Source of the DNA: Deltaproteobacteria bacterium
GTDB taxonomy: Bacteria > Desulfobacterota > Desulfuromonadia > Desulfuromonadales > BM103
Length of the DNA: 64,000 bases
Reading direction: 5' to 3'
Assembly (NCBI GenBank): GCA_024279915.1
Contig: JAJRRB010000031.1
Location: forward strand, 1 to 64,000
The notes beneath the pieces were generated by a model, which saw only the letters and a list, made by a program, of their open reading frames with translations, ran no database searches and had not been told where the DNA came from. Position numbers and translations under genes: made by a program. Shown here piece after piece: positions 1 through 64,000 of the stretch (positions are counted from its first letter, which is position 1; every line of letters begins with the position of its first letter).

Positions 1-605
1 ATTAGACATTTCAAAAATCTGAATTTCACTTTTGAAGATGGTTTTCGGTCTGTTCAGACGGTTTTTAAAACTAGTAAGTTTTGCAAAGAAGCCCCCTCGC
101 CTCATAATCTCTCCGACAGACCAAACCGATCTGTACTATAAAGTTATGTCATTGATTTTGGAGAGGCATAAAACTGGTCGGAAGAGCGATTCTTTGATTC
201 CCTGATATTTAAGAATGGATTTGTGTGAGATATGGCGTTAAGCAGTAAAGAGGAGATATTCCTAAAAGTCCTCTCGCATTGTTTTGATAGTAAGAAGTGG
301 TGTGTTTGAGGTGCTTACTAGAAACCCTGATAAATAAGAATCGTTCAAGATAAGCAGTTTTGACCTCAACCACATCTTGTAGCAAAAGTCAGATCATTTT
401 TGAATTACCACAACATAATGTCTCACAAACCACGCCCCAGACACACAATAAAGGCACTGATCTTACATCCCATCACAATTATGAAAATGTCTTGTTCACC
501 TCGGTGCTTAGGTCCCTTTACGTTTATTGCCTCGAAAGTTGTTCCAGCAGCAGTTCTCAAATTACCTTAGGATATTCAGGATACCCCTATCAACACAGAA
601 GAGCA
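1..605. other. AT-rich stretch without a supported gene
   Basis: I see no convincing gene here. The only long open frame (about 360-662, plus strand) starts with TTG, lacks a ribosome binding site, has a low-complexity Ser/Thr-rich product and runs over the end of rmuC, so I take it as chance. The base composition is more AT-rich than the neighbouring genes. Confidence 0.5.
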
Positions 606-1985
606 TTACTCTTCAACAAGAGGCACCTTCTCACCGGCCTCCTGCAGGACCGAAGCCTGTAGTTTCTTCCGGCTTTTCACGCCCAGATCGATAAGTGTTT
701 GTGCTCTGGAAATGAGATTACCTTTGCCGCTGGTCAACTTGTTGTGGGCGCCATCATAGCTTTTCTGAGTGTTACTGATCTGATCGCCAATTTTTTCCAG
801 GTCGGCCACAAAGCTGACAAACTTGTCATACAGGCTGCCTGCCTTATCGGCAATCTCAAGAGCGTTTTTGTTTTGGTATTCGTAGCGCCAGATGTTCTGG
901 ATGGTTCGCAAGGTCACCAGCAGGGTTGATGGACTGACGATCATAATATTTTGATCAAAGGCTTTACGGAAAATTTCACTGTCTTTGTCAATCGCCAGCA
1001 TGAAGGCGCTTTCAATTGGCACAAACATCAGGACGAAATCAAGACTTTTGATTCCTGGCAGCTCGTCATACCGCTTCGATTCCAGCCCTTTCAGATGAGC
1101 ATTGATCGACACCAGATGCTCCTTGATGGCTTGATTTCGTTCTTCATCATCTTCGCAACGCACATATTTTTCGTAGGCGACCAGGGATACCTTTGAGTCG
1201 ATGATGATCTCTTTCTCTTCAGGGAGATGAATAACGACATCGGGTGTGAGCAAGTGGCCCTCTGCGTCTCTGAAGCCGCCTTGCGAATCATACTCGATCC
1301 CTTTGCGTAAGCCGGATTCCTCGAGAATGCGCTCAAGAATGATTTCACCCCAGGCGCCTTGGGTCCTGGGGTCACCTTTGAGAGCTTTGGTCAGGTTCTC
1401 GGCGTCTTCACCGATCTTCTTATTTAATTCCTGTAGTCGTTGCACTTCTTTGATCAGCGAGTGTCGTTCTCTGCCCTCTGCGTTGTACACTTCGGTGACC
1501 TTTTTTTCAAACGCGGCAATGGTTTCTTTAAATGGTGTCAGGATCGTGTCGAGATTCGCCTTGCTCTGGTTGGCAAATGTCTTGGTCTTCTCTGCAAAGA
1601 TCTGATTAGCAAGGTTCTCAAATTGGATCTGCAGTTCCTTTTTAGTCTCATTCAGAACCTGCAGATTCTCTTCCGAACGCAGAAACTCGGCCTTCCGTTC
1701 AGTCTCCAGTTGCACATTCTTTTTCTCCAGTGCTGTCCCCGCCTGAATCAGGTTTTACAGTTTGCTGCCCATGGCCTGTAACTCTACATATTGCTGCTGT
1801 AGCTGCTCTTCGCGACGGGCTAATCGTTCCTCCAGAATCGCAAGATCGGTCGCGAGTTCATGACGACCAGCTACCCGAGCCGCGTTAATTCGATTTTTAA
1901 CCAAGAGAATAGCTGGTAAGAATCCCAGTATAAAGCCGATGATCAGGGCGGCAACAAGCCAGAGCAGGTCAGGCGCAGCAGACAT
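606..1985 (-). pseudogene. rmuC: RmuC family DNA recombination protein, interrupted by an in-frame TAA
   Basis: RmuC proteins are membrane-anchored, coiled-coil proteins with a nuclease-like core; they limit recombination-based rearrangements in E. coli. The frame opens at 1985 after a GGAG box six bases upstream. It encodes a transmembrane helix (about residues 6-30), a Glu/Arg-rich coiled coil, and then the RmuC core with the family segments GDPRTQGAWGE, TPDVVIHLP, IIIDSKVS and FVPIESAF. A TAA at 1755-1757 cuts the frame after residue 76. Reading continues in the same frame without shift to the true end at 606, so a single nonsense substitution (from a Gln or Glu codon) explains it. A GTG further on is a possible restart that would lack the membrane anchor. 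The family call is firm; whether the gene is really broken is open. Confidence 0.85.
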
Positions 1986-2316
1986 AGAGAACTCCGTAGA
2001 ATATGGGTGTTGATAGGTGATCAATAAAGATAGCAGCTAAGGAGGATGTAGGACTATCCATGACCCGGCTGCAAATCCAGCTGTTTGGTCCATATCTTAA
2101 CTCCTTTTCGACCAATAGCTACGGCTATTACTCTCAAATGAGCTAAAATCTGGCCTCAAACTTCCGAATTTTCGCTTCGGGCCGTATAGTCCACAGCCTC
2201 CAGAGACAGAGGCTACAAGGGGGGTGTGACAGGATAGTTCAGTGCACGATTTCGGGCAGAAACCTGCATACTCTTTTTAATATTTGAAACAGATGAAATT
2301 ATAAGTCTGGATCGAG
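1986..2316. other. Intergenic stretch, nothing recognised
   Basis: This gap lies upstream of rmuC and downstream of the zinc-ribbon gene, both on the minus strand, so it should hold the rmuC promoter. I could not make out a promoter, terminator or RNA with confidence. Confidence 0.35.
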
Positions 2317-2493
2317 TCAGATTTGGCAGTATTGGCGCAAATCTTCTGAAAAATGTTCTAAGCCAGCTTTGGTCATGCGCGCAGGTGTCTGGCATGTTTT
2401 GCAGATCAGACGGTTTCCCGGGGCAAAGTCCTGCAGGTTGAGAGGCAGAGACTGCTTGCATTGTGGACATTCAAAACGAATCAGGAGAGTCAT
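2317..2493 (-). CDS. Small zinc-ribbon protein
   Basis: This predicted 58-residue protein has two CXXC pairs (CPQC near residue 8 and CKTC near residue 31), the spacing expected of a single treble-clef or zinc-ribbon fold. The ATG at 2493 is preceded by AGGA six bases upstream and gives a start just before the first knuckle, which is usual for such proteins; an upstream start at 2514 would add seven residues. I do not recognise a named family. A nucleic-acid or protein interaction role is only an inference from the fold. Confidence 0.6.
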   Translation of the reverse strand: MTLLIRFECPQCKQSLPLNLQDFAPGNRLICKTCQTPARMTKAGLEHFSEDLRQYCQI

Positions 2494-2621
2494 GGTTAGT
2501 CCTATTGTTGGCAAAAACTAATAACAGGGCGCTAATCATGCCTGAGATTGAAGTGGATCTGCAAGCAAAAACGTTATTTGTTCGATGATTACAACGAAAA
2601 ACGGTGTGAGTTGATGGGTTT

Positions 2622-3263
2622 TCAGCGCTGTTGTAATGCTAATGACAGGGTTTCTACAACGAGATTTCCTGTTTCTGCCACTGTGGAACCGTAGACCAGA
2701 ATGCCGTCCTGATGTCCGGTCATAACCAACAGAGCCGGCATTGAGTGGTTGTGGACACTGGCGACACGTTGGATTTCTGCTGCCATTTCCGGTGTTCCAT
2801 AATCAGCTGCCGGGTCAGTACAGGGAAGATTCAGCTGATCGCAGCGATTGAAGATCTCCGGGCTATGGAGGTGCATGACCCAGAGGATCTCCGGGTCACT
2901 TTGATAGAGAATACCGTGGGAGAGTGCTTCTGATGATGGCTGAATCTGTCCTGATGATTCAAGTTGATTGGCAGCAGGGTTGCACTGGTGAACCGTGGCG
3001 TAATGTTCAGGCAAGAGCTTCTGCAAGTGACCGGTCTGGGTGCCGCTGATCAGAAAAACTGTTCCGTTTTGATCCGACAGGCGTCGGCTCAGGTTGCCGA
3101 ACCCATAGCCGTCGTAACGTTCTGGATCTTGACCGACCAGTCCGAGCTTTTTGAAAATGGTGCGCCAGGCATTCAGTTCATGCAGTTGCGCTGCAGATGG
3201 GGATGGACCCTTCTGAAAATCAAGTTGAAATTTGATGACACCTTCGCGGCTTGACTGAGTCAT
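2622..3263 (-). CDS. Class II aldolase/adducin family protein
   Basis: The product (213 residues from the ATG at 3263) has the class II aldolase/adducin layout: GFGNLSRR near residue 60, SGTQTG for substrate phosphate binding, and the metal-ligand segment VMHLHSPE with its HXH pair, followed by a C-terminal segment with further His residues. Family members are zinc-dependent aldolases or epimerases acting on phosphorylated sugars, or dehydratases of the methionine salvage type. The substrate cannot be read from sequence. A longer frame upstream to 3395 overlaps the next gene and is basic and atypical, so I chose the internal start. The Dabb gene lies 19 bases upstream on the same strand, which suggests cotranscription. 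Confidence 0.75.
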   Translation of the reverse strand: MTQSSREGVIKFQLDFQKGPSPSAAQLHELNAWRTIFKKLGLVGQDPERYDGYGFGNLSRRLSDQNGTVFLISGTQTGHLQKLLPEHYATVHQCNPAANQLESSGQIQPSSEALSHGILYQSDPEILWVMHLHSPEIFNRCDQLNLPCTDPAADYGTPEMAAEIQRVASVHNHSMPALLVMTGHQDGILVYGSTVAETGNLVVETLSLALQQR

Positions 3264-3282
3264 CTCTGTGAAAACCCTATGA

Positions 3283-3573
3283 TCAATTGGCAAAATCGAC
3301 AGCAACGACACCCGAGGGGATGGCTTTAACCTGTGCCACGACTTTCTGGTGCTCCGGGTGAACCTGGTAGCGTTGCAGCGCGTCAAGATCCTCAAAGCTC
3401 GAGACCAGGCCTAGGTCATAAGAGCGTTCGGAGTGGACGACGTCTGCACCGAAACGAAATTCACGAATCTCTTCAATCGATTGTGGCAAGCCGCCAAGGC
3501 CTTCGGCAAGTTGTTGGATTTCAGCCTCGGTTGTTTCCGGTTTGAATTTGAAAAGCACGATGTGAGTAATCAT
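3283..3573 (-). CDS. Dabb (stress-responsive A/B barrel) domain protein
   Basis: This 96-residue product starts MITHIVLFKFKPE and has the YDLGLVSSFEDLDALQRYQVHPEH stretch (split here at its natural centre: YDLGLVSSF, then a YQVHPEH end) typical of Dabb proteins, which form dimeric alpha+beta barrels. Known members are mostly of unknown function; some plant and bacterial relatives act on polyketide-type substrates. The length matches the family, so the gene looks complete. It is probably cotranscribed with the aldolase-family gene downstream. Confidence 0.8.
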   Translation of the reverse strand: MITHIVLFKFKPETTEAEIQQLAEGLGGLPQSIEEIREFRFGADVVHSERSYDLGLVSSFEDLDALQRYQVHPEHQKVVAQVKAIPSGVVAVDFAN

Positions 3574-3630
3574 TTTTTGCTCCGTAGCATTAGCAGCCAG
3601 TTTATTGATTGTTCGACAGGCTGCTAGTGT

Positions 3631-4017
3631 TCAATTATTGAGTTGAGATAACTGATCGTTGAGAGTCCAGTAGTCGTAGATATAGCCGATGCCCAATAGC
3701 CCGCCGGTCGCCAGGTAAAGGATGCCAGTCAGCCATTTTCCTATATACATGCGATGTACACCGAAAAGACCGAGAAAAGTAAGCAGTATCCAGGCAGTAT
3801 TGTAGTCAATGGGACCAGTTGTAAAACGCAGGTCGGCCTGGCGGTCCATGCCAGGAATCAGAAACAGGTCAACCAGCCAGTCAACAAAAAACAGCCCCAG
3901 CGTACAAAAATAAATTGTTCCGGAAATCGGTCGTCCATAGTAGAAGCGGTGCGCACCGGTGAAGCCGAATAGCCAGAGGAGATAGCCAATCACCGGGGTA
4001 TGGGTGGTCTGCTGCAT
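3631..4017 (-). CDS. TM2 domain membrane protein
   Basis: The 128-residue product carries two copies of the TM2 signature. The first is GYLLWLFGFTGAHRFYYGR with the following hydrophobic hairpin; the second is LGLFGVHRMYIGKWLTG followed by GIGYIYDYWTL. TM2 proteins are small inner-membrane proteins with two helices per module joined by a short turn with a D/H-rich motif; their biochemical role is not settled. The start at 4017 begins MQQTTHTPVIGYLLW, immediately ahead of the first helix. It ends with a short polar tail. Confidence 0.8.
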   Translation of the reverse strand: MQQTTHTPVIGYLLWLFGFTGAHRFYYGRPISGTIYFCTLGLFFVDWLVDLFLIPGMDRQADLRFTTGPIDYNTAWILLTFLGLFGVHRMYIGKWLTGILYLATGGLLGIGYIYDYWTLNDQLSQLNN

Positions 4018-4038
4018 AGATTTATAGATATCCTTGTG

Positions 4039-4499
4039 TCAGCGTGTTGGTATCAGGTCAAAGACATCGAGAATGGTACGGGTTGCCGTGTTGATACGGA
4101 CAATTTTATCTTCAATCTGAAGAATCTCGGAGCCAACGGGGGGTTGCGGAAGTCGTGGTAAAAGAAAATCAGGAAGTCCCTTGCCCTGCCGGTAGAGCTG
4201 GTAGTCGAGACTTTGCCCCGCTGCAATTTTTTTCTGCCAGCCCGGTGGCAAAGCTTTCCCTCTCGCCACTTTTTTCTGCAGACCAGGAGGGAGGTTCTTG
4301 TGGCTCTGCTGTGATTTCGTTCGCTTTTTACCAAGCAGGTCTGCGCGAATCAGATTACGTTCTGCTGGGCTGAAAGTCTCGATAGCTATCTGTTCTTTTG
4401 AGATCTTCTGCGTGGCATGTTTTTTATCTTTTTTGCTTTGGCATGAGCCGGCATGGTTATAGCCAGTGCTATAATAATCAGAATGGCAACGCGTTGCAT
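4039..4499 (-). pseudogene. CigR/RcnB-like secreted protein, frameshifted
   Basis: An ATG at 4499 opens a signal peptide (MQRVAILIIIALAITMPAHA). After about 24 residues the frame must shift by one base to continue into a long C-terminal part that carries LPPGLQKKVARGKALPPGWQ, the paired Pro-Gly/Lys motif of the CigR/RcnB-like family. It ends with the conserved hydrophobic strand ILQIEDKIVRINTATRTILDV. The shift falls at a run of six T on the plus strand (4429-4434); seven would restore one frame. The CigR family was named for a Salmonella protein linked to virulence control, but most members are uncharacterised periplasmic proteins. The true gene is probably intact, with one base lost in the sequence. 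Confidence 0.7.
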
Positions 4500-4677
4500 G
4501 ATGATCTCTCCATTATCACGATAAGCAAGACTAATATAGGCTTTCTCCAAGTAGCTTCACTCTAATACATTTTTATGTTTCTGTCACCAATCGCGGAAAG
4601 ATGACAGTCTGGTATTAATGAGGTATATTTACACTCTTCATCGCGGGTGTGTGCCCTTTAAATCCAGGGAGACGACC

Positions 4678-5364
4678 ATGCAGAACCAGTTTGACTTTTC
4701 CGGCTATTCTTGGCAAGTCCGCAAGTTTTCCAGGTCTTTGATGTCCTCCGGCAGCAATCTTGCGGAAATCTCCGGCCGCATGCACCTATTAGCTATTGCG
4801 ACAGAAAGAGACCTTGCCCGCTTTGGTGAATCTTCAGAAACATCACGGGTAGCCTGTGGTCCAGGCTGCGGCGCCTGTTGCGTTCTCAACGTCTCTGTTT
4901 TGGTCCCTGAAGCGGTCGCCATCACCTGGTTTCTGCAAAGACGTTTCTCAGCAGGTGAACTTGATCTGCTTCAGACCCGTTTACAGGAGCTTATCACGCG
5001 AACTCGTTGGCTGGATGATGAAGAACGCCTTTTCGTGCGAGAACCCTGTGCCTTTCTGAATGAACAGGGTAGCTGTATCATTCATACTGTTCGTCCTCTC
5101 CTGTGTCGCGCCATTAACTCAACCGACCCAGATGCTGGTCGTGATGCGATAGCAATGGTGCCATTGGATGGTCCGCCAATGGTGGAGATGAACCTGTTTC
5201 AAAAGAGGCTGATCGATACTGTTTACTGCGAGTTGGGTGGGGCGCTGGAGTACCTTGGTCTTGATCATCGACCTAAAAGATTAAGCTCGGCGGTTTTGGC
5301 TCTACTTGCTGAGCCTGAGATACTGGCTATATATGTTTCTGGAAAGAAAGTTCCAATACACTAA
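4678..5364 (+). CDS. YkgJ-type cysteine cluster protein
   Basis: The product (228 residues from the ATG at 4678, preceded by GGGAGACGACC) belongs to the YkgJ/UPF0153 group. That group has a CX2CX2CC-like cluster (GPGCGACC near residue 62) and a second set of Cys (the C of EPCAF, then SCIIHTVRPLLCR), thought to bind zinc or an iron-sulfur cluster. The reaction catalysed is unknown. A longer reading from 4618 exists but lacks a ribosome binding site. The last bases overlap the end of the convergent GGDEF/EAL gene on the other strand by four bases. Confidence 0.75.
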   Translation: MQNQFDFSGYSWQVRKFSRSLMSSGSNLAEISGRMHLLAIATERDLARFGESSETSRVACGPGCGACCVLNVSVLVPEAVAITWFLQRRFSAGELDLLQTRLQELITRTRWLDDEERLFVREPCAFLNEQGSCIIHTVRPLLCRAINSTDPDAGRDAIAMVPLDGPPMVEMNLFQKRLIDTVYCELGGALEYLGLDHRPKRLSSAVLALLAEPEILAIYVSGKKVPIH

Positions 5365-7324
5365 TGAATCTTTTTAGATTCTTCGTGACTTGATTTACTC
5401 TTACCTGCCTGTTCATTGATCCCCTGAGATACCTTCCCCGAGTCTTTAAGAAAGAGCGTCATTTCTTCCGCACTCATGGCTGACCCAAAGAGACGTCCCT
5501 GAACTTCCAGGCAACCACGTTTCCTCAGAAAATCAAGCTGAATTTGATCCTCAACACCGACTGCGGTAACTGCCAGGTTCAAACTGTTTGCCATACTTAA
5601 TATTGCCTCAGTGATGGCAGCGTAGTCAGGGTTGTGGATAATGTCGCGAATAAACTCCTGGGCTATTTTGATACGGTGGATCGGGAAGTGCTTGAGGTAC
5701 AGCAAAGATGAGTAGCCTGTACCGAAATCGTCGATGGCGAGATTAATCCCGCGAATCTTGAGATCGGTTAACGCCATGATGCTATCGTCGACGTGGCCCA
5801 TGACCGAGTTCTCGGCAAGTTCAATTTCCAGAGTGTTGGGCTTGATCCCTGTCTCGTGCAAAATTGATTCAATACGATCAATAAAGTTGGCCTGACGGAT
5901 GTGATTACCAGAGAGATTGACGGACATGCGAAATGGCGGCAGCCCAGCGTCCTGCCAGATCTTCGCTTGCTTGCAGGCTGTCCTTAAAACCCACTCGCCA
6001 AGTGGAAAAACCAGGCTGCTCTCTTCGGCAACGCTGATGATCTGACTTGGTGGAATCAGCTTGCCGTCACTATCGTACCAGCGCAGTAATGCTTCGACAC
6101 CGGTGATGCGCCGGTGAGTAGATTGATTTGAGGCTGGTAATACTGCTGCAACTCGCCTCTGCTCAGTGCATGTCGCAAGCGACTCTCAAGGTCGGTCTTA
6201 GCCAGGGCCGCGGCGTTCATATCGGCGGAGAAGAACTGGAGGTTATTGCGGCCGCGGCTTTTAGCAACGTACATGGCGGTGTCGGCGCTTTTTAATAATG
6301 CTTGTGGATCATCACCATCAACGGGGTAGACAGATACGCCGATACTGGCTGTGGTGAAGAATTCACGGCTACCGATCTGGAAAGGTTGCCCCAGAGTTTC
6401 AAGAATCCGTTGGCCCATGATCGAGAAGTTGGGGTCGTGGTTCGGGTCGGCCTGGACAATAACGAATTCATCGCCTCCCAGACGGGCAAAAGTGTCGCCT
6501 TCACGAATGAACTTTTTTAAGCGCTGCGCGACAGAGCGCAACACCATGTCACCAACGGCGTGGCCCTGAGTATCATTGATCAGTTTAAAGCGGTCGAGGT
6601 CGAAAAAGAAGACCCCCACCTGGCGGTTTTCGCGGCGGGCCAGTGCTATTGATTGCAGAATGCGATCGTTCATCAAGGCCCGATTGGGTAGACCGGTGAG
6701 CGTGTCGTAGTACGCCAGCTTTTCGATGCGTTCTTCAGCAGCGCGGTGATCGGTCAGATCGTTGAGGACAGCCAGACTCTCAGTCAGATGCCCGTCAAAA
6801 TCACACTGGGCCACCTCAGAGAGAGAGATCTCTATTGTCGAACTATTCGCCGTCCGCAATTGATAGTTGATATCTCGGATCTCACCTAATGCGTTGAGCT
6901 TCTGAAAATGTTTTATGCGAAGGTCCTGGATGCTTTCGTTAACAACAAAATCAAAAAAGTCTTTGCCAATGACCTCATCACGAGAGTAGCCGAGGGTGTC
7001 GAGCCATGATTGGCTGACGTAAAGAAGGTGACCCTCTCTGTCCATCGAATGCAGCATGTCCGGGGTTCGCTGGTAGAGCTGCTGGAAGCGTGTCTCGCTT
7101 ACGCTGAGACGATGACTCATGCCACGCAGACGGATGTTCAAGCGACCAAAGATAACGCCAAGTATGCCGCCGAAGAGAATCGGTAGCCACAACTGGTTTA
7201 TTTCCATGGGTAGATTGTGAAGACTGCGTCCCAGGAAAGTGACTGCAGCAAAAATCAGTGCACCGGCTAAAAAGCAGCCGCACAAAAGAAAATATAGTTG
7301 TCCTTCAGGCCTGGATCTGGACAT
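5361..7324 (-). pseudogene. PAS-GGDEF-EAL cyclic-di-GMP protein, frameshifted in the EAL domain
   Basis: Reading from the ATG at 7324 (AGGGG seven bases upstream) gives two hydrophobic helices, a PAS domain, then a GGDEF domain with the intact RLGGDEFVIV active loop and DLDRFKLIND. An EAL domain then begins (QYYQPQINL), and the frame shifts near 6105-6112. One base added there restores GVEALLRW and joins to the downstream frame, which carries MSVNLSGNHIRQ, the ELAENSVM metal-ligand segment and DDFGTGYSSLLYLK. Such proteins make and/or break cyclic-di-GMP at the inner membrane. With the EAL domain cut, only cyclase activity could remain. The downstream half has no good start of its own, so a sequence error or a recent mutation is likelier than two genes. 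Confidence 0.8.
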
Positions 7325-7525
7325 AAAGTGGCCCCTGTTCACAACTTTAGAGAATGCCTGCAAGCAAAAGTATCCGGGCCGGTGGTGGGGGGAAGAACCC
7401 GAAAAATTAAAATTATCTTATATATTCTAAGGGTTTTTCAACTCATGTCAAACCGTGCGATGCACAGCGATGACAGTTTGTGGTTTTCTGTGTTAGGATG
7501 TGACAGATAATTAGTAAGGTGACTG

Positions 7526-7831
7526 ATGGGCGACAGGACAAATATTCAGACAAGCAGCTCAGTGAGAGGCAAGATAAAGAGGCCTCCCATGTATAGTGTT
7601 TTTCTGCTTAACGACGATTATACGACGATGGAGTTTGTTGTCCATGTCTTGCAGACCGTATTTCATAAGTCGCCAACTGATGCCAACCGGATCATGTTAC
7701 ACGTTCACTTCAAGGGTAAAGGGGTCTGTGGAACTTATCCATATGAAGTGGCAGAAACAAAAGCGAGTAAAGCCCATGCTATGGCCAGAGTGGAGGGATT
7801 CCCCTTGCGCGCGGAGTTAAAGCTGGCTTGA
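7526..7831 (+). CDS. clpS: ATP-dependent Clp protease adaptor ClpS
   Basis: The 101-residue product has the ClpS core: MYSVFLLNDDYTTMEFVV with the ND pair that binds N-degron amino groups, VLQTVFHKS, the A-x-x-I-M-L-x-V-H segment, GKGVCGTYPYEVAETKA and a short C-terminal strand. ClpS delivers proteins with destabilising N-terminal residues to ClpAP. ClpA and Aat, its usual partners in the N-degron pathway, are also in this window (15801 and 18142). In relatives these genes are normally adjacent; here about 8 kb lies between clpS and clpA. Confidence 0.92.
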   Translation: MGDRTNIQTSSSVRGKIKRPPMYSVFLLNDDYTTMEFVVHVLQTVFHKSPTDANRIMLHVHFKGKGVCGTYPYEVAETKASKAHAMARVEGFPLRAELKLA

Positions 7832-8089
7832 CGTGACTTTTAACAAACCCCATCCAGAATAAATCCCTCCAATATTATATGTACCAGCCTGTCAAACAAC
7901 CCTGTCTTTTACTCCCTTGAAGGCGTGATTGTCCCAAAAAGATTATGCAGAAGATGAGAACGACGTAAAAATATCTGATATTATATGTAAGCGGGCTTAC
8001 AGTATTAGCCTACTCTCTGGAGGATAATCAGTTAACAAGGGTCTTGTACAAAACAGGATCCACTTCCCACAAACATAGAGGAGGAGATC

Positions 8090-8587
8090 ATGAAAAGAAG
8101 ATTATTGATCGCGCTGGTTATGACAATTGCACTGTTGTTGAGCACCACTGGACTGGTTCTGGCAGGAGGAGGACCAATGCCGTCCGCAGAAGGTAAAGCT
8201 GTTTATGACTACATCACCAAAACCAACCCTTACCAAAGCTGGTCGTTCTTCCCCGGTAAAGATAAATTCTACAAAGGTCGGCATCCGCATGGCGCACTGC
8301 TCACCAGCTATGTTAATGATGTAGCGCTCAAGGGGATTAACAACAAGGTCGGCACTCTTGCTGACGGTGCAATTATCGTCAAAGAGAACTATATGCCTGA
8401 CAAAGCTTTGGGAGCAGTTACGGTCATGTATCGTGTTAAGGGTTATGATCCTGATGCTGGTGACTGGTTCTGGGCGAAATATAAAGCCGATGGATCGATC
8501 GCAAAATCAGGTAAGGTTGCTGGCTGTATCGGCTGTCACGCATCCGTGATCAACAACGACTGGATTTTCACCGGGCCTGTAAAATAA
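8090..8587 (+). CDS. Cytochrome P460-family c-type cytochrome
   Basis: The 165-residue product has a signal peptide (cleavage after GLVLA) and a beta-rich domain with the P460-family segment KGRHPHGALLTSYVNDVAL. One heme site, GCIGCH, lies near the C-terminus. P460 and cytochrome c'-beta proteins bind NO or oxidise hydroxylamine in ammonia oxidisers, while relatives in other bacteria are periplasmic heme proteins of unknown role. The ATG at 8090 is preceded by GAGGAGGAGATC, a strong ribosome binding site. A long GC hairpin follows the stop. I infer NO or electron handling in the periplasm; the crosslinking Lys of P460 cannot be settled by eye. Confidence 0.75.
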   Translation: MKRRLLIALVMTIALLLSTTGLVLAGGGPMPSAEGKAVYDYITKTNPYQSWSFFPGKDKFYKGRHPHGALLTSYVNDVALKGINNKVGTLADGAIIVKENYMPDKALGAVTVMYRVKGYDPDAGDWFWAKYKADGSIAKSGKVAGCIGCHASVINNDWIFTGPVK

Positions 8588-8599
8588 CCCTTTTCACAC

Positions 8600-8631
8600 T
8601 TCAGCAGGGAGATAGGTGTCTCCCTGCTGAA
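8600..8631 (+). terminator. Hairpin after the P460-type cytochrome gene
   Basis: A 13-base stem (TTCAGCAGGGAGA paired with TCTCCCTGCTGAA) with a six-base loop lies 13 bases after the stop. It lacks a T tract, so it may act as a weak terminator or protect the mRNA end. Confidence 0.6.
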
Positions 8632-8646
8632 GAAATGAGATGAGTC

Positions 8647-10787
8647 TTGAACGTTGGTAGTCGAAAAATTATCCTGCTACTGCTGGTCGCACTGTCAATC
8701 GGTGCTTTTTTGGGTTTGGCTTGCACAACTATCTGACTCTGACCGAGTTCAAGGCACGTCAAGTGTCCTTCGCAGAGTTCTACGCAGCCAACCAGATGAT
8801 GACCATCGCCATCTACTTTATTCTCTACGTGGTGGTCACTGCGCTTTCTTTGCCCGGTGCTGCGGTGATGACCCTGGCCGGTGGAGCCCTGCTTGGCTTT
8901 TCGACCGCATTGGTCACCGTCTCCTTTGCCAGCACCATCGGTGCTACCCTGGCGTTTCTGGTTTCACGATTTCTGCTCCGGGACTGGGTGCAGGGCAAGT
9001 TTGGCGATAAACTCAAGGCGATCAACGAAGGTGTTGAACGAGAAGGTCCTTTTTACCTCTTTACCCTGCGCCTGGTGCCGCTCTTCCCCTTTTTCGTCAT
9101 CAACCTGGTCATGGGCCTGACACCGATGCGGCCTTTAGCCTATTATTGGGTCAGTCAGCTTGGCATGCTTCCTGGTACTGCAGTCTATGTCAACGCTGGT
9201 ACTCAGCTCGGCCAGATCGAGAGTGCCGCAGGGATTCTCTCTCCCGGCATTCTGCTCTCCTTTGTCTTGCTCGGTATCTTCCCATTGATCGCCAAACGCA
9301 TCATCGATGTCCTCAAACGTCGCAAGGCCTTTGCCGGCTGGGATAAACCGAAGAAATTCGATTACAACCTGGTCGCTATCGGTGCCGGTTCCGGTGGGCT
9401 GGTCTCCGCCTATATCGCTGCGGCCGTAAAAGCCAAGGTGGCTCTGATTGAAAAGGACAAAATGGGCGGCGACTGCCTGAATACCGGCTGCGTACCGAGC
9501 AAGGCGTTGATCCGCTCTGCCAAGATGGTCTCCTATGCCCGACGTGCCGAGGAATTTGGCTTCAAGTCGGGTCAGTTCGAATATGACTTTGCCGAGGTCA
9601 TGGAGCGGGTGCAAAGGGTGATCGAAAAGGTTGAGCCGCACGATTCCATTGAACGCTACACAGAGCTTGGTGTCGAATGCCATACTGGTACCGCAACTAT
9701 CACCTCACCCTGGACGGTCGAAGTCAACGGCCAGACACTGACCACCCGCAACATCATCATCGCCACTGGAGCGCGGCCCTTCGTGCCGCCGATCAAAGGC
9801 CTCGATAAAATCGACTATCTGACATCTGACAACCTCTGGTCATTGCGTGAAAACCCAGGTCGTCTGATTGTGCTCGGCGGTGGCCCAATCGGCTCGGAGA
9901 TAACCCAGGCCATGGCCCGTCTAGGTGCCGAAGTTACCCAGGTCGAAATGCTACCATGTATCATGAGCCGTGAGGATCCGGAAGTCTCTGCATATGTACA
10001 ACAACAGTTTGAAAAGGACGGGATTAAGGTTCTGACCGGCCATGCGGCTAAAGAAGTAGTCCAGGAAGAAGGGCAGGATATACTGCTCTGTGATGCTGAT
10101 GGCGAGACGGTCAGAATCCCCTTCGATCGAATACTTATTGCCGTTGGTCGTCGTCCTAATATCACCGGTTTCGGTCTGGAAGAGCTCGGTGTTGAGATTG
10201 CCAAGCAAGGCACCGTGGCTGTCGATCCGTTACTGCGGACCAATTTTCCCAATATCTTTGCCGTCGGTGATGTGGCAGGACCTTACCAGTTTACCCACAC
10301 CGCTGCGCACATGGCCTGGTATGCAGCAGTCAACGCTCTCTTCGGCGATGTAAAATCATTCAAAGTTGACTACAGTGTTATCCCCTGGGCCACCTTTACT
10401 GACCCTGAAGTTGCCCGGGTTGGTCTCTCTGAAGATGAGGCTAAGGTCCAGGGCATCGCTTACGAGGTGACGCGCTATGGTATCGACGATCTTGATCGCG
10501 CCATCGCCGATTCCGAGGACCATGGCTGGATCAAAGTACTCACCAAACCGTGCAGCGACAAACTCCTCGGTGTTACCATCGTCGGTAGCCATGCTGGAGA
10601 TCTGCTTGCCGAATATGTCCTGGCGATGAAGCATGGCCTCGGCCTAAATAAAATTCTTGGCACTATTCACACTTATCCGACCATGTCGGAAGCGAACAAG
10701 GCAGTGGCTGGCGAATGGAAGAAAGCCCACGCACCGGAGAAATTGCTGGCGTGGGTGGAGAAATATCACAGTTGGCGACGAGGCTGA
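8647..10787 (+). pseudogene. TVP38/DedA-like membrane domain fused to a mercuric-reductase-like flavoprotein, frameshifted near its start
   Basis: The long frame (from about 8721) encodes an N-terminal TVP38/TMEM64-type membrane domain of about 200 residues (GAAVMTLAGGALLGF, FFVINLVMGLTPMR). It is joined to a complete class I pyridine nucleotide-disulfide oxidoreductase: an FAD-binding GAGSGGLV, the redox disulfide GGDCLNTGCVPSK, an NAD(P)H-binding GGGPIGSE, and the C-terminal dimer part with HTYPTMSEA. A TTG at 8647 opens a hydrophobic start that is one base out of frame. Adding one T to the T6 run at 8706-8711 joins them smoothly into GAFFGFGLHNY. The fusion is known in anaerobes and is usually annotated as dihydrolipoamide dehydrogenase or mercuric reductase; the substrate is unknown. 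The MerA C-terminal Cys pair is not seen. Confidence 0.82.
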
Positions 10788-10821
10788 GCAGGAAGGACGA
10801 CTGTTACCGAAAGGAAGGATC

Positions 10822-11658
10822 ATGCGCTCCTGTTCAAAAGTTTTACTTATTACAGCTTTCCTGCTGCTTGGTTCCGGACTGGTCATGTCCGCTTGTGCCG
10901 CCCCTAAGTCGGAACTCTGGCCCCGCTGGCAGGCGAACGACCCGCAGAGTAGCCTCCGAGTTGACCATTCATCATGGGCCAGTTTCCTGAACAAATACCC
11001 GATCGTTGGTAAGCCTGGTACCGTAACTCTGATTCGTTATGCTTCCGTAACCGCCGAGGACAAAGAAACCCTTGCTAACTACCTTGCTGCCTTGGGTTCC
11101 GTGTCTGCAACAAAGCTGAACCGCGCCGAGCAAAAGGCTTTCTGGATCAATCTTTACAACGCTTTAACCGTCCATACCATTCTCGATCACTACCCGCTGC
11201 AAAGTATCAGGGACATCAGCTCCGGCTGGTTCAGCTCTGGCCCCTGGGATCTGAAACTGGTCAAAGTGGAAGGAATCGAGCTCTCTCTCAACGATATCGA
11301 ACATCGCATCCTGCGGCCGATCTGGAAGGACAATCTCGTTCACTATGCCGTAAACTGTGCCAGCTTGGGCTGCCCGAATCTGCAAGCAGAGCCTTTTACT
11401 GCCGAGAATACAGATCGACTGCTCACCAAAGCTGCTCGCGAGTTTATGAATAGCCCACGTGGAGCCAGGGTCTCTGGTACTAATCTGCTTCTTTCAAGTA
11501 TCTATGACTGGTTCCAGGAGGACTTTGGTGGTACTGAAGCGAGCCTGCTTGTTCACCTGGAAGAATTTGCTGCCTCAGCCCTGACCGACAAACTGAAGAG
11601 CCACCGTGGATCGATTTCCTATGATTACAACTGGGACTTGAATCAAGGCGTCCCATGA
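10822..11658 (+). CDS. DUF547 domain lipoprotein
   Basis: The 278-residue product begins with a signal sequence ending in a plausible lipobox (VMSAC). It contains the DUF547 core: AFWINLYNALTVHTILDHYP, GIELSLNDIEHRILR and HYAVNCASLGCPNL, with conserved Asn and Cys residues. DUF547 proteins occur widely in bacteria and plants; no activity is established. The ATG at 10822 follows AAGGAAGGATC. The gene lies 34 bases after the flavoprotein fusion and is probably in the same operon. It overlaps by four bases the remnant that follows. Confidence 0.8.
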   Translation: MRSCSKVLLITAFLLLGSGLVMSACAAPKSELWPRWQANDPQSSLRVDHSSWASFLNKYPIVGKPGTVTLIRYASVTAEDKETLANYLAALGSVSATKLNRAEQKAFWINLYNALTVHTILDHYPLQSIRDISSGWFSSGPWDLKLVKVEGIELSLNDIEHRILRPIWKDNLVHYAVNCASLGCPNLQAEPFTAENTDRLLTKAAREFMNSPRGARVSGTNLLLSSIYDWFQEDFGGTEASLLVHLEEFAASALTDKLKSHRGSISYDYNWDLNQGVP

Positions 11659-11880
11659 CACGAGGGGAAATCAGCCTATTAAAATTAATTTTCGGCATTC
11701 TCTGGCTTGGCCTGTTTCTGCTGGCGTTAACCCTCTGATGGCGCTCGCAACTTGCTTTAACCGAGATTCCGCTACTTCTGGAACAATGGTTACGGGACAT
11801 TGGTTTGTTCAATGCTGCATTTATCTACGTTGTGATCTATGCCGTACTCTTCGGCTGCGCATTTTTAAGTTTAAAGTACT
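11655..11880 (+). pseudogene. Remnant of a TVP38/DedA-like membrane protein
   Basis: An ATG overlapping the DUF547 stop (ATGA) opens MTRGEISLLKLIFGILWLG and a hydrophobic segment, then meets TGA at 11736-11738. The same frame continues with IPLLLEQWLRDIGLF and AAFIYVVIYAV, which matches the usual start of a TVP38-family protein. It then loses family character and runs into the convergent glycine-rich gene. I read it as a decayed or truncated gene, possibly a second membrane partner of the flavoprotein fusion. The exact end is arbitrary. Confidence 0.5.
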
Positions 11881-11892
11881 TCGTACCTCTCC

Positions 11893-12225
11893 TTATTCTG
11901 CTGCTTCACTACTATGTGTTGCAGGATCGCGGAGTTGAGCACGTGTCCTGTCTTGAGTGCCGTTGCCACGGTTCGTGTTGTTTTCTGTGGAGGTAGTAGA
12001 CAAGCCAACCTCTTGTTGATTCCTGTAGCGCTTTTGCTGTTTGCTTTGATTCTGGTAGCTATTTTGGGTTTGTGTCGTGCTCATACCAGCACTTTTGTTG
12101 CAGTTACCCTTTCCACCTCCACCTCCACCCCCGCCGCCACCCCTAGCCAAGGCAAGTCCTGGTACGGTCGTGATTATCAAAATGACGGCAAAAATCCCAA
12201 TAACATAAATCGTACGACTCTTCAT
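11893..12225 (-). CDS. Secreted glycine-rich small protein
   Basis: The 110-residue product has a clear signal peptide (MKSRTIYVIGIFAVILIITT, cleavage near LALA). This is followed by a run of ten Gly, a GNCNKSAG segment and a polar Gln/Asn/Arg/Thr-rich tail with no predicted hydrophobic core. AAGGAG stands nine bases before the ATG at 12225. No family is recognised. The composition suggests a disordered, exported protein. The poly-Gly tract is encoded by GGN repeats and could vary in length. The gene converges on the TVP38-like remnant. Confidence 0.55.
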   Translation of the reverse strand: MKSRTIYVIGIFAVILIITTVPGLALARGGGGGGGGGGKGNCNKSAGMSTTQTQNSYQNQSKQQKRYRNQQEVGLSTTSTENNTNRGNGTQDRTRAQLRDPATHSSEAAE

Positions 12226-12487
12226 CTGATTGCTCCTTAAAGTGTTTGAGTTAAAAGTATGGCGATTTGTTTTGTGATCTTAGACGTAGCAAAGATTGAT
12301 TGGTTTACATCTTTTTATTTCTCACTGTGATGTCTGTCCAGGCTTTCTACTCTCACGCCGCCTTTGTCACGCGAAATATATGTAATTGCCATATTTATAC
12401 TACTGTGAAATGTGTGGAAAAATATATTGCCTTTTGAATGTTGTCTGTGTATTGTGCATATACACACAACTAGCAAGGAGAAAAACA

Positions 12488-12910
12488 ATGAAAATCTGTT
12501 TCCCGGTAACGTCTAATGACGGTTTGGAAAGTCAGGTATTTGATCACTTCGGTTCGGCACCAATGTTTTTAGTGGTCGATGCGAAGACAGGTGAGATTAA
12601 AGAGCAGCTTAATCAGGACAAGGGACACGGCCATGGCCAGTGTCAGCCTCTTAAGGCTCTTGCAGGGCAAACTGTTGATGCCATCGTAGTCGGCGGAATA
12701 GGGAGAGGCGCTCTAAACGGCCTGCAACAGGCTGGACTCAAAGTTTTCCAGGCTCAGCCTGGAAACGTTGCCTACAATTTGTCACAGATCACAGAAGGCA
12801 CTCTCCCTGAGCTGACCTTGAATGATGTTTGTGGCGGTCATGCCGGGACTCATGGTCATGGACACGGCCATGGTGCTGGTCAGGGATCTGGAGCAGGTTG
12901 CGGTTGTTAA
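12488..12910 (+). CDS. NifX/NifB-like dinitrogenase iron-molybdenum cofactor biosynthesis domain protein
   Basis: The 140-residue product starts MKICFPVTSNDGLESQVFDHFG and has the NifX/NafY-type fold markers FDHFGSAPMF, DAIVVGGIGRGALNGL and a C-terminal His/Gly tail (repeated GHG) ending in GCGC. Relatives bind FeMo-cofactor or simpler iron-sulfur precursors; in non-nitrogen-fixing anaerobes they often sit with DUF134 and Mrp/NifU-like genes. The tail is a likely metal-binding site. The ATG at 12488 follows AAGGAG; the longer frame to 12386 lacks a site. It heads a small group with the DUF134 regulator and the NifU-like scaffold. Confidence 0.85.
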   Translation: MKICFPVTSNDGLESQVFDHFGSAPMFLVVDAKTGEIKEQLNQDKGHGHGQCQPLKALAGQTVDAIVVGGIGRGALNGLQQAGLKVFQAQPGNVAYNLSQITEGTLPELTLNDVCGGHAGTHGHGHGHGAGQGSGAGCGC

Positions 12911-12938
12911 CAGTTGCATATTTTAAGGACTAGGACTA

Positions 12939-13201
12939 ATGCAGGTTTATCGCAGTGAAACTGAAAAACCGGTCGAGCAATTTGTCAGTGATCTTTTCCG
13001 TGAGGCCAAAGACCGTGGTTTTATGATCCACAACGAGGACAAAATGGAGAATTCGGTCAGCATGGGCTCGAGGTCGCTGAAGATTTTGATCTGCATATGA
13101 TCCAGTCTGCCGCCTGGTACATCAAGATTGTGCCTAAAATTTTCGGCGCACCGACTGCAGAGACGGCAAAAGGCTTTGTGCCAGAGGGAGCTGTCCGTTA
13201 A
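12939..13201 (+). pseudogene. Small DUF302-like gene, frameshifted
   Basis: An ATG at 12939 opens a frame beginning MQVYRSETEKPVEQFVSDL that stops at 13100. One base added near 13055 joins it to a second frame reading FGQHGLEVAEDFDLHMIQ, which then runs to a TAA at 13199-13201. The combined start, and the DFDLHMIQ phrase in particular, resemble DUF302-type proteins, but the end does not, so a further lesion or a different family is possible. It sits 28 bases after the NifX-like gene in the same direction. Confidence 0.4.
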
Positions 13202-13286
13202 ACTTTTCTGAACGGATATTTTTAAAATTACTCGATTCTATCAGCCTGTCTGTTTGACAGGCAGGCTGTGATTCCAAGGATGAGCG

Positions 13287-13580
13287 ATGTCACCACGACC
13301 TAAAAAACCACGCAAATGTTGCCATGAACACCCAGCGGGCAGAGTCTTTAAACCAACGTCAATTCCGTTGAAAGAGTTGACCATGGTGACTCTGTATATT
13401 GATGAGATGGAGGCTCTTCATCTCTGTGACGGGCAGGGGCTCACCCAAGAGGAGGCTGGTCAGAGGATGGGTGTCTCTCGTGGCACAATTCAGCGACTGG
13501 TCACCAGCGGACGTAACAAAATGGTGAATGCTATCGTCAATTGCCAGGCGTTAGTCATCGATAAAGATGAAGAGGGTTAG
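13287..13580 (+). CDS. DUF134 (UPF0251) helix-turn-helix protein
   Basis: The 97-residue product has the UPF0251 start MSPRPKKPRKC, then TLYIDEMEALHLCDGQGLTQEEAG and a helix-turn-helix (MGVSRGTIQRLVTSGR). Family members are small DNA-binding proteins found next to NifX/NifB-like and NifU-like genes. A role as regulator of this metal-cofactor group is inferred from context. It ends two bases before the NifU-like gene, so translation is probably coupled. The N-terminal Cys and His residues could bind a metal or cluster. Confidence 0.88.
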   Translation: MSPRPKKPRKCCHEHPAGRVFKPTSIPLKELTMVTLYIDEMEALHLCDGQGLTQEEAGQRMGVSRGTIQRLVTSGRNKMVNAIVNCQALVIDKDEEG

Positions 13581-13582
13581 TC

Positions 13583-13993
13583 ATGTACTCTGCAAAAACC
13601 ATGGACCATTTCTCCAATCCTCGTAATGTTGGCACGATGGCGGAACCCACTGTGCTGGTAAAGGTCGGCGATCCTGATTGTGGTGACGCATTACTCCTTT
13701 TTCTCAAAATCGAGAAGGATAGGGTACGTGACATCAGATACAAAATCTTTGGCTGTGGTGCCGCGATAGCGACATCTTCTATCGCCAGTGAACTGGCCAT
13801 GGGGAAAACTCTGGAGGAGGTTTTGCAAATCACCGAACAGGATATCGCAAACGCCCTTGATGGGCTTCCGGCAGAAAAAATGCACTGTTCCAACCTCGCC
13901 GCTGGAGCATTCAAGGCTGCGATCAACGAATATCGTAAAGCCCGAGCGCCTGGCAGCTCTGATTGTCCGACGAGTTTCCAGGACATGACTTGA
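13583..13993 (+). CDS. NifU-like/IscU-type iron-sulfur scaffold protein
   Basis: The 136-residue product is a NifU N-terminal domain protein. The three scaffold cysteines are in GDPDCGD, FGCGAAIATSS and MHCSNLA, with the Asp next to the first Cys present. Such scaffolds assemble [2Fe-2S] or [4Fe-4S] clusters from a cysteine desulfurase and iron. No desulfurase lies in this window. The length is that of stand-alone IscU/NifU-N proteins; the tail ends in a short polar stretch with an additional Cys. It is translationally coupled to the DUF134 gene. Confidence 0.88.
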   Translation: MYSAKTMDHFSNPRNVGTMAEPTVLVKVGDPDCGDALLLFLKIEKDRVRDIRYKIFGCGAAIATSSIASELAMGKTLEEVLQITEQDIANALDGLPAEKMHCSNLAAGAFKAAINEYRKARAPGSSDCPTSFQDMT

Positions 13994-14100
13994 ATCAAAT
14001 TCTTAGAGAAACCCACAATATTAGTGTATTGTAACGTTTCCCGTGGGAGATGTCCGATAGACTCCTGGTTGATTCAAAGCACTGACTGCGAGAATTAGTA

Positions 14101-15498
14101 ATGCACTTACCTGAGAAGAGCAATCTGGCAAGAGTAATCGGTAGCATCGCTATTGCTCTTTGCTTGCTGCTGTTGCTCTCTTTTGTTCTGCCATGGGTGC
14201 CAGACTCGCTGGCTCACCAGAAAGCAGTGTCTCTCCCTGCAAACAGTCTTGTTCCTGATCCATCCCCAGATTTCTATACATTCACCAGAACTCAAATATT
14301 GACCCTCCTGGGAATCTTGACTTTTTTCGTGGTGGACTTGCTTTTCGTCCTGTTCAAGTACAGAAGGACAGAAAGAGTCTTGAAGGAAAGCATGACACAG
14401 ACCACGCTCTTGCTGAACTCAGCAGCAGAGGGCATCTATGGCCTTGATCTTGAGGGGAACTGTACATTTTGTAATCCGGCATGTCTCAGCTTGCTTGGTT
14501 TTGAACACGAAAACGAGCTGCTTAATATAAACCTGCATCAACTGGTTCACCACACGCGTGCAGACGGAACTCCTTACCTGGCTGAAGATTGCAAAATTTG
14601 CCATGCGTACCTGCACGCCAGTGAAGTTCATCTGGAAGATGAAGTCCTCTGGCGAAAGGATGGTAGTCGTTTCCCTGTCGAATATTGGTCATATCCTTTA
14701 CACCGGGGCAATAAGACGATCGGGGCGGTTGTCTCGTTCCTGGATATCACTGACCGTAAGTCTGTCGAGGAGAAACTGCTGGTAGCCAACCAGGAACTGG
14801 ACGCTTTCGTCTATACGGTTTCTCATGATTTACGCACTCCTATCTCTGCTGTCGTCGGCTACACCGACTTGATCAAGGAAGCTTACGCGAGTGAACTGAG
14901 CGCAGAAGTTCTGGAACTTCTGAATATTATCTAGCAGCAGGGAGACAAAATGTCGCTGTTGGTTGAAGATCTACTGGCTTTGGCTCGGGCCGGTAACATA
15001 GAGCCTCCTCTTGGACTGGTCGATACCGATGCTGCTCTTAAATATATTCTCACTGAACTGGATCAGATGATCAGCAGCACTGGCGCAAAAGTGGTCGTTG
15101 AAAAATTGCCACACGTCAAGGTGCCGGAATCATTATTGATCCAGATTTTTGAGAACCTGATCGGTAATGCGCTGCGTTATGCCGGAGCAGACGGAGGACT
15201 GATTGAGGTTGGTGGAGAATGTTTTGGCAAGAATGTCCGTTTCTTTGTCCGCGATCACGGTCAGGGAATTCCCAAGGAAGAACAAGGTAAAATCTTTGAT
15301 GTTTTCTATCGTGGCTCGACGGGAAAAAAGCTAGCAGGGAGTGGTGTCGGGCTCGCGACGGTGCAAAAAATAGCGCGGCTGTATTCTGGTCAGGTGAGGA
15401 TTGAAGATACCCCTGGCGGTGGTGCTACTTTCTGGATCGAACTGGAAGATGTGATCTCACCAGATGGAGAGGAAGAAAGTTTAATAGTCGATTTTTAA
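14101..15498 (+). pseudogene. PAS-domain sensor histidine kinase, interrupted by an in-frame TAG
   Basis: The frame encodes two transmembrane helices around a short periplasmic loop (about residues 12-80), a PAS domain (about 97-220), and the HisKA dimerisation domain with the phospho-acceptor in VSHDLRTPISA. TAG at 14932-14934 then interrupts. In the same frame the reading continues with QQGDKMSLLVEDLLALARAG, and an HATPase domain with N box ENLIGNALRY, G1 RDHGQGIP and G2 GSGVGLATVQ. A single substitution from a Glu or Gln codon would repair it. If the stop is real, no kinase activity is possible from one chain. No response regulator is adjacent. Confidence 0.82.
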
Positions 15499-15800
15499 GG
15501 GAAAGTGAGCCCATTCCATCACGAACAGGGCCTTTCTGAAAATCAAAGTGAACTACCACGGGCTTACGCCCATGGCATCTTATAGGCCAAGCTTCGCTTG
15601 CCCGCTGGCGTATATAGCAGCGGGTACTTCCATCCACAGGCTCACGCCTATGGTATTACGGTGTAAGCAAATAAAAAAGGCAGAGAGCATTTTCCGATAT
15701 ACTACCCTTGGGAACAGCTTTAATCTCTGTTAGAATGAAGAAAACAGAAGACAGTCAATGTATGAAACGAAATTGTTGATGAGTGGAGTGAACGATAGAG
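15499..15800. repeat. Intergenic stretch with repeat-like hairpin sequences
   Basis: Two similar phrases occur here: CCACGGGCTTACGCCCATGG near 15556 and CCACAGGCTCACGCCTATGG near 15634. Each forms a short hairpin (GGGC-TTAC-GCCC and AGGC-TCAC-GCCT). Between them GCCAAGCTTCGCTTGCC gives another small hairpin. This looks like a dispersed intergenic repeat, not a gene. Confidence 0.45.
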
Positions 15801-18053
15801 ATGTTTAATCAGGATGTGCAAATCACCTTTTCCCTGGCAGTCAGGGAAGCCCAACGTCGGCATCATGAATTTCTGACGACCGAGCATGTTTTGTACGCCA
15901 TGCTCTTTGACGATCAGGGCAGGGAAATCTTGCAGGCCTGTGGCAGTGATATTGACACTCTTCGCGGAGATCTCGAGCTTTACTTCGAGCAACATTTCGA
16001 AACTCTGGAAGAAACCGATGATGATATGCCGGAGCAGACAGTCGGCCTGCAGAATGTTTTGCAACGAACCGTAACGCATATGCAGTCCTCTGGTCGGGAA
16101 GAGATTGGCATTGGTGATGTCTTGTCTGCGATCCTTGAACAGGAAGATTGCCTGGCGGCGCAGATTCTTCAGGCTGAAGGGCTCTCCAGGCTTGATGTCT
16201 TGAACTATGTCTCTCATGGTATCAGCAAAGGGTCCTTTCAGAATGCTGAGCCTGAGCCGGAGCAGCACGAGCCGGATGAGCAAACCAAGCAATCTCCCGG
16301 CAGTAAACCGACCAAGAAAATCAATCCACTCGAAGCGTTTACCATCAATCTTCTTGAACGGGCCGCCAAGGGCAAAATTGACCCTCTGGTTGGTCGGGTG
16401 CCTGAACTGGAGCGCACGGTTCAAATTCTTTGCCGTCGCCGCAAGAACAACCCGGTGCTGGTCGGCGAACCTGGCGTTGGTAAAACCGCCATCGCTGAAG
16501 GCCTGGCCTTGCGCATTCTTGAACAGGATGTCCCGGAGCTGTTGCAGGACGCCGAACTTTTTGCTCTCGATATGGGATCTTTACTGGCAGGGACCAAGTA
16601 TCGGGGGGATTTTGAAGAACGTCTCAAGGCAGTGGTGCAAGCTCTGTCGAAGCGGCCCAGAGCCATTCTGGTGATCGACGAGATTCATACGATTGTCGGT
16701 GCTGGCGCCACAAGTGGCGGTTCTCTTGATGCAGCTAATATTCTTAAGCCGGTACTTGGCTCCGGAGAGCTTCGCTGCATCGGTTCGACCACCTACGAAG
16801 AGTACAAGAACCTTTTTGAAAAAGATCGGGCTCTGGCGCGGCGCTTTCAGAAGATCGATGTGCTGGAGCCGAGCGTCAGTGAAACAGTCGAAATTTTACA
16901 AGGGCTTAAAGGCGCCTACGAAGATCACCACGGCGTAAAATATACGCCTGCGGCCCTTGAGGCTGCTGCTAACCTCTCTGCCCGGCATATCAATTTCCGT
17001 CGTTTGCCTGACAAAGCGATCGATGTGATCGATGAAGCCGGTGCCCGGCTACGACTCTACCCTAGAAAACGCTCGACAATCGGTGTCAGCGATATTGAAG
17101 CAGTGGTTGCCGGAATGGCACGTATCCCGTCGCGCAAACTTGCCCAGAATGACCGACGCAAGCTGAAAGGTCTTGACCGGGCCGTCAAACGCCAGGTCTT
17201 TGGTCAGGATAAGGCCATTGACCAACTCTGTCAGGCGATTCGTCGGGCTCGTGCCGGGCTTGGCCAACCGGACAAACCGACCGGTTCATTTCTCTTTACC
17301 GGGCCGACCGGCGTTGGAAAAACTGAAGTCGCCAGACAACTTGCTACGCAGATGGGAGTCGAGTTTTTGCGTTTCGATATGAGCGAGTACATGGAGAAGC
17401 ATGCCGTGTCACGCTTGATTGGATCGCCCCCGGGATATGTCGGTTTCGAACAGGGCGGTCTCTTGACTGATGCCGTGATTCGCAATCCTCACGCCGTGCT
17501 GCTCCTTGATGAGATCGAAAAGGCCCATCAGGATATATTCAATATTCTGCTGCAGGTTATGGATCATGGCACCCTGACGGATAATAACGGTCGTCAGGCC
17601 AATTTTCATAACGTGGTCCTGATTATGACCAGCAACGTTGGCGCACGGGAGATGAGCAGTGCGCTGATCGGTTTCGGTGACCGTCTGCCCGGTGAAACGC
17701 GTCAGGCTGTTGAGAGAACCTTCTCTCCTGAATTCCGTAATCGCCTTGATGCGATTATCTCCTTCAGTCCTCTCGATGAAGAGGTCATGACCCGCGTGGT
17801 TGACAAGTTTATTCGCCAGTTGCAAGCCTCCCTGGACGAGCGCAAAGTCACTTTGAAACTGACCGAAGGTGCCCGGCGTGATCTGGCACGGCGCGGGTAT
17901 GATCCGATCTTCGGGGCCCGTCCTCTCGGTCGTCTGATCGAGAGCGAAATCGGTAACGTGCTGGCTGACGAAATCCTGTTCGGCAAACTTTCCCGTGGTG
18001 GGCAAGTCCGCATCGCCAGCAAGTCCGGGAACCTCGATTTCAGCTACAGCTAA
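15801..18053 (+). CDS. clpA: ATP-dependent Clp protease ATP-binding subunit ClpA
   Basis: The 750-residue product has the ClpA layout. An N-terminal ClpS-binding repeat domain (residues 1-145; EFLTTEHVLYAML) is followed by an acidic linker, AAA+ domain D1 with Walker A GEPGVGKT, and domain D2 with GPTGVGKT and the Walker B LLLDEIEKAH. The ClpP-docking loop contains IGFGD. There is no middle coiled coil, which separates it from ClpB/ClpC. It unfolds substrates, including those brought by ClpS, and feeds them to ClpP. The length matches the family. aat follows 88 bases downstream, as in many relatives. Confidence 0.95.
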   Translation: MFNQDVQITFSLAVREAQRRHHEFLTTEHVLYAMLFDDQGREILQACGSDIDTLRGDLELYFEQHFETLEETDDDMPEQTVGLQNVLQRTVTHMQSSGREEIGIGDVLSAILEQEDCLAAQILQAEGLSRLDVLNYVSHGISKGSFQNAEPEPEQHEPDEQTKQSPGSKPTKKINPLEAFTINLLERAAKGKIDPLVGRVPELERTVQILCRRRKNNPVLVGEPGVGKTAIAEGLALRILEQDVPELLQDAELFALDMGSLLAGTKYRGDFEERLKAVVQALSKRPRAILVIDEIHTIVGAGATSGGSLDAANILKPVLGSGELRCIGSTTYEEYKNLFEKDRALARRFQKIDVLEPSVSETVEILQGLKGAYEDHHGVKYTPAALEAAANLSARHINFRRLPDKAIDVIDEAGARLRLYPRKRSTIGVSDIEAVVAGMARIPSRKLAQNDRRKLKGLDRAVKRQVFGQDKAIDQLCQAIRRARAGLGQPDKPTGSFLFTGPTGVGKTEVARQLATQMGVEFLRFDMSEYMEKHAVSRLIGSPPGYVGFEQGGLLTDAVIRNPHAVLLLDEIEKAHQDIFNILLQVMDHGTLTDNNGRQANFHNVVLIMTSNVGAREMSSALIGFGDRLPGETRQAVERTFSPEFRNRLDAIISFSPLDEEVMTRVVDKFIRQLQASLDERKVTLKLTEGARRDLARRGYDPIFGARPLGRLIESEIGNVLADEILFGKLSRGGQVRIASKSGNLDFSYS

Positions 18054-18141
18054 CATCCGGAACGAAGGACACGAAAGCCATGAGTCTCTACGTTTTTGAA
18101 TTTCGCGCTACTCGTCCCGCGTCCCGCGCTATCTTTTTTTA

Positions 18142-18837
18142 ATGCCTGTCTGTCGCCTCACTGATGAACTGATTTTTCCTGACCCACGTTGGGCGACCGC
18201 AGAAGGCCTGCTGGCCGTCGGCGGTGATCTGTCTCCAGAGCGATTGGTTCTGGCTTACCAACTCGGCATCTTCCCCTGGTATGGCGAAGAGGAGCCGATC
18301 ATGTGGTGGTCACCGGATCCTCGTTGTGTCCTTATCCCTGAAAATGTCTATGTGTCGCGTCGCTTGGAGAGAGTTATCAAGCAGCAGCGTTTCCAACTGA
18401 CCTGCAATCGTGCTTTTGAGCAGGTTGTTGAGGCCTGTGCGGATGTTCGTGTCAAGCAGGGCGAAGAGACCTGGCTGATCGCAGCAATGCAGACGGCTTA
18501 TCAGAAACTTTATGACCTTGGTTTTGCCCATTCGGTGGAAGCTTGGTCTGGGGATGAACTTGTCGGTGGACTTTATGGTGTTGCCCTTGGCAAATTTATG
18601 TTTGGCGAATCGATGTTCCATACCCAGCCGAATGCCTCTAAGGTGATTCTTGCACAGTTGGCTCGTCATCTGCGGAGAGAAGGTTTTGCTCTGCTTGATT
18701 GCCAGGTGCCCAATCCACACTTGATCAGTATGGGGGCTTGTCATATTGCGCGAGAGGATTTTTTTGAGCGTCTGGCGGTTGGAGGACTGGGACCAGAGGG
18801 TATTGCAGATAAGGTTGTGTTTCCGGAGGTTCTATAA
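18142..18837 (+). CDS. aat: Leucyl/phenylalanyl-tRNA-protein transferase
   Basis: The 231-residue product has the Aat signature segments: FPDPRWATAEGLLAVGGDLS, YQLGIFPWYGEEEPIMWWSP, and the catalytic-domain GGLYGVALGKFMFGESMF, ending with DCQVPNPHLISMGA. The enzyme adds Leu or Phe to proteins starting with Lys or Arg, creating N-degrons for ClpS/ClpAP. That fits its place after clpA. The gene is full length and intact. The stretch just upstream (18060-18140) contains GC-rich direct repeats and no clear ribosome binding site, so the exact start is slightly uncertain. Confidence 0.95.
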   Translation: MPVCRLTDELIFPDPRWATAEGLLAVGGDLSPERLVLAYQLGIFPWYGEEEPIMWWSPDPRCVLIPENVYVSRRLERVIKQQRFQLTCNRAFEQVVEACADVRVKQGEETWLIAAMQTAYQKLYDLGFAHSVEAWSGDELVGGLYGVALGKFMFGESMFHTQPNASKVILAQLARHLRREGFALLDCQVPNPHLISMGACHIAREDFFERLAVGGLGPEGIADKVVFPEVL

Positions 18838-18840
18838 CCC

Positions 18841-18960
18841 ATTTAACGCAAAGGCGCCAAGACGCAGAGAAATAACAGGGTCATTCTTTTGGTAAAATCA
18901 AAAATCTTAATTTCTTGAAGCTTTGCCACCCTTGGCGTCCTTTGCGGATTTGCGTTAAAT
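18841..18960. repeat. Imperfect inverted repeat of the AACGCAAAGGCG family
   Basis: The left arm (ATTTAACGCAAAGGCGCCAAG) and the right arm (ending TTTGCGTTAAAT) form imperfect inverted copies around an AT-rich centre. Related sequences occur at 33689-33780 and 39109-39230, so this is a dispersed intergenic element. Confidence 0.65.
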
Positions 18961-18983
18961 GTCTTTGATTGTAGACCAGAAAG

Positions 18984-19020
18984 AAAAAGGCCGGCTCCTT
19001 TAACAGGAACCGGCCTTTTC
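18984..19020. terminator. Bidirectional terminator between aat and rpsU
   Basis: AAAAGGCCGG and CCGGCCTTTT form a strong GC stem extended by CC/GG across a seven-base loop. A-rich and T-rich flanks serve both the plus-strand aat and the minus-strand rpsU. Confidence 0.85.
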
Positions 19021-19041
19021 TATAAAAACAAAACGCGAGGA

Positions 19042-19236
19042 TTAGTCTTTGCGCATCAAGCGCATTTTCTTACGCAGGCGTCTCTGGGCTTCTTTCTCTT
19101 TGCGCTTACGCTTAACACTTGTCTTTTCGTAGAATTTACGTTGTTTCATCTCACGGAAAAGACCTTCCTGTTGTAGCTTACGCTTGAGAACCCGGATGGC
19201 TTTTTCGACATTGTTGTCGACGACATGGATCTCCAC
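19042..19236 (-). CDS. rpsU: Small ribosomal subunit protein bS21
   Basis: The product is a very basic bS21 protein (VDNNVEKAIRVLKRKLQQEG, FREMKQRKFYEK, then Arg/Lys repeats ending RRLRKKMRLMRKD). bS21 sits near the anti-Shine-Dalgarno end of 16S rRNA. I chose the GTG at 19236 because GAGG lies eight bases upstream of it; an ATG at 19242 would leave only two bases of spacing. The difference is two residues. The gene is transcribed toward the shared terminator. Confidence 0.92.
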   Translation of the reverse strand: MEIHVVDNNVEKAIRVLKRKLQQEGLFREMKQRKFYEKTSVKRKRKEKEAQRRLRKKMRLMRKD

Positions 19237-19366
19237 CTGCATCACCTCGCTTTCTTGGATAATTAATCTCCCAGAGGGAGAAGAGTGCGGACTATAGACG
19301 ATTTTTCAATGCAGTGCAAGTAAGAATCTCCACGTTGCGCAAGATGTCCTGTTGCCGGCAGTCAGC

Positions 19367-20485
19367 TCACTGTGAGTCTGTCGTAAAAAGTCCGACCGTC
19401 AAGCCACCGTTATCAAGACTGGCGATCTGTTTGAATGGTAGACTGGTTGCTTTCACCAGTGCTGGGTTAGAACAGAGCATTGCCAGTCGCCAGTCTGGGT
19501 AGGCTCGTTGCAACTGTTTGCCAAGCTCGGAGTAATAGAGCTCAGGATTCTCTCCCAAATCAAGGCGCTTGCCGTAAGGCGGGTTACAGACAAGCAAACC
19601 CTGACCCTCGTGTAGCAGTTGCTCAGAGACCGGGAGTTGATCGATCACGACCTGGCCAGCAACTCCGCTGCGCTGGCAATTTTCCTTTGCTGCAGCAACC
19701 GCCTTGGGGTTTTCGTCGGCTCCGCTGATTACCAAGGCGACATCCACCTCTCCACGTTGCGCTTCCCCACAAAGCAGCTTCCATAGCCCCTCGCGATATC
19801 CGGGCCAATTCATAAAGGCGAATGAGCGATTGAGCCCCGGTGCCTGCTGACGGGCAAGCAGCGCCCCCTCCAGGAGGAAGCTGCCAGAGCCACACATTGG
19901 GTCTGCCAGCGGCGTTGTGCCGTTCCAACCAAGCAGCATCAGAACTCCTGCTGCCAAGGTCTCACGTAGTGGTGCAACGGTCACAGACTGACGATAACCC
20001 CGGCGATGTAAAAGTTCGCCGGAACTGTCGATTGAAATAACCACCTGGTCATCGACAATTCTGACCATGACTAACTGAGGATTGTCGCCGACAGGATTCG
20101 TCGAACGTCCAAGCGCTTGATTGAGTGCCGATTCAAGTGTCTCCGCAATGCGTGTGGTGTGATTAAGACGCGATGAGTGACAGGTGATACGGAAGGAGAC
20201 TGAAGCCTCCGGTTGAATGAACCGGCCCCAGGGAAGCCGATGCGCCCGGCGATAAAGGTCGGGAAAATCACGGCTACGAAATTCCGCGAAGCGAACCAGA
20301 ATCCGGCTGGCTGTCCTTAACCAGAGATTCGCCCGATAAATGTCACGTAAACGGCCCGCAAAGGCTACGCCGCCTACTGTGACTTCCTGTGGAGTAATCT
20401 CTAAAGCTGACAGTTCTGCAGCGCAAACTTTTTCCAAGCCTGGTGCAACCACTGCATAAAGGTTTTCAGTACTACGATGGTCCAT
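19367..20485 (-). CDS. THUMP-domain class I SAM-dependent RNA methyltransferase (RlmL-like)
   Basis: The 372-residue product joins an N-terminal THUMP-type RNA-binding region (residues 1-160, beginning LYAVVAPGLEKVCAAELSAL) to a Rossmann methyltransferase domain. That domain has the SAM-binding DPMCGSGSFLLEGALLA and the catalytic NPPYGKRL motif of N2-guanine methyltransferases. E. coli RlmL modifies G2445 of 23S rRNA; stand-alone proteins like this lack the RlmK half. The exact target nucleotide is inferred only at family level. Confidence 0.88.
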   Translation of the reverse strand: MDHRSTENLYAVVAPGLEKVCAAELSALEITPQEVTVGGVAFAGRLRDIYRANLWLRTASRILVRFAEFRSRDFPDLYRRAHRLPWGRFIQPEASVSFRITCHSSRLNHTTRIAETLESALNQALGRSTNPVGDNPQLVMVRIVDDQVVISIDSSGELLHRRGYRQSVTVAPLRETLAAGVLMLLGWNGTTPLADPMCGSGSFLLEGALLARQQAPGLNRSFAFMNWPGYREGLWKLLCGEAQRGEVDVALVISGADENPKAVAAAKENCQRSGVAGQVVIDQLPVSEQLLHEGQGLLVCNPPYGKRLDLGENPELYYSELGKQLQRAYPDWRLAMLCSNPALVKATSLPFKQIASLDNGGLTVGLFTTDSQ

Positions 20486-20627
20486 TGTCTCTCTCTTCTG
20501 AACTCTGCATTAATTTATGGTGAATTGTTCTGGCCGTTGGCCTCTCAGGTGGCGTCACATTAAAAAAAGTTGGCCGAACGAGTAAAATCAGTATAATGTT
20601 GCCCAAACTTGCTGATGGAGGAATATT

Positions 20628-21860
20628 ATGAAACGGCGTTGGATGATACTGACAATTTTGCTTTTGGTGGCTTTGCCATCCGTTCTCTATGGTCGCTGGA
20701 TCAAGGACAAAGTCTACCTGCAAACCGACTCGGTAGGCAAGGTTGAGTTCAGCCACTATACACATATGGAGATGAAATCTGTCGGTAAAAACTGTCCGAC
20801 TTGTCACAATGATGTTTTTCACATTGTCACCAAGAAGAATCCAACGTTCATCATGGGTGAAATGATGGATGGCAAGTCTTGTGGTTTTTGCCATAACGGC
20901 AAAAAGGCTTTCAATGTCAGTGGAGACTGCACAACCTGTCATGCTGGTGATGTTGAAATCAACTATGGCACATCGGAGAAAGTTGTTTTCAGCCACGATG
21001 TTCATACGGAAATGTTTGGTTGTGATGAATGCCATTCAGACCTTTTTGTCGCAGAACGCAACAGTAACCAGGTCGGCATGAAAAAGATGGAAGATGGCGA
21101 ATCCTGCGGTGCTTGTCATGATGGCGACACCGCATTTGGTGTCAAAAGTGATTGTGGCAGCTGTCATCAAGGAGCGGAAGACATCGCTATGCAGAGCACT
21201 GTCGGTGAAATCGTGTTTAGCCACCAGATCCATGCCGGGATGTTTGGCTGTGACGAATGTCATCCTGGCACGTTCAGAGCCAAAGCCAACAGCAACCAGG
21301 TCGGCATGAAGAAAATGGAAGCTGGTGCGTCTTGCGGTACCTGCCATGATGGCGACACGGCTTTCGGGGTCTCCGGTGATTGTAACACCTGCCACACCAC
21401 TGCCATTGACTTAGCGATCCAGACACAGACCGTAGGCACAGTTGCATTCAGCCATTCTGTTCATACTGAAATGTTTGGCTGTGATGAATGCCACCCTGAT
21501 ACATTTAAAGCCAAGAACAACAGCAACCAGGTTGGCATGAAGAAGATGGAAGCTGGTGAGTCCTGTGGTGCCTGCCATGACGGCGATACTGCCTTCGGCG
21601 TTACTGAAGACTGCACCACCTGCCATGCCGGTGATATTGTTTACGTTGACGAAGATGCTGGCAATATTACTTTCCCCCATGAAGTCCACACCGAAATGTT
21701 TGGTTGTGACGAATGTCATCCCGATCTGTTCCAGCCTGAGCGAGGCGCTAACCAGGTAACTATGGAAGATATGGAGGAGGGCGAGTCTTGCGGAGCCTGT
21801 CACGATGGTGATACTGCTTTTGGGGTTGCTGAAGATTGTGAATCTTGTCACGAAATGTGA
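20628..21860 (+). CDS. 15-heme c-type cytochrome made of five c7-type triheme modules
   Basis: The 410-residue product has a signal or anchor helix (residues 4-21) and 15 CXXCH heme sites arranged as five triheme modules of about 75 residues. Each module runs FSH-x2-H, FGCDECH, a linker NSNQVGMKKMEAGESCGACHDGDTAFGV and a final CXXCH (first module divergent: CPTCH, CGFCH, CTTCH). This is the triheme c7 fold seen in the periplasmic PpcA family and in multi-c7 'nanowire' cytochromes such as the 12-heme GSU1996. It likely carries electrons in the periplasm. The modules are also repeated at DNA level, so copy number could change by recombination. The ATG at 20628 follows GGAGGAATATT; a strong terminator follows the stop, so it is a single-gene unit. 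Confidence 0.9.
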   Translation: MKRRWMILTILLLVALPSVLYGRWIKDKVYLQTDSVGKVEFSHYTHMEMKSVGKNCPTCHNDVFHIVTKKNPTFIMGEMMDGKSCGFCHNGKKAFNVSGDCTTCHAGDVEINYGTSEKVVFSHDVHTEMFGCDECHSDLFVAERNSNQVGMKKMEDGESCGACHDGDTAFGVKSDCGSCHQGAEDIAMQSTVGEIVFSHQIHAGMFGCDECHPGTFRAKANSNQVGMKKMEAGASCGTCHDGDTAFGVSGDCNTCHTTAIDLAIQTQTVGTVAFSHSVHTEMFGCDECHPDTFKAKNNSNQVGMKKMEAGESCGACHDGDTAFGVTEDCTTCHAGDIVYVDEDAGNITFPHEVHTEMFGCDECHPDLFQPERGANQVTMEDMEEGESCGACHDGDTAFGVAEDCESCHEM

Positions 21861-21881
21861 TCTTGAATTTTGCATATATGA

Positions 21882-21918
21882 CAAAAGGGCAACAGATGAC
21901 GAATCTGTTGCCCTTTTG
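21882..21918 (+). terminator. Rho-independent terminator of the 15-heme cytochrome gene
   Basis: A perfect 15-base stem (AAAAGGGCAACAGAT with ATCTGTTGCCCTTTT) has a five-base loop and a T run; it begins 22 bases after the stop. Confidence 0.92.
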
Positions 21919-22097
21919 CTTGGCAAACTTTAACAGGCAAGGTTTTTAAAACGGGTGAATTATTATTACTGCCTCAACGATTATCGCAACAATTGACTTT
22001 CTTCTGGCTGTTTATTAAGAAACTCTTTATATTCGAGATAATGTGCCTATTTAAGTTGCTGGACTTATTCAAGTTTGTGAAAGGATGATCCTGTCAT

Positions 22098-24470
22098 ATG
22101 AGTAATTTTACACAGGGCGAATCGTCATCGCCCCTGGGTTGGGTTGAAATGCAGAGAGATAAGGTGAAGAGCACTCTGCTGGAACGACATGAGAGATTCC
22201 TGTTGCTTGCCAAGGCGCGTTGGTTCTTCCTTGGTCTCGTTGCTGTCTACGGTGTTGGTGCTGGTGCTGGTTATTTTTATAGTGATTACGGCTGGTTTTT
22301 AACCACGTCACAAATGGTTGGTTTGCTGGTTGGTCTGCTCGTCATCCTTACCTACAACGCGATTTATTATTTCAATCATAAACGTCTGGCTCAGCAGGCT
22401 TGGGGAAGCCACCTGCAGGTTTTACTCGACTACCTGTGTGTCACCTTGCTGATCCATTTGAGCGGCGGTGCGGCCAGCTGGTTCTGGCCGGTCTATATTC
22501 TGGTGACCTTCGAAGCGGCAATTTTGATTGAGAACCGCTCACAAGTCTATCTTCTCGGCATGTTTGCCGGAAGTTGTTATGGCTTCGTTCTCGTTGGTGA
22601 ATATCTCAATGTCTTGCCTTACGTTACCATGCCGTTTATCGATCCAGGGCTACACAGTCACGGTTTCTTTCTCCTCTTGATGTGGTTCTGGGTCTGCTTG
22701 CTGAATACTATTTCTGCCGTGGTCAGCAATTACCTGATGACTGTGCTGCGTCGCGGTCATGCTCAGGTAAAAGCCACAGAGGCACGTCTCAAGGAGTTCC
22801 TCGAAGGTGCCAATGACCTGATCTTCAGTGTCAAACCTGATGGCCAGTTCCTCTACGCAAACCGGGAATGGGAACGTGTGCTCGGCTACGATCGCAACCA
22901 ACTGTCCGGTTTATCTCTCTTTGATGTCATCGATGCTGACATGCGGGTCAAATGCATGGCGGAGATTGAAAAGGCGACCAGGGGCGAGAAGATTGATCCA
23001 CTGGAAGGTCGTTTGATGACCCAGAGTGGCGATGCCATTGATGTTGAAGGTACGATCACCTGTAGTTTTCAAACTGATGAGGCCGGAGTCGTATGGGTCA
23101 TCTGTCGGGATATCTCGACACGTAAGAAGGCCCAGGAGCAGCTCTACTTCATGGCCCATCACGACCAGTTGACCAACTTGCCAAATCGACTTTTCTTTGC
23201 TGACCGGTTGCGTCAGGCGCAGGCTCTGGCCAAGCGTGAGAAACATAAATGTGGCATTCTTTATCTGGATCTTGATCGTTTCAAGATCATTAACGATACT
23301 CTCGGTCATGCCGTTGGCGACATCCTCTTGCAGGAAGTTGCCAAACGTTTGCGCAGTTGTGTGCGTGAGGTCGATACCGTCGCCCGGATTGGAGGCGATG
23401 AGTTTGCAATTGTGCTGGTCAACCTGAGTCACTTTGTGGATGCCGAGCAGGTTGCAGGAAAAATTCTTAAGGCTCTCGCCAAGCCGGTTCAGGCTGATGA
23501 AAATGAGCTCTATATCACAACCAGTATAGGTATCAGTATTTACCCAACTCATGATGACGACCCCGAATCGCTGTTGAAAAAAGCGGACGCTGCTATGTAT
23601 CAGGCCAAAGGACAGGGCCGTAATAATTATCAGATGTACGATTCATCAATGGATTTCGATGCTGAGCGGCGCATGACGCTTGAAGGTGGTATGCGACGAG
23701 CGATCGAACGTGAAGAATTCCATATTTTGTATCAACCGAAAATTGATTCTGTCAGCAACAAGATTACGGCTCTCGAGGCACTGATTCATTGGGACCATCC
23801 AGAACTTGGTACACTCCCTCCTTCAGAATTTATAGCCCTAGCTGAGGAGACTGGTTTGATTATCCCGATCGGTGAATGGGTCATGCGACGGGCCTGTCTG
23901 GACAATCAGCAATGGCAGGAGCAGGGTCTGCCCAAGGTTCGCGTTGCTGTCAACTTGAGTGGTTTTCAGTTGCAAGCAAAAAACTTTGTTGAGACGGTCA
24001 AAAACGTCCTTGAAGAGACCGGTCTGGCTGGCGAATACCTTGAGTTCGAAATTGCCGAGACAGTGATTATGCAGAACCCTGAGTTTGCCGTGAGCGTGCT
24101 GACTCAGTTGCGCGACATAGGTATTCATATTTCAATTGATGATTTTGGCACAGGCTATTCGTCACTGGCACATCTTAAGCGGTTCTCCGTAAATACCCTG
24201 AAGATTGACCGCACCTTTGTACGCGACATAGAACTCAATTCCACCGATGCAGCGATCACCAGCGCGATCATCTCCATGGGTAACAGCTTGAATCTCAAAG
24301 TGATTGCCGAAGGAGTCGAGACCGAAGGCCAATTCGAGATGCTCAAAGAGAGGCATTGTGATGAGATGCAGGGCTATCTTTTCAGTCGACCTGTGCCGGT
24401 GACAGCAGTGGAAGGCTTGTTGCGTGACGGTTTGGCAAAAAGAGTAGGGAAGAGCGATAAGGAGAGCTAA
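22098..24470 (+). CDS. Membrane PAS-GGDEF-EAL cyclic-di-GMP protein
   Basis: The 790-residue product has an N-terminal membrane domain of five or six helices (residues 35-215), resembling the putative sensor domains of GGDEF proteins. A PAS domain follows (about 225-345). The GGDEF domain (about 350-515) has an intact RIGGDEFAIV loop and DLDRFKIINDTLGH; the EAL domain (about 525-780) has ALEALIHW, NLSGFQ, EIAETVIM and DDFGTGYSS. Both active sites look complete, so either synthesis or breakdown of cyclic-di-GMP is possible. It is intact, unlike the similar minus-strand gene at 5361-7324. A terminator follows. Confidence 0.9.
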   Translation: MSNFTQGESSSPLGWVEMQRDKVKSTLLERHERFLLLAKARWFFLGLVAVYGVGAGAGYFYSDYGWFLTTSQMVGLLVGLLVILTYNAIYYFNHKRLAQQAWGSHLQVLLDYLCVTLLIHLSGGAASWFWPVYILVTFEAAILIENRSQVYLLGMFAGSCYGFVLVGEYLNVLPYVTMPFIDPGLHSHGFFLLLMWFWVCLLNTISAVVSNYLMTVLRRGHAQVKATEARLKEFLEGANDLIFSVKPDGQFLYANREWERVLGYDRNQLSGLSLFDVIDADMRVKCMAEIEKATRGEKIDPLEGRLMTQSGDAIDVEGTITCSFQTDEAGVVWVICRDISTRKKAQEQLYFMAHHDQLTNLPNRLFFADRLRQAQALAKREKHKCGILYLDLDRFKIINDTLGHAVGDILLQEVAKRLRSCVREVDTVARIGGDEFAIVLVNLSHFVDAEQVAGKILKALAKPVQADENELYITTSIGISIYPTHDDDPESLLKKADAAMYQAKGQGRNNYQMYDSSMDFDAERRMTLEGGMRRAIEREEFHILYQPKIDSVSNKITALEALIHWDHPELGTLPPSEFIALAEETGLIIPIGEWVMRRACLDNQQWQEQGLPKVRVAVNLSGFQLQAKNFVETVKNVLEETGLAGEYLEFEIAETVIMQNPEFAVSVLTQLRDIGIHISIDDFGTGYSSLAHLKRFSVNTLKIDRTFVRDIELNSTDAAITSAIISMGNSLNLKVIAEGVETEGQFEMLKERHCDEMQGYLFSRPVPVTAVEGLLRDGLAKRVGKSDKES

Positions 24471-24525
24471 TTTCCAAGTCAGAAATGGGGACTGTGAGGA
24501 TCTATGCATCCCGCAATCAAAAAAT

Positions 24526-24567
24526 AAAAAGCCGGATGCCCCTTGAAATCGTGGCATCCGGCTTTTT
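24526..24567. terminator. Bidirectional terminator
   Basis: A perfect 15-base stem AAAAAGCCGGATGCC/GGCATCCGGCTTTTT with a 12-base loop lies between the convergent GGDEF/EAL and ferritin-like genes and can serve both. Confidence 0.92.
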
Positions 24568-24591
24568 ATATAATGAATTCTAGCTCTGAAT

Positions 24592-25089
24592 CTATTCGCG
24601 TACGAAAGTATCTATGTCTGACTCATGCACCATACCCATCAGACGGGCATATTCAGATTCTATGATCTGGTAGTGATGGTCGGTAGACGTGGCGTTCTGC
24701 TCAAAAATTTCGCGGACTTTCGGGTCTTCAATTTTTTCCGCGAGCGCGCGCAGATGCTCGGCCAGATTTTTTTCTTTATCCATGGCCAGTTCCATTGCCT
24801 TGCGCTCGTCAAAACCCGCAGCATTTAACTGAGTCAGTTCCTTCATCCATTCTGAGTCCTGATCGGCGTCTGAATTCAGGAATTCCTTCAAATCAGCGAT
24901 GTCATCACCTGGATAGACATTGTAAAACCACTCTGCATGCTCGCTTTCTTCGCGAGCCAGTAGTGTGAAAACCTTCTTGGCTTCGGCATTCTTCATCCTT
25001 TCAGCGCCGCGCAGATAAAAGTCCATTGCATTTTTTTCAGTCTGCATGGCACGACGCACAGCATCTTTCAAATCAATCTTGTCAAGCAT
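24592..25089 (-). CDS. Ferritin-like (rubrerythrin-type) di-iron protein
   Basis: The 165-residue product is a four-helix ferritin-like protein with the carboxylate/His ligands expected for a di-iron site: EKNAMDFY, REESEHAEWF, the EKNLAEHL helix and a STDHHYQIIESEY end. It lacks the C-terminal rubredoxin domain of true rubrerythrin. Such proteins in anaerobes usually act in peroxide or oxygen defence. GAGGAGGATTTAC precedes the ATG at 25089, which settles the start over 25104. The ferritin gene lies upstream on the same strand but is separated by a terminator. Confidence 0.85.
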   Translation of the reverse strand: MLDKIDLKDAVRRAMQTEKNAMDFYLRGAERMKNAEAKKVFTLLAREESEHAEWFYNVYPGDDIADLKEFLNSDADQDSEWMKELTQLNAAGFDERKAMELAMDKEKNLAEHLRALAEKIEDPKVREIFEQNATSTDHHYQIIESEYARLMGMVHESDIDTFVRE

Positions 25090-25197
25090 GTAAATCCTCC
25101 TCAAGCTAGTGATGTATACGATTCAAAGACGGGGAATAGTAACAGAAAACAGTTTTTCACCAAATGAAAATATTTATTTTTTGAACAGTAATTAAAG

Positions 25198-25228
25198 AAT
25201 AAGGCGGATTAAAATGTCCGCCTTATTC
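25198..25228. terminator. Terminator after ferritin
   Basis: A perfect 12-base stem GAATAAGGCGGA/TCCGCCTTATTC with an eight-base loop lies just downstream of the minus-strand ferritin gene and is followed on that strand by a T-rich run. Confidence 0.8.
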
Positions 25229-25256
25229 CTACCTCGTGTTGCACTTATAGTGCTGA

Positions 25257-25769
25257 TCAAGCTCCTGCTGCAGGTGGAACAAAAGTACGCTGACCAAGTT
25301 CTTCATCGAGACGTAGCAGGCCGTTGCCGTCATCTCCGATGCGCTGCAGTTTTTTCACAATCAGGCCGAAGCTGGCTTCTTCTTCGACTTGCTCTGTAAC
25401 AAACCACTGTAAAAAGATCTGAGCAGCGTGGTTGTTGTCCTGTCGTGCCAGGTCCATCAGCTTATTGATGCTGTCTGTGACAAAGTTTTCGTGCTTCAGT
25501 GAGTATTCGAAGCAGTTGAGTGGTGATTCATATCCATTCTGCGGTGCGTCGATTGCACGCAGATCGGTGCGACCACCAGCTTCACAAATAAAAATAAAGA
25601 ATTTTTCACCGTGAGTGAGCTCTTCTAATGCCTGAACCCGCATCCAGGATGCGATCCCGGGAAGGTCTTCAGCTTCAAAGTAACCACCCATGGCGAGGTA
25701 AAGATAGGCTGACAGGAATTCGTTTTTCATCTGCTCATTCATCGCATCGAGCAATGGCTTGCTGAACAT
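25257..25769 (-). CDS. ftnA: Non-heme ferritin
   Basis: The 170-residue product is a bacterial ferritin. Ferroxidase ligands are in NEQMKNEFLSAYLYLAMG (Glu), ALEELTHGEKF (Glu and His) and the QWFVTEQVEEEASF segment (Glu and Gln). It stores iron in a 24-subunit shell and guards against Fenton chemistry. GGAGGC precedes the ATG at 25769. The C-terminus ends in a short Pro/Ala tail. The symbol follows the family; closely related paralogs carry other names. Confidence 0.9.
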   Translation of the reverse strand: MFSKPLLDAMNEQMKNEFLSAYLYLAMGGYFEAEDLPGIASWMRVQALEELTHGEKFFIFICEAGGRTDLRAIDAPQNGYESPLNCFEYSLKHENFVTDSINKLMDLARQDNNHAAQIFLQWFVTEQVEEEASFGLIVKKLQRIGDDGNGLLRLDEELGQRTFVPPAAGA

Positions 25770-25862
25770 TTTGTGCCTCCTTGAAGATGTTTAATCCTGT
25801 AGTAGTTGATTGAGTATGAATTGTATCGTAGGGGGTGAGTTTTGCAATGCCGCATAGAAAAA

Positions 25863-25882
25863 GCGGGGCATCTCAGCCCCGC
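25863..25882 (-). terminator. Terminator of the gene at 25910
   Basis: GCGGGGC and GCCCCGC form a stem around a six-base loop, followed on the minus strand by TTTTTC; it lies 28 bases after the stop of the exported-protein gene. Confidence 0.85.
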
Positions 25883-25909
25883 TCGTTATATTTAAGTTGC
25901 TCTTCGAAA

Positions 25910-26371
25910 TTAGCGCACGCCGTCTTCGAATATAATCTTTTGCAGCCCATCGATCGCTGCGTTGGCTCGCAGGGTTTCACCCGTAAATGGATTTCGGTAA
26001 GTGTAGGTGAGGTAGCTGCAGTTGCAATCAGCAGGCATGAAGGCATCGTGCATCACAAACTTTTTACCATCAGACCGTCTGGTCAGACCCATGATACCTG
26101 TTTTGATTTCGTTACCAATGATGCTGTAATCGACCTTTGGCGCTTCAAAAAAAGTGATTTCAGTGACAGTATCCAACGGTACTGAAATTGCCGAACCATT
26201 CCACCAGCCCTTAACAACGTCACGTTCCAGGATACTGTCGAAAACGATCTCCTTGTTGTCGAGGGTCACCAGTCGACCGGGGCGATCCTGATCAGCACTG
26301 GCAACGGTGGCCAGGCACATGATCATCAGTAAGGGGATGGTCATCAAGCGCATACATATGCGAACTCCCAT
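25910..26371 (-). CDS. Exported protein of unknown function
   Basis: The 153-residue product (from the ATG at 26371, with AAGGAG nine bases upstream) has a signal peptide ending near TVASA. The mature domain looks mainly beta-stranded, with LVTLDNKEIVFDSI and ISVPLDTVTEITFFE, and one closely spaced Cys pair (DCNC) near residue 124. I do not recognise the family. A 15-base palindrome (26419-26433) sits in the likely promoter and may be an operator. A terminator follows, so the gene is a single unit. Confidence 0.6.
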   Translation of the reverse strand: MGVRICMRLMTIPLLMIMCLATVASADQDRPGRLVTLDNKEIVFDSILERDVVKGWWNGSAISVPLDTVTEITFFEAPKVDYSIIGNEIKTGIMGLTRRSDGKKFVMHDAFMPADCNCSYLTYTYRNPFTGETLRANAAIDGLQKIIFEDGVR

Positions 26372-26418
26372 TTTAAGACACTCCTTTTTAGACAAAAGAT
26401 TGTAATTGAATACTATAA

Positions 26419-26433
26419 ACAAACAGTGTTTGT
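26419..26433. promoter_or_regulatory. Perfect palindrome, candidate operator
   Basis: ACAAACAGTGTTTGT (six-base arms around AGT) lies 48-62 bases upstream of the start at 26371, inside an AT-rich promoter-like stretch. The binding protein is unknown. Confidence 0.35.
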
Positions 26434-26781
26434 AAATGCCTAAATTCGAGGTGTTTCTCCTCGATAGATTTCTGCTGTAGCCCAGGCACCTCAGTGGCGT
26501 GCCGCAGAGGGGATTCTCTTCATCTCATTGCTTGAAGAGGTTGGCGACTGGCGTTTTGTTTGAAAAATGGTGAAGCATCAAAACCCATTGACAGCATATT
26601 GGATAACAGCTTTTCAAAAAAAAATCAACGCTTTTTCCCGGTTAATTGGCCATGCTAGGTCGAAATCTCAAGGGCTTATCGTGATTAGAGAAAGCTGGGT
26701 GATCCCATCTCTCTGTGATAGGCTAAGTGTCTCAGAAGCAAGGATATAACTAGTGAAACAGCAAAGGTGGTGTCTGTAACG
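26434..26781. other. Intergenic stretch between divergent genes
   Basis: This gap should carry the promoter of engB. The open frame 26567-26749 has no ribosome binding site or family features and is taken as chance. No other structure was recognised. Confidence 0.4.
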
Positions 26782-27372
26782 ATGCTAGTAAAGAGTGCCA
26801 GTTTTATAACCAGCGCCCCGGCTCTGGCCAGTTGCCCCCCATCTGAGTGGCCGGAAATTGCATTTGCCGGACGCAGTAATGTCGGTAAGAGCAGTCTGAT
26901 CAATTGTCTTCTCAACCGCAAAGGACTGGTTCGCACGTCATCCACCCCGGGGCGTACGCAACTATTGAATTATTTCGCCATCAACGAGGCGCTTTATTTC
27001 GTTGACCTCCCCGGTTACGGCTTCGCCAGAGCACCACGTTCGGTGCGTGAGAAATGGCAACCGATGGTGCACGGTTATCTGGAAGGACGTGAAAGCTTGC
27101 GAGCCGTGATCTGGCTGCTGGATGTTCGCCGGGATCCGAGTACGGAAGATCTGGAGTTTCTCGATTGGTTGGAAGAGAATGAAATCCCAACCATTCCAGT
27201 GGTCACCAAGGTTGACAAAGTAAGTAAAAACAAACTGGGCCGTTGTCTGACGAAAATTGCCAACAGTACGGGGCTCGAAAAAGAGTTGCTCACCCCATTC
27301 TCTGTGCAGACCAGACAGGGTCATAAAGAAGTCTGGGAATTAATCTCCATGTCACTGGATCCAGAAGCTTGA
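26782..27372 (+). CDS. engB: Ribosome biogenesis GTPase EngB/YsxC
   Basis: The 196-residue product is a TRAFAC GTPase with G1 AGRSNVGKSSLIN, the G2 region STPGRTQ, G3 DLPGYG and G4 TKVDK. It belongs to the YihA/YsxC group that acts in large-subunit assembly. I chose the ATG at 26782 because MLVKSASFITSAP is the usual family start; the frame is open to 26767. It ends 29 bases before the phosphatase gene that follows, so cotranscription is likely. Confidence 0.93.
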   Translation: MLVKSASFITSAPALASCPPSEWPEIAFAGRSNVGKSSLINCLLNRKGLVRTSSTPGRTQLLNYFAINEALYFVDLPGYGFARAPRSVREKWQPMVHGYLEGRESLRAVIWLLDVRRDPSTEDLEFLDWLEENEIPTIPVVTKVDKVSKNKLGRCLTKIANSTGLEKELLTPFSVQTRQGHKEVWELISMSLDPEA

Positions 27373-27401
27373 CCGTTTTGATTCAGGATAAAGGCTTGAC
27401 G

Positions 27402-28016
27402 ATGCAAAGAACGCGAATCTACCTGGTTCGACATGGCCAGGTTGAAGGTCACGAAAAGAGACGTTATAATGGCCAGGCCAATGTGTCTCTCACGCAACTC
27501 GGTCGGGAACAGTCTGATCGTGTTTGCGACAGCTTGATCGACCTGCCTCTAGACGCAGTCTATAGCAGCGACCTGGATCGCAGCCGCCACTGCGCCGAGC
27601 TGATCGCTGCCACACATGATCTGACCGTCAACATCCGTGACTCTTTACGTGAACTGAATATTGGTGATTGGGAGGGGCGAACCTGGGCAGAATTGCAGGA
27701 GGCTTATCCAGAAGCCTGGCAGGCAAGGCTGCGAGATCTGGTGAGCTTTCAAGTGCCGGGGGGCGAGAGCTTTCAAGATGCTGCTGATCGCATTCGCCCG
27801 ACCATGCAAAGGATTATTGAAAGCCATCCCAACGGTGATGTTGCCCTGGTCGCCCATGGCGGCGCAAACCGGATTATTCTGCTCGATGCCATCGGTGCTC
27901 CCCTCAAGCAGGCCTTTTCCATTGAACAAGATTTTGGCTGTCTGAATATCATCGATTATTTTGCCGATGGCAATTCTGTTGTAAAGCTCCTTAACGGCAC
28001 GGCCCATCAGAGTTGA
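27402..28016 (+). CDS. cobC: Histidine phosphatase family protein, probable alpha-ribazole phosphatase
   Basis: The 204-residue product has the histidine phosphatase motif YLVRHGQVEG with the nucleophilic His, the SSDLDRSRHCAELIA segment, the Glu in LRELNIGDWEGRTW and the second His in VALVAHGGANR. In the cobalamin pathway CobC removes phosphate from alpha-ribazole phosphate. The neighbour cbiET supports that reading, but the family also contains general phosphoglycerate mutase-like enzymes, so the substrate is inferred. Confidence 0.78.
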   Translation: MQRTRIYLVRHGQVEGHEKRRYNGQANVSLTQLGREQSDRVCDSLIDLPLDAVYSSDLDRSRHCAELIAATHDLTVNIRDSLRELNIGDWEGRTWAELQEAYPEAWQARLRDLVSFQVPGGESFQDAADRIRPTMQRIIESHPNGDVALVAHGGANRIILLDAIGAPLKQAFSIEQDFGCLNIIDYFADGNSVVKLLNGTAHQS

Positions 28017-28231
28017 TCTCTCCGCATTTGCAGTCTGGACCGGTGCCGACAGGCTTGACGAGGCGGCAATCAAACAGATAAGGTTGGCGCGTATTGTGCC
28101 TGGAATTGAACTCGGGGCCAAGCCTGAACCTGAGGATCAAGGCTAAGCTTCGGGATGTTACTGGTTGATAATGCAGGTGGGATTTGTGCCGATTTTGGTG
28201 CAGTACTCTCTAAAGATAAGGATGTCGACAG

Positions 28232-29443
28232 ATGAAGACAATCTATGTTATCGGCGCTGGAATCGAAGGTCAGGAAGGTTTTAGCCGCAGGGCTTTGGAA
28301 CTGGTGGGACAGGCGGATCTGTTGATTGGCGGGGCCCGTCAACTCGCGCTCTTTCCTGACTTCTCCGGCAAGACGATTACCATAGGAGCCAATCTTGCTC
28401 CGGTGGTTGATTGCCTAGCAAAAACTGATGGCTCTGCTGTGGTTCTGGCCTCGGGTGATCCTCTTTTCTTCGGCATTGGTCGTTACCTGCTGCGCAACCT
28501 GCCGGAGGCTGATCTCGAGTTTGTGCCGAACGTCAGCTCGGTCCAGTATGCTTTTGCCAAGATCCGCGAGCCCTGGGATGATGCAGTCTTTGTCTCCGCT
28601 CACGGTCGTGGCATGAAAGGCGCTGTGGATCAAATTGTGGCCCACGACAAGATCGCGATTCTCACCGATGAAGTCAATACCCCTAGAGGGATTGCCGGCG
28701 AGTTGATCGAACGAGGGCGAGAGGGCTATACCGCTTATCTTTGTGAAAATCTGGGGACGGCTGAAGAAGCTATCACCCATACCGATCTCAAGGGACTGCT
28801 TGATATCCCGGCGGCGCCTTTGAATGTTCTGATCCTGATCAAGGAGTATGAATCAGGTGGCGACGGTGCCGGTCCCTGTCTGGGCATCCCGGATGATGAC
28901 TTTGCGACGGTCAAGAAACTGATCACCAAGGAAGAGGTACGGGCAGTGAGCTTGGCTAAACTGCGCTTGCGCCAGGACATGACCCTCTGGGATATTGGTG
29001 CTGGCTCCGGTTCGGTCAGTATCGAGGCCGATCACCTCATGCCGAACGGACGGGTTTTTGCGGTGGAACGCAATCCTCAGTGCCTGGCATACCTCAAGGA
29101 GAATCTGCAGAAATTCAATTCCCGCAATATTACTCTGATTGAAGAGGAAGCTCCTGCCTGTCTCGATGATCTGCCAGATCCGGACCGCGTCTTCATCGGT
29201 GGCTCCGGAGGCCATCTCTGGAAAATTCTTGCCGCAGCTGATGGTCGTCTGTCGACGGGAGGACGGGTGGTTCTCAATGCTGCCACCCTGGACACACTGA
29301 CCTCGGCAACCGAGTTTTTCGAGAATGCCAACTACGAGTTGGAAGTGACCATGGTTAATATCTCGCGCACTCGGCCACTGACCGATTACAAGATGTTTGA
29401 AGCCTTCAATCCGGTTTTTGTGCTGGCGGCGGTCAAACTTTAA
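28232..29443 (+). CDS. cbiET: Bifunctional precorrin-6Y methyltransferase/decarboxylase CbiET
   Basis: The 403-residue product joins CbiE (residues 1-200; IYVIGAGIEGQEGFSRRAL, LASGDPLFFGIG, VSAHGRG) to CbiT (about 225-403; LWDIGAGSGSVSIEA for SAM binding and FIGGSGG). Together they methylate C-5 and C-15 and decarboxylate the C-12 acetate of precorrin-6B-type intermediates in corrin synthesis. The full length matches CobL-type fusions. The 215-base gap upstream shows no cobalamin riboswitch that I could identify. Other corrin genes are outside the window. The B12-dependent MetH in the window is a local user of the product. Confidence 0.92.
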   Translation: MKTIYVIGAGIEGQEGFSRRALELVGQADLLIGGARQLALFPDFSGKTITIGANLAPVVDCLAKTDGSAVVLASGDPLFFGIGRYLLRNLPEADLEFVPNVSSVQYAFAKIREPWDDAVFVSAHGRGMKGAVDQIVAHDKIAILTDEVNTPRGIAGELIERGREGYTAYLCENLGTAEEAITHTDLKGLLDIPAAPLNVLILIKEYESGGDGAGPCLGIPDDDFATVKKLITKEEVRAVSLAKLRLRQDMTLWDIGAGSGSVSIEADHLMPNGRVFAVERNPQCLAYLKENLQKFNSRNITLIEEEAPACLDDLPDPDRVFIGGSGGHLWKILAAADGRLSTGGRVVLNAATLDTLTSATEFFENANYELEVTMVNISRTRPLTDYKMFEAFNPVFVLAAVKL

Positions 29444-29457
29444 AAGTAGCAGAAGTT

Positions 29458-29937
29458 ATGGAAGAAACCATGGGCAAACCTCTCTGGTTCTCAAACTATC
29501 AACTCAAAGATGTTCAGCCTTTTTGTGAAAACAATATGGTGGCACATCTCGGCATTGAGCTGACCGAACTGAACTGTGATTCTCTGGTTGGCACTATGCC
29601 CGTTGATCAGCGCACCACTCAGCCAGCCGGATTGTTACACGGAGGTGCTTCGATCGCCTTGGCGGAATCTCTGGGAAGTATCGCTGCCAATCTCTGTGTT
29701 GACCCGGATCTTTGGACTTGCGTCGGCCAGGAAATCAATGCTAGTCACTTGCGTCCTGTGCGCAAGGGGCACGTTACCGGAATCGCCACACCCGTTTATG
29801 TCGGGCGCTCATCACAGGTATGGGAGATTAATGTTGTTGATGAGCGGCTGAGGAAGGTGTGTGTGGTTCGGTTGACGGTGGCAGTGGTTGCGGTTGGGCA
29901 TGGGGGAGGGGGGCTTAAAATCCTCGGTGAGAAATAA
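29458..29937 (+). CDS. Hotdog-fold thioesterase (PaaI/EntH type)
   Basis: The 159-residue product has the family core MVAHLGIELTELNCDSLVG and GLLHGGASIALAESLGS, in which the Gly-His-Gly-Gly and downstream Glu form the catalytic site. The strand VRKGHVTGIATPVYVGRSSQVWE follows. Such enzymes hydrolyse acyl- or aryl-CoA thioesters. The start may be at 29458 or at the fifth codon. The C-terminal Gly-rich extension is longer than usual. It follows cbiET by 14 bases but has no evident link to it. Confidence 0.85.
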   Translation: MEETMGKPLWFSNYQLKDVQPFCENNMVAHLGIELTELNCDSLVGTMPVDQRTTQPAGLLHGGASIALAESLGSIAANLCVDPDLWTCVGQEINASHLRPVRKGHVTGIATPVYVGRSSQVWEINVVDERLRKVCVVRLTVAVVAVGHGGGGLKILGEK

Positions 29938-30022
29938 GTGGACAGTTTTTTTCGGTGTTTCAGGGTAACAGATCCGCAATCTTCTCCCTGAATGTCACGT
30001 CTTATTGTTAATCAACAACACC

Positions 30023-30445
30023 TCAATCCATCTCCGCCCCTGCTGTTGTCAAAACTAACTTACCGTGTTTAACCCCTTTCGTTCCAATCAACTCATCGGC
30101 CAGTTTCTTAACTTGAGCTGCAGTGCCACGTACCACCACGACTTCCAGGCAGTGGTGGGCGTCAAGATGGACGTGCAGTGCTGAAACAATGGCATCGTGA
30201 TGAGAATGTTGGTGTTCGGTGAGTTTGTCGGAGAGGTCACGAGTGTGGTGATCGTAGACCAGGGTGACAGTGCCCACTGTTGGCGTGGTGTCGGCACGAT
30301 CCACCTGATCCTCCACCAGAGCGTTGCGAATCATATCGCGAATCGCCTCGGAACGGTTGACGTAGCCTTTGGCGGTAATCAATTGGTCGAAGTTGTCCAG
30401 CAGACGTGGGTCGATGGAGATGCCAAAGCGAGCAAGTGCAGTCAT
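30023..30445 (-). CDS. nikR: Nickel-responsive transcriptional regulator NikR
   Basis: The 140-residue product has an N-terminal ribbon-helix-helix DNA-binding domain ([30 protein letters not shown]). An ACT-like metal domain follows with the nickel ligands of NikR in [21 protein letters not shown] (His, His-x-His and Cys). It normally represses nickel import when nickel is plentiful. GAGGAAAACC precedes the ATG at 30445, which is preferred over 30457. No nickel transporter is adjacent, so its targets are elsewhere. Confidence 0.93.
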
Positions 30446-30567
30446 GGTTTTCCTCACAGGTGGGTAAATATTGCGAATCTTTACACGGGAGTTTTGTAAG
30501 GGTCAAGAATCTTACCTGTTTAGCGAAGGTTGTAATGGCTTCATCCACAGGCTGTCCACGTGGTTAT

Positions 30568-30615
30568 ACACAATATGTAGTGGAAAAAGTGAAACTTTTT
30601 GTCTATATGTTGTGT
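30568..30615 (+). promoter_or_regulatory. Pair of NrdR boxes upstream of nrdD
   Basis: ACACAATATGTAGTGG (30568-30583) and TGTCTATATGTTGTGT (30600-30615) both fit the NrdR palindrome (consensus close to ACACwATATmTwGTGT). Their starts are 32 bases apart, about three helical turns, the normal spacing of such pairs. They sit about 95-140 bases before the nrdD start, so repression of this operon by NrdR is likely. Confidence 0.82.
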
Positions 30616-30708
30616 TTTTCCCTTTGTCGATTTATGGCCATATGGTAGTTTCCAAGAAGTGTTTGTTTTGTGGAGGCTGTCCGACGGCTTTCTAAGGGGG
30701 AGGTTGCG

Positions 30709-32697
30709 GTGCTTGAATTTATTCGTAAGCGGGATGGGCGGCTTGTAGCATTTGAAGAACAAAATATTGTCTCTGCCATTCAAAAGACGGTTAAGGCTGT
30801 TGGTGGCTCAGATATGGAGCAGGTTGCCGGAATCGGTCGTCAGGTCGTCGGTATCCTGGAGGTTATTTACAAAGACGGGCGTATCCCAACCGTTGAGAAT
30901 GTTCAGGATCTGGTTGAAAAGATTCTCATCGAAAATGGTCATGCCAAGACTGCCAAAGCCTACATCCTCTATCGTCAACAACACGCGTCACTACGTGAAA
31001 CCAAAGCGATCATCAAGGAATCGATCGAATCGATGGATTCCTACCTCACCCAGGAAGACTGGCGGGTCAACGAAAACGCCAATATGGGTTACTCCCTGCA
31101 GGGCCTCAATAACCACATTGCCTCCAACGTTACCAGCAACTATTGGTTGAATAAGATTTACCCGCACTATGTCGCCGATGCTCATCGTGACGGCGATTTC
31201 CATATTCATGACCTCGGTATGCTCTCGGTCTACTGTTGTGGTTGGGACCTCAAAGACTTGCTTCTCAAGGGCTTCAGTGGTGCCTATGGCAAGGTTCAGA
31301 GCGCACCCCCCAAGCATTTCCGTACGGCTCTCGGTCAAGTTGTCAACTTCTTCTATACGTTGCAGGGAGAAGCGGCTGGTGCCCAGGCGTTCTCGAACTT
31401 TGACACTCTGCTCGCTCCCTTCATTCGCTACGACGGACTCTCTTATCACGAAGTTCGCCAGGCGATGCAAGAATTTATCTTCAATATGAATGTGCCGACC
31501 CGGGTCGGTTTTCAGACACCCTTTACCAACATCACCCTTGATCTCTTGCCGCCGCGCGATATTGGTGAGGAGGCGATCGTCATCGGCGGTAAGCTGATGG
31601 ACGCGACTTACGGCGATTTCCAGGAAGAGATGGATCTCTTCAACCGGGCGTTCTGTGAAGTGATGATGGCAGGTGATGCCTCCGGTCGGATCTTCTCCTT
31701 CCCGATTCCGACGGTTAATATCACCAAGGAGATCGACTGGGATAGCCCACGCTTCCAGCCAATCTGGGAGATGACTGCCAAGTACGGTATCCCCTACTTC
31801 AGCAACTTCATCAACTCCGATATGGACCCGGAAGATGCCCGTTCCATGTGCTGTCGTCTGCGCCTCGACAATCGCGAATTACGTCGACGAGGCGGCGGCC
31901 TGTTCGGTTCCAATCCGCTGACCGGATCAATCGGGGTGGTTACCCTTAACCTGCCCCGGGCAGCGTATCAGGCAGAAAATATTGACGGCTTCTTTGCCAG
32001 AATTTCTGAGTTGATGCGTATGGCCTGCGAATCTTTCGAAATCAAGCGCAAGCAGTTGGAGCGTCTGACCGAGGAAGGTCTTTATCCGTACAGTCGTTTT
32101 TACCTGCAGGGGATTCGCGAGCGCAGTGGTCGTTACTGGGATAACCACTTTTCCACCATTGGCCTGCTCGGCATGCATGAGGCTATGCTTAATCTGACCG
32201 GTCATGGGATCGATACTACTGAGGGCAAAAGCGTGGCCGTAAGGACTCTGCAGTTCATGCGCAGTCAACTGGAGGCTTTCCAGGAAGAAACCGGGCATCT
32301 CTACAATCTTGAAGCCACTCCTGCAGAGGGGACCAGCTTTCGTCTGGCCCGCGCTGACCGGGAACGCTACGCCGATATTATCACTGCCGGTGATGCCGAG
32401 CCTTACTACACCAATTCGACACAACTTCCGGTTGGCACTACGGACGATATCTTCGAAGCCCTCACCCATCAGGATTCTTTGCAGACCCTTTACACCGGCG
32501 GTACGGTCTTTCATGGTTTCCTTGGTGAACGACTGGATGACTGGCAGAGTGCCCGCCTGATGGTGCGCCGGATTGCCGAGAATTTCCACTTGCCGTATTT
32601 CACCATCAGTCCGACCTTTACCATCTGCCCGGAGCACGGCTACATCTCGGGTGAACACTTTGCTTGTCCACATGTGCACGAAGGCCAGGCCGCCTAA
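30709..32697 (+). CDS. nrdD: Anaerobic ribonucleoside-triphosphate reductase, large chain without the glycyl radical domain
   Basis: The product (662 residues from the GTG at 30709, after GGGGGAGG) has an N-terminal ATP-cone (FIRKRDGRLVAFEEQNIV) for allosteric control, then the ten-stranded class III reductase barrel with NMGYSLQGLNNHI, NMNVPTRVGFQTPF, and the catalytic-loop cysteines in ARSMCCRLRLD. It ends at CPEHGYISGEHFACPHVHEGQAA-type sequence (CPEHGY then ACPH), that is, within the zinc knuckle. The usual C-terminal glycyl-radical segment is absent here and appears in the next gene as a separate 46-residue protein. The two must act together. It makes dNTPs without oxygen. Confidence 0.93.
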   Translation: MLEFIRKRDGRLVAFEEQNIVSAIQKTVKAVGGSDMEQVAGIGRQVVGILEVIYKDGRIPTVENVQDLVEKILIENGHAKTAKAYILYRQQHASLRETKAIIKESIESMDSYLTQEDWRVNENANMGYSLQGLNNHIASNVTSNYWLNKIYPHYVADAHRDGDFHIHDLGMLSVYCCGWDLKDLLLKGFSGAYGKVQSAPPKHFRTALGQVVNFFYTLQGEAAGAQAFSNFDTLLAPFIRYDGLSYHEVRQAMQEFIFNMNVPTRVGFQTPFTNITLDLLPPRDIGEEAIVIGGKLMDATYGDFQEEMDLFNRAFCEVMMAGDASGRIFSFPIPTVNITKEIDWDSPRFQPIWEMTAKYGIPYFSNFINSDMDPEDARSMCCRLRLDNRELRRRGGGLFGSNPLTGSIGVVTLNLPRAAYQAENIDGFFARISELMRMACESFEIKRKQLERLTEEGLYPYSRFYLQGIRERSGRYWDNHFSTIGLLGMHEAMLNLTGHGIDTTEGKSVAVRTLQFMRSQLEAFQEETGHLYNLEATPAEGTSFRLARADRERYADIITAGDAEPYYTNSTQLPVGTTDDIFEALTHQDSLQTLYTGGTVFHGFLGERLDDWQSARLMVRRIAENFHLPYFTISPTFTICPEHGYISGEHFACPHVHEGQAA

Positions 32698-32709
32698 GAA
32701 CTGTCTCTC

Positions 32710-32738
32710 GGGACTGTCCCCGTATGGGGACTGTCCCC
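32710..32738. repeat. REP-like GGGACTGTCCC palindrome pair
   Basis: GGGACTGTCCCC and GGGGACTGTCCCC stand four bases apart between the two nrdD pieces. The same word recurs twice at 55906-55939, marking a dispersed palindromic repeat. Confidence 0.75.
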
Positions 32739-32770
32739 TTTATAGAATAATGATTTTGAAGGAGGATAGT

Positions 32771-32911
32771 ATGTCAACCAAATGCAGTGCCAAAACCGAA
32801 GTATACTCCCGTGTTTGTGGCTTCTTTCGTCCTGTCCAACAGTGGAATAAAGGCAAGAAGGAAGAGTTCAAAGATCGCCAGGAGTATGTCGTCGAAAAAG
32901 GTAGAGGTTAG
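32771..32911 (+). CDS. Stand-alone glycyl radical domain of NrdD
   Basis: This 46-residue product, MSTKCSAKTEVYSRVCGFFR and on through PVQQWNKGKKEEFKDR, is the C-terminal glycyl-radical segment of class III ribonucleotide reductases. The radical Gly is in RVCGFF and the conserved tail is PVQQWNKGK. A strong ribosome binding site (GGAGGATAGT) precedes the ATG, so it is translated as its own protein. Its Cys5 aligns with the last zinc-ligand Cys of full-length NrdD, which is missing from the large chain. So the zinc site may be completed between the two chains. A related arrangement exists for pyruvate formate-lyase and YfiD. Confidence 0.85.
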   Translation: MSTKCSAKTEVYSRVCGFFRPVQQWNKGKKEEFKDRQEYVVEKGRG

Positions 32912-32944
32912 TTTCCGAATGGGCACTAACTAGAGTAACAACAT

Positions 32945-33640
32945 ATGGGTATCAAAGGTTTTCAAGGGACGAGTCTGCTCGATTTCCCCGGGCGGATTGC
33001 TTCTCTGGTCTTCTGGGGCGGGTGCAATTTGACCTGCCCTTTTTGTCATAATCCCCCCCTGGTTCTGGAACCGGAAAGCTATCCCGATCTCGATCCTGCC
33101 GGTCTGCTGGCTGATCTGGCCGACCGTAAATCTTTTATTGACGGGGTGGTTGTCTCGGGCGGATAGCCGACCCTGAGCAACGAACTGCTCCCTTTCCTTC
33201 AAGAAGTCAAAGCTCTGGGTCTGCTGGTAAAGCTGGATACCAATGGCTTGGCTCCGCGGTTGATTGCCGAACTGATTGACAAGCAACTGATCGACTATCT
33301 GGCCATTGATCTGAAGACCAGTCCAGAGCGTTATCCGGAACTGCATTCTGGCGTAGTCTCTCCTGATAAGTTGGTCGAGACCTTGCGTCTCTGTGCCGAT
33401 GCACCTGTGGAGGTGGAGTACCGTACAACCTGTGTTCCTGGCTGGGTTGATGAGGATGTGATCTCGACCTTAGGTGAGCTGATTAATGGTGCCCGGCTCT
33501 GGGCACTACAGCAATATCATCCAGAGCATGCTCTTTGCGAGAAAGCCCAGAAATTGAACCCATATTCAGTCGAGCAGGTCCAGTCTTTTGCCGAGATTGC
33601 CGGTAACTATGCGCAGAAGGTTATCGTGCGAGGAGTATGA
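32945..33640 (+). pseudogene. nrdG: Anaerobic ribonucleotide reductase activating radical SAM protein, interrupted by an in-frame TAG
   Basis: The frame from 32945 (231 residues in all) has the radical SAM cluster motif GCNLTCPFCHNPPLV, then VVSGG followed by TAG at 33164-33166 and PTLSNELL in the same frame. Family members read VSGGEPTL, so GAG to TAG accounts for the stop. Beyond it lie VKLDTNGLAPRL, LAIDLKTSPERY and the C-terminal domain with RTTCVPGW. The enzyme installs the glycyl radical on the NrdD small chain using S-adenosylmethionine and an electron donor. If the stop were real, the cluster-binding N-terminus alone would be made and the reductase could not be activated. Confidence 0.85.
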
Positions 33641-33688
33641 ATATTCAGCGTAGGTTTGAAAGGTTGCTGGCTTGTAACCGTGCAGTAT

Positions 33689-33780
33689 AAAAGCGTAACG
33701 CAAAGCCGCCCAAAAAAGCCAGGAAAGTCGCAATGGGTAAATCTTTTATCCTGAACAAACAGCTTTCTTTGCGTTGAGTG
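33689..33780. repeat. Imperfect inverted repeat of the AACGCAAAGGCG family
   Basis: AAAAGCGTAACGCAAAGCCG on the left and CTTTCTTTGCGTTGAG on the right form an imperfect inverted pair. The left arm nearly matches the element at 39109. Confidence 0.6.
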
Positions 33781-33815
33781 TTTACAGCCTTTGTCTGGGT
33801 TGTTGATCCATTAAT

Positions 33816-33843
33816 AAAAAACCCGGCTAGTTGGCCGGGTTTT
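33816..33843. terminator. Bidirectional terminator
   Basis: AAAACCCGGC and GCCGGGTTTT pair around a six-base loop between nrdG and the small minus-strand gene, with A and T flanks suited to either direction. Confidence 0.88.
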
Positions 33844-33870
33844 ACTGTTTTAGAATATGGAGGCAACGTC

Positions 33871-33999
33871 TCAGAAACGCAACCAGAGCAGGAAAGAGAC
33901 GCTGATGATAGCCATAGAGCTACCAGCCAGTAGATAGAGCAAGGCGTCCATAAAATTGATTTGTATCCTGGCTTTTCCGCTGTTCAATGCTTGCGGCAT
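33871..33999 (-). CDS. Small single-helix membrane protein
   Basis: The 42-residue product starts MPQALNSGKARIQINFMDAL and consists of a polar head and one transmembrane helix (LLYLLAGSSMAIISVSFLLW) with a short Arg-Phe end. CGGAG is placed six bases before the ATG at 33999, which favours this start over a longer frame to 34092. A terminator lies 28 bases downstream. I do not recognise it; small proteins of this shape are often partners of larger membrane complexes. Confidence 0.5.
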   Translation of the reverse strand: MPQALNSGKARIQINFMDALLYLLAGSSMAIISVSFLLWLRF

Positions 34000-34265
34000 A
34001 ACGAACTCCGTTCTTATATTCTTGAGCCCCTCCTGTATGTTGTGCATAACACAACTGACAGAGAGCATTGCATACAGCAATGCCTGTGCCAAAAAGATTA
34101 AAATGACTATTGTTTAACCTAACTCATGGAAGATACAGGATAAATGTTGATGTCCCCGCTTTTACCTGAAGATGATATCTGGCAAGAAACTAGTGTAATG
34201 GCCAAATAGCGCTATTTCTTGGTGGGATTATGCCAAGGGAAGGAGAGCTTTCCATCTACAGGCTG

Positions 34266-34535
34266 CTAAGGAGCCGCCAGTTTATGACAGAAAAGGCAGC
34301 GGTACTTGGCTGGATGACCTTCCGGGAAAGGGATGGTCTCCTGATTGTGGCAGTCTTCACAAAACTTCTCGGCAGCTTTCTTGCCATCGGTCTTAACGAG
34401 CTCATGGTACTTGCGATGGTCGTCGTCGAGGGGGACGCGACTGGTCGATTCCGGGGGAGCTTGCCACAGGAAAGCCAAAATCAGGATAGCAACTCCGACG
34501 AGAAGAAAATCGCGTTTTTTTAGTGCAAGAGCCAT
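34266..34535 (-). CDS. Small membrane-anchored diheme cytochrome
   Basis: The 89-residue product has an N-terminal membrane helix (DFLLVGVAILILAFLW) and two CXXCH sites, CEDCH and CLFCH, near the end. The linker reads NQETIPFPEGHPAKYR. This layout is like the small NapB-, NrfH- or CcdA-associated heme subunits and the cytochrome-type subunits of anaerobic respiratory complexes, but no close family is evident. GAGG precedes the ATG at 34535. No cognate enzyme is adjacent. Confidence 0.75.
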   Translation of the reverse strand: MALALKKRDFLLVGVAILILAFLWQAPPESTSRVPLDDDHRKYHELVKTDGKKAAEKFCEDCHNQETIPFPEGHPAKYRCLFCHKLAAP

Positions 34536-34704
34536 GAGGACCTCAAACGTAGTTTTTATGTTAACTCTGTGTAAATTCTGTCTGCAGACAAAACCGTTGA
34601 ATCCCGCACGGGAAAAGATAACATCCCTTGCGGCACACTGCAACCTGCGCCAAACTGTTTATCGTAGGAGACTGCCGGACTTAACATCAACCTACTGCGT
34701 GACA

Positions 34705-35040
34705 TCAATCACTGCGGATGAAAAGCAGGTAAATAGATACAAAGATGATAAACGCACCACCAAGAATCAATACTCCGAGTGCGTCGGCCGGTATGCCATT
34801 TTCCAGTGAAGTCCCTTGGGCGAGTGTGTAACTGAGAAGATAGATGAAGCCGGTAATGCTCATTACCAAGACCAGTAGTAAACGCCAGTGCATGAGATAG
34901 GCGATCACCGCAGTGACACCGACCCCGGTAAGGAAGTAGGGGTGTTGCATCAGTTCGTTAAGGTCCGTAGCCTGGATGTAGGCCATGACCCTGGCGGTTT
35001 CAAACTGCTGCAAGAATTTGATGACTGCAGAAAAATCCAT
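34705..35040 (-). CDS. Conserved-type membrane protein, unknown function
   Basis: The 111-residue product has a short cytoplasmic helix followed by three hydrophobic segments (PYFLTGVGVTAVIAYLMHW, LLLVLVMSITGFIYLL and VLILGGAFIIFVSIYLLFI). It ends with the charged tail RSD. GGAGAGGC precedes the ATG at 35040. I do not recognise a family. It is divergent from murI across a 148-base gap. Confidence 0.55.
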   Translation of the reverse strand: MDFSAVIKFLQQFETARVMAYIQATDLNELMQHPYFLTGVGVTAVIAYLMHWRLLLVLVMSITGFIYLLSYTLAQGTSLENGIPADALGVLILGGAFIIFVSIYLLFIRSD

Positions 35041-35188
35041 GAATGCCTCTCCGACTTTATTCTCTGTTGACTGGTGACATGTTAGCATTCTTTCAGGATG
35101 TGACAAAGGCTAAAACACCGCCATAGATCTTGACTTTTATCGACTGCCTCACTAGAGTGGCCCACTGCTGAAAATCAACGAAAAGAGA

Positions 35189-36004
35189 GTGGAAAGAGTG
35201 TCAGAACGAGCCATTGGTGTCTTTGATTCAGGTGTGGGCGGGTTGACCGTCCTGCGGGAGTTGCGCTGTCAGATCCCTGATGAATCCCTCGTTTATCTCG
35301 GTGATACAGCGCGCGTGCCTTACGGCACGAAAAGCTCGCCGACTGTGTTGCGTTATGCGCACGAAGCGGCAGGCTTCCTCCTTAATCGTCAGGTCAAACT
35401 GTTGGTTGTGGCGTGTAACACAGCTTCAGCGGTTGCCCTTGACGAACTGGCGAAACACAATCAGGTGCCGGTGGTCGGTGTTATAGAGCCTGGTGCACGA
35501 CGGGCACTGGAAGTCACTCGTAATGGCCGTATAGGGGTTGTTGGTACCGAAGGGACCATCCGTAGCGGTGCTTATGAACGTGCCCTGCAAGCGGGAAGAG
35601 CGGATGTTATGGTGCATGCTGCCGCTTGTCCGCTCTTTGTCCCACTTGCTGAAGAAGGTTGGGCTGGTCACGATGTGGCTCGCTTGGTGGCACGCGAATA
35701 CCTGGCACCTCTACTCGAAAAGAATATTGATACTCTAGTGCTTGGTTGCACCCATTACCCGCTATTGAAACAAATGTTGCAGGAGGTTGTCGGTCCGGGG
35801 GTCCAGCTTGTCGACTCCGCACAGGAGACGGCCAAGGCCGTTGCCGTTCAGCTCAAGGAACATCAGCTACTGCAACAGACAACCCCTGCTCAGCCACCAC
35901 GTTATTTTGTGACCGATATCCCTGACCGTTTCGAACGGGTTGGCGGAGCCTTCCTTGGTGAGAAACTTCAAGGAGTGACAACGGTCAGTCTTGAGGGAAT
36001 CTGA
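35189..36004 (+). CDS. murI: Glutamate racemase
   Basis: The 271-residue product has the MurI motifs: IGVFDSGVGGLTVLREL with the substrate-binding Asp-Ser, the first catalytic Cys in VVACNTASA, and the second in VLGCTHYPLL. It makes D-glutamate for peptidoglycan. The GTG at 35189 and another GTG at 35198 are both possible starts; the second has the better-spaced purine box. The gene is followed after three bases by the GerMN-domain gene, so they are probably cotranscribed and translationally coupled. Confidence 0.93.
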   Translation: MERVSERAIGVFDSGVGGLTVLRELRCQIPDESLVYLGDTARVPYGTKSSPTVLRYAHEAAGFLLNRQVKLLVVACNTASAVALDELAKHNQVPVVGVIEPGARRALEVTRNGRIGVVGTEGTIRSGAYERALQAGRADVMVHAAACPLFVPLAEEGWAGHDVARLVAREYLAPLLEKNIDTLVLGCTHYPLLKQMLQEVVGPGVQLVDSAQETAKAVAVQLKEHQLLQQTTPAQPPRYFVTDIPDRFERVGGAFLGEKLQGVTTVSLEGI

Positions 36005-36007
36005 ACC

Positions 36008-36652
36008 ATGCCCAATTCTTATCATAAACCGCGTAAATCACAGCAAGGGTCATTGCGCAAGCGCCTGACCCTGTTTGGCTGCCTGGTTGTTCTGGTCTTC
36101 TCTGTCGGCTTGGTTGTTGGCTATTTTAAAACCCGGGAAGCTCCCCGCGTAGAGTCAGTTGCTGTGGATATCTCTGCACCGTTGACCAGGGATGTAGTCC
36201 TCTACTTTGCATCAGTTGACGGTCAGACTCTGGTCGCAGAGACTCGCACGATCAGCGAATGTCAAATCGATGAGGATTGTCTGCGAGATACGGTTGAAGC
36301 ACTGATTGCCGGTCCGGAAAGTGGGCTTGCGCCGATCCTCTCTACACAGGTTAAGCTGCGTGGCATCACAGTTGTTGACAGTCTTGTAAATATTGATTTC
36401 AGCCAGGAAATGATTGCTGCCCACCCTGGAGGAACCCAGAGTGAACTGCTTACAATCTACGGGCTTGCCGATACTCTGGCCGTAAATTTTCCCCATCTGC
36501 GTCAAGTTCAGTTTTTGGTAGAAGGAGCCCCGGTGCCTACCCTTAAGGGCCATGTCGATTTACGCCAGCCGATTAATCCTGATTTTACGCTGGTAGAAGA
36601 GGGACTGGCACCTGTTGGTCAAATGACGAGTTCTTCCGTAGGGGGAGAATGA
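36008..36652 (+). CDS. GerMN-domain exported protein
   Basis: The 214-residue product has an N-terminal anchor helix (LTLFGCLVVLVFSVGLVVGYF) and then a GerMN domain: VVLYFASVDGQTLVAETR, TVEALIAGPESGLAPI, the GITVVDSLVNIDFS strand and QSELLTIYGLADTLAVNFP. It ends with VQFLVEG and GHVDL. GerMN domains occur in spore germination and in unrelated membrane-anchored envelope proteins, often near murI or N-acetylmuramoyl-L-alanine amidase genes. Function here is not established; a cell-wall role is an inference from location. The end overlaps the metH start. Confidence 0.85.
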   Translation: MPNSYHKPRKSQQGSLRKRLTLFGCLVVLVFSVGLVVGYFKTREAPRVESVAVDISAPLTRDVVLYFASVDGQTLVAETRTISECQIDEDCLRDTVEALIAGPESGLAPILSTQVKLRGITVVDSLVNIDFSQEMIAAHPGGTQSELLTIYGLADTLAVNFPHLRQVQFLVEGAPVPTLKGHVDLRQPINPDFTLVEEGLAPVGQMTSSSVGGE

Positions 36653-39053
36653 TGAGCGATTTTCGTAAAGCGATTACTGAACGAATACTGATGCTTGACG
36701 GTGCCATGGGCACTTTACTCCAGGAACGAGGATTAGCACCGGGCGGCTGTCCTGAAGAGATGAATCGGACCGCACCGGATGCCGTGGTCAGTATTCACAC
36801 TGAATATGCTGCGGCCGGTGCCGATATCCTGATTGCCAACAGCTTTGGTGGTAATCGTACCAAACTTGCTCATTACGGGTTGGAAACCGCAGTTAATGAA
36901 TTGAATAGCCGTGCCGTTGAATTGGTACATAAGGCCGCTGGCGACCAGACTTTTGTCGGCGCTTGTGTCGGTCCCACCGGGCGCTTTGTCGAGCCGGTTG
37001 GTGATGCCTCCTTTGCTGAGATGGTCGATATCTTTGCCGAGCAAATCACCGCTCTGGCTGGCGCGGGAGCTGACCTGATCTCTTTTGAGACTTTTCTTGA
37101 TATCCGTGAACTGCGCGCTGGTATTATCGCCTGTCGCGACGTTTGCGATCTGCCAATCATGGCCCAGATGACCTTTGATGACGCTGGCCGTACCGTCCTC
37201 GGAACTCCGCCAGATGCTGCCGCAGTCACTCTTGATGCCTTACAGATTGATGTGATTGGCGCCAACTGCGGGCTCGGTATCGATGGCATCCATGATGTTC
37301 TCGCCCAGATGCGTCAGGTGACATCCCGGCCGTTGATTGCTCAGGCCAACGCTGGTTTGCCGATTCTCAAGGACGGTCAGACTATCTTCCCGGGGACTCC
37401 GGAGGAGATGATTGCTTACCATGAACGCCTGATCGCCCTCGGCGTGCGGGTCATTGGCGGCTGCTGTGGTACAACTCCAAACCATATCCGCGCCATGCGC
37501 GTAGCGCTTGGCAACTTCTCCCATGATTGGACTCCCCCAGCCAGGCGTACTTTTCTCTCCAGCCGCAGCGCTGTCGCCGAGTTCGGTGGTGAAGCCCCCT
37601 GCGCCTTGATCGGCGAACGCATTAACCCCACCGGTAAGAAGGGTTTTACGGCAGAACTGCTTGCTGGCAAGACCGCTTATATTCGTCGCGAAGCAACCGC
37701 CCAGCTCGCTGCCGGAGCACACCTGCTTGATGTCAACTGCGGGGCTCCCGGTGTTGACGAGGCTGTAGCTATGGAGCGAGCTGTCTACGCCATCACGAGC
37801 GCTTGTACAGCGCCTCTGGTGCTTGACACTTCAGACCCCGAAGCTCTTGAACGAGCACTACAGGCAGCCGACGGCAAGGTCCTGATCAATTCGGTTAACG
37901 GGGAAGCCAAAAGCCTTGAAAGAGTTCTGCCCCTTGCCCGTCGCTACGGCGCCGCACTGATTGGTCTGACTCTCGATGAAAAGGCATCCCGGAAACGGCA
38001 GAAGGCCGGGTTGAAATTGCCCAACGCATCCTTGATGCTGCGCTTGCCATCGGCTTGCCGAAACAGGACCTGGTGATCGATTGTCTGACCTTGACCGTCT
38101 CTGCCGAGCAAAAGCGCGCACTTGAAACTTTACGTGCCCTACGCCTGGTCCGCGACGAACTCGGCCTCTCTACAGCACTTGGTGTGAGCAATATCTCCTT
38201 CGGTTTGCCGTCCCGCCCGGTGCTCTCTTCGGTCTTTTTTGCCATGGCGCTGGAAGCTGGCCTCAAGGTCGCCATCATCAATCCGAAAGATGAGAAGATG
38301 ATGGACGCTTATCGCTCAGCGCTGGTTCTGCTCTGCGAGGATGTGCGGGCCGAAGCTTACATCGGCCACTATGCCGGACAGGCCGCGGTTGCTGCCCCTG
38401 TTGCTGGAGAGGATGAGTCCACTCAAGATATTCGCCAACGGCTCGCAGCAGCCATTGTCGGTGGTGACAGCGAAGGGATTGTGGCGCTGGTTCAGGATGC
38501 TCTGCAGGAAGGCCTGGATGTCATGGCGATCAGCAATGAGGGACTGCTGCCCGGGCTCGAAGAGGTCGGCCGGCGCTTTGCTGACAATCGCATCTTTCTG
38601 CCCCAGGTTATGCGCTCTGCTGAGACCATGCAAAGCGCGTTTGCTTACATCAAGGAAAACTTTGCCGGTGAGAGCGGTCCATCTCTCGGCCGCATTCTTA
38701 TGGCCACGGTAGAAGGAGACATCCACGATATTGGCAAAAATATCGTTTGTACATTACTGGAGAACCATGGTTTCGAGGTGATCGATCTCGGTAAAAATGT
38801 TTCTGCAGCCAGGATTCTTGAAGTGGCGCTGGATAAGAGCGTTGATGCCGTCGGTCTTTCCGCCTTGATGACCACTACCCTGCAACAGATGAATGTGACC
38901 TTGGACAAACTCAGGGACGCCGGGATCAAGGTCTTTACCATGGTTGGCGGCGCCGTCGTCACTCAGGACTATGCTGACAGCATCGGTGCCGACATTTATG
39001 CCAAAGATGCTCTTGAGGCTGTGGCTAAGGTCAAGGCAGCACTAGGGCACTGA
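36652..39053 (+). pseudogene. metH: Cobalamin-dependent methionine synthase, short form, frameshifted
   Basis: The reconstructed protein of about 800 residues has three MetH modules. First comes a homocysteine-binding barrel (LDGAMGTLLQERG, zinc Cys in IGANCG and GGCCGTTP), then a pterin-binding barrel (LIGERINPTGKKGF, LLDVNCGAPG), and a cobalamin cap and B12-binding domain with DIHDIGKNI supplying the lower His ligand. The C-terminal reactivation domain is absent, as in other delta-proteobacterial MetH. Near 37981 the frame shifts by one base: adding a G to the GG in AAAAGGCATCC restores GIPETAEGRVEIAQ. The two parts overlap and the second has no own start signal, so an indel error or recent mutation is likely. 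Confidence 0.85.
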
Positions 39054-39108
39054 ATTGGCTGACTTGCGCTGGCTTTTTGCTTGTGTCACAATGTCAGGGT
39101 TAAAGGCT

Positions 39109-39230
39109 AAAAGCGTAACGCAAAGGCGCAAAGAGAGCAAAGAACGCAAAGAGAATCAAAAGCTTTTTGAAGGGTTTTAAAACCATTTCTTTTAGTGGTT
39201 TTCTTAGTGTCATTGCGTTACGCTTTGTGC
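39109..39230. repeat. Imperfect inverted repeat of the AACGCAAAGGCG family
   Basis: The left arm AAAAGCGTAACGCAAAGGCG is followed by further GCAAAGA repeats. The right arm CATTGCGTTACGCTTT is its inverted partner after an AT-rich centre. A third copy of the family seen at 18841 and 33689. Confidence 0.7.
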
Positions 39231-39283
39231 TTTATGTTAGCGGTCTTGATTCATTTTCAGATGAGAACGGAGAACTAGAGTAG

Positions 39284-39889
39284 ATGGTCGTCGGCTTTAA
39301 TCATAATTTTCGTTACAAGGGTGAGGTCTACCACATTCAAACCGAGGATAGTGGGGTGAAGAGCCCCAACATCGTTACCCTGCTTTATCAGGGCGGGACG
39401 ATCCTCGCTTCGAAGAAAACCTCCTATGCTGACATCGCCAAGGTCGACAACCTGGATCAGGTTGTCGAGGAATTGATGAAAGAGCAGCATAAGGAAATGT
39501 TGCGTAGCCTCAAGGCCGGAGAGTTCGATGCAGTGATCGAGCGTTTCCAGTCGGGCAGGAAAGTGACTCCGCAAGCCTCCAAAGACGAGAAGGCCAGTGT
39601 TCCTCCGATTGCAGCGAAACCGGCTGTACCAGAACCAGTCGTTCCGGAACCCGTCGTTGCAAAACCTGTTATTCAAAAGCCTGCGGTGGCCGCTGCCGTT
39701 GTTACTGATCCGGTAGTGACCGCACCTGCATCAGTTCCACCTGTTGCAACTCCTGTCGCACCGAAGCCTGAGCCACAAGATGTGCCCGCCTCACCGCCAC
39801 CTGCTGCGGCAGCGAAGCCGACTGCTTCAGCCATCGAACTCAGTCTGGATGAAGTGATCCTCTCTTATCTGATGGGGGATGATAAGTAG
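39284..39889 (+). CDS. Protein with a conserved N-terminal domain and a Pro/Ala/Val-rich tail
   Basis: The 201-residue product begins with a compact domain (about 1-100) reading VGFNHNFRYKGEVYHIQTEDSG, NIVTLLYQGGTIL and an ADIAKVDNL helix. A long tail follows, rich in Pro, Val and Ala (PEPVVPEPVVAKP-like repeats). It ends with the acidic IELSLDEVILSYLMGDD. No signal peptide is visible, so it is likely cytoplasmic. I do not recognise a named family. The end overlaps the region before the pseudopilin-like gene; the two are probably in one operon with the kinase/regulator pair. Confidence 0.6.
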   Translation: MVVGFNHNFRYKGEVYHIQTEDSGVKSPNIVTLLYQGGTILASKKTSYADIAKVDNLDQVVEELMKEQHKEMLRSLKAGEFDAVIERFQSGRKVTPQASKDEKASVPPIAAKPAVPEPVVPEPVVAKPVIQKPAVAAAVVTDPVVTAPASVPPVATPVAPKPEPQDVPASPPPAAAAKPTASAIELSLDEVILSYLMGDDK

Positions 39890-39923
39890 GGGCGAGGCTG
39901 TAAAGCTGGGTTCCGGAATAGCA

Positions 39924-40487
39924 ATGATCTTGAGATCTTCACAGATAGGTCCGCTTAGATCTTCACAGGCGGGTCAACGCGGTGCCATTCTTCTCTTGCT
40001 TCTGGTCATGGTCTCGGTACTGGGACTGGCTGCCAGTATGGCCGGTCAGTCCTGGCGCAGCACCATGCAACAAGCTCGGGAGGCTGAGTTGCTCTTTCGC
40101 GGTCAGCAGTATCAGCAGGCTGTTGCCAGTTACTACGCGGTCAAGCATGGCCCACAACAGATGCTCCCAGCTAAACTGGAACATCTGCTGCGCGACCCGC
40201 GTTTCCCGAGTGTGGTCAGGCATCTGCGCAAACTCTATAACGATCCCATGACCGGTGAAGACTGGGAACTGGTAACCGACCCTGCAGAGCGGATTATTGG
40301 CGTGCGCAGCAGCAGTGATCTGGAGCCTTTCCGCAAGGACGGTTTTCCCAAGTCGCTGGATAAGCTGCGCGGCAAGACTTCTTACCAGGAATGGGAGTTC
40401 GTCTTTGCGCCGTCAAAAAAGCAGTCACAGAAGCGGACGACTCAAAACCCTTTCGCCAGACCTGGGACGGAGAGCGCGAAGCCATAA
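39924..40487 (+). CDS. Type II secretion/pilus pseudopilin-like protein
   Basis: The 187-residue product has a short basic leader ending QAGQRGA and then a long hydrophobic helix (ILLLLLVMVSVLGLAASMAG), as in pseudopilins, followed by a helical and polar domain with EAELLFRGQQYQQAVASYY. The usual Glu at position 5 of the mature helix is missing, as in some minor pseudopilins. I placed the start at the ATG 39924 because the earlier one at 39879 has no proper spacing; the choice is not certain. It overlaps no pilus machinery here, so a type II secretion or minor pilin role is inferred. Confidence 0.65.
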   Translation: MILRSSQIGPLRSSQAGQRGAILLLLLVMVSVLGLAASMAGQSWRSTMQQAREAELLFRGQQYQQAVASYYAVKHGPQQMLPAKLEHLLRDPRFPSVVRHLRKLYNDPMTGEDWELVTDPAERIIGVRSSSDLEPFRKDGFPKSLDKLRGKTSYQEWEFVFAPSKKQSQKRTTQNPFARPGTESAKP

Positions 40488-40501
40488 AGCAACGGAGCAC
40501 G

Positions 40502-41992
40502 ATGTTTTTTAAAAGCCTGATCGGCCGGATCGTCATACTCTCCTTTCTACTCTTCCTTGTCGCTATCGGTAGTGTGACGCTCTTTCACATTCGTCGCGAG
40601 CATACCCATATCACCCGCACCAGCTTACGTACTGCTGATCTGATGATGTCAGTCATCGAACGATCCATCAGCAGCTCTATGAGTACAGGTAATACCCGTG
40701 ATGTGCAGACGATCCTGGAAATGGTCGGCAGTGATCCTCGTCTGGCTGGCGTGCGCATCTTTCACCCCGATGGGCGTGTTCTCAAATCGTCTGAACCACA
40801 CGAGATAGGCCGTCGAGTCGATCCTCATGGTCTGGCAACCTTCCTGCAAGGGCAAGGGCATGATATCTTTCGTGGCCCAACTGGCGAGGAGGTCATAGGG
40901 GTCGTCAAGCCGATCTATTCTGAACGGCGTTGCACACCGTGCCATGGTGCCGGGCGGCGTGTGATTGGTGTTTTGAATCTCGACCTCTCGCTTTCCGAGA
41001 TGGAGGCCCAGTTGCTGGAGACATCACAACTTTTCGGTCTAACCATGCTGGTGATGGTTTTACTCTTGACCGGGGGGATTTCGCTGATTTTCCATCGTTT
41101 CGTACGCCAGCCATTACAGACCATCTCAGCCCGAATGGCGCAGGTGGAGGAGGGTGATCTGACCGTTACGCTTGAACCGCAGAGTGATGATGAGGTCGGT
41201 CGCCTGATGGTCAGCTTTAACTCGATGGTTGATCGCCTGCGCGAAGCCAATGACGAGCTCCAGTCATGTCACTACCAGCAGATGGAACGGGTTGATCGTC
41301 TGGCTTCTGTTGGTGAAATGTCGGCAGGCATTGCTCATGAAATTAAAAATCCTCTGGCTGCGATCAGCGGTGCCGTTACGGTACTCGCCGACGATTTTAC
41401 CGAAGATGACCCGCGTCGCGAAGTCATCAACAAGGTTCTTGAGCAGATCGCCAGACTCGACAAGGCAGCAACCGACCTGCTCTTTTTTGGCCGTCCCGGC
41501 AAGCCGAGTTTCGACTATGTTGACACCAATGATCTGCTCAACAAGACGATGTTTTTCATCAGTCAGCACCCTGAAGCAAGAAATATTCATCAAAGTAAGG
41601 AGTTTACGCGTAATTTGCCGCCGGTTTGGGCTGACGGCAAGCAGTTGCAACAGGTATTTTTTAACATTATCATTAATGCCATACAGGCGATGAACGATGG
41701 TGGTACTTTACTGTTGCAGACGGATCTTGTCGAAGAGCAGGGTAGAGATGTTGTCCGGGTTCTGATCGGTGACTCAGGAGCGGGTATCAAACCGGAAGAT
41801 CTGGAGATGATCTTTACGCCGTTTTTTACCACCAAAACACAAGGGACTGGTCTCGGTCTGGCGATCTGTCGTCAGCTGATGGAGCAACAGGATGGAACTC
41901 TCACGATCAGTAGTCGCTTTGGCGAGGGAACCCGTGTCGTTATTAACTTGCCAGTCAGCACCGATGCTGTGCCGAATATGAACGAGGAATAA
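40502..41992 (+). CDS. NtrB-like sensor histidine kinase with a heme-binding motif in its sensor domain
   Basis: The 496-residue product has an inner-membrane helix (residues 8-29) and a periplasmic sensor of about 145 residues with a CTPCH heme c motif at residues 144-148. A second helix (176-198), a HAMP domain, a HisKA domain with GIAHEIKNPLAA and an HATPase with FFNIIINAIQAMN, GDSGAGI and GTGLGLAIC follow. Sensors with covalent heme are known from Geobacter and can respond to redox state or small ligands such as NO. CGGAG precedes the ATG at 40502. The sigma-54 activator follows after one base, so this is a two-component pair. Confidence 0.88.
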   Translation: MFFKSLIGRIVILSFLLFLVAIGSVTLFHIRREHTHITRTSLRTADLMMSVIERSISSSMSTGNTRDVQTILEMVGSDPRLAGVRIFHPDGRVLKSSEPHEIGRRVDPHGLATFLQGQGHDIFRGPTGEEVIGVVKPIYSERRCTPCHGAGRRVIGVLNLDLSLSEMEAQLLETSQLFGLTMLVMVLLLTGGISLIFHRFVRQPLQTISARMAQVEEGDLTVTLEPQSDDEVGRLMVSFNSMVDRLREANDELQSCHYQQMERVDRLASVGEMSAGIAHEIKNPLAAISGAVTVLADDFTEDDPRREVINKVLEQIARLDKAATDLLFFGRPGKPSFDYVDTNDLLNKTMFFISQHPEARNIHQSKEFTRNLPPVWADGKQLQQVFFNIIINAIQAMNDGGTLLLQTDLVEEQGRDVVRVLIGDSGAGIKPEDLEMIFTPFFTTKTQGTGLGLAICRQLMEQQDGTLTISSRFGEGTRVVINLPVSTDAVPNMNEE

Positions 41993-41993
41993 A

Positions 41994-43367
41994 GTGCGTA
42001 ATACGAGAATATTAGTCGTTGACGATGAACACCTGATTCGCTGGTCGCTTGAATAATCGCTGAAAAAGCAGGGCTACGAGGTTACGACCGCCGCCAGTGG
42101 TGAGGATGCACTCAAGCAGGTGCAGGAAGATTCTCCTGAGTTGATGCTGCTCGACATTCAGCTGCCTGGTATGGATGGATTGGAGGTCCTGGAAAAGGTC
42201 AAAGAGATTGATAGCGAGATCATTGTCGTTATGGTGACCGCCCTCGGCGTACTGGAGACGGCTGTCAAAGCCATGCGCCTCGGTGCTCATGACTATATCA
42301 ACAAGCCGTTTAATCTTGACGAATTGTCGATTATTGTCAAAAAGGCACTTGAAACCCGCCAATTACGCAAGGAAGTTGCCCACCTGCGTTCTACCCAGGA
42401 GAGCAAGTTCGGTATTGATAATATCATCGGTAGTAGTCGCCAGATGCAGCAGGTCCTTGACATGGTGCGCAAGGTTGCCAAGAGTGATGCCAGCACGGTT
42501 CTGATCCAGGGTGAGAGCGGTACCGGCAAAGAGTTGATCGCCAGGGCCATTCATATGGAGAGTGCCCGTTGCGACAAACCTTTTATGGCAATCAACTGTG
42601 CCGCTGTTCCAGAGACTCTTCTCGAAAGCGAGCTGATGGGGCATGAGAAAGGTGCTTTCACCGATGCCAAGAGCCAGAAGCGAGGTATGTTTGAGGTTTC
42701 CGATGGTGGCACCCTGTTTCTCGATGAAATAGGCGACATGGAGATGGGCATGCAGGCCAAGTTGTTGCGTGTCCTCGAAGAGCGGACCTTTCGCCGGGTC
42801 GGTGGTACCAAGGAGATTCCCTTCGATGTCCGCATCGTCTCTGCGACAAATCAGGAGCTTCTCAAAAAGATAGAGGAAAAAACCTTCCGTAACGATCTTT
42901 ATTATCGTCTGCAAGTCATACCGATCTACCTGCCGGCACTGCGTGAGCGGCCTGAAGATATCATGCCACTGGTCGAGTTTTTTATCCGCCACTATAATAA
43001 AGAGTTCGGCAAAAGCGTTGCCGGTGTCTCCAAAATGGCCCGGAAATTTCTCGAAGAATACGAGTGGCCAGGCAATGTTCGTGAACTGCGTAATATTATT
43101 GAGCGGGCGATTATCCTTGAGAATGAAGAGACCCTTATGCTCGAACACCTCCCTCGAGAGTTGATTTCGAAGACCGGTGATATTGCATCGGGGCCGATGA
43201 ATCTACGCATTCCGCCAGAAGGCATTGACATCGAGGATGTTGAACGGGAACTGATTCGTCAGTCTCTGGAAATTGCTGAAGGTAATCAGTCGAAAGCGGC
43301 CAAAAAGCTCAACCTCGGTATCGATGCCTTTCGTTATCGGATGAAGAAATTCGGGTTTTTAGGATAA
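41994..43367 (+). pseudogene. NtrC-family sigma-54-dependent response regulator, interrupted by an in-frame TAA
   Basis: A GTG at 41994 opens a receiver domain (ILVVDDEHLIRWSLE). TAA at 42054-42056 follows codon 20, and the same frame resumes at once with SLKKQGYEV, MLLDIQLPGMDG with the phospho-acceptor Asp, and KPFNLDEL. Beyond are the AAA+ domain with GESGTGKE, GAFTDA in the sigma-54 contact loop (Gly to Asp at the usual GAFTGA), GGTLFLDEIGDM and the C-terminal Fis-type helix-turn-helix (NQSKAAKKLNLGIDAFRYR). One substitution from CAA or GAA would restore the gene. If the stop is genuine, only internal restarts could yield a regulator lacking its receiver start. Confidence 0.85.
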
Positions 43368-43693
43368 TCCCCCCCCCCTCAATCCCCCCTGTTTTACAGG
43401 GGGGAAGCGAGTACAACGAGCAGGGGGGTGCTCTTGATAGTTTGAGTTCAATGCGCTGAATAGCAACTAAACAACAACGGTGGGCAAGACCCACTCTACT
43501 ATACCCCAGATCCAGCCCCCAGTTCTCCTGTCCATCCCCCCTCAAAAGAACGAAATCAAACTTGGTATTAAGGTTGCAGTAACAAGCCACCGAACATAGC
43601 TTTAGCTGTGACAGATATTTGTCTTAAGGTATCTTAACTACTTAGTAAACATGGGTTTAATCCAGACCTCGTAGTACTGCAGGAGGCATAATA
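43368..43693. other. Intergenic stretch with a poly-C/poly-G hairpin
   Basis: Starts with C8 and AATCCCCCCT, then a perfect CCCCCCTGT/ACAGGGGGG hairpin at 43384-43404. Further CCCCCC and GGGGGG runs near 43421 and 43536 suggest a dispersed repeat. The remainder is a promoter-like AT-rich run ahead of the gene at 43694, with GCAGGAGGC as ribosome binding site. I see no gene here. Confidence 0.5.
43384..43404. terminator. CCCCCCTGT/ACAGGGGGG hairpin
   Basis: A perfect nine-base stem around TTT, 17 bases after the regulator stop; it could end transcription, although no T run follows. Confidence 0.45.
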
Positions 43694-46543
43694 ATGAAAC
43701 GACCTTACTCGATATCCCGCCTTATCACAGTGATATCACTGTTGCTTGGTGTTATATGGCTCAGTCCGGCTTTTGCCGTCGATGCGCCTACCTTTACCTC
43801 GCTGGGGCAAATTACATCTGGGGCATTACGCGTACCAGGTGCAATGGATCTGGATGTAGCTGGCAACCTGTATGTGGCAGATGCCCGCGGCGGTGCGGTG
43901 CACAAATTCAGCCCTTACGGTTCTTTACTTTCTAGTTTCAAGTTGAATGCCTCTGGACGCGGTATTGCGGTGCCTCCTGATGGTTCCCGCCTGTATGTTT
44001 CACGTGAGCAGTCGGTTCTGATCGTCAACGCGGTCAGCGGTGCCGAACTCGGTGCCCTTGTTGGTGGCTCAGGCTTTGGTACCGCCGGTGATATTGACCT
44101 TGACGCTTTCGGTAACGTCTTTGTTGCTGATGTTGGTAAAATGCTGATTAATGTCTACGATGCGTCTGGTCAGTACCGGAGCAGTTTTGGGGAGGTTGGT
44201 GAGGGTGCAGATCAGTTCATGCAGATTAGTGGTATGTCGATTAACTCGTCTGGTCAGGTTGTCGTTGCTGATGCGTCAACTTTAAATGGTAAAATTCATG
44301 TATTTTCTGTTGACAATGATTTGAGTGCGACTGAAATTGCAGCCTATCCCAAGCAAAGCGCGGCAAACTTTGGCTCTCCTCCTATGTCGTCGCCCAAGGG
44401 TATGGCTTTTGATGGGCAAGGCAGGGGCTATTTTCTTGACTTCAAGACAACCCAGGTTCGCGTCACCGGCACAGGTTTTGATTTCCTTGGCTCCTACACT
44501 GAGGCCGGTTATGGTGCTGGCCAATTGAATAATGTTATCAACGTGGTTTTTGATGACACCAACAATCGCCTGTTCGTCGGTTGTGACACCGGTCGTATCG
44601 TGATCCTGGGTGTTGACAGCGGACAGAATCCGGTGAAGATTAATCACGCTCCGACTGACCCGATCCAGCAGAGCCCGGTTGCGGGAAGTGAAGTTGCTTC
44701 AAGCACTCCTTCTCTGGTCATAAATAATTCCACGGACTCAGATGGCGACGCTTTAACCTACACTGTCGTTGTCACGCAGACTGATGAACTTTTATTTGAA
44801 GACGATGAGATTGTCTTCCAGGTAGAGGTGCCAGCAGAGGTGGGCGATATAACAACCGTTCTTGTCGATGTGGAGTTACTGGAAAACGCAGCTTTCTCAT
44901 GGACCATGCAGGCGACTGACGGGGAAAAATCCTCTGCCGTGAGTAGTGCAGACTTTGTTGTTAACGCTGTAGAAGATGCTCCTTCAACTCCGGAATTAAA
45001 CACGCCGGCAAATGGTGAATCAATCGACGGTGAGGGCATGCTCTCCTGGAGTGAGTCCACTGATCCTGATCCTAACGACAGCAATATCTCCTATCAAATC
45101 GAGATCGCTCTTGATGAAGAGTTCGCTCAGGTTGTTGCTGGGGAATTGCTCACGGGTGCTTCTCTGCCGCTTGGCTCTTTCGCCACTTACGGCGATTTTG
45201 TCGATGGCGATAATTACTTCTGGCGCGTTACTGCCCAGGATGAAACGCCTATGATGTCGGTACCGAGTGATGCTGGCCAGTTTGTTTATGACACGACTGC
45301 TCTAACCATCTCTGCCAATATGCCTGACGCTGTAGTCTCCTTCTCAGGTAATCATGCTTACGCTGGTCAGACGATGGGTACTGCCCCGCTTGAACTGCGT
45401 GATTTCACCCCTGGCACCCTGTCGGTGGTTGTCGAACGGGATGGTTTCGAGCCATTTGTTACTCAAGTTACATTGAACAATGGTGAGAATGTTGATCTTT
45501 ACGCTGAGCTCGTCCCTGCTATGGTCGTTATGAAACTGAGCCCCGGTAGAAAAAGCATAAACGGTCGTTCCGGTCTCTTTGTAAGTGGTGCAGCGGTTCC
45601 ATTCCTGGTCGATTTTGATAACGATCAGGATCTCGATATGCTGGTTGGTGACGGCTCCGGCCAGATTACCCTCTTTACTAATATGCAGTTGACCGGTCGT
45701 AATCGACTCAAATTCGACAATGGTGTTTCTTTGGGTCTCTCGGTTATGCCGAGTGCAATTCCTTTTGTTGCAGACTGGAACAATGATGGCCGCAAAGATC
45801 TGATCGTCGGCCAGGCTGACGGTTCTGTGAAGCTCTTTGTTAATGTTGGCCAGGAAGCAGCTCCTGTTTTTGCTACAGGAACTGATTTGCAGACGGTCAA
45901 TGGTGCCCTTGCTGCTGGCAGCAACGCTGCTCCGGCAGTGGTTGATTATGACGGTAATGGCGCTAAGGACTTGCTGGTCGGCAACGCCTCTGGTGAGGTG
46001 CTCGTCTTCCTGAATCAGGGTACTGATGCTGTTCCTCTCTTGTCTGCTCCGTTTACTGCTTTGCAGGTCGACGGTGCTGCAGTTCCTTTCCCGGTTGATT
46101 GGGATGCCGATGGCCAGAAAGAGTTGATTGTGACTGCTAATGGTGCTGTGACTATTTATTCTAAAATTGGTGGCGATTATCAGGTTGTTAACCAGTTCAA
46201 CAACAGGAAAGCTGGTTTCTCTGGCGCTTTCCCAATTGCTCTTGACGGTTCAGGCAAGCAGTTGCTGGTCGGTAAGAACGACGGACAATTGGTCTACCTC
46301 ACTGGCAACAGCAATCAGCCTGTAGCTAACTTCCATCTTGCATTGCAGGACAAGATCGATGAACTCGGTGGTCTCGTCGCTGACGAAGATCCAGAACTGC
46401 TGACAGATGTCTCGGTGCTTATCGTACTGATCGAATCTGGCGACTATGTGGCTGCAGAACTTGCCGCAAATGATATCGCTCTCCGTTTGCCAGCAGGTGC
46501 TGCACAAGTCTCCGCAATCGAGTTGGCTAATCTCTGCAACTAA
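43694..46543 (+). CDS. Large secreted NHL/Ig-like/PEGA/VCBS-type protein
   Basis: The 949-residue product has a signal peptide (cleavage near SPAFA). Next comes an NHL-type six-bladed beta-propeller (about 40-300; GAMDLDVAGNLYVADARGGAV, DIDLDAFGNVFVADVG, GMAFDGQGRGYFLD), two Ig/fibronectin-like domains (about 310-530), a PEGA domain (about 537-610; APLELRDFTPGTLSVVVERDG) and FG-GAP/VCBS-type calcium-binding repeats (about 630-880; DFDNDQDLDMLVGDGSGQI, DWNNDGRKDLIVGQADGSV). It has no heme sites. Such proteins accompany surface cytochromes in Geobacter relatives and may scaffold them. Only 47 bases separate it from the tetraheme cytochrome gene, so an operon with the two following genes is likely. 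Confidence 0.85.
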   Translation: MKRPYSISRLITVISLLLGVIWLSPAFAVDAPTFTSLGQITSGALRVPGAMDLDVAGNLYVADARGGAVHKFSPYGSLLSSFKLNASGRGIAVPPDGSRLYVSREQSVLIVNAVSGAELGALVGGSGFGTAGDIDLDAFGNVFVADVGKMLINVYDASGQYRSSFGEVGEGADQFMQISGMSINSSGQVVVADASTLNGKIHVFSVDNDLSATEIAAYPKQSAANFGSPPMSSPKGMAFDGQGRGYFLDFKTTQVRVTGTGFDFLGSYTEAGYGAGQLNNVINVVFDDTNNRLFVGCDTGRIVILGVDSGQNPVKINHAPTDPIQQSPVAGSEVASSTPSLVINNSTDSDGDALTYTVVVTQTDELLFEDDEIVFQVEVPAEVGDITTVLVDVELLENAAFSWTMQATDGEKSSAVSSADFVVNAVEDAPSTPELNTPANGESIDGEGMLSWSESTDPDPNDSNISYQIEIALDEEFAQVVAGELLTGASLPLGSFATYGDFVDGDNYFWRVTAQDETPMMSVPSDAGQFVYDTTALTISANMPDAVVSFSGNHAYAGQTMGTAPLELRDFTPGTLSVVVERDGFEPFVTQVTLNNGENVDLYAELVPAMVVMKLSPGRKSINGRSGLFVSGAAVPFLVDFDNDQDLDMLVGDGSGQITLFTNMQLTGRNRLKFDNGVSLGLSVMPSAIPFVADWNNDGRKDLIVGQADGSVKLFVNVGQEAAPVFATGTDLQTVNGALAAGSNAAPAVVDYDGNGAKDLLVGNASGEVLVFLNQGTDAVPLLSAPFTALQVDGAAVPFPVDWDADGQKELIVTANGAVTIYSKIGGDYQVVNQFNNRKAGFSGAFPIALDGSGKQLLVGKNDGQLVYLTGNSNQPVANFHLALQDKIDELGGLVADEDPELLTDVSVLIVLIESGDYVAAELAANDIALRLPAGAAQVSAIELANLCN

Positions 46544-46590
46544 TCACCACGCTCTTTGTGTGCATGTAACCGTTAGATAAGGATTTTGGA

Positions 46591-47355
46591 ATGAAGCAGA
46601 TCGCGAAAAAAACTAGTATTCTGATTGTGTGCATGACCCTGCTGACTTCTCCCGTTTGGGGCAAGGGGATAGCTGTCGTCACAAATACAATCCACAACAT
46701 GTCGACGTCTCAACCGGCTATATATGGCAACACGTACAGGTCTTCAAACGTCGATCAGGTTTGTGTTTTCTGTCATACTCCGCATGGTGGTTCTCTCGAC
46801 GGTCCGCTCTGGAACCATAGTGCTCCAGTCAATAACTTTACGCATTACAATAGTGTGACACTCTCTGGCATTGTAGGCGAGAATCGCCCTGTTCGAAACG
46901 AATCCCTGATTTGTATGTCTTGCCACGACGGTAGTATCGCGGTCAATACGCTGCACAATAATCCGAACGAAATCGGCTCGGATCCAGTCTATCTGGCTGG
47001 TCTTAATCCGAACGTTCCCATTATTGGAATGGCTGGCGGTGTTCCCGCCGCGAAAATTGGTGCCGTTTTTGGTGATATCAGCGTCTCCGGTAATTTGACA
47101 GATGATCATCCAATATCATTCAGCTACAATGATGTCCTAACCGCGATTAATAACACCCCTAAAGAGTTCGAGATCAGAACGGTCGCTGCTGCCGAACTGA
47201 ATGGTGTTCGCTTTTACGGCCCAGAAAACTATGTTGAATGTACAAGCTGTCACGATCCTCACGTTGATTATGTAACACAACAGCCTGAATATGCACCGTT
47301 TCTGATTACGCCGAACACCGGTAGCGCCCTCTGTCTGGCGTGCCACGATAAATAG
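46591..47355 (+). CDS. Tetraheme c-type cytochrome
   Basis: The 254-residue product has a signal peptide (cleavage near SPVWG) and four CXXCH sites: CVFCH (near residue 57), CMSCH (near 108), CTSCH (near 214) and CLACH near the C-terminus. They lie in the doubled CXXCH arrangement with HTPH and HDPH ligand phrases. It is a periplasmic or outer-surface electron carrier. The gene is 62 bases before the giant cytochrome start. The order (propeller protein, small cytochrome, giant cytochrome) suggests stepwise electron transfer to the outside; this is inference. Confidence 0.85.
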   Translation: MKQIAKKTSILIVCMTLLTSPVWGKGIAVVTNTIHNMSTSQPAIYGNTYRSSNVDQVCVFCHTPHGGSLDGPLWNHSAPVNNFTHYNSVTLSGIVGENRPVRNESLICMSCHDGSIAVNTLHNNPNEIGSDPVYLAGLNPNVPIIGMAGGVPAAKIGAVFGDISVSGNLTDDHPISFSYNDVLTAINNTPKEFEIRTVAAAELNGVRFYGPENYVECTSCHDPHVDYVTQQPEYAPFLITPNTGSALCLACHDK

Positions 47356-47417
47356 AGATATCAACTTTAGAGATTACGATGACCAATTTTGAATTGATTG
47401 TACCCAGGAGTAGGCCC

Positions 47418-50400
47418 ATGAGAGCTAAAAATTACCTTGTCCTTCTGAGCTTGGCATTAATGTTGATAGTTCCGCAGCTGGTCGTTGCAGGACCTTATGA
47501 CCCAGTGCATGATTTTGACTGTCAGGATTGTCATAAACAAGGTGGGACGATCAATGAGTTGGGTGGAGGTAATGTCTGCCTGAACTGTCACGGTGGTACG
47601 GCTATGAGCTTTGCCCCCTTAAATCCTGCCAGGGGTGCGGTTCCACCATCAGGTGGAACATTTGTCGATGGCGACGCCAGTAATCAGTACGGCAATAACC
47701 TTGCTCACACCTCTCCTACATTCGAGCAAACTTCTCACAACTGGGCTGCTCCTTCGGTAAACCCTGCTGCTGGTGCTGTTGAGCCAAACGCGGCTGGTTT
47801 TTCTAGCCGTTGGAGAACTACTGCTGGTAAGGTTGCTTGTTCACGTTGCCACAATCCGCATGGTTTGCTTGAATCCAACCCTGGCTTGTTGCTTCTTTCT
47901 GCTAACTACATTGATCCGATGACGCCCAATGACATGTGTCTGGCCTGCCATGACGATTTTAAGGTGCAGACCTCTGATGGCACCCTAACTAACCACGGTA
48001 TACTGAGTCACCCGATGGTTGCTGATTACGCCACTGCGACCGTGGGCAGAAACGCCGGTAAATACAAGACTGCAGATGCCATCAATACGGCAAATGTGAG
48101 TGGCACCGGTATCCAATTGGTCGATGGCGGCGTTACTTGCCTCAGTTGCCACGGTCTCCATTTTGTCGACTCCGATGCACAAACGGCCGACGGTGTAGCC
48201 GCCACTGGTACTGGCGACGGCCTGTTGCTGCGCGGCGACGGTATGAATTTCGTTAATGACCCTACTCGCGGCAACTCATTCTGTAATACCTGTCATAATT
48301 ATGTTGGCATGGGCATGCACGGCAGCACCGCCGCAGCAATCGGTTGCATGGGCTGTCATGGCGGCCACAACTACGACTCGAAGTTCCAGCCGGGTAACAA
48401 CGGTGATACTTCCTATTTCATGCTGCCCAATAGCTATACCTCAGTGCCGGATGATCTTCTTCCTGATGTCGCAGCCGTTTCAGCTAAGCGCACGGATTTC
48501 ATGGGCGGCACGCTGCCAGGCGTTCTGGACGGCCTCTGTGAAACCTGTCATGGTGATTTTGAAGGCAATTTTGAGCTTTTAGCAGAAGACACTGAATATA
48601 ATCATCTTGCCGCAGGTCTTGGAGAATGTGACAGTTGTCATTTAAGCCACGGTGATGGAGCTTATTCCAAGCCGTCAGGGTGTGACTCCTGCCATGCGTC
48701 GCCTCCGCGTGACGCGACAGAAGGTAGTGCCGCTGCGACAGGTACAACAGGTTCTGCTTGGGATGATGTCGGCACATTCTTTCAGTATAGTGTCACCTCT
48801 GCCCTAACTAATGGTGGTATTACCCCTATAGATGAGACAAATTCTGGCCATGCCAAGCATGCCTATCCGGCTGATGCTGGTAATTATGCTTTTGCCTGTG
48901 ATGAGTGCCACAAGGGTAACAACCATAATGGCACAGAAGTATTGGTACCATCTTTTCAGGATGTGTTTAAAATTGATACAGGTCTGATCGCCACTATTGG
49001 CTCTGTGACTGCACCCCAGGCGGGCTTTACGCCAACATATGCCGGTGGAACGAATGATTGTTCCAGCCTCTACTGCCACAGCGATGGCGTCACTGCTCGT
49101 GCTGGTGGCGCAACTGCCAACCTGACTGTGCCGAACTGGGACAAGGGTAGTGCCCTTCCAACGACAGACTGTACTTCTTGCCATATTGCCAGCACCACAG
49201 GTACTGCCTCGATGCATACGATTCACATTGGCCTGTCCGACCTTGGCGTCACTTGCGGCAGTTGCCACAATCTGACCTCTCTTGATGGATTGAACCTTGA
49301 GGCGACAGCTACCGGTAGCGGCGGAATTCACGTTGATGGTACTGTTGATCTCGATTTTGATGCCGCTAATCCTAACTCAACTCCACCGATTCCTTCTGGT
49401 TATGCTCCTGTCTCAGGTACCTGCGGTCTATACTGTCACAGCGACGGCACGACTTACGTTGAGCAGCCCGACTGGGACGATGCCAACACCGGTAACTGCG
49501 GCGATTGTCACCGTGCAACAGCTTTAGACGATAATGGCGCGATTAATACCGGCGCTCATACCAAGCATGTTGAGGACCTGGGCTTTGCCTGTGATGTATG
49601 TCATACCCATAAAGGTGATGACTTTGGTGGCGCTCTTGCTCCTGACCACATCAACGGCAACCTTGATTTAAAGAACGGCGATGATACCTGTGCAGAATGC
49701 CATGGCGCTAAGCCACCGAGCCTTGGTGCGCCTTTTGGTGTTGGCGCAGACCTTTATCCCACCTGGGAATCTCCCAGCACGACAGTGACCTGCGAAACCT
49801 GCCACTCTGGCCTGCGTTCAGTTATCAACGCTGCGACTGCACCGCTTGTTGCTGAAGACGCATACGATAACGGTCATGGCAAGGTTGGCGTTGCTTGTAC
49901 TGATTGTCATGATGCAGCTCTGGATCCAGACCACCTCGATGGTGCTGCAACCGATCGTCTCGATACGTCCCTGCCAGCTTACGCAGCAGGGAATGATGTT
50001 GCCTTCTGTACTGATTGTCATGGGGCAACAACCAATAATCACAGCGATGCCGATGGCACGGTCTGTAAGACCTGCCACAACCAGCACGGTGAAGACAATG
50101 GCTTCGATGCCATGATCATGTCAACGGTCGATGGCAAAACTGTCACAGGCTTCGGCACACAAGGTGCTCGTGCCAGTTATGCCAATGCCGCTAATACCGG
50201 TATCTGCCAGACTTGTCACACCCCGGCGACTGGTATCCAATACTTCAACACAGCAACGAATGATCAGACTCATAATGCGGGGCTGGACTGTGATACCTGT
50301 CACTCTCACGATTCAACTCCGAAGGCCTTTGCCGGTGCTGGAAACGCCTGCGATGCTTGTCACGGCTTCCCGCCAGCAACTGCGGCCCATGCCAAGCATG

Positions 50401-53400
50401 CTCCGGTTTCTGATGCGCTGGCCAGTCCTGTTGACTTTGTGACTTACCCTGCGCTTGATCGCAGCGCCTGTGCCGGTTGTCACACCGGTGCCGACCTTTA
50501 CACATACAGCTACTCCGATGACCAGACGTCAGGAACACCAGGCCAGATCAATCATAACGCCGGTGATGCGACCCAGGTTGCAACTCTGGGTACCTCGGTT
50601 GGTTACAATAATGCTGATGGTAGCTGCGCAATCGCCTGTCACCGGGCCGATAACACCCGTGCCGACTGGGCCGTTGCCGCTCTTGCGTGTGATTCCTGTC
50701 ACCGTGAACCGCCTAGAAATGGTGGCGGCGATAATTCCGCTCATGAAGATCACATTTTGGCCGGGTTGACCTGCCTCACTTGCCACGGTGTCAACCCATC
50801 AGATACTGTGCACATCGACGCCAAGACTGGCGCCGATGAGTGGACCAAGGTTTCGAACATGACTGATCAGACCATCGATGCTGCGGCGATAACCGACGCG
50901 AGCTGGAATGGTACGAATAAGACTTGTGACAATACGGCGTGGCATAACCCGTCGGACGATGCACATATCGCCGACTGGGATGACAGTGTCTCCAGTTGTA
51001 AGCTTTGTCACGGCTCAGACGTTGCTTCAGGCGACGCTATGACCAGCTTGAGTCACGATCGCCATGTAGATAACGCTGCGGTTATCGGGGATAACGCCGT
51101 CTGTACTGATTGTCATGCTGCTGCAGGCAGTACCGCACATCGCGACGGCACCCTGCAGGTCCTTGCTGGCCTTAACTACAGTGGTGAAGTTGGTATCCCC
51201 ACTTCCGGTGTTGGTACCTGTAACACCAACACCTGTCATACTAATGACGGAACCCCGAGGATTACTCCGAACTGGGGTGATGATGCTAATGATGACTGCG
51301 TTACTTGCCATCGCAGCGGTGCTGATATAACCACTGCTGGTCCGATTCCATCTCGCGGCGATCATACTGAACACTGGATTAGTGGTCGTTTTACTAATGG
51401 CCTTGAATGTGCAAGTTGTCATGTCAACACTGTTAATCCTGGTACTCTGACTATCATCCCGTCAGCTTCAGGTGGCCTGCATATGGATGGTAGCTCTATT
51501 GATGCTATACCCGCAGGCGCCGCTGCCAAGTACAGTACTGTTGATGTAGCGTTCACTTACAATGACGCACCAAGCCCATCGACTTGTGCAACCACCAGTT
51601 GCCATGGTACCGCAATTACTCGAGTGTGGAGCCCGCCAAGCGGTTGTGTTGACTGTCACGGAAACCTGAGTGATAAGGGTCCAGTACATACTGCTCACAT
51701 TGATATTTCAACCAGCATCCAGAATGATCGTAGTGAATGTGTGGTGTGTCATGGCTCACAGGTTAACAGTTACGGACTTTCTGGTGGCGGTGACCCGGCG
51801 CACGATAATAAAAGCACTGATTTTGCTGCCGGTATCTCTAATACCACTTGTACCAATGCCTGTCATAGCAGCGATGGTACCGACGGTTTCTGGACTGATC
51901 CAAATGGCCTCAGCTGTGATGCATGTCACGCAGAACCGCCTGCCGATCAGCGCCACACCAAGCACGTTACCGACAGTGGCATGGCATGTACCGATTACCA
52001 CGGCACTGTTGATGCAGCTGGAACCCATCCGCTGACCCACAACCACAGTAAAGATGAAATCGGCGGACCGGGCATCACCGATGATGAAGCCCTGATTACT
52101 CGAGGTAAAGATTATATCAATAATGGTGGACAGGACATCGCAGTCGATGATGCTGCCTGGAATGGAGCTGGTCCGAATACCTTTGTCAACAGCTCAGTCA
52201 CCAACGACGCTGGTAATAACTGCTCCAACACCATGTGCCACGATCCCTCCGATAACGGCACCGTTGCCGACTGGGATGTTGCCAACGCCAACGGCTGTGC
52301 TTTTTGTCACGGTGATGATGGCACGGTTGCCATTTTGACCAGTGGCAGTCATGAGCGTCACCTCGATGCCACAGCCAAGTTCGGTTTGACCATCGATTGT
52401 AATCGTTGCCACCCGACGAATGCAGTCAATGATCATTTTATGACATCCGGTCCGACGGCTGTTAATGGCCAGGTACAGTTCGGTGGCAGCGTTATTTCTG
52501 CTGCTGGTAGTGGCAACAGCCAATACTCCGGTGACATTGACCTGCCAAATAGTGCTGTTGCGGTTGCTCTGCAATTCGGTACATGCGGTACGAACGCATG
52601 TCATAATAACGGTACCGGTAGCGGCGCACCTGTAGCGACCTACGAATGGAACGCTGCGGTGGCCACCGACTGTCAGACCTGCCATGTCGATCCGCCAATA
52701 ACCGGTCGTCATGCTACCCATCTTGGCGCTAGCGTCTCTTATGGCCCATACGCTGGTACCGCTTCGACCAACTGCGGCGATTGCCATGATGCCAATAACG
52801 ACCTGACCATGACCGGCAAGGCGGATCATATTGATGGCTCCATTAACTTCAGCGACGGCAATAACATTGCGACCGGTGGCATTCAGGCCGATGGTGCGAT
52901 TGCTGCCTGTAACACCTGTCACGGTGGTCAGGCTGCTGCCGATCTCGCCAAGGCACAGTGGGACACCTCTAACCGCCTGAGTTGCGAATCTTGTCATGGT
53001 GACAACAGTGCTGCCAACAGCCAGGCTGCCGGTGGCGGTGTTGATGCACCGCTGGATGCCGGTACTCCTTACACGGACAATGGTCACGGCATGACGGCAA
53101 CACCGGCCAGTGCCATTGGTGGCAGCAAGCCTGTCCTCCAGGCCTGTAACGACTGCCACGACAACACTGACGCTCATATCAGTGGCACCCTGGGCGATGA
53201 CACCCGCCTGGATCCGATGGGTGGTATTACCTACTCTGTTGATCCCAACGGGTGGTGTAACGATTGCCATACCGGACTCGGTAGCTCAGAGGTCCATTAC
53301 GATAATACCCACACAACCAATGGTGCCAGTGATGATGCGGTGACTTGCGTCACCTGTCACGATCAGCATGGCCAGAACGGTGGCCAGGACGCCATGATCG

Positions 53401-55760
53401 CATCAACCATCCAAACCCGTTCGGTAACCGGCTTTACCGATCGCACCGCACGCGGCAGCTACTCGAATCCGGCTCCGTTTGATGGTGTCTGTCAGGTTTG
53501 TCACGATCAGAACGCTCCGGACAGTATTTTGTACTTCAACCGTGCAACTGAAACTCCTGGTCACCAGAGTGGTAACTGCCTGACCTGTCACAAACATACC
53601 GATACGCCAATCTTTAAGCCGAGCGGCTGTTCCAGCTGTCATGGCGATGTAGTCTCTGGCGCTTACTGGCCTGATGGCAGCGATGCCGATCCTGATGACA
53701 ACCCTGGCCGTCACCTCAAGCACATGGAAGAGCTGGCCGCAGAAGTCTATGGCCAGAATATTACGACCCTGCTCACAGATACCGGTGGCACTTCGGATCT
53801 CAAACAGACCACGCTCTGTGCTTACTGTCATACTGGCCCGGGCGTCACCAACCACAACAACGCCACGGTCAACGTAAACAGCATGTTCAGTCTCTGGGAT
53901 GGTGCGACACCTGACGTCGGCATCTATACTGCGGCAACCAATAGCGGCAGTTGTGCTACTGTCGATTGCCACAACAACCAGACCACGCCAAGTGCAGGTT
54001 ATGGCTGGAATGGCGCGGCTGTTACCGGTACCGCTCGTTGCCTCAATTGCCACGAAACCGGTGCCGCAAACGATCTGGCTAACAACAATATCCACCCGAA
54101 CAGTGCCCTGCACACCGTTACCAATATCGGTACGGTTCAGCAGCACAATGAGAACCTGCCGGCTACCGGCTGTCTCGAGTGCCACGATACGGCTCTGTCG
54201 TCCACACATATCAACGGTGCTGCCGTTGCCGATGGCGGCAATACCAACAACGCCACTGAGCGCTTCGTGGTTGCCGATGTCAACTATGTCGAGGGTGTTC
54301 TCAATCAGACCACCTGTTCGCCGCAGGCCGGTCTCGCCGGCTGTCATAGCGATGAAGGCGCCTGGGCACGTCAGTGGTCAAACTTCGCCGATTCTACCAG
54401 TACAGCTATCGGCACAACCCGTTGCGATGTCTGTCATGGCCAGCTCAACGACTGGCGCGGCGGCCTCACTGTTACTCACGACACGGCTTTGATCAATGCC
54501 GATAACCACGCCGGTTGTGAGCAGTGCCACGTCGCACCGACCGCACCGTATGCGTTCGGTACGAATCACGAGAACGATCTGGTCGAAGTCAACAATAACG
54601 CCGCGATGCATTATATCGAGACAGCAGGTAGCTGTGACGTGGCGATCTGTCACGGTGCTGGCGCAGCTGCGACCAGGACCATCGGTGATTCGACGATCTT
54701 TGATGCAAACCTTCTGGGTGGTGCGGGTGTATCGTGTAACCTCTGTCACGATAGCTCCGGTGGTTTCGCCGGTAATCGCTATGCCCACGCGGTCCACGTC
54801 ACTTCAGCCGCAACCGGCCCGGCAGATTACATTGATCCCTCGATCAAGTCCGTTGCCGGCAACTACAGCTTCGGTTGTGGTAACTGCCACCTGAACGACG
54901 CAACCGCCTTCAATGATCATCATAACGATGGAGTGGTTGATCTTTCACTCAACAACAGCAACGGTGGTGTCCTCAAGGGCCAGAACAATATCGCTAACGA
55001 TACTGGCGGCTACATCCAGGCGGATACCTCTCCGGGTAACGGCGGTTCGGTCACCTGTTCGGCGGCCTACTGTCACTCCGATAGTGAAGGCACCTTCGCC
55101 ACCACACCGAACTGGTCGGCAATTTTGCCGAGCTTCACCGGTGACCGTTGTGCCCAGTGTCACACCAACAGCCCGTCGACCTCGTCGCACAGTGCCCACG
55201 TTGTTGCCATCCATTATCAGGATGTTTACACCGGCACCACCGACCTGGTTAACGACGGCACGAACAATAACGCCCACGGTGACCCGGCGAAAGCCACCAC
55301 CATCGACTGTGCCCTCTGTCACTTCACGACAACGATCAATACCAAGAACGACGAGAATGCGGTCTGTATTACCTGTCACGGCTCATACGCTACGCCGCAG
55401 GGTACACCGGACATCGTCGACAAGGCGATGCATGTCAACGGTCAGCCTGATGTCGCCTTCCGCCCGGTTCCAATTCGTTCGCCGGCTCAGCTGCGCGACA
55501 ACATTGCCGATGCACCTGAGGTTGGCAGCAACTGGAGCCGATTCGATGCAGATAGTGATGCAGCTCCGACTCCGGATCTTGATGATTACAAGAATGCCAA
55601 TGGCCTGTCTCACGATATCACTCCGGCCAATCTCGATACGGCGACCATGTACAACAGTGGTTCCAAGAACTGCACCGTGGCCTGTCACAACAACAACGTG
55701 ATTACCTGGGGGCAGGCCAATGTCTCCTGTAACAACTGCCACACTGAGTTACCGAAGTAA
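47418..55760 (+). CDS. Giant multiheme c-type cytochrome, about 2,780 residues
   Basis: A signal peptide (MRAKNYLVLLSLALML..., cleavage near VVAGP) leads into an extremely repetitive mature protein. By eye I count 56 CXXCH sites, eight CX4CH, four CX3CH and one CX8CH (near 54318-54350), about 69 possible hemes. Modules alternate CX4CH and CXXCH, the pattern known as the Geobacter CXXXXCH...CXXCH domain, with repeated phrases such as NNGHG, TCVTCHDQHG and DNGxDAMI. Two further sites are degenerate: CDNTAWH at about 50929-50949 (the second Cys replaced by Trp) and CTDYH at about 51985-52000 (Cys to Tyr). The start at 47418 is set by AGGAG seven bases upstream. There is no clear membrane anchor at the end. 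It is most likely exported and used in extracellular electron transfer. Confidence 0.88.
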   Translation: MRAKNYLVLLSLALMLIVPQLVVAGPYDPVHDFDCQDCHKQGGTINELGGGNVCLNCHGGTAMSFAPLNPARGAVPPSGGTFVDGDASNQYGNNLAHTSPTFEQTSHNWAAPSVNPAAGAVEPNAAGFSSRWRTTAGKVACSRCHNPHGLLESNPGLLLLSANYIDPMTPNDMCLACHDDFKVQTSDGTLTNHGILSHPMVADYATATVGRNAGKYKTADAINTANVSGTGIQLVDGGVTCLSCHGLHFVDSDAQTADGVAATGTGDGLLLRGDGMNFVNDPTRGNSFCNTCHNYVGMGMHGSTAAAIGCMGCHGGHNYDSKFQPGNNGDTSYFMLPNSYTSVPDDLLPDVAAVSAKRTDFMGGTLPGVLDGLCETCHGDFEGNFELLAEDTEYNHLAAGLGECDSCHLSHGDGAYSKPSGCDSCHASPPRDATEGSAAATGTTGSAWDDVGTFFQYSVTSALTNGGITPIDETNSGHAKHAYPADAGNYAFACDECHKGNNHNGTEVLVPSFQDVFKIDTGLIATIGSVTAPQAGFTPTYAGGTNDCSSLYCHSDGVTARAGGATANLTVPNWDKGSALPTTDCTSCHIASTTGTASMHTIHIGLSDLGVTCGSCHNLTSLDGLNLEATATGSGGIHVDGTVDLDFDAANPNSTPPIPSGYAPVSGTCGLYCHSDGTTYVEQPDWDDANTGNCGDCHRATALDDNGAINTGAHTKHVEDLGFACDVCHTHKGDDFGGALAPDHINGNLDLKNGDDTCAECHGAKPPSLGAPFGVGADLYPTWESPSTTVTCETCHSGLRSVINAATAPLVAEDAYDNGHGKVGVACTDCHDAALDPDHLDGAATDRLDTSLPAYAAGNDVAFCTDCHGATTNNHSDADGTVCKTCHNQHGEDNGFDAMIMSTVDGKTVTGFGTQGARASYANAANTGICQTCHTPATGIQYFNTATNDQTHNAGLDCDTCHSHDSTPKAFAGAGNACDACHGFPPATAAHAKHAPVSDALASPVDFVTYPALDRSACAGCHTGADLYTYSYSDDQTSGTPGQINHNAGDATQVATLGTSVGYNNADGSCAIACHRADNTRADWAVAALACDSCHREPPRNGGGDNSAHEDHILAGLTCLTCHGVNPSDTVHIDAKTGADEWTKVSNMTDQTIDAAAITDASWNGTNKTCDNTAWHNPSDDAHIADWDDSVSSCKLCHGSDVASGDAMTSLSHDRHVDNAAVIGDNAVCTDCHAAAGSTAHRDGTLQVLAGLNYSGEVGIPTSGVGTCNTNTCHTNDGTPRITPNWGDDANDDCVTCHRSGADITTAGPIPSRGDHTEHWISGRFTNGLECASCHVNTVNPGTLTIIPSASGGLHMDGSSIDAIPAGAAAKYSTVDVAFTYNDAPSPSTCATTSCHGTAITRVWSPPSGCVDCHGNLSDKGPVHTAHIDISTSIQNDRSECVVCHGSQVNSYGLSGGGDPAHDNKSTDFAAGISNTTCTNACHSSDGTDGFWTDPNGLSCDACHAEPPADQRHTKHVTDSGMACTDYHGTVDAAGTHPLTHNHSKDEIGGPGITDDEALITRGKDYINNGGQDIAVDDAAWNGAGPNTFVNSSVTNDAGNNCSNTMCHDPSDNGTVADWDVANANGCAFCHGDDGTVAILTSGSHERHLDATAKFGLTIDCNRCHPTNAVNDHFMTSGPTAVNGQVQFGGSVISAAGSGNSQYSGDIDLPNSAVAVALQFGTCGTNACHNNGTGSGAPVATYEWNAAVATDCQTCHVDPPITGRHATHLGASVSYGPYAGTASTNCGDCHDANNDLTMTGKADHIDGSINFSDGNNIATGGIQADGAIAACNTCHGGQAAADLAKAQWDTSNRLSCESCHGDNSAANSQAAGGGVDAPLDAGTPYTDNGHGMTATPASAIGGSKPVLQACNDCHDNTDAHISGTLGDDTRLDPMGGITYSVDPNGWCNDCHTGLGSSEVHYDNTHTTNGASDDAVTCVTCHDQHGQNGGQDAMIASTIQTRSVTGFTDRTARGSYSNPAPFDGVCQVCHDQNAPDSILYFNRATETPGHQSGNCLTCHKHTDTPIFKPSGCSSCHGDVVSGAYWPDGSDADPDDNPGRHLKHMEELAAEVYGQNITTLLTDTGGTSDLKQTTLCAYCHTGPGVTNHNNATVNVNSMFSLWDGATPDVGIYTAATNSGSCATVDCHNNQTTPSAGYGWNGAAVTGTARCLNCHETGAANDLANNNIHPNSALHTVTNIGTVQQHNENLPATGCLECHDTALSSTHINGAAVADGGNTNNATERFVVADVNYVEGVLNQTTCSPQAGLAGCHSDEGAWARQWSNFADSTSTAIGTTRCDVCHGQLNDWRGGLTVTHDTALINADNHAGCEQCHVAPTAPYAFGTNHENDLVEVNNNAAMHYIETAGSCDVAICHGAGAAATRTIGDSTIFDANLLGGAGVSCNLCHDSSGGFAGNRYAHAVHVTSAATGPADYIDPSIKSVAGNYSFGCGNCHLNDATAFNDHHNDGVVDLSLNNSNGGVLKGQNNIANDTGGYIQADTSPGNGGSVTCSAAYCHSDSEGTFATTPNWSAILPSFTGDRCAQCHTNSPSTSSHSAHVVAIHYQDVYTGTTDLVNDGTNNNAHGDPAKATTIDCALCHFTTTINTKNDENAVCITCHGSYATPQGTPDIVDKAMHVNGQPDVAFRPVPIRSPAQLRDNIADAPEVGSNWSRFDADSDAAPTPDLDDYKNANGLSHDITPANLDTATMYNSGSKNCTVACHNNNVITWGQANVSCNNCHTELPK

Positions 55761-55793
55761 GGCATAGCAGTAAGCTTGCAGGCACATGAAGAC

Positions 55794-55821
55794 GCCGGCC
55801 CCGATTGACCTCGGGGTCGGC
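55794..55821 (+). terminator. GC hairpin after the giant cytochrome gene
   Basis: GCCGGCCCCGA and TCGGGGTCGGC form an 11-base stem with a six-base loop 34 bases after the stop, without a T tract; a candidate terminator between the two giant genes. Confidence 0.65.
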
Positions 55822-55905
55822 ATTCGTACCTCCAGGCATGATTAAAATAAATTTATTAAAAAGGCATAGAATCATTAATACTGTTCAAAGATGTTAAGAC
55901 ATTAA

Positions 55906-55939
55906 GGGACTGTCCCAGGGTTCTATAGGGACTGTCCCA
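55906..55939. repeat. REP-like GGGACTGTCCC pair
   Basis: GGGACTGTCCCA occurs twice within 34 bases, identical to the core at 32710-32738 between the nrdD pieces. Confidence 0.75.
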
Positions 55940-55960
55940 GATAAGTTACAAGAGAAGACG

Positions 55961-55988
55961 CTGATTACTGATTACTGATTACTGATTT
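55961..55988. repeat. 7-base tandem repeat
   Basis: CTGATTA is repeated almost four times just upstream of the second giant gene. Its length is not a multiple of three and it lies outside the coding region, within the 5' leader. Confidence 0.9.
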
Positions 55989-56005
55989 TCATAGGAGTAG
56001 GCCCC

Positions 56006-59000
56006 ATGAATACGTGGAGAGCGCACATGCTGACAGGAGTTGAGAAGATGACGAGAATGATGAGATTAAGTGGGACTTGTCGAACGGATGAAAGTGGTCC
56101 GGCTTGTCGGCGTGGTGAAACACGTGGCGCGTGGCGTGTGGCGCGGTTTGCGGTTGTCGCTGTGATGGCGATGGTGTTGGTGGCAGGTACTTACGGTAGT
56201 GTGCTTGCGGCAAACGTTAACGAGTCTTATTCCGATGACAATGTTTCCATTGAGTTAAATACGTCAGCATCATTTGATGGAACCATCACCGAGTCCTTCG
56301 CCACCAGCTCCAATATCAGTCTGAAGGTTGTTGATGCTGCTGGAAATGACGGTGCTAAATCTAATGATGTTAAAATCACGGATCTTTCTGGGAGTACGGT
56401 AGTCGATGGCGGCGGATGCTTCAGCAGCACTGATGATATTATCTGGACCTGTTCGCTGACCACGCCAAGCACCGCCGGGGTTTACATTGTTGAAATAAAA
56501 TTAGAGGATGATGGTGGCTACAACGATCAGGCGGTTAAGATTAACACCTTGATCTACGTTGGGACCGATACCGCTTCAGTAGTCAATTTCCACTACACCT
56601 ATAATGATGCCGCTCGCACAACGTTTGATGAGATCTTCGCTCCAGGCGATACGATTTACGGTGTGGTCAGGTTTACCGGTGGAGTACCCCATACGAATAA
56701 TTCAAAAATCGATTTACAGGATTTATATGGGAATAAGGGTACTTCATTGACTGCATTCACCATCAGTGGCAGTGAGCTCTACTATGCCTATACTCTGCCA
56801 TCAAATGTGGCCAATATGCAGAACGACTTTCCAGATTACAGCAGTCCCGACTACTTCAATATCATTCCGGATCTTAAAACTGATAAGGATGGGACAGATA
56901 CAACTGTTGCCAAAAAGTTCGGTAAAATTATCAAGATTCAGGCAACTGCTGAGGTCGGAGCTGTTGGCGATGTGTTGGTCGATGATGCTAGTGTACAAGT
57001 GACTTGTTCCCGAGTTGCTCCAACCGTAACCATCAGCACCGCCAACCAGACCATCATCACTGATGGTGGCAACGCTGTCTACAACTACACCGTTACCAAC
57101 AACGCTACGGGCGGCAGTTGTGGCAGCACCACCTTCAACCGAGGTGTGTCTGACGATAGTGGCGGCCTTTTTACCACGACCCGAACTCCGACCACGGTCA
57201 CTCTGGCGGAAGGTGCGACCAGTGGTACCTTGACGATGACGGTTACGGATACATCTGCTCCAGATGGGGGCAGTACGATCAGTACTCTGACAGCTTCTGA
57301 AGGTACTCACACCGATGGGACTGCAACCCGGACAACAGATATTAATATCCCCTGTTCTGATGTCGGCACAGTCTCTCTCGCCAATCTAGCGCTTCCGCAC
57401 CTTTTACCGGCACCGTCAGCGTCTCTGCGACCGGCGGCGGCGATGCTGTTGCTGCAAGCATTCGAGTTGATGATATTGATCCACCGACCCAGACCAGCCC
57501 CTGGAATTACACGCCACCGGTGTCCAGCGAGGGTTCTGTAACCTTCTACGCCACAGCAACTGGTCCGACTTGCGGCGTGTATACAGACTCGGCAACTTAC
57601 AACTACGACACCCTGGCCCCCTCGGTCACCTCGACTGTTCCGGCCAACTCTGCCACTGGTATTGCTAAAGACAGCAGCGTGACCATCAACTTCAGTGAAA
57701 ACATCGACTGTGCTACTGTCACTACCTCAAGTGTAACCATGATCCCAGCCCCAGGTGGCTGGTCTCGGACCAGCTGTTCCGGCAGCACGGCGGTCTTTGC
57801 ACCGACCGGGCAGGTGAATTCGCCTCCGTATACCGTCACTGTTGATGCCGCTGATCTGGCTGGCAACAATATGGCCGGTAGCTACATTTTCACATACACC
57901 ACCGATTGTACCGATTCGATCGCCTCGTCGATCAGCTTCGATGGTGGCCCTTACACACCGTCAGGTGATTTCGCTGGTGCTGATATGGTGAATCCGGTTG
58001 ATTTGACGAATCTGCAATATCAAATTACCGAGACCACGCCTTCGACGGCGATTACTACAGGTCATGGTGAAACTAGTGACTGTGATAGCACTACTTATAC
58101 TACCGGTGATATTGTTTATGTTGATTATAATAATCCGGCGGTAGGTAATGGTACCTTGGACACAATAAAGGTAACTGCTGGAAGCAACGGTACTTTAGTG
58201 TTTTTCACTGCCTCGTGTACGGCACTCGCAAATCCTACTTGCACGGTCGTCGACTTTACTGGTGAAGAAACGGTCGTGGCAGGACTGAATACAATACCAG
58301 TTAACCTCACTATTAACGATGGTAACTATCTTGGCTTTGCCGCGCAGGGGTCTCGCCCCTCAGTTTGTAGAGACAGCACTGTCCCTTATGGCAATGCCGC
58401 TCAATTTGATGTGATTGGCACAGTCCCAAGCGTTGGCCTGGGCTATGTTTTAGGAGCAAGTGGCGAAGCTAACGCACTGCAACTTTATGGATCTGGTGCC
58501 ACATCAGGTGGTGGAGAGGTGATTCGTTATGCTTGGAATAGCGACTTGCAGCTCGCAATGAGCGGCGAAGCACCTGCCACCGCAGCGTTGGATGATCCTA
58601 TCACAGCAGGAAACACCTATAAGATCTACGCCCGCGGCGACGATGCTGAGTGTGGTGTCAATACCTACTACGTGGGTGGCGGTGCTTCTCCTGGTACCGG
58701 TCAACCATTCACCTGGACCTCATGTGTCGATAGCCCGGCCTCGACCATTACTGTAGCCGGTGGCCCGGTTGGCGGTTCTGTCGACGTCAACAGCCTGTTT
58801 ACCAGTACGCAAAACGTTGCAACATTCTTCTACCGTATCGACGGTGGTGCCCTGACCCCGGTCGGTACCGCGTGGGATAGTACATCGGTTGTTGGTAGTG
58901 ATATCGCTCCGGTCAATGTGACTGTTTATGTTGAGGGTACTGACCCGGATTGTGGTGGTCAATTGATCAGTCACAGCGCTACGATCAGCGTTGATAACAC

Positions 59001-62000
59001 CTGTACCGACCCCGATCCGTCGACCATCACCGTCCCGGCCAGTCAATCGGTTAACGGCAACAGTGTTGATCTGACCACCCTGTTCAACACCACTGGCGAT
59101 GTCGCCGGATTTACCTATCGGATGAACGGCGGTGCCGTGACCACGCCATGGGACAGCACCGGATTCGGTGCAGGTGGTCCGGAAGTAGTGAGCTTTGAAG
59201 TCACCGGCACCGATCCTGATTGCGGCGGCTCGACTATCGGCCCGATCACGGAGAATATTACTGTTAACAACGCCAACCCGACCGGTATCATCACCATCAC
59301 CGCCACCGCCGGCGATAGCAAAATTGATCTATCGGCCAGCTACAGCGGCGATGTCAATACCAGCAACAGCCTGCTGATCGAGTGGGATGCTTGTGGTGGC
59401 GTCTGCGACGGGACCACCTTCCCGGGCGGCAACGACATTACCCTGGCCAATGCGGCCAGTCCGTATTTGCAAACTATCGGCTCGCTGACCAACATGCTGA
59501 AGTACCAGGTCCGGGTCAGCTTCGTTGATGGTGACGGTGTCATCGGGTCCAACCCTGTGACCTTCATCGACCTGGTGCCGACCAACCCGATGCTGCACAA
59601 CAGCTCTACGACCAGCAGTAGTTATCAGGGCGGCAGTTGGGGACTGCCAGGGACCACATATGGCGAATTCACCTGCGAAACCTGCCACGTTGATTCTTTG
59701 GCCGGCGAAGTGACTGACAACGTCAAGCGGATGCGTGAAACCATTACCATCACTGGTGGGCCGTCGGCGACCGGCGCAGCCTTGTTCCTCGATGCCCGCG
59801 ACAGCAACTACTGGGGCGACAACAGCGATTCGCACACCGCGTCTGACCGGGTCTGCGAAGTCTGCCACAGTGAGACCACGATTCATCGTTACGACACCAC
59901 CTTGCAGCCCGGTTTCGGTACCCATAATAACGACGGCAAGGCGTGTATCGTCTGTCATGCACATGACACAGGGTTCGCGGCCGCCGGCTGCGATTCCTGC
60001 CACGGTTATGCACCGGAAAGTAATGTCTCCGGACCTCCGGGCCTAGCCAATGCACCGGCCACCGGCAGTGTTACCGAAGGCGCACATGTTCGCCACATCA
60101 ATGACGTGACCGGCCCGCAGTACACCTGTGATGCCTGTCATGGCGTCGGCAGCGGCGGCGGCGGCGGGGCGGCTCATATGAGCGGTGCCATCGCCATCGA
60201 TTTCAACGCTTTCGGTTCAACCGACGGCACCTACGCCGGCCAAACAGCTGTCGATCTCCTGGCCGGTTACACCGGTGCCAGTACTACGACATCTGATAAC
60301 AGCCTGACCTGTGCAGCTGTTTATTGTCACGGTGGCACCATCAGCGGCACCCCTCCGACCTGGACCGGTTCTGTCCAGTGCGGTAGCTGTCATAATGCTG
60401 ATCCGGCCGCTGGCGGCTGGCTCGGTAACCACAGTGTCCACCTCAACACTGTCGGCGTCACCTGTACCGATTGCCACGGTGGCGGTTATACTGAAGATGA
60501 CGGCACCGGTACTGCCGGAGCTACGCCTGCCGATCACCTCGGCGGTACGGTTACCATCAATATGAGTGCAGTCGATGGCTCGGCCAGCTACAGTAAAGGC
60601 GCCAGTGTCATAACCCAGGGTCTGCCAGGTGATGCTGCTTACGGCACCTGTTCGGTTTCCTGTCACGGTTCCGGTAACCCGACCTGGGGCGGCAATCTCG
60701 GCGTATATCCGGCCAAGTGCGTGGCCTGTCATAATGACGGCGGCGGCTCCACCCTGCGTGATGCCGTGCCGGGTGCAACCAGTACGGTTCACCAGACCCA
60801 TAGCGATAACACTTCATATGTCGCTAATAACTGCGATAATTGCCACGGCAACAACGCCAGCCTCGGCACCCACGCCAACCACACCAACGACGGTGTCCTC
60901 GGCGACGGTGACGCGACTTTCGCCAATGACCTGACCGGCTACAGTACAACCAATAAGGACTGTACCAACAGTTGTCATATTGCCACCACCAACAACCTCT
61001 GGGTGGCTGCTCCGCCGGCTCTGGCCTGTACCGATTGTCATACCACCAGTTACATTGCCGATGATAAAGGCGCGATGCCGACTACCGGTCTGCACGGTGC
61101 CACGGCCAGTACGCAGATACACAATCAGACCATTGATACAAATGGCTGCAGCGAGTGCCATGAAACGGAAGCCGGCACTCATATTGACGGCACCTTCGTC
61201 GCTGATGCTTCTAACAATAACGATCGTTTCGTCAATCGAAACAGCGGAGGAGTTGTTTTGAACTGGTCGGATGGCGCAGCGAATACCGGTACTTGTAACG
61301 GTAGCCTCACCGGTTGCCACAGCGACACCGGTGTCTGGGAACGACTCTGGTCGACAGCCGCCAACTCGGATCTCGCAACTGCGAGTGTCGGCGATGTTCG
61401 CTGTGATGTCTGTCACGGTCAGTGGACCAAGTGGCGCCCTGGCACCACCCACTCGTTAGCGAATTTGGACTCCGTCGATGATGCTGCTAACACCCGTGGC
61501 GCTGGCCATGATGGTACACCGGATTGTACAATATGCCACGACTTTGGTGGTGTCCCTAACAAGCACAACACTGCCACCCATAGAATTACTATGAACAGCG
61601 ACGCTGGCGGCACCCCGACCTTATATGCTCGAACCGGCAACACTCACGGCACCGATGGCGCTGGTTGCGGTGATTGCCATGCCGGTGAAGATGTGATCGC
61701 CACCGATAATGGCCATAACTTCCCGGTTTCCATCTTCCTGAGCGAGACCGTCGATGGTGTAACAGTGCCGATGCCGGCCTGTGGTAGCTGCCACGGTGAA
61801 ACTGGTGTCGATGCTTCGGCACCACAAGTCAAGCCGGGAACTTCTGCCCACCTTCTGGTCCCTGGGCAAGCTGGTGATCAACCCTGTGAATCCTGCCACG
61901 CAGGTCACGCCAGTGGCACGACCGGTGCTAACGATGTTGAAATAAGTACCGCTCCTGCGACTTTCAATAACAAATACGCAACCCATAGCAATGCTATCCA

Positions 62001-63222
62001 GTTAGGCGGCACGGCAACCAATGTTGCTGCCTGGTACGCTACTCCTGCCGCTCCGACTGAAGCGGAAATGTGCTGGGGTTGCCACGAGCTTCCTGCTACG
62101 GACATCAGCGAATGGGGTACCAACACCGGCGGTACCTATAATTACGGTAATGTTGACGATAATGACCTGAACTGGACCACAACCTACTGGACGAGTGCCG
62201 GTTTCAGCTACAAAAACGGTGAATTGAAGGATAAGCCTACGGCTGCCACTCCGACTGGAGACGGTAACAACAATGGCAGTATTCATGCAACAGCTGGTTC
62301 GACGGCATCGTCACCGCTGACTGCTGATGATAGCTTGGCCAATGTCAGCTGTTCCGCCTGCCACGACGTTCACGACACTGGCACTGTGAACGGTAAACCA
62401 TACCTGCGCGGTACATGGCGCCCGAGCCCTTATCCGGAGGATGGAGCTCCAAGAGCTGGAGACACGGCTTACTCGGGTACTGTAAATTTTGGTGCTGTTC
62501 CTCGTGGCGCTATTCAGAACAACGCTGGTGCTTGGCAGATTGATCAGAACAACAGCAACCCTAACAGTACCTACACTTATGCTGACGACGGTCTCTGTGG
62601 CACCTGTCACAGCCAATCAGATCTTGAGGCTGATTTCCCCTTGCACAGAAATTCTGTTCGTGGCTTCACTAATGATGGCTCTACTCGCGCGAATATCTTT
62701 AAGATGGGTAGCACAGGCCACGGAGGTACGACGGGCAACACCGCCTTTGGCGAAAATGATGCTCCCAATATGGGCTACTACAACTCCAGTTCTTGTGGTG
62801 GTAAAATGTATGGGTTACGTGATGATGAGGGCACTTGGTCCGAGATAAAGATCTATGCGCGCGCCAACTGCGACGGTAATAATGAAACTCGTTACGCTTA
62901 TGACAAGTTCCACTGGACCGGCGGGACTCTCAATGATGCCAATGCGGTTGATTCGGACTTCCATAGTTTCAGTTGTTCTAAGTGCCATAACCCCCACGCT
63001 TCGCGTTTGCCACGCTTGATGATTACCAACTGCTTGGATGTGGCACGGAATACTTGGGATGATACTATTAATCCAGCTGGGGATAGTAACTGGTGGTCGA
63101 ATGCCGGCGGTGGTAACCCGGCTGGTGTGGACCAGATTGCTTACATCTCTTCGGCACAGAACTGCCATCGCAAGACAACCTCGGCCAACGAGCCGGGCTG
63201 GAACAGCGTAACCCCGTGGTAA
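56006..63222 (+). pseudogene. Giant Ig-like domain/multiheme cytochrome fusion, about 2,405 residues, frameshifted
   Basis: From the ATG at 56006 (AGGAG with the same TAGGCCCC leader as the previous giant gene) the frame encodes a signal peptide (cleavage near VLAAN) and several Ig-like/Calx-beta-type domains. It shifts by one base at about 57375-57400. The continuation reads SASAPFTGTVSVSATGGGD and on into a bacterial Ig-like domain (APSVTSTVPANSATGIAKDS). The C-terminal 1,200 residues hold 20 CXXCH sites, one CX4CH (CAAVYCH), two CX3CH and one CX6CH (CNGSLTGCH), about 24 hemes. It ends in SSAQNCHRKTT. The N-terminal part may bind substrates or the surface. The lesion is probably a sequence error. 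Confidence 0.85.
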
Positions 63223-63235
63223 TTAACGGATGATC

Positions 63236-63261
63236 GGGGACACTTCCCTGGAAGTGTCCCC
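63236..63261. repeat. Perfect palindrome GGGGACACTTCC...GGAAGTGTCCCC
   Basis: Twelve-base perfect arms around CT lie just after the giant gene and 160 bases before the REP-associated transposase. A partial copy (GGGACACTTC...GGGACACC) stands right before the transposase start. It has the form of the REP targets of such enzymes. Confidence 0.85.
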
Positions 63262-63283
63262 TAACGCAAACAAGGAGCAAATT

Positions 63284-63340
63284 ATGAAAAAATATCAAAA
63301 ACCGCAAGTGGTCGGTAGCAGCAACGTCCATCCTTGCTAA
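63284..63340 (+). CDS. 18-residue peptide gene (possible RiPP precursor)
   Basis: The ATG is preceded by AAGGAG eight bases upstream and encodes MKKYQKPQVVGSSNVHPC, then TAA. A rho-independent terminator begins 26 bases later. The YXXPXV-G pattern near the start resembles the recognition sequence bound by PqqD-like (RRE) domains in RiPP leader peptides, and the only Cys is the last residue. No modification enzyme lies in the window. It may instead be a small regulatory or heme-locus peptide. Without conservation data this is a tentative call; the ribosome binding site and terminator are the main support. Confidence 0.5.
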   Translation: MKKYQKPQVVGSSNVHPC

Positions 63341-63366
63341 TCAATCAAAATAACCAGCAAACCCAA

Positions 63367-63394
63367 GGGCCGAGAGAAATCTCGGTCCTTTTTT
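63367..63394 (+). terminator. Terminator after the 18-residue peptide gene
   Basis: GGGCCGAG and CTCGGTCC pair (one G-T wobble) around AGAAAT, followed by six T. Confidence 0.88.
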
Positions 63395-63420
63395 CATCCG
63401 GGACACTTCAAAGGGACACC

Positions 63421-64000
63421 ATGCCACGTACCGCTCGTGTCGTTGCCGTAGGCTATCCACATCATATCACCCAGCGAGGGAACAATCGTGAGTCGGTTTT
63501 CATCGACGACAACGACCGCCAGGCTTATCTTGATATTCTTAAAAAGAATGCTGATAAATACAAAGTCGAGATCAGATCCTACTGCTTGATGGTAAACCAT
63601 ATTCATCTGTTGGCTGTACCACATCAGGACGTCAGCCTGGCTCGCGGGATCGGATTAACCAATCTGGCATTTACCCAGCATGTCAATCGCAAATATTTTC
63701 GTACCGGGCGTATCTGGCAAAACAGGTTCATTTCTTGTCCTATAACGACAGAAAAACATCTTTGGGCTGTATCACGGTATATTGAGAATAACCCGGTTTA
63801 GGCGGGGATAGTGATGCAAGCAGAGGACCATCACTGGTCTAGTGCGAAACATCACCTTCTTGGTGCTGATGGTCCTCTGATCATGGCGCACGAATGGCTG
63901 CTAGGTGATGACTTGAAAAGTTATCGAAATTTGATGACAAAAACAGATGAACGTTTTGATGATATGCTCAGGCTGGCCACCAGAAGAGGGCAACCATTGT
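63421..64000 (+). pseudogene. REP-associated tyrosine transposase (RAYT), interrupted by TAG and cut by the window end
   Basis: The frame begins MPRTARVVAVGYPHHITQRG and has the Y1/HUH nuclease parts of RAYT proteins: the HUH pair in VNHIHLLAVP, the GRIWQNRF phrase and the nucleophile Tyr in SRYIENNPV. TAG at 63799-63801 follows. The frame continues unbroken with AGIVMQAEDHHWSSAKHHLLG and runs off the window, so a single substitution explains the stop. These single-copy enzymes act on the REP palindromes seen around them. The adjacent palindromes (63236-63261 and the copy at 63399-63420) support this. Whether the gene is active cannot be told. Confidence 0.85.

Follow-up and report, generated by a model that had tools for sequence, protein, structure and literature searches.

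The analysed DNA, a 64,000-nucleotide stretch from a Deltaproteobacteria bacterium (hereafter the window), carries a giant multiheme cytochrome gene within a cluster ordered as sensor histidine kinase, sigma-54-dependent response regulator, sigma-54-type motif, NHL beta-propeller gene, OmcE-like tetraheme cytochrome gene, giant cytochrome gene and second large cytochrome gene (Table 1). The kinase matches PF21563 at 33.7 bits (cut-off 27) together with HAMP, HisKA and HATPase_c, is 84% identical to its counterpart in locus L077 and, with its single CXXCH, is a probable c-heme sensor; the regulator is 92.6% identical to the L077 gene. Neither the OmcE-like gene directly upstream of the giant nor the sigma-54 regulatory set had figured in an earlier, sequence-only reading of this DNA.

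Table 1. Features of the giant cytochrome locus and one further multiheme gene of the window; residue numbers (P0001) are counted from position 47379.
Feature	Position	Strand	Remarks
15-CXXCH protein elsewhere in the window	20628-21860		Five TIGR04257 stretches
Sensor histidine kinase	40502-41992	+	Mcp40H-20-type sensor domain with one CXXCH
Sigma-54-dependent response regulator	42120-43367	+	Response_reg, Sigma54_activat, HTH_8 (Pfam); homology from near 41985
Sigma-54-type motif TGGTATTAAGGTTGCA	43563-43578	+	Starts 131 nt before the NHL gene
NHL/FG-GAP beta-propeller protein with PEGA domain	43694-46543	+	949 aa; domains from Pfam
OmcE-like tetraheme cytochrome	46591-47355	+	254 aa; directly upstream of the giant
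Giant cytochrome gene	47418-55760	+	2,780 aa; 69 heme sites (71 in orthologues); single open frame
Signal-peptide-like N-terminus of the giant	47418-47489	+	Judged by eye
N-terminal domain	47520-48911	+	Heme sites 1-11
Stretch with thirteen three-heme repeat units	48843-55169	+	Unit: His-rich element, CXXCH, CX3/4/8CH, CXXCH
Inserted block A	49689-50363	+	Heme sites 18-25
Degenerate heme site CX4-Trp-His	50925-50945	+	Residue 1188 (P0001), codon TGG
Degenerate heme site CX2-Tyr-His	51987-52001	+	Residue 1540 (P0001), codon TAC
Inserted block B	52908-53642	+	Heme sites 48-55
CX8CH site	54315-54347	+	CX3CH in the 7 orthologues
C-terminal module	54717-55751	+	Residues 2447-2791 (P0001); also hit on its own in other cytochromes of the class
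Second large cytochrome, Ig-like domain	56006-63222	+	20 CX2CH, 24 sites in all; two frames (56006-57541, 57520-63222)

The sequence-only reading had tallied the heme sites of the giant by eye, and our script count was identical (56 CX2CH, 4 CX3CH, 8 CX4CH and 1 CX8CH). A chance origin of these sites is excluded, since 138 of the 140 cysteines of the protein lie inside them; the two lone cysteines belong to two degenerate heme sites. The frame extends from 47379 to 55760 with no internal stops, its mechanical start being the ATG at 47379. The alternative ATG at 47418, 13 residues downstream, looks the better start because AGGAG lies just 5' of it, a signal-peptide-like stretch follows, and its methionine is invariant in a five-sequence alignment. 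This N-terminal stretch agrees by eye with the signal peptide proposed earlier, and heme site 1 is preceded by no cysteine. Counted from 47418 the chain has 2,780 residues, for which a rough mass would be about 290 kDa, hemes not included.

The repeated module that had been noticed from the letters was recovered as thirteen aligned three-heme units. Their borders were placed by hand before alignment, and the units are 22-36% identical to the first. HxxH opens 11 of the 13 units and is missing from the other two, most units have an additional histidine between the first two heme sites, and 13 of the 14 long motifs (the degenerate CX4 site included) stand third in the unit, an order of elements that we take to resemble cytochrome c7. 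BLASTP comparison of the protein with itself printed no internal pairs. The two inserted blocks are 37% identical to one another over 263 columns (E 3.9e-31), with similar site spacing (sites 18-26 and 48-56), and the N-terminal domain could be aligned with 29 other sequences from named loci. Among the class-wide matches listed, many shorter proteins are hit by just the N-terminal third or just the C-terminal 345 residues, and from these hit ranges the family looks like two end modules joined by a variable middle.

All families matched by the giant in Pfam and NCBIfam are cytochrome families. TIGR01904 was found in 11 stretches (148.3 bits against a cut-off of 27) and PF09698, the CxxxxCH/CxxCH domain, at 35.3 bits (cut-off 21.7), which together place the protein in that group, and Cytochrome c7 (PF14522) matched 5 stretches at 186.1 bits (cut-off 24.8). 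The protein falls outside the OmcA/MtrC and DmsE decaheme families, as TIGR03508 reached 58.5 bits against a cut-off of 192.2; TIGR03507 was not listed in the NCBIfam scan. The five Pfam families listed for it include no S-layer domain, which sets it apart from the S-layer cytochromes of ANME archaea. The giant was also considered as an OmcS, OmcE or OmcZ subunit, a class of short proteins with 4-8 hemes, and rejected on account of its 2,780 residues, its 69 sites and the absence of CX14CH.

Structure searches gave fainter likenesses. The best PDB match of the N-terminal domain profile was OmcS (6EF8; E 6.5e-10 for the whole sequence, best single-stretch i-Evalue 0.0069), a resemblance that is suggestive only, and the whole protein had no match in the PDB. 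A profile of the repeats listed 42 PDB sequences, in weak single stretches and from cytochromes of several kinds (best E 3.3e-4), with 3H33 as the sole solved cytochrome c7 (E 0.29, not significant); we therefore claim no solved fold for the units. AlphaFold2 models had pLDDT values of 54 for the N-terminal domain and 33 for the repeat stretch, too low for heme geometry, and Foldseek of the N-terminal model (pLDDT 54) returned nothing in the PDB or BFVD. GSU1996-type proteins are strings of cytochrome c7 domains, and like the giant they are beads of three-heme units with HxxH ahead of the first CXXCH; in the window, the 15-CXXCH protein at 20628-21860 is of this type. The units of the giant differ in using CX3/4CH for the second heme and in being far more numerous; by profile, only 26 columns align between the two kinds, with a probability of 87%.

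Matches to the giant at E <= 0.001 occurred in at least 43 of 118 genomes, its own included, and were absent from the other 75, with at most two candidates scored per genome; at E 1e-20 at least 42 of 136 genomes of the order and at least 101 of 277 of the class had a match, and the negatives of these searches are soft, mostly two candidates having been scored per genome. A related-locus search with the single protein as query returned nothing, and the same search with an alignment as query returned 37 loci. Seven full-length orthologues were recovered (G025, G045, G056 or L072, G067, G113 or L071, G125 or L073, and G051, in which an in-frame TAG was read as X). They come from four genera other than that of the window, include a protein of Geothermobacter hydrogeniphilus HR-1 (G056, L072), and are each 43.6-46.3% identical to the window protein; two of them, from G045 and G056, are 98.7% identical and hence nearly one sample.

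Alignment of the eight giants revealed a fixed pattern of 71 heme columns. All 71 are occupied in each of the seven orthologues and 69 in the window protein, which thus keeps 69 of the 71 sites of what we define here as the 71-site family (the same 71 columns at full length). Invariant columns comprise 138 of the 142 cysteine columns against 386 of the 2103 other ungapped columns, and the spacing within the motif differs among the giants at five sites. Non-motif histidine columns are conserved in all eight proteins at 68 positions and in at least seven at 72, which would correspond to about one candidate distal ligand per heme.

These comparisons bear on whether the long frame could be an assembly artefact of repeated modules, a concern that the sequence-only reading had itself raised for concatenated repeats. 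The protein is repetitive and the draft genome comprises 99 contigs. However, in the 20 of 33 families covered, the DNA repeats inside the gene range in length from 20 to 48 nt and their copies share about 61-85% identity, so that the frame cannot have been stacked up from identical repeats, and the same 71 columns recur in seven full-length orthologues, one of them in the single-contig genome G067. Such an artefact is consequently very unlikely, and we give it next to no weight.

The same reading had described the gene as intact over 8.3 kb. As a single open frame it is; yet 2 of the 71 heme sites lack the second cysteine, and the flanking regulator and downstream cytochrome carry lesions. 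At both degenerate sites the first cysteine and the histidine are kept, and the replaced position is cysteine in the seven full-length orthologues and in the partial orthologue G071. The regulator has an in-frame TAA at 42054-42056, in its receiver domain, where glutamine stands in the eight loci whose regulator start was read (L032, L034, L036, L038, L050, L071, L072 and L077, of which L038 and L071 are one genome), and the frame of the second large cytochrome changes within 57361-57541, whereas an uninterrupted frame encodes this protein both in L071 (2330 aa) and in L077 (2205 aa). The stop, the frame changes and the two lost heme cysteines could reflect either real decay or sequence errors. 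If decay, the locus would be losing function in this strain and the giant would perhaps not be expressed, which would be compatible with the role proposed below for the family. We regard this as unlikely: 8.3 kb are still open, 69 of 71 sites are kept despite 44-46% identity to relatives, and the proximal histidine remains at all 71 sites. Furthermore, a methionine-synthase-like gene elsewhere in the window is split between two overlapping frames, which points to sequence errors as an alternative cause.

The protein encoded directly upstream of the giant is related over almost its whole length to PDB 7TFS (phmmer E 9.1e-27 over residues 13-254; profile E 2.6e-42), which a 2026 review gives as the OmcE filament cytochrome (PMC12954529). 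Its other strong match was 9YUQ, a 'putative multiheme cytochrome c' of 16 chains. It has four CXXCH sites, and all 12 sequences compared share its non-motif histidines H35, H65, H173 and H224. The near full-length relation, the four sites and the conserved distal histidines assign it to the OmcE family, whereas the giant itself is no OmcE; the tetraheme protein is a candidate filament subunit. For the OmcS and OmcE filaments, a histidine from the next subunit is described on a heme (PMC9473688).

Most of the cluster order recurs in related genera. Using tblastn we checked 30 large-cytochrome loci, namely the 8 of the 71-site family and 22 others. Both the NHL and the OmcE-like gene precede the giant in all 8 family members, in 14 of the 22 other loci and thus in 22 of 30 overall, and an NHL relative was at the corresponding place in 22 of the 30 loci. 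Within the family, kinase and regulator lie inside the stretch in 6 of 8 (the stretches of G025 and G125 end first), the regulator precedes the motif in 8 of 8 (for G025 and G125 just before it in the separate loci L150 and L149, the G125 regulator standing where a neighbouring contig ends), and a relative of the second large cytochrome follows the giant in 8 of 8, in some as a cut fragment. By tblastn the OmcE-like gene was absent from eight of the 22 other loci (L041, L043, L046, L049, L051, L052, L081 and L083), and no regulator turned up in L053, L039 and L059, though their upstream DNA was covered. Of the 23 distinct relatives that carry 57 or more sites in one frame, 15 have the OmcE-like gene upstream and 8 do not, including the 93-site protein of L081. 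In the literature covered by our searches we found no description of this cluster; a large survey of multiheme neighbourhoods (PMC11475568) may contain it.

When the DNA before the NHL gene was aligned, one shared element emerged besides the ribosome-binding site, TGGYAYYANNNTTGCA, a sigma-54-type pair, conserved in 7 of the 9 upstream sequences compared, the other two being cut short. Conserved GG/GC elements thus lie next to an activator gene, as in a sigma-54 promoter. Exact matches to the motif occurred in 24 of 125 fetched loci, which represent 16 distinct places besides the window. The pattern was written after seven loci had been viewed, and the ten places unused in writing it are the fair test, one of them, G056, being nearly identical to G045. 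In all 16 places the motif lies upstream of a large cytochrome (at least 35 sites, or cut by the stretch end) on the same strand, and a backwards reading of these 1.95 Mb yielded 1 match. Across 16 relatives, selected because they hold such loci, there were 20 matches, spread over 15 genomes, and the backwards control had 6; assigned by position, 16 of the 20 are upstream of a large-cytochrome locus and 3 are elsewhere, and one more, in G125:C161, is beside a regulator gene at a contig end and would fit. The window's own 3.83-Mb genome has 2 matches against 1 in the control, the second site being near no cytochrome in the 3 kb seen.

The exact motif was absent from the stretches of G062, L044, L059, L061 and L063 despite their NHL and OmcE-like genes, and that of L044 includes the regulator as well. 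The mechanical NHL frames of L036 and L038 begin beyond or close to the motif, so that the gene probably starts further downstream there. With two mismatches allowed, a generic sigma-54 consensus was too loose (59 matches against 42.6 +/- 7.0, 1 of 100 shuffles as high) and was set aside. With one mismatch, the species-conserved motif matched the window 3 times against 0.8 expected, 6 of 100 shuffles being as high; the case for a promoter therefore rests on the exact matches and their places. A terminator scan returned 11 against 11.0 in shuffles, and sigma-70-like sites numbered 22 against 13.9 +/- 3.6; both results were set aside.

It had also been stated, from the letters, that few bacterial cytochromes come near 69 hemes, a view that our comparisons do not bear out. 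DSOUD_0664 of Desulfuromonas soudanensis WTL, predicted to be extracellular, was published in 2016 with 69 Cxx(x)CH motifs (PMC4914508). In our dataset the G033 protein at L050:5604-13985 has 58 CX2CH and 11 CX3CH, which is again 69, or 77 when CX4CH and longer motifs are counted. It is probably DSOUD_0664, an identification that draws partly on the same count under the Cxx(x)CH rule. Its locus resembles the window in the order regulator, motif, NHL, OmcE-like and giant, but the protein differs from the window giant in its 77 sites, its 37% identity over the best segment and its position outside the 71-column set. The high-molecular-weight cytochromes of Desulfuromonas acetexigens, with up to 86 motifs and both transcript and protein under electrode or iron-oxide growth, are called the highest in electroactive bacteria in a 2025 study (PMC12133095) and, compared by description alone, are the same kind of protein in a related bacterium. 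The G035 giant has at least 78 sites, being open at a contig end, and L081, from an uncultured Geobacter bin, has 93 in 4,354 residues (71 of them CX2CH), which is above the published 86, though counting rules may differ. Beyond bacteria, an archaeal protein with 113 hemes is reported from Ca. Methanoperedens manganireducens (PMC7082337, PMC9012536); this protein and the ANME S-layer multiheme cytochromes share with the giant very many hemes per chain, but they are archaeal and have S-layer domains, a type missing from the giant's Pfam list. With 71 sites in seven further genomes besides the 69 or 77 of soudanensis, the 86 of acetexigens, the 113 of the archaeon and the 78 and 93 of relatives, the heme number of the window giant is therefore not very unusual. 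Giant multiheme cytochromes of Desulfuromonadales are already known as a kind, to which the window protein adds one.

The heme sites, the 71-column pattern, the candidate distal histidines, the gene order and the promoter motif would be consistent with a secreted, bis-His multiheme protein that acts as an electron conduit and store outside the cell or at its outer surface and is made with an OmcE-type filament under sigma-54 and heme-sensor control, a role that we consider reasonably probable. The published giants of D. soudanensis (predicted extracellular) and D. acetexigens (expressed during growth on electrodes or iron oxide) speak for it too; against it stand the 8 of 23 giants that lack an OmcE-like neighbour, the three loci in which no regulator turned up, the 75 genomes with no match, the insignificant c7 match of the repeat profile and the lesions of this strain. 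The wire-like shape and the place outside the cell, which the sequence-only reading had also proposed, remain putative, both fold predictions having been poor. The giant would be built mainly of c7-like three-heme units, with the N-terminal domain and the two duplicated inserted blocks. Once the protein was secreted and loaded, its hemes would probably be bis-histidine ligated and chained, wiring it internally, and its 69-71 one-electron sites per chain could provide both conduit and electron store for the respiration of insoluble acceptors or electrodes. It would be co-expressed with the OmcE-type filament cytochrome, the beta-propeller protein and the second large cytochrome, the cluster being transcribed from the sigma-54 promoter under the heme-containing sensor kinase and its regulator, such that the cluster is made when the heme sensor reports a suitable redox state. 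The conserved cluster shared by the giant and the OmcE-like gene suggests that the two putative partners cooperate in delivering electrons to the cell exterior.

A large heme number alone would also suit a periplasmic or surface capacitor, which would hold ~70 electrons to buffer discharge whenever acceptors are out of reach and would not serve as a path to a filament. Storage capabilities are mentioned for the giants of D. acetexigens (PMC12133095), inspection of the window protein by eye revealed neither a lipobox nor a membrane anchor, and the 8 of 23 distinct giants with no OmcE-like neighbour would fit as well. We nevertheless find a pure store doubtful, as the OmcE-like gene directly upstream in every member of the 71-site family points to a filament link, and sites in an unchanging order are no less fitting for a path than for storage. 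Quite improbable, in our view, is a surface protein whose hemes contact oxide particles and whose beta-propeller and Ig-like neighbours are adhesins: NHL/FG-GAP, PEGA and Ig-like domains are indeed present in the neighbours and are common in surface proteins, but the giant itself matches cytochrome families only.

Within the preferred reading, of a conduit and store made with an OmcE-type filament, a more specific role can be put forward tentatively. The giant might be a dedicated partner of the OmcE-type nanowire, as its base, cap or side branch, within one regulon of c-heme kinase and sigma-54 activator; a single-chain wire of ~71 hemes would then link the filament with either the cell surface or the acceptor, and the heme number would be fixed since each site is a step in a continuous path. 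The cluster bears on how cytochrome filaments attach to the cell and to the acceptor, and on when they are produced. In it, a filament-type gene stands beside the gene for a chain whose heme number is fixed, together with a heme sensor and a promoter motif of the cluster's own; the constancy of the 71 columns also tightly constrains any model of an unbroken heme path. The cluster would thereby offer defined genes and a defined promoter with which the joining of filaments could be studied, for example in Geothermobacter hydrogeniphilus HR-1.

In the cytochrome cluster of the window, the sigma-54 regulator carries an in-frame TAA inside its receiver domain (window 42054-42056), where relatives have Gln, and the large cytochrome gene downstream of the giant cytochrome contains a frame change within window 57361-57541; this latter gene is a single uninterrupted frame in two relatives' loci, L071 and L077. 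A transposase-type gene borders the cluster (Table). The orthologue of the giant cytochrome in the relative G051 contains a stop codon, and the sequences on both sides of it together keep 71/71 heme sites. The methionine-synthase-like gene (window 36649-39053) is made up of S-methyl_trans, pterin-binding and B12-binding domains, and the break between its two frames falls inside the pterin-binding domain.

Table. Locations of additional genes in the window, its genome (G000) and other genomes
Feature	Location	Remark
Cytochrome, 410 aa, 15 CXXCH as five three-heme repeats	window 20628-21860	TIGR04257 match
Methionine-synthase-like gene, two overlapping frames	window 36649-38076 + 38055-39053	Pfam domains
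IS200-like (Y1_Tnp) transposase-type protein	window 63334-63801	immediately 3' of cytochrome cluster
Relative of OmcE-like gene, 38% identity	G000:C87:5169-5564 (L127)	sequence match
Relative of OmcE-like gene, 34% identity	G000:C45:2516-3157 (L128)	sequence match
71-site orthologue of giant cytochrome, G051	L032:7323-15647	single in-frame TAG, codon 1714
Cytochrome, 4,354 aa, one frame, 93 heme sites	L081:9761-22822	uncultured Geobacter bin
Cytochrome, 1,059 aa, 42 CX2CH	L106:9815-12991	Candidatus Lindowbacteria genome

Besides the copy in the window, the same genome holds two more relatives of the OmcE-like gene, and the 410-aa cytochrome of the window scores 396.6 bits to TIGR04257 'nanowire_3heme' (NCBIfam). 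Heme-rich cytochromes were also found in other genomes: the sites of the Geobacter protein comprise 71 CX2CH, 8 CX3CH, 7 CX4CH and 7 with longer spacings, and site density in the Candidatus Lindowbacteria cytochrome is approximately one per 25 residues.
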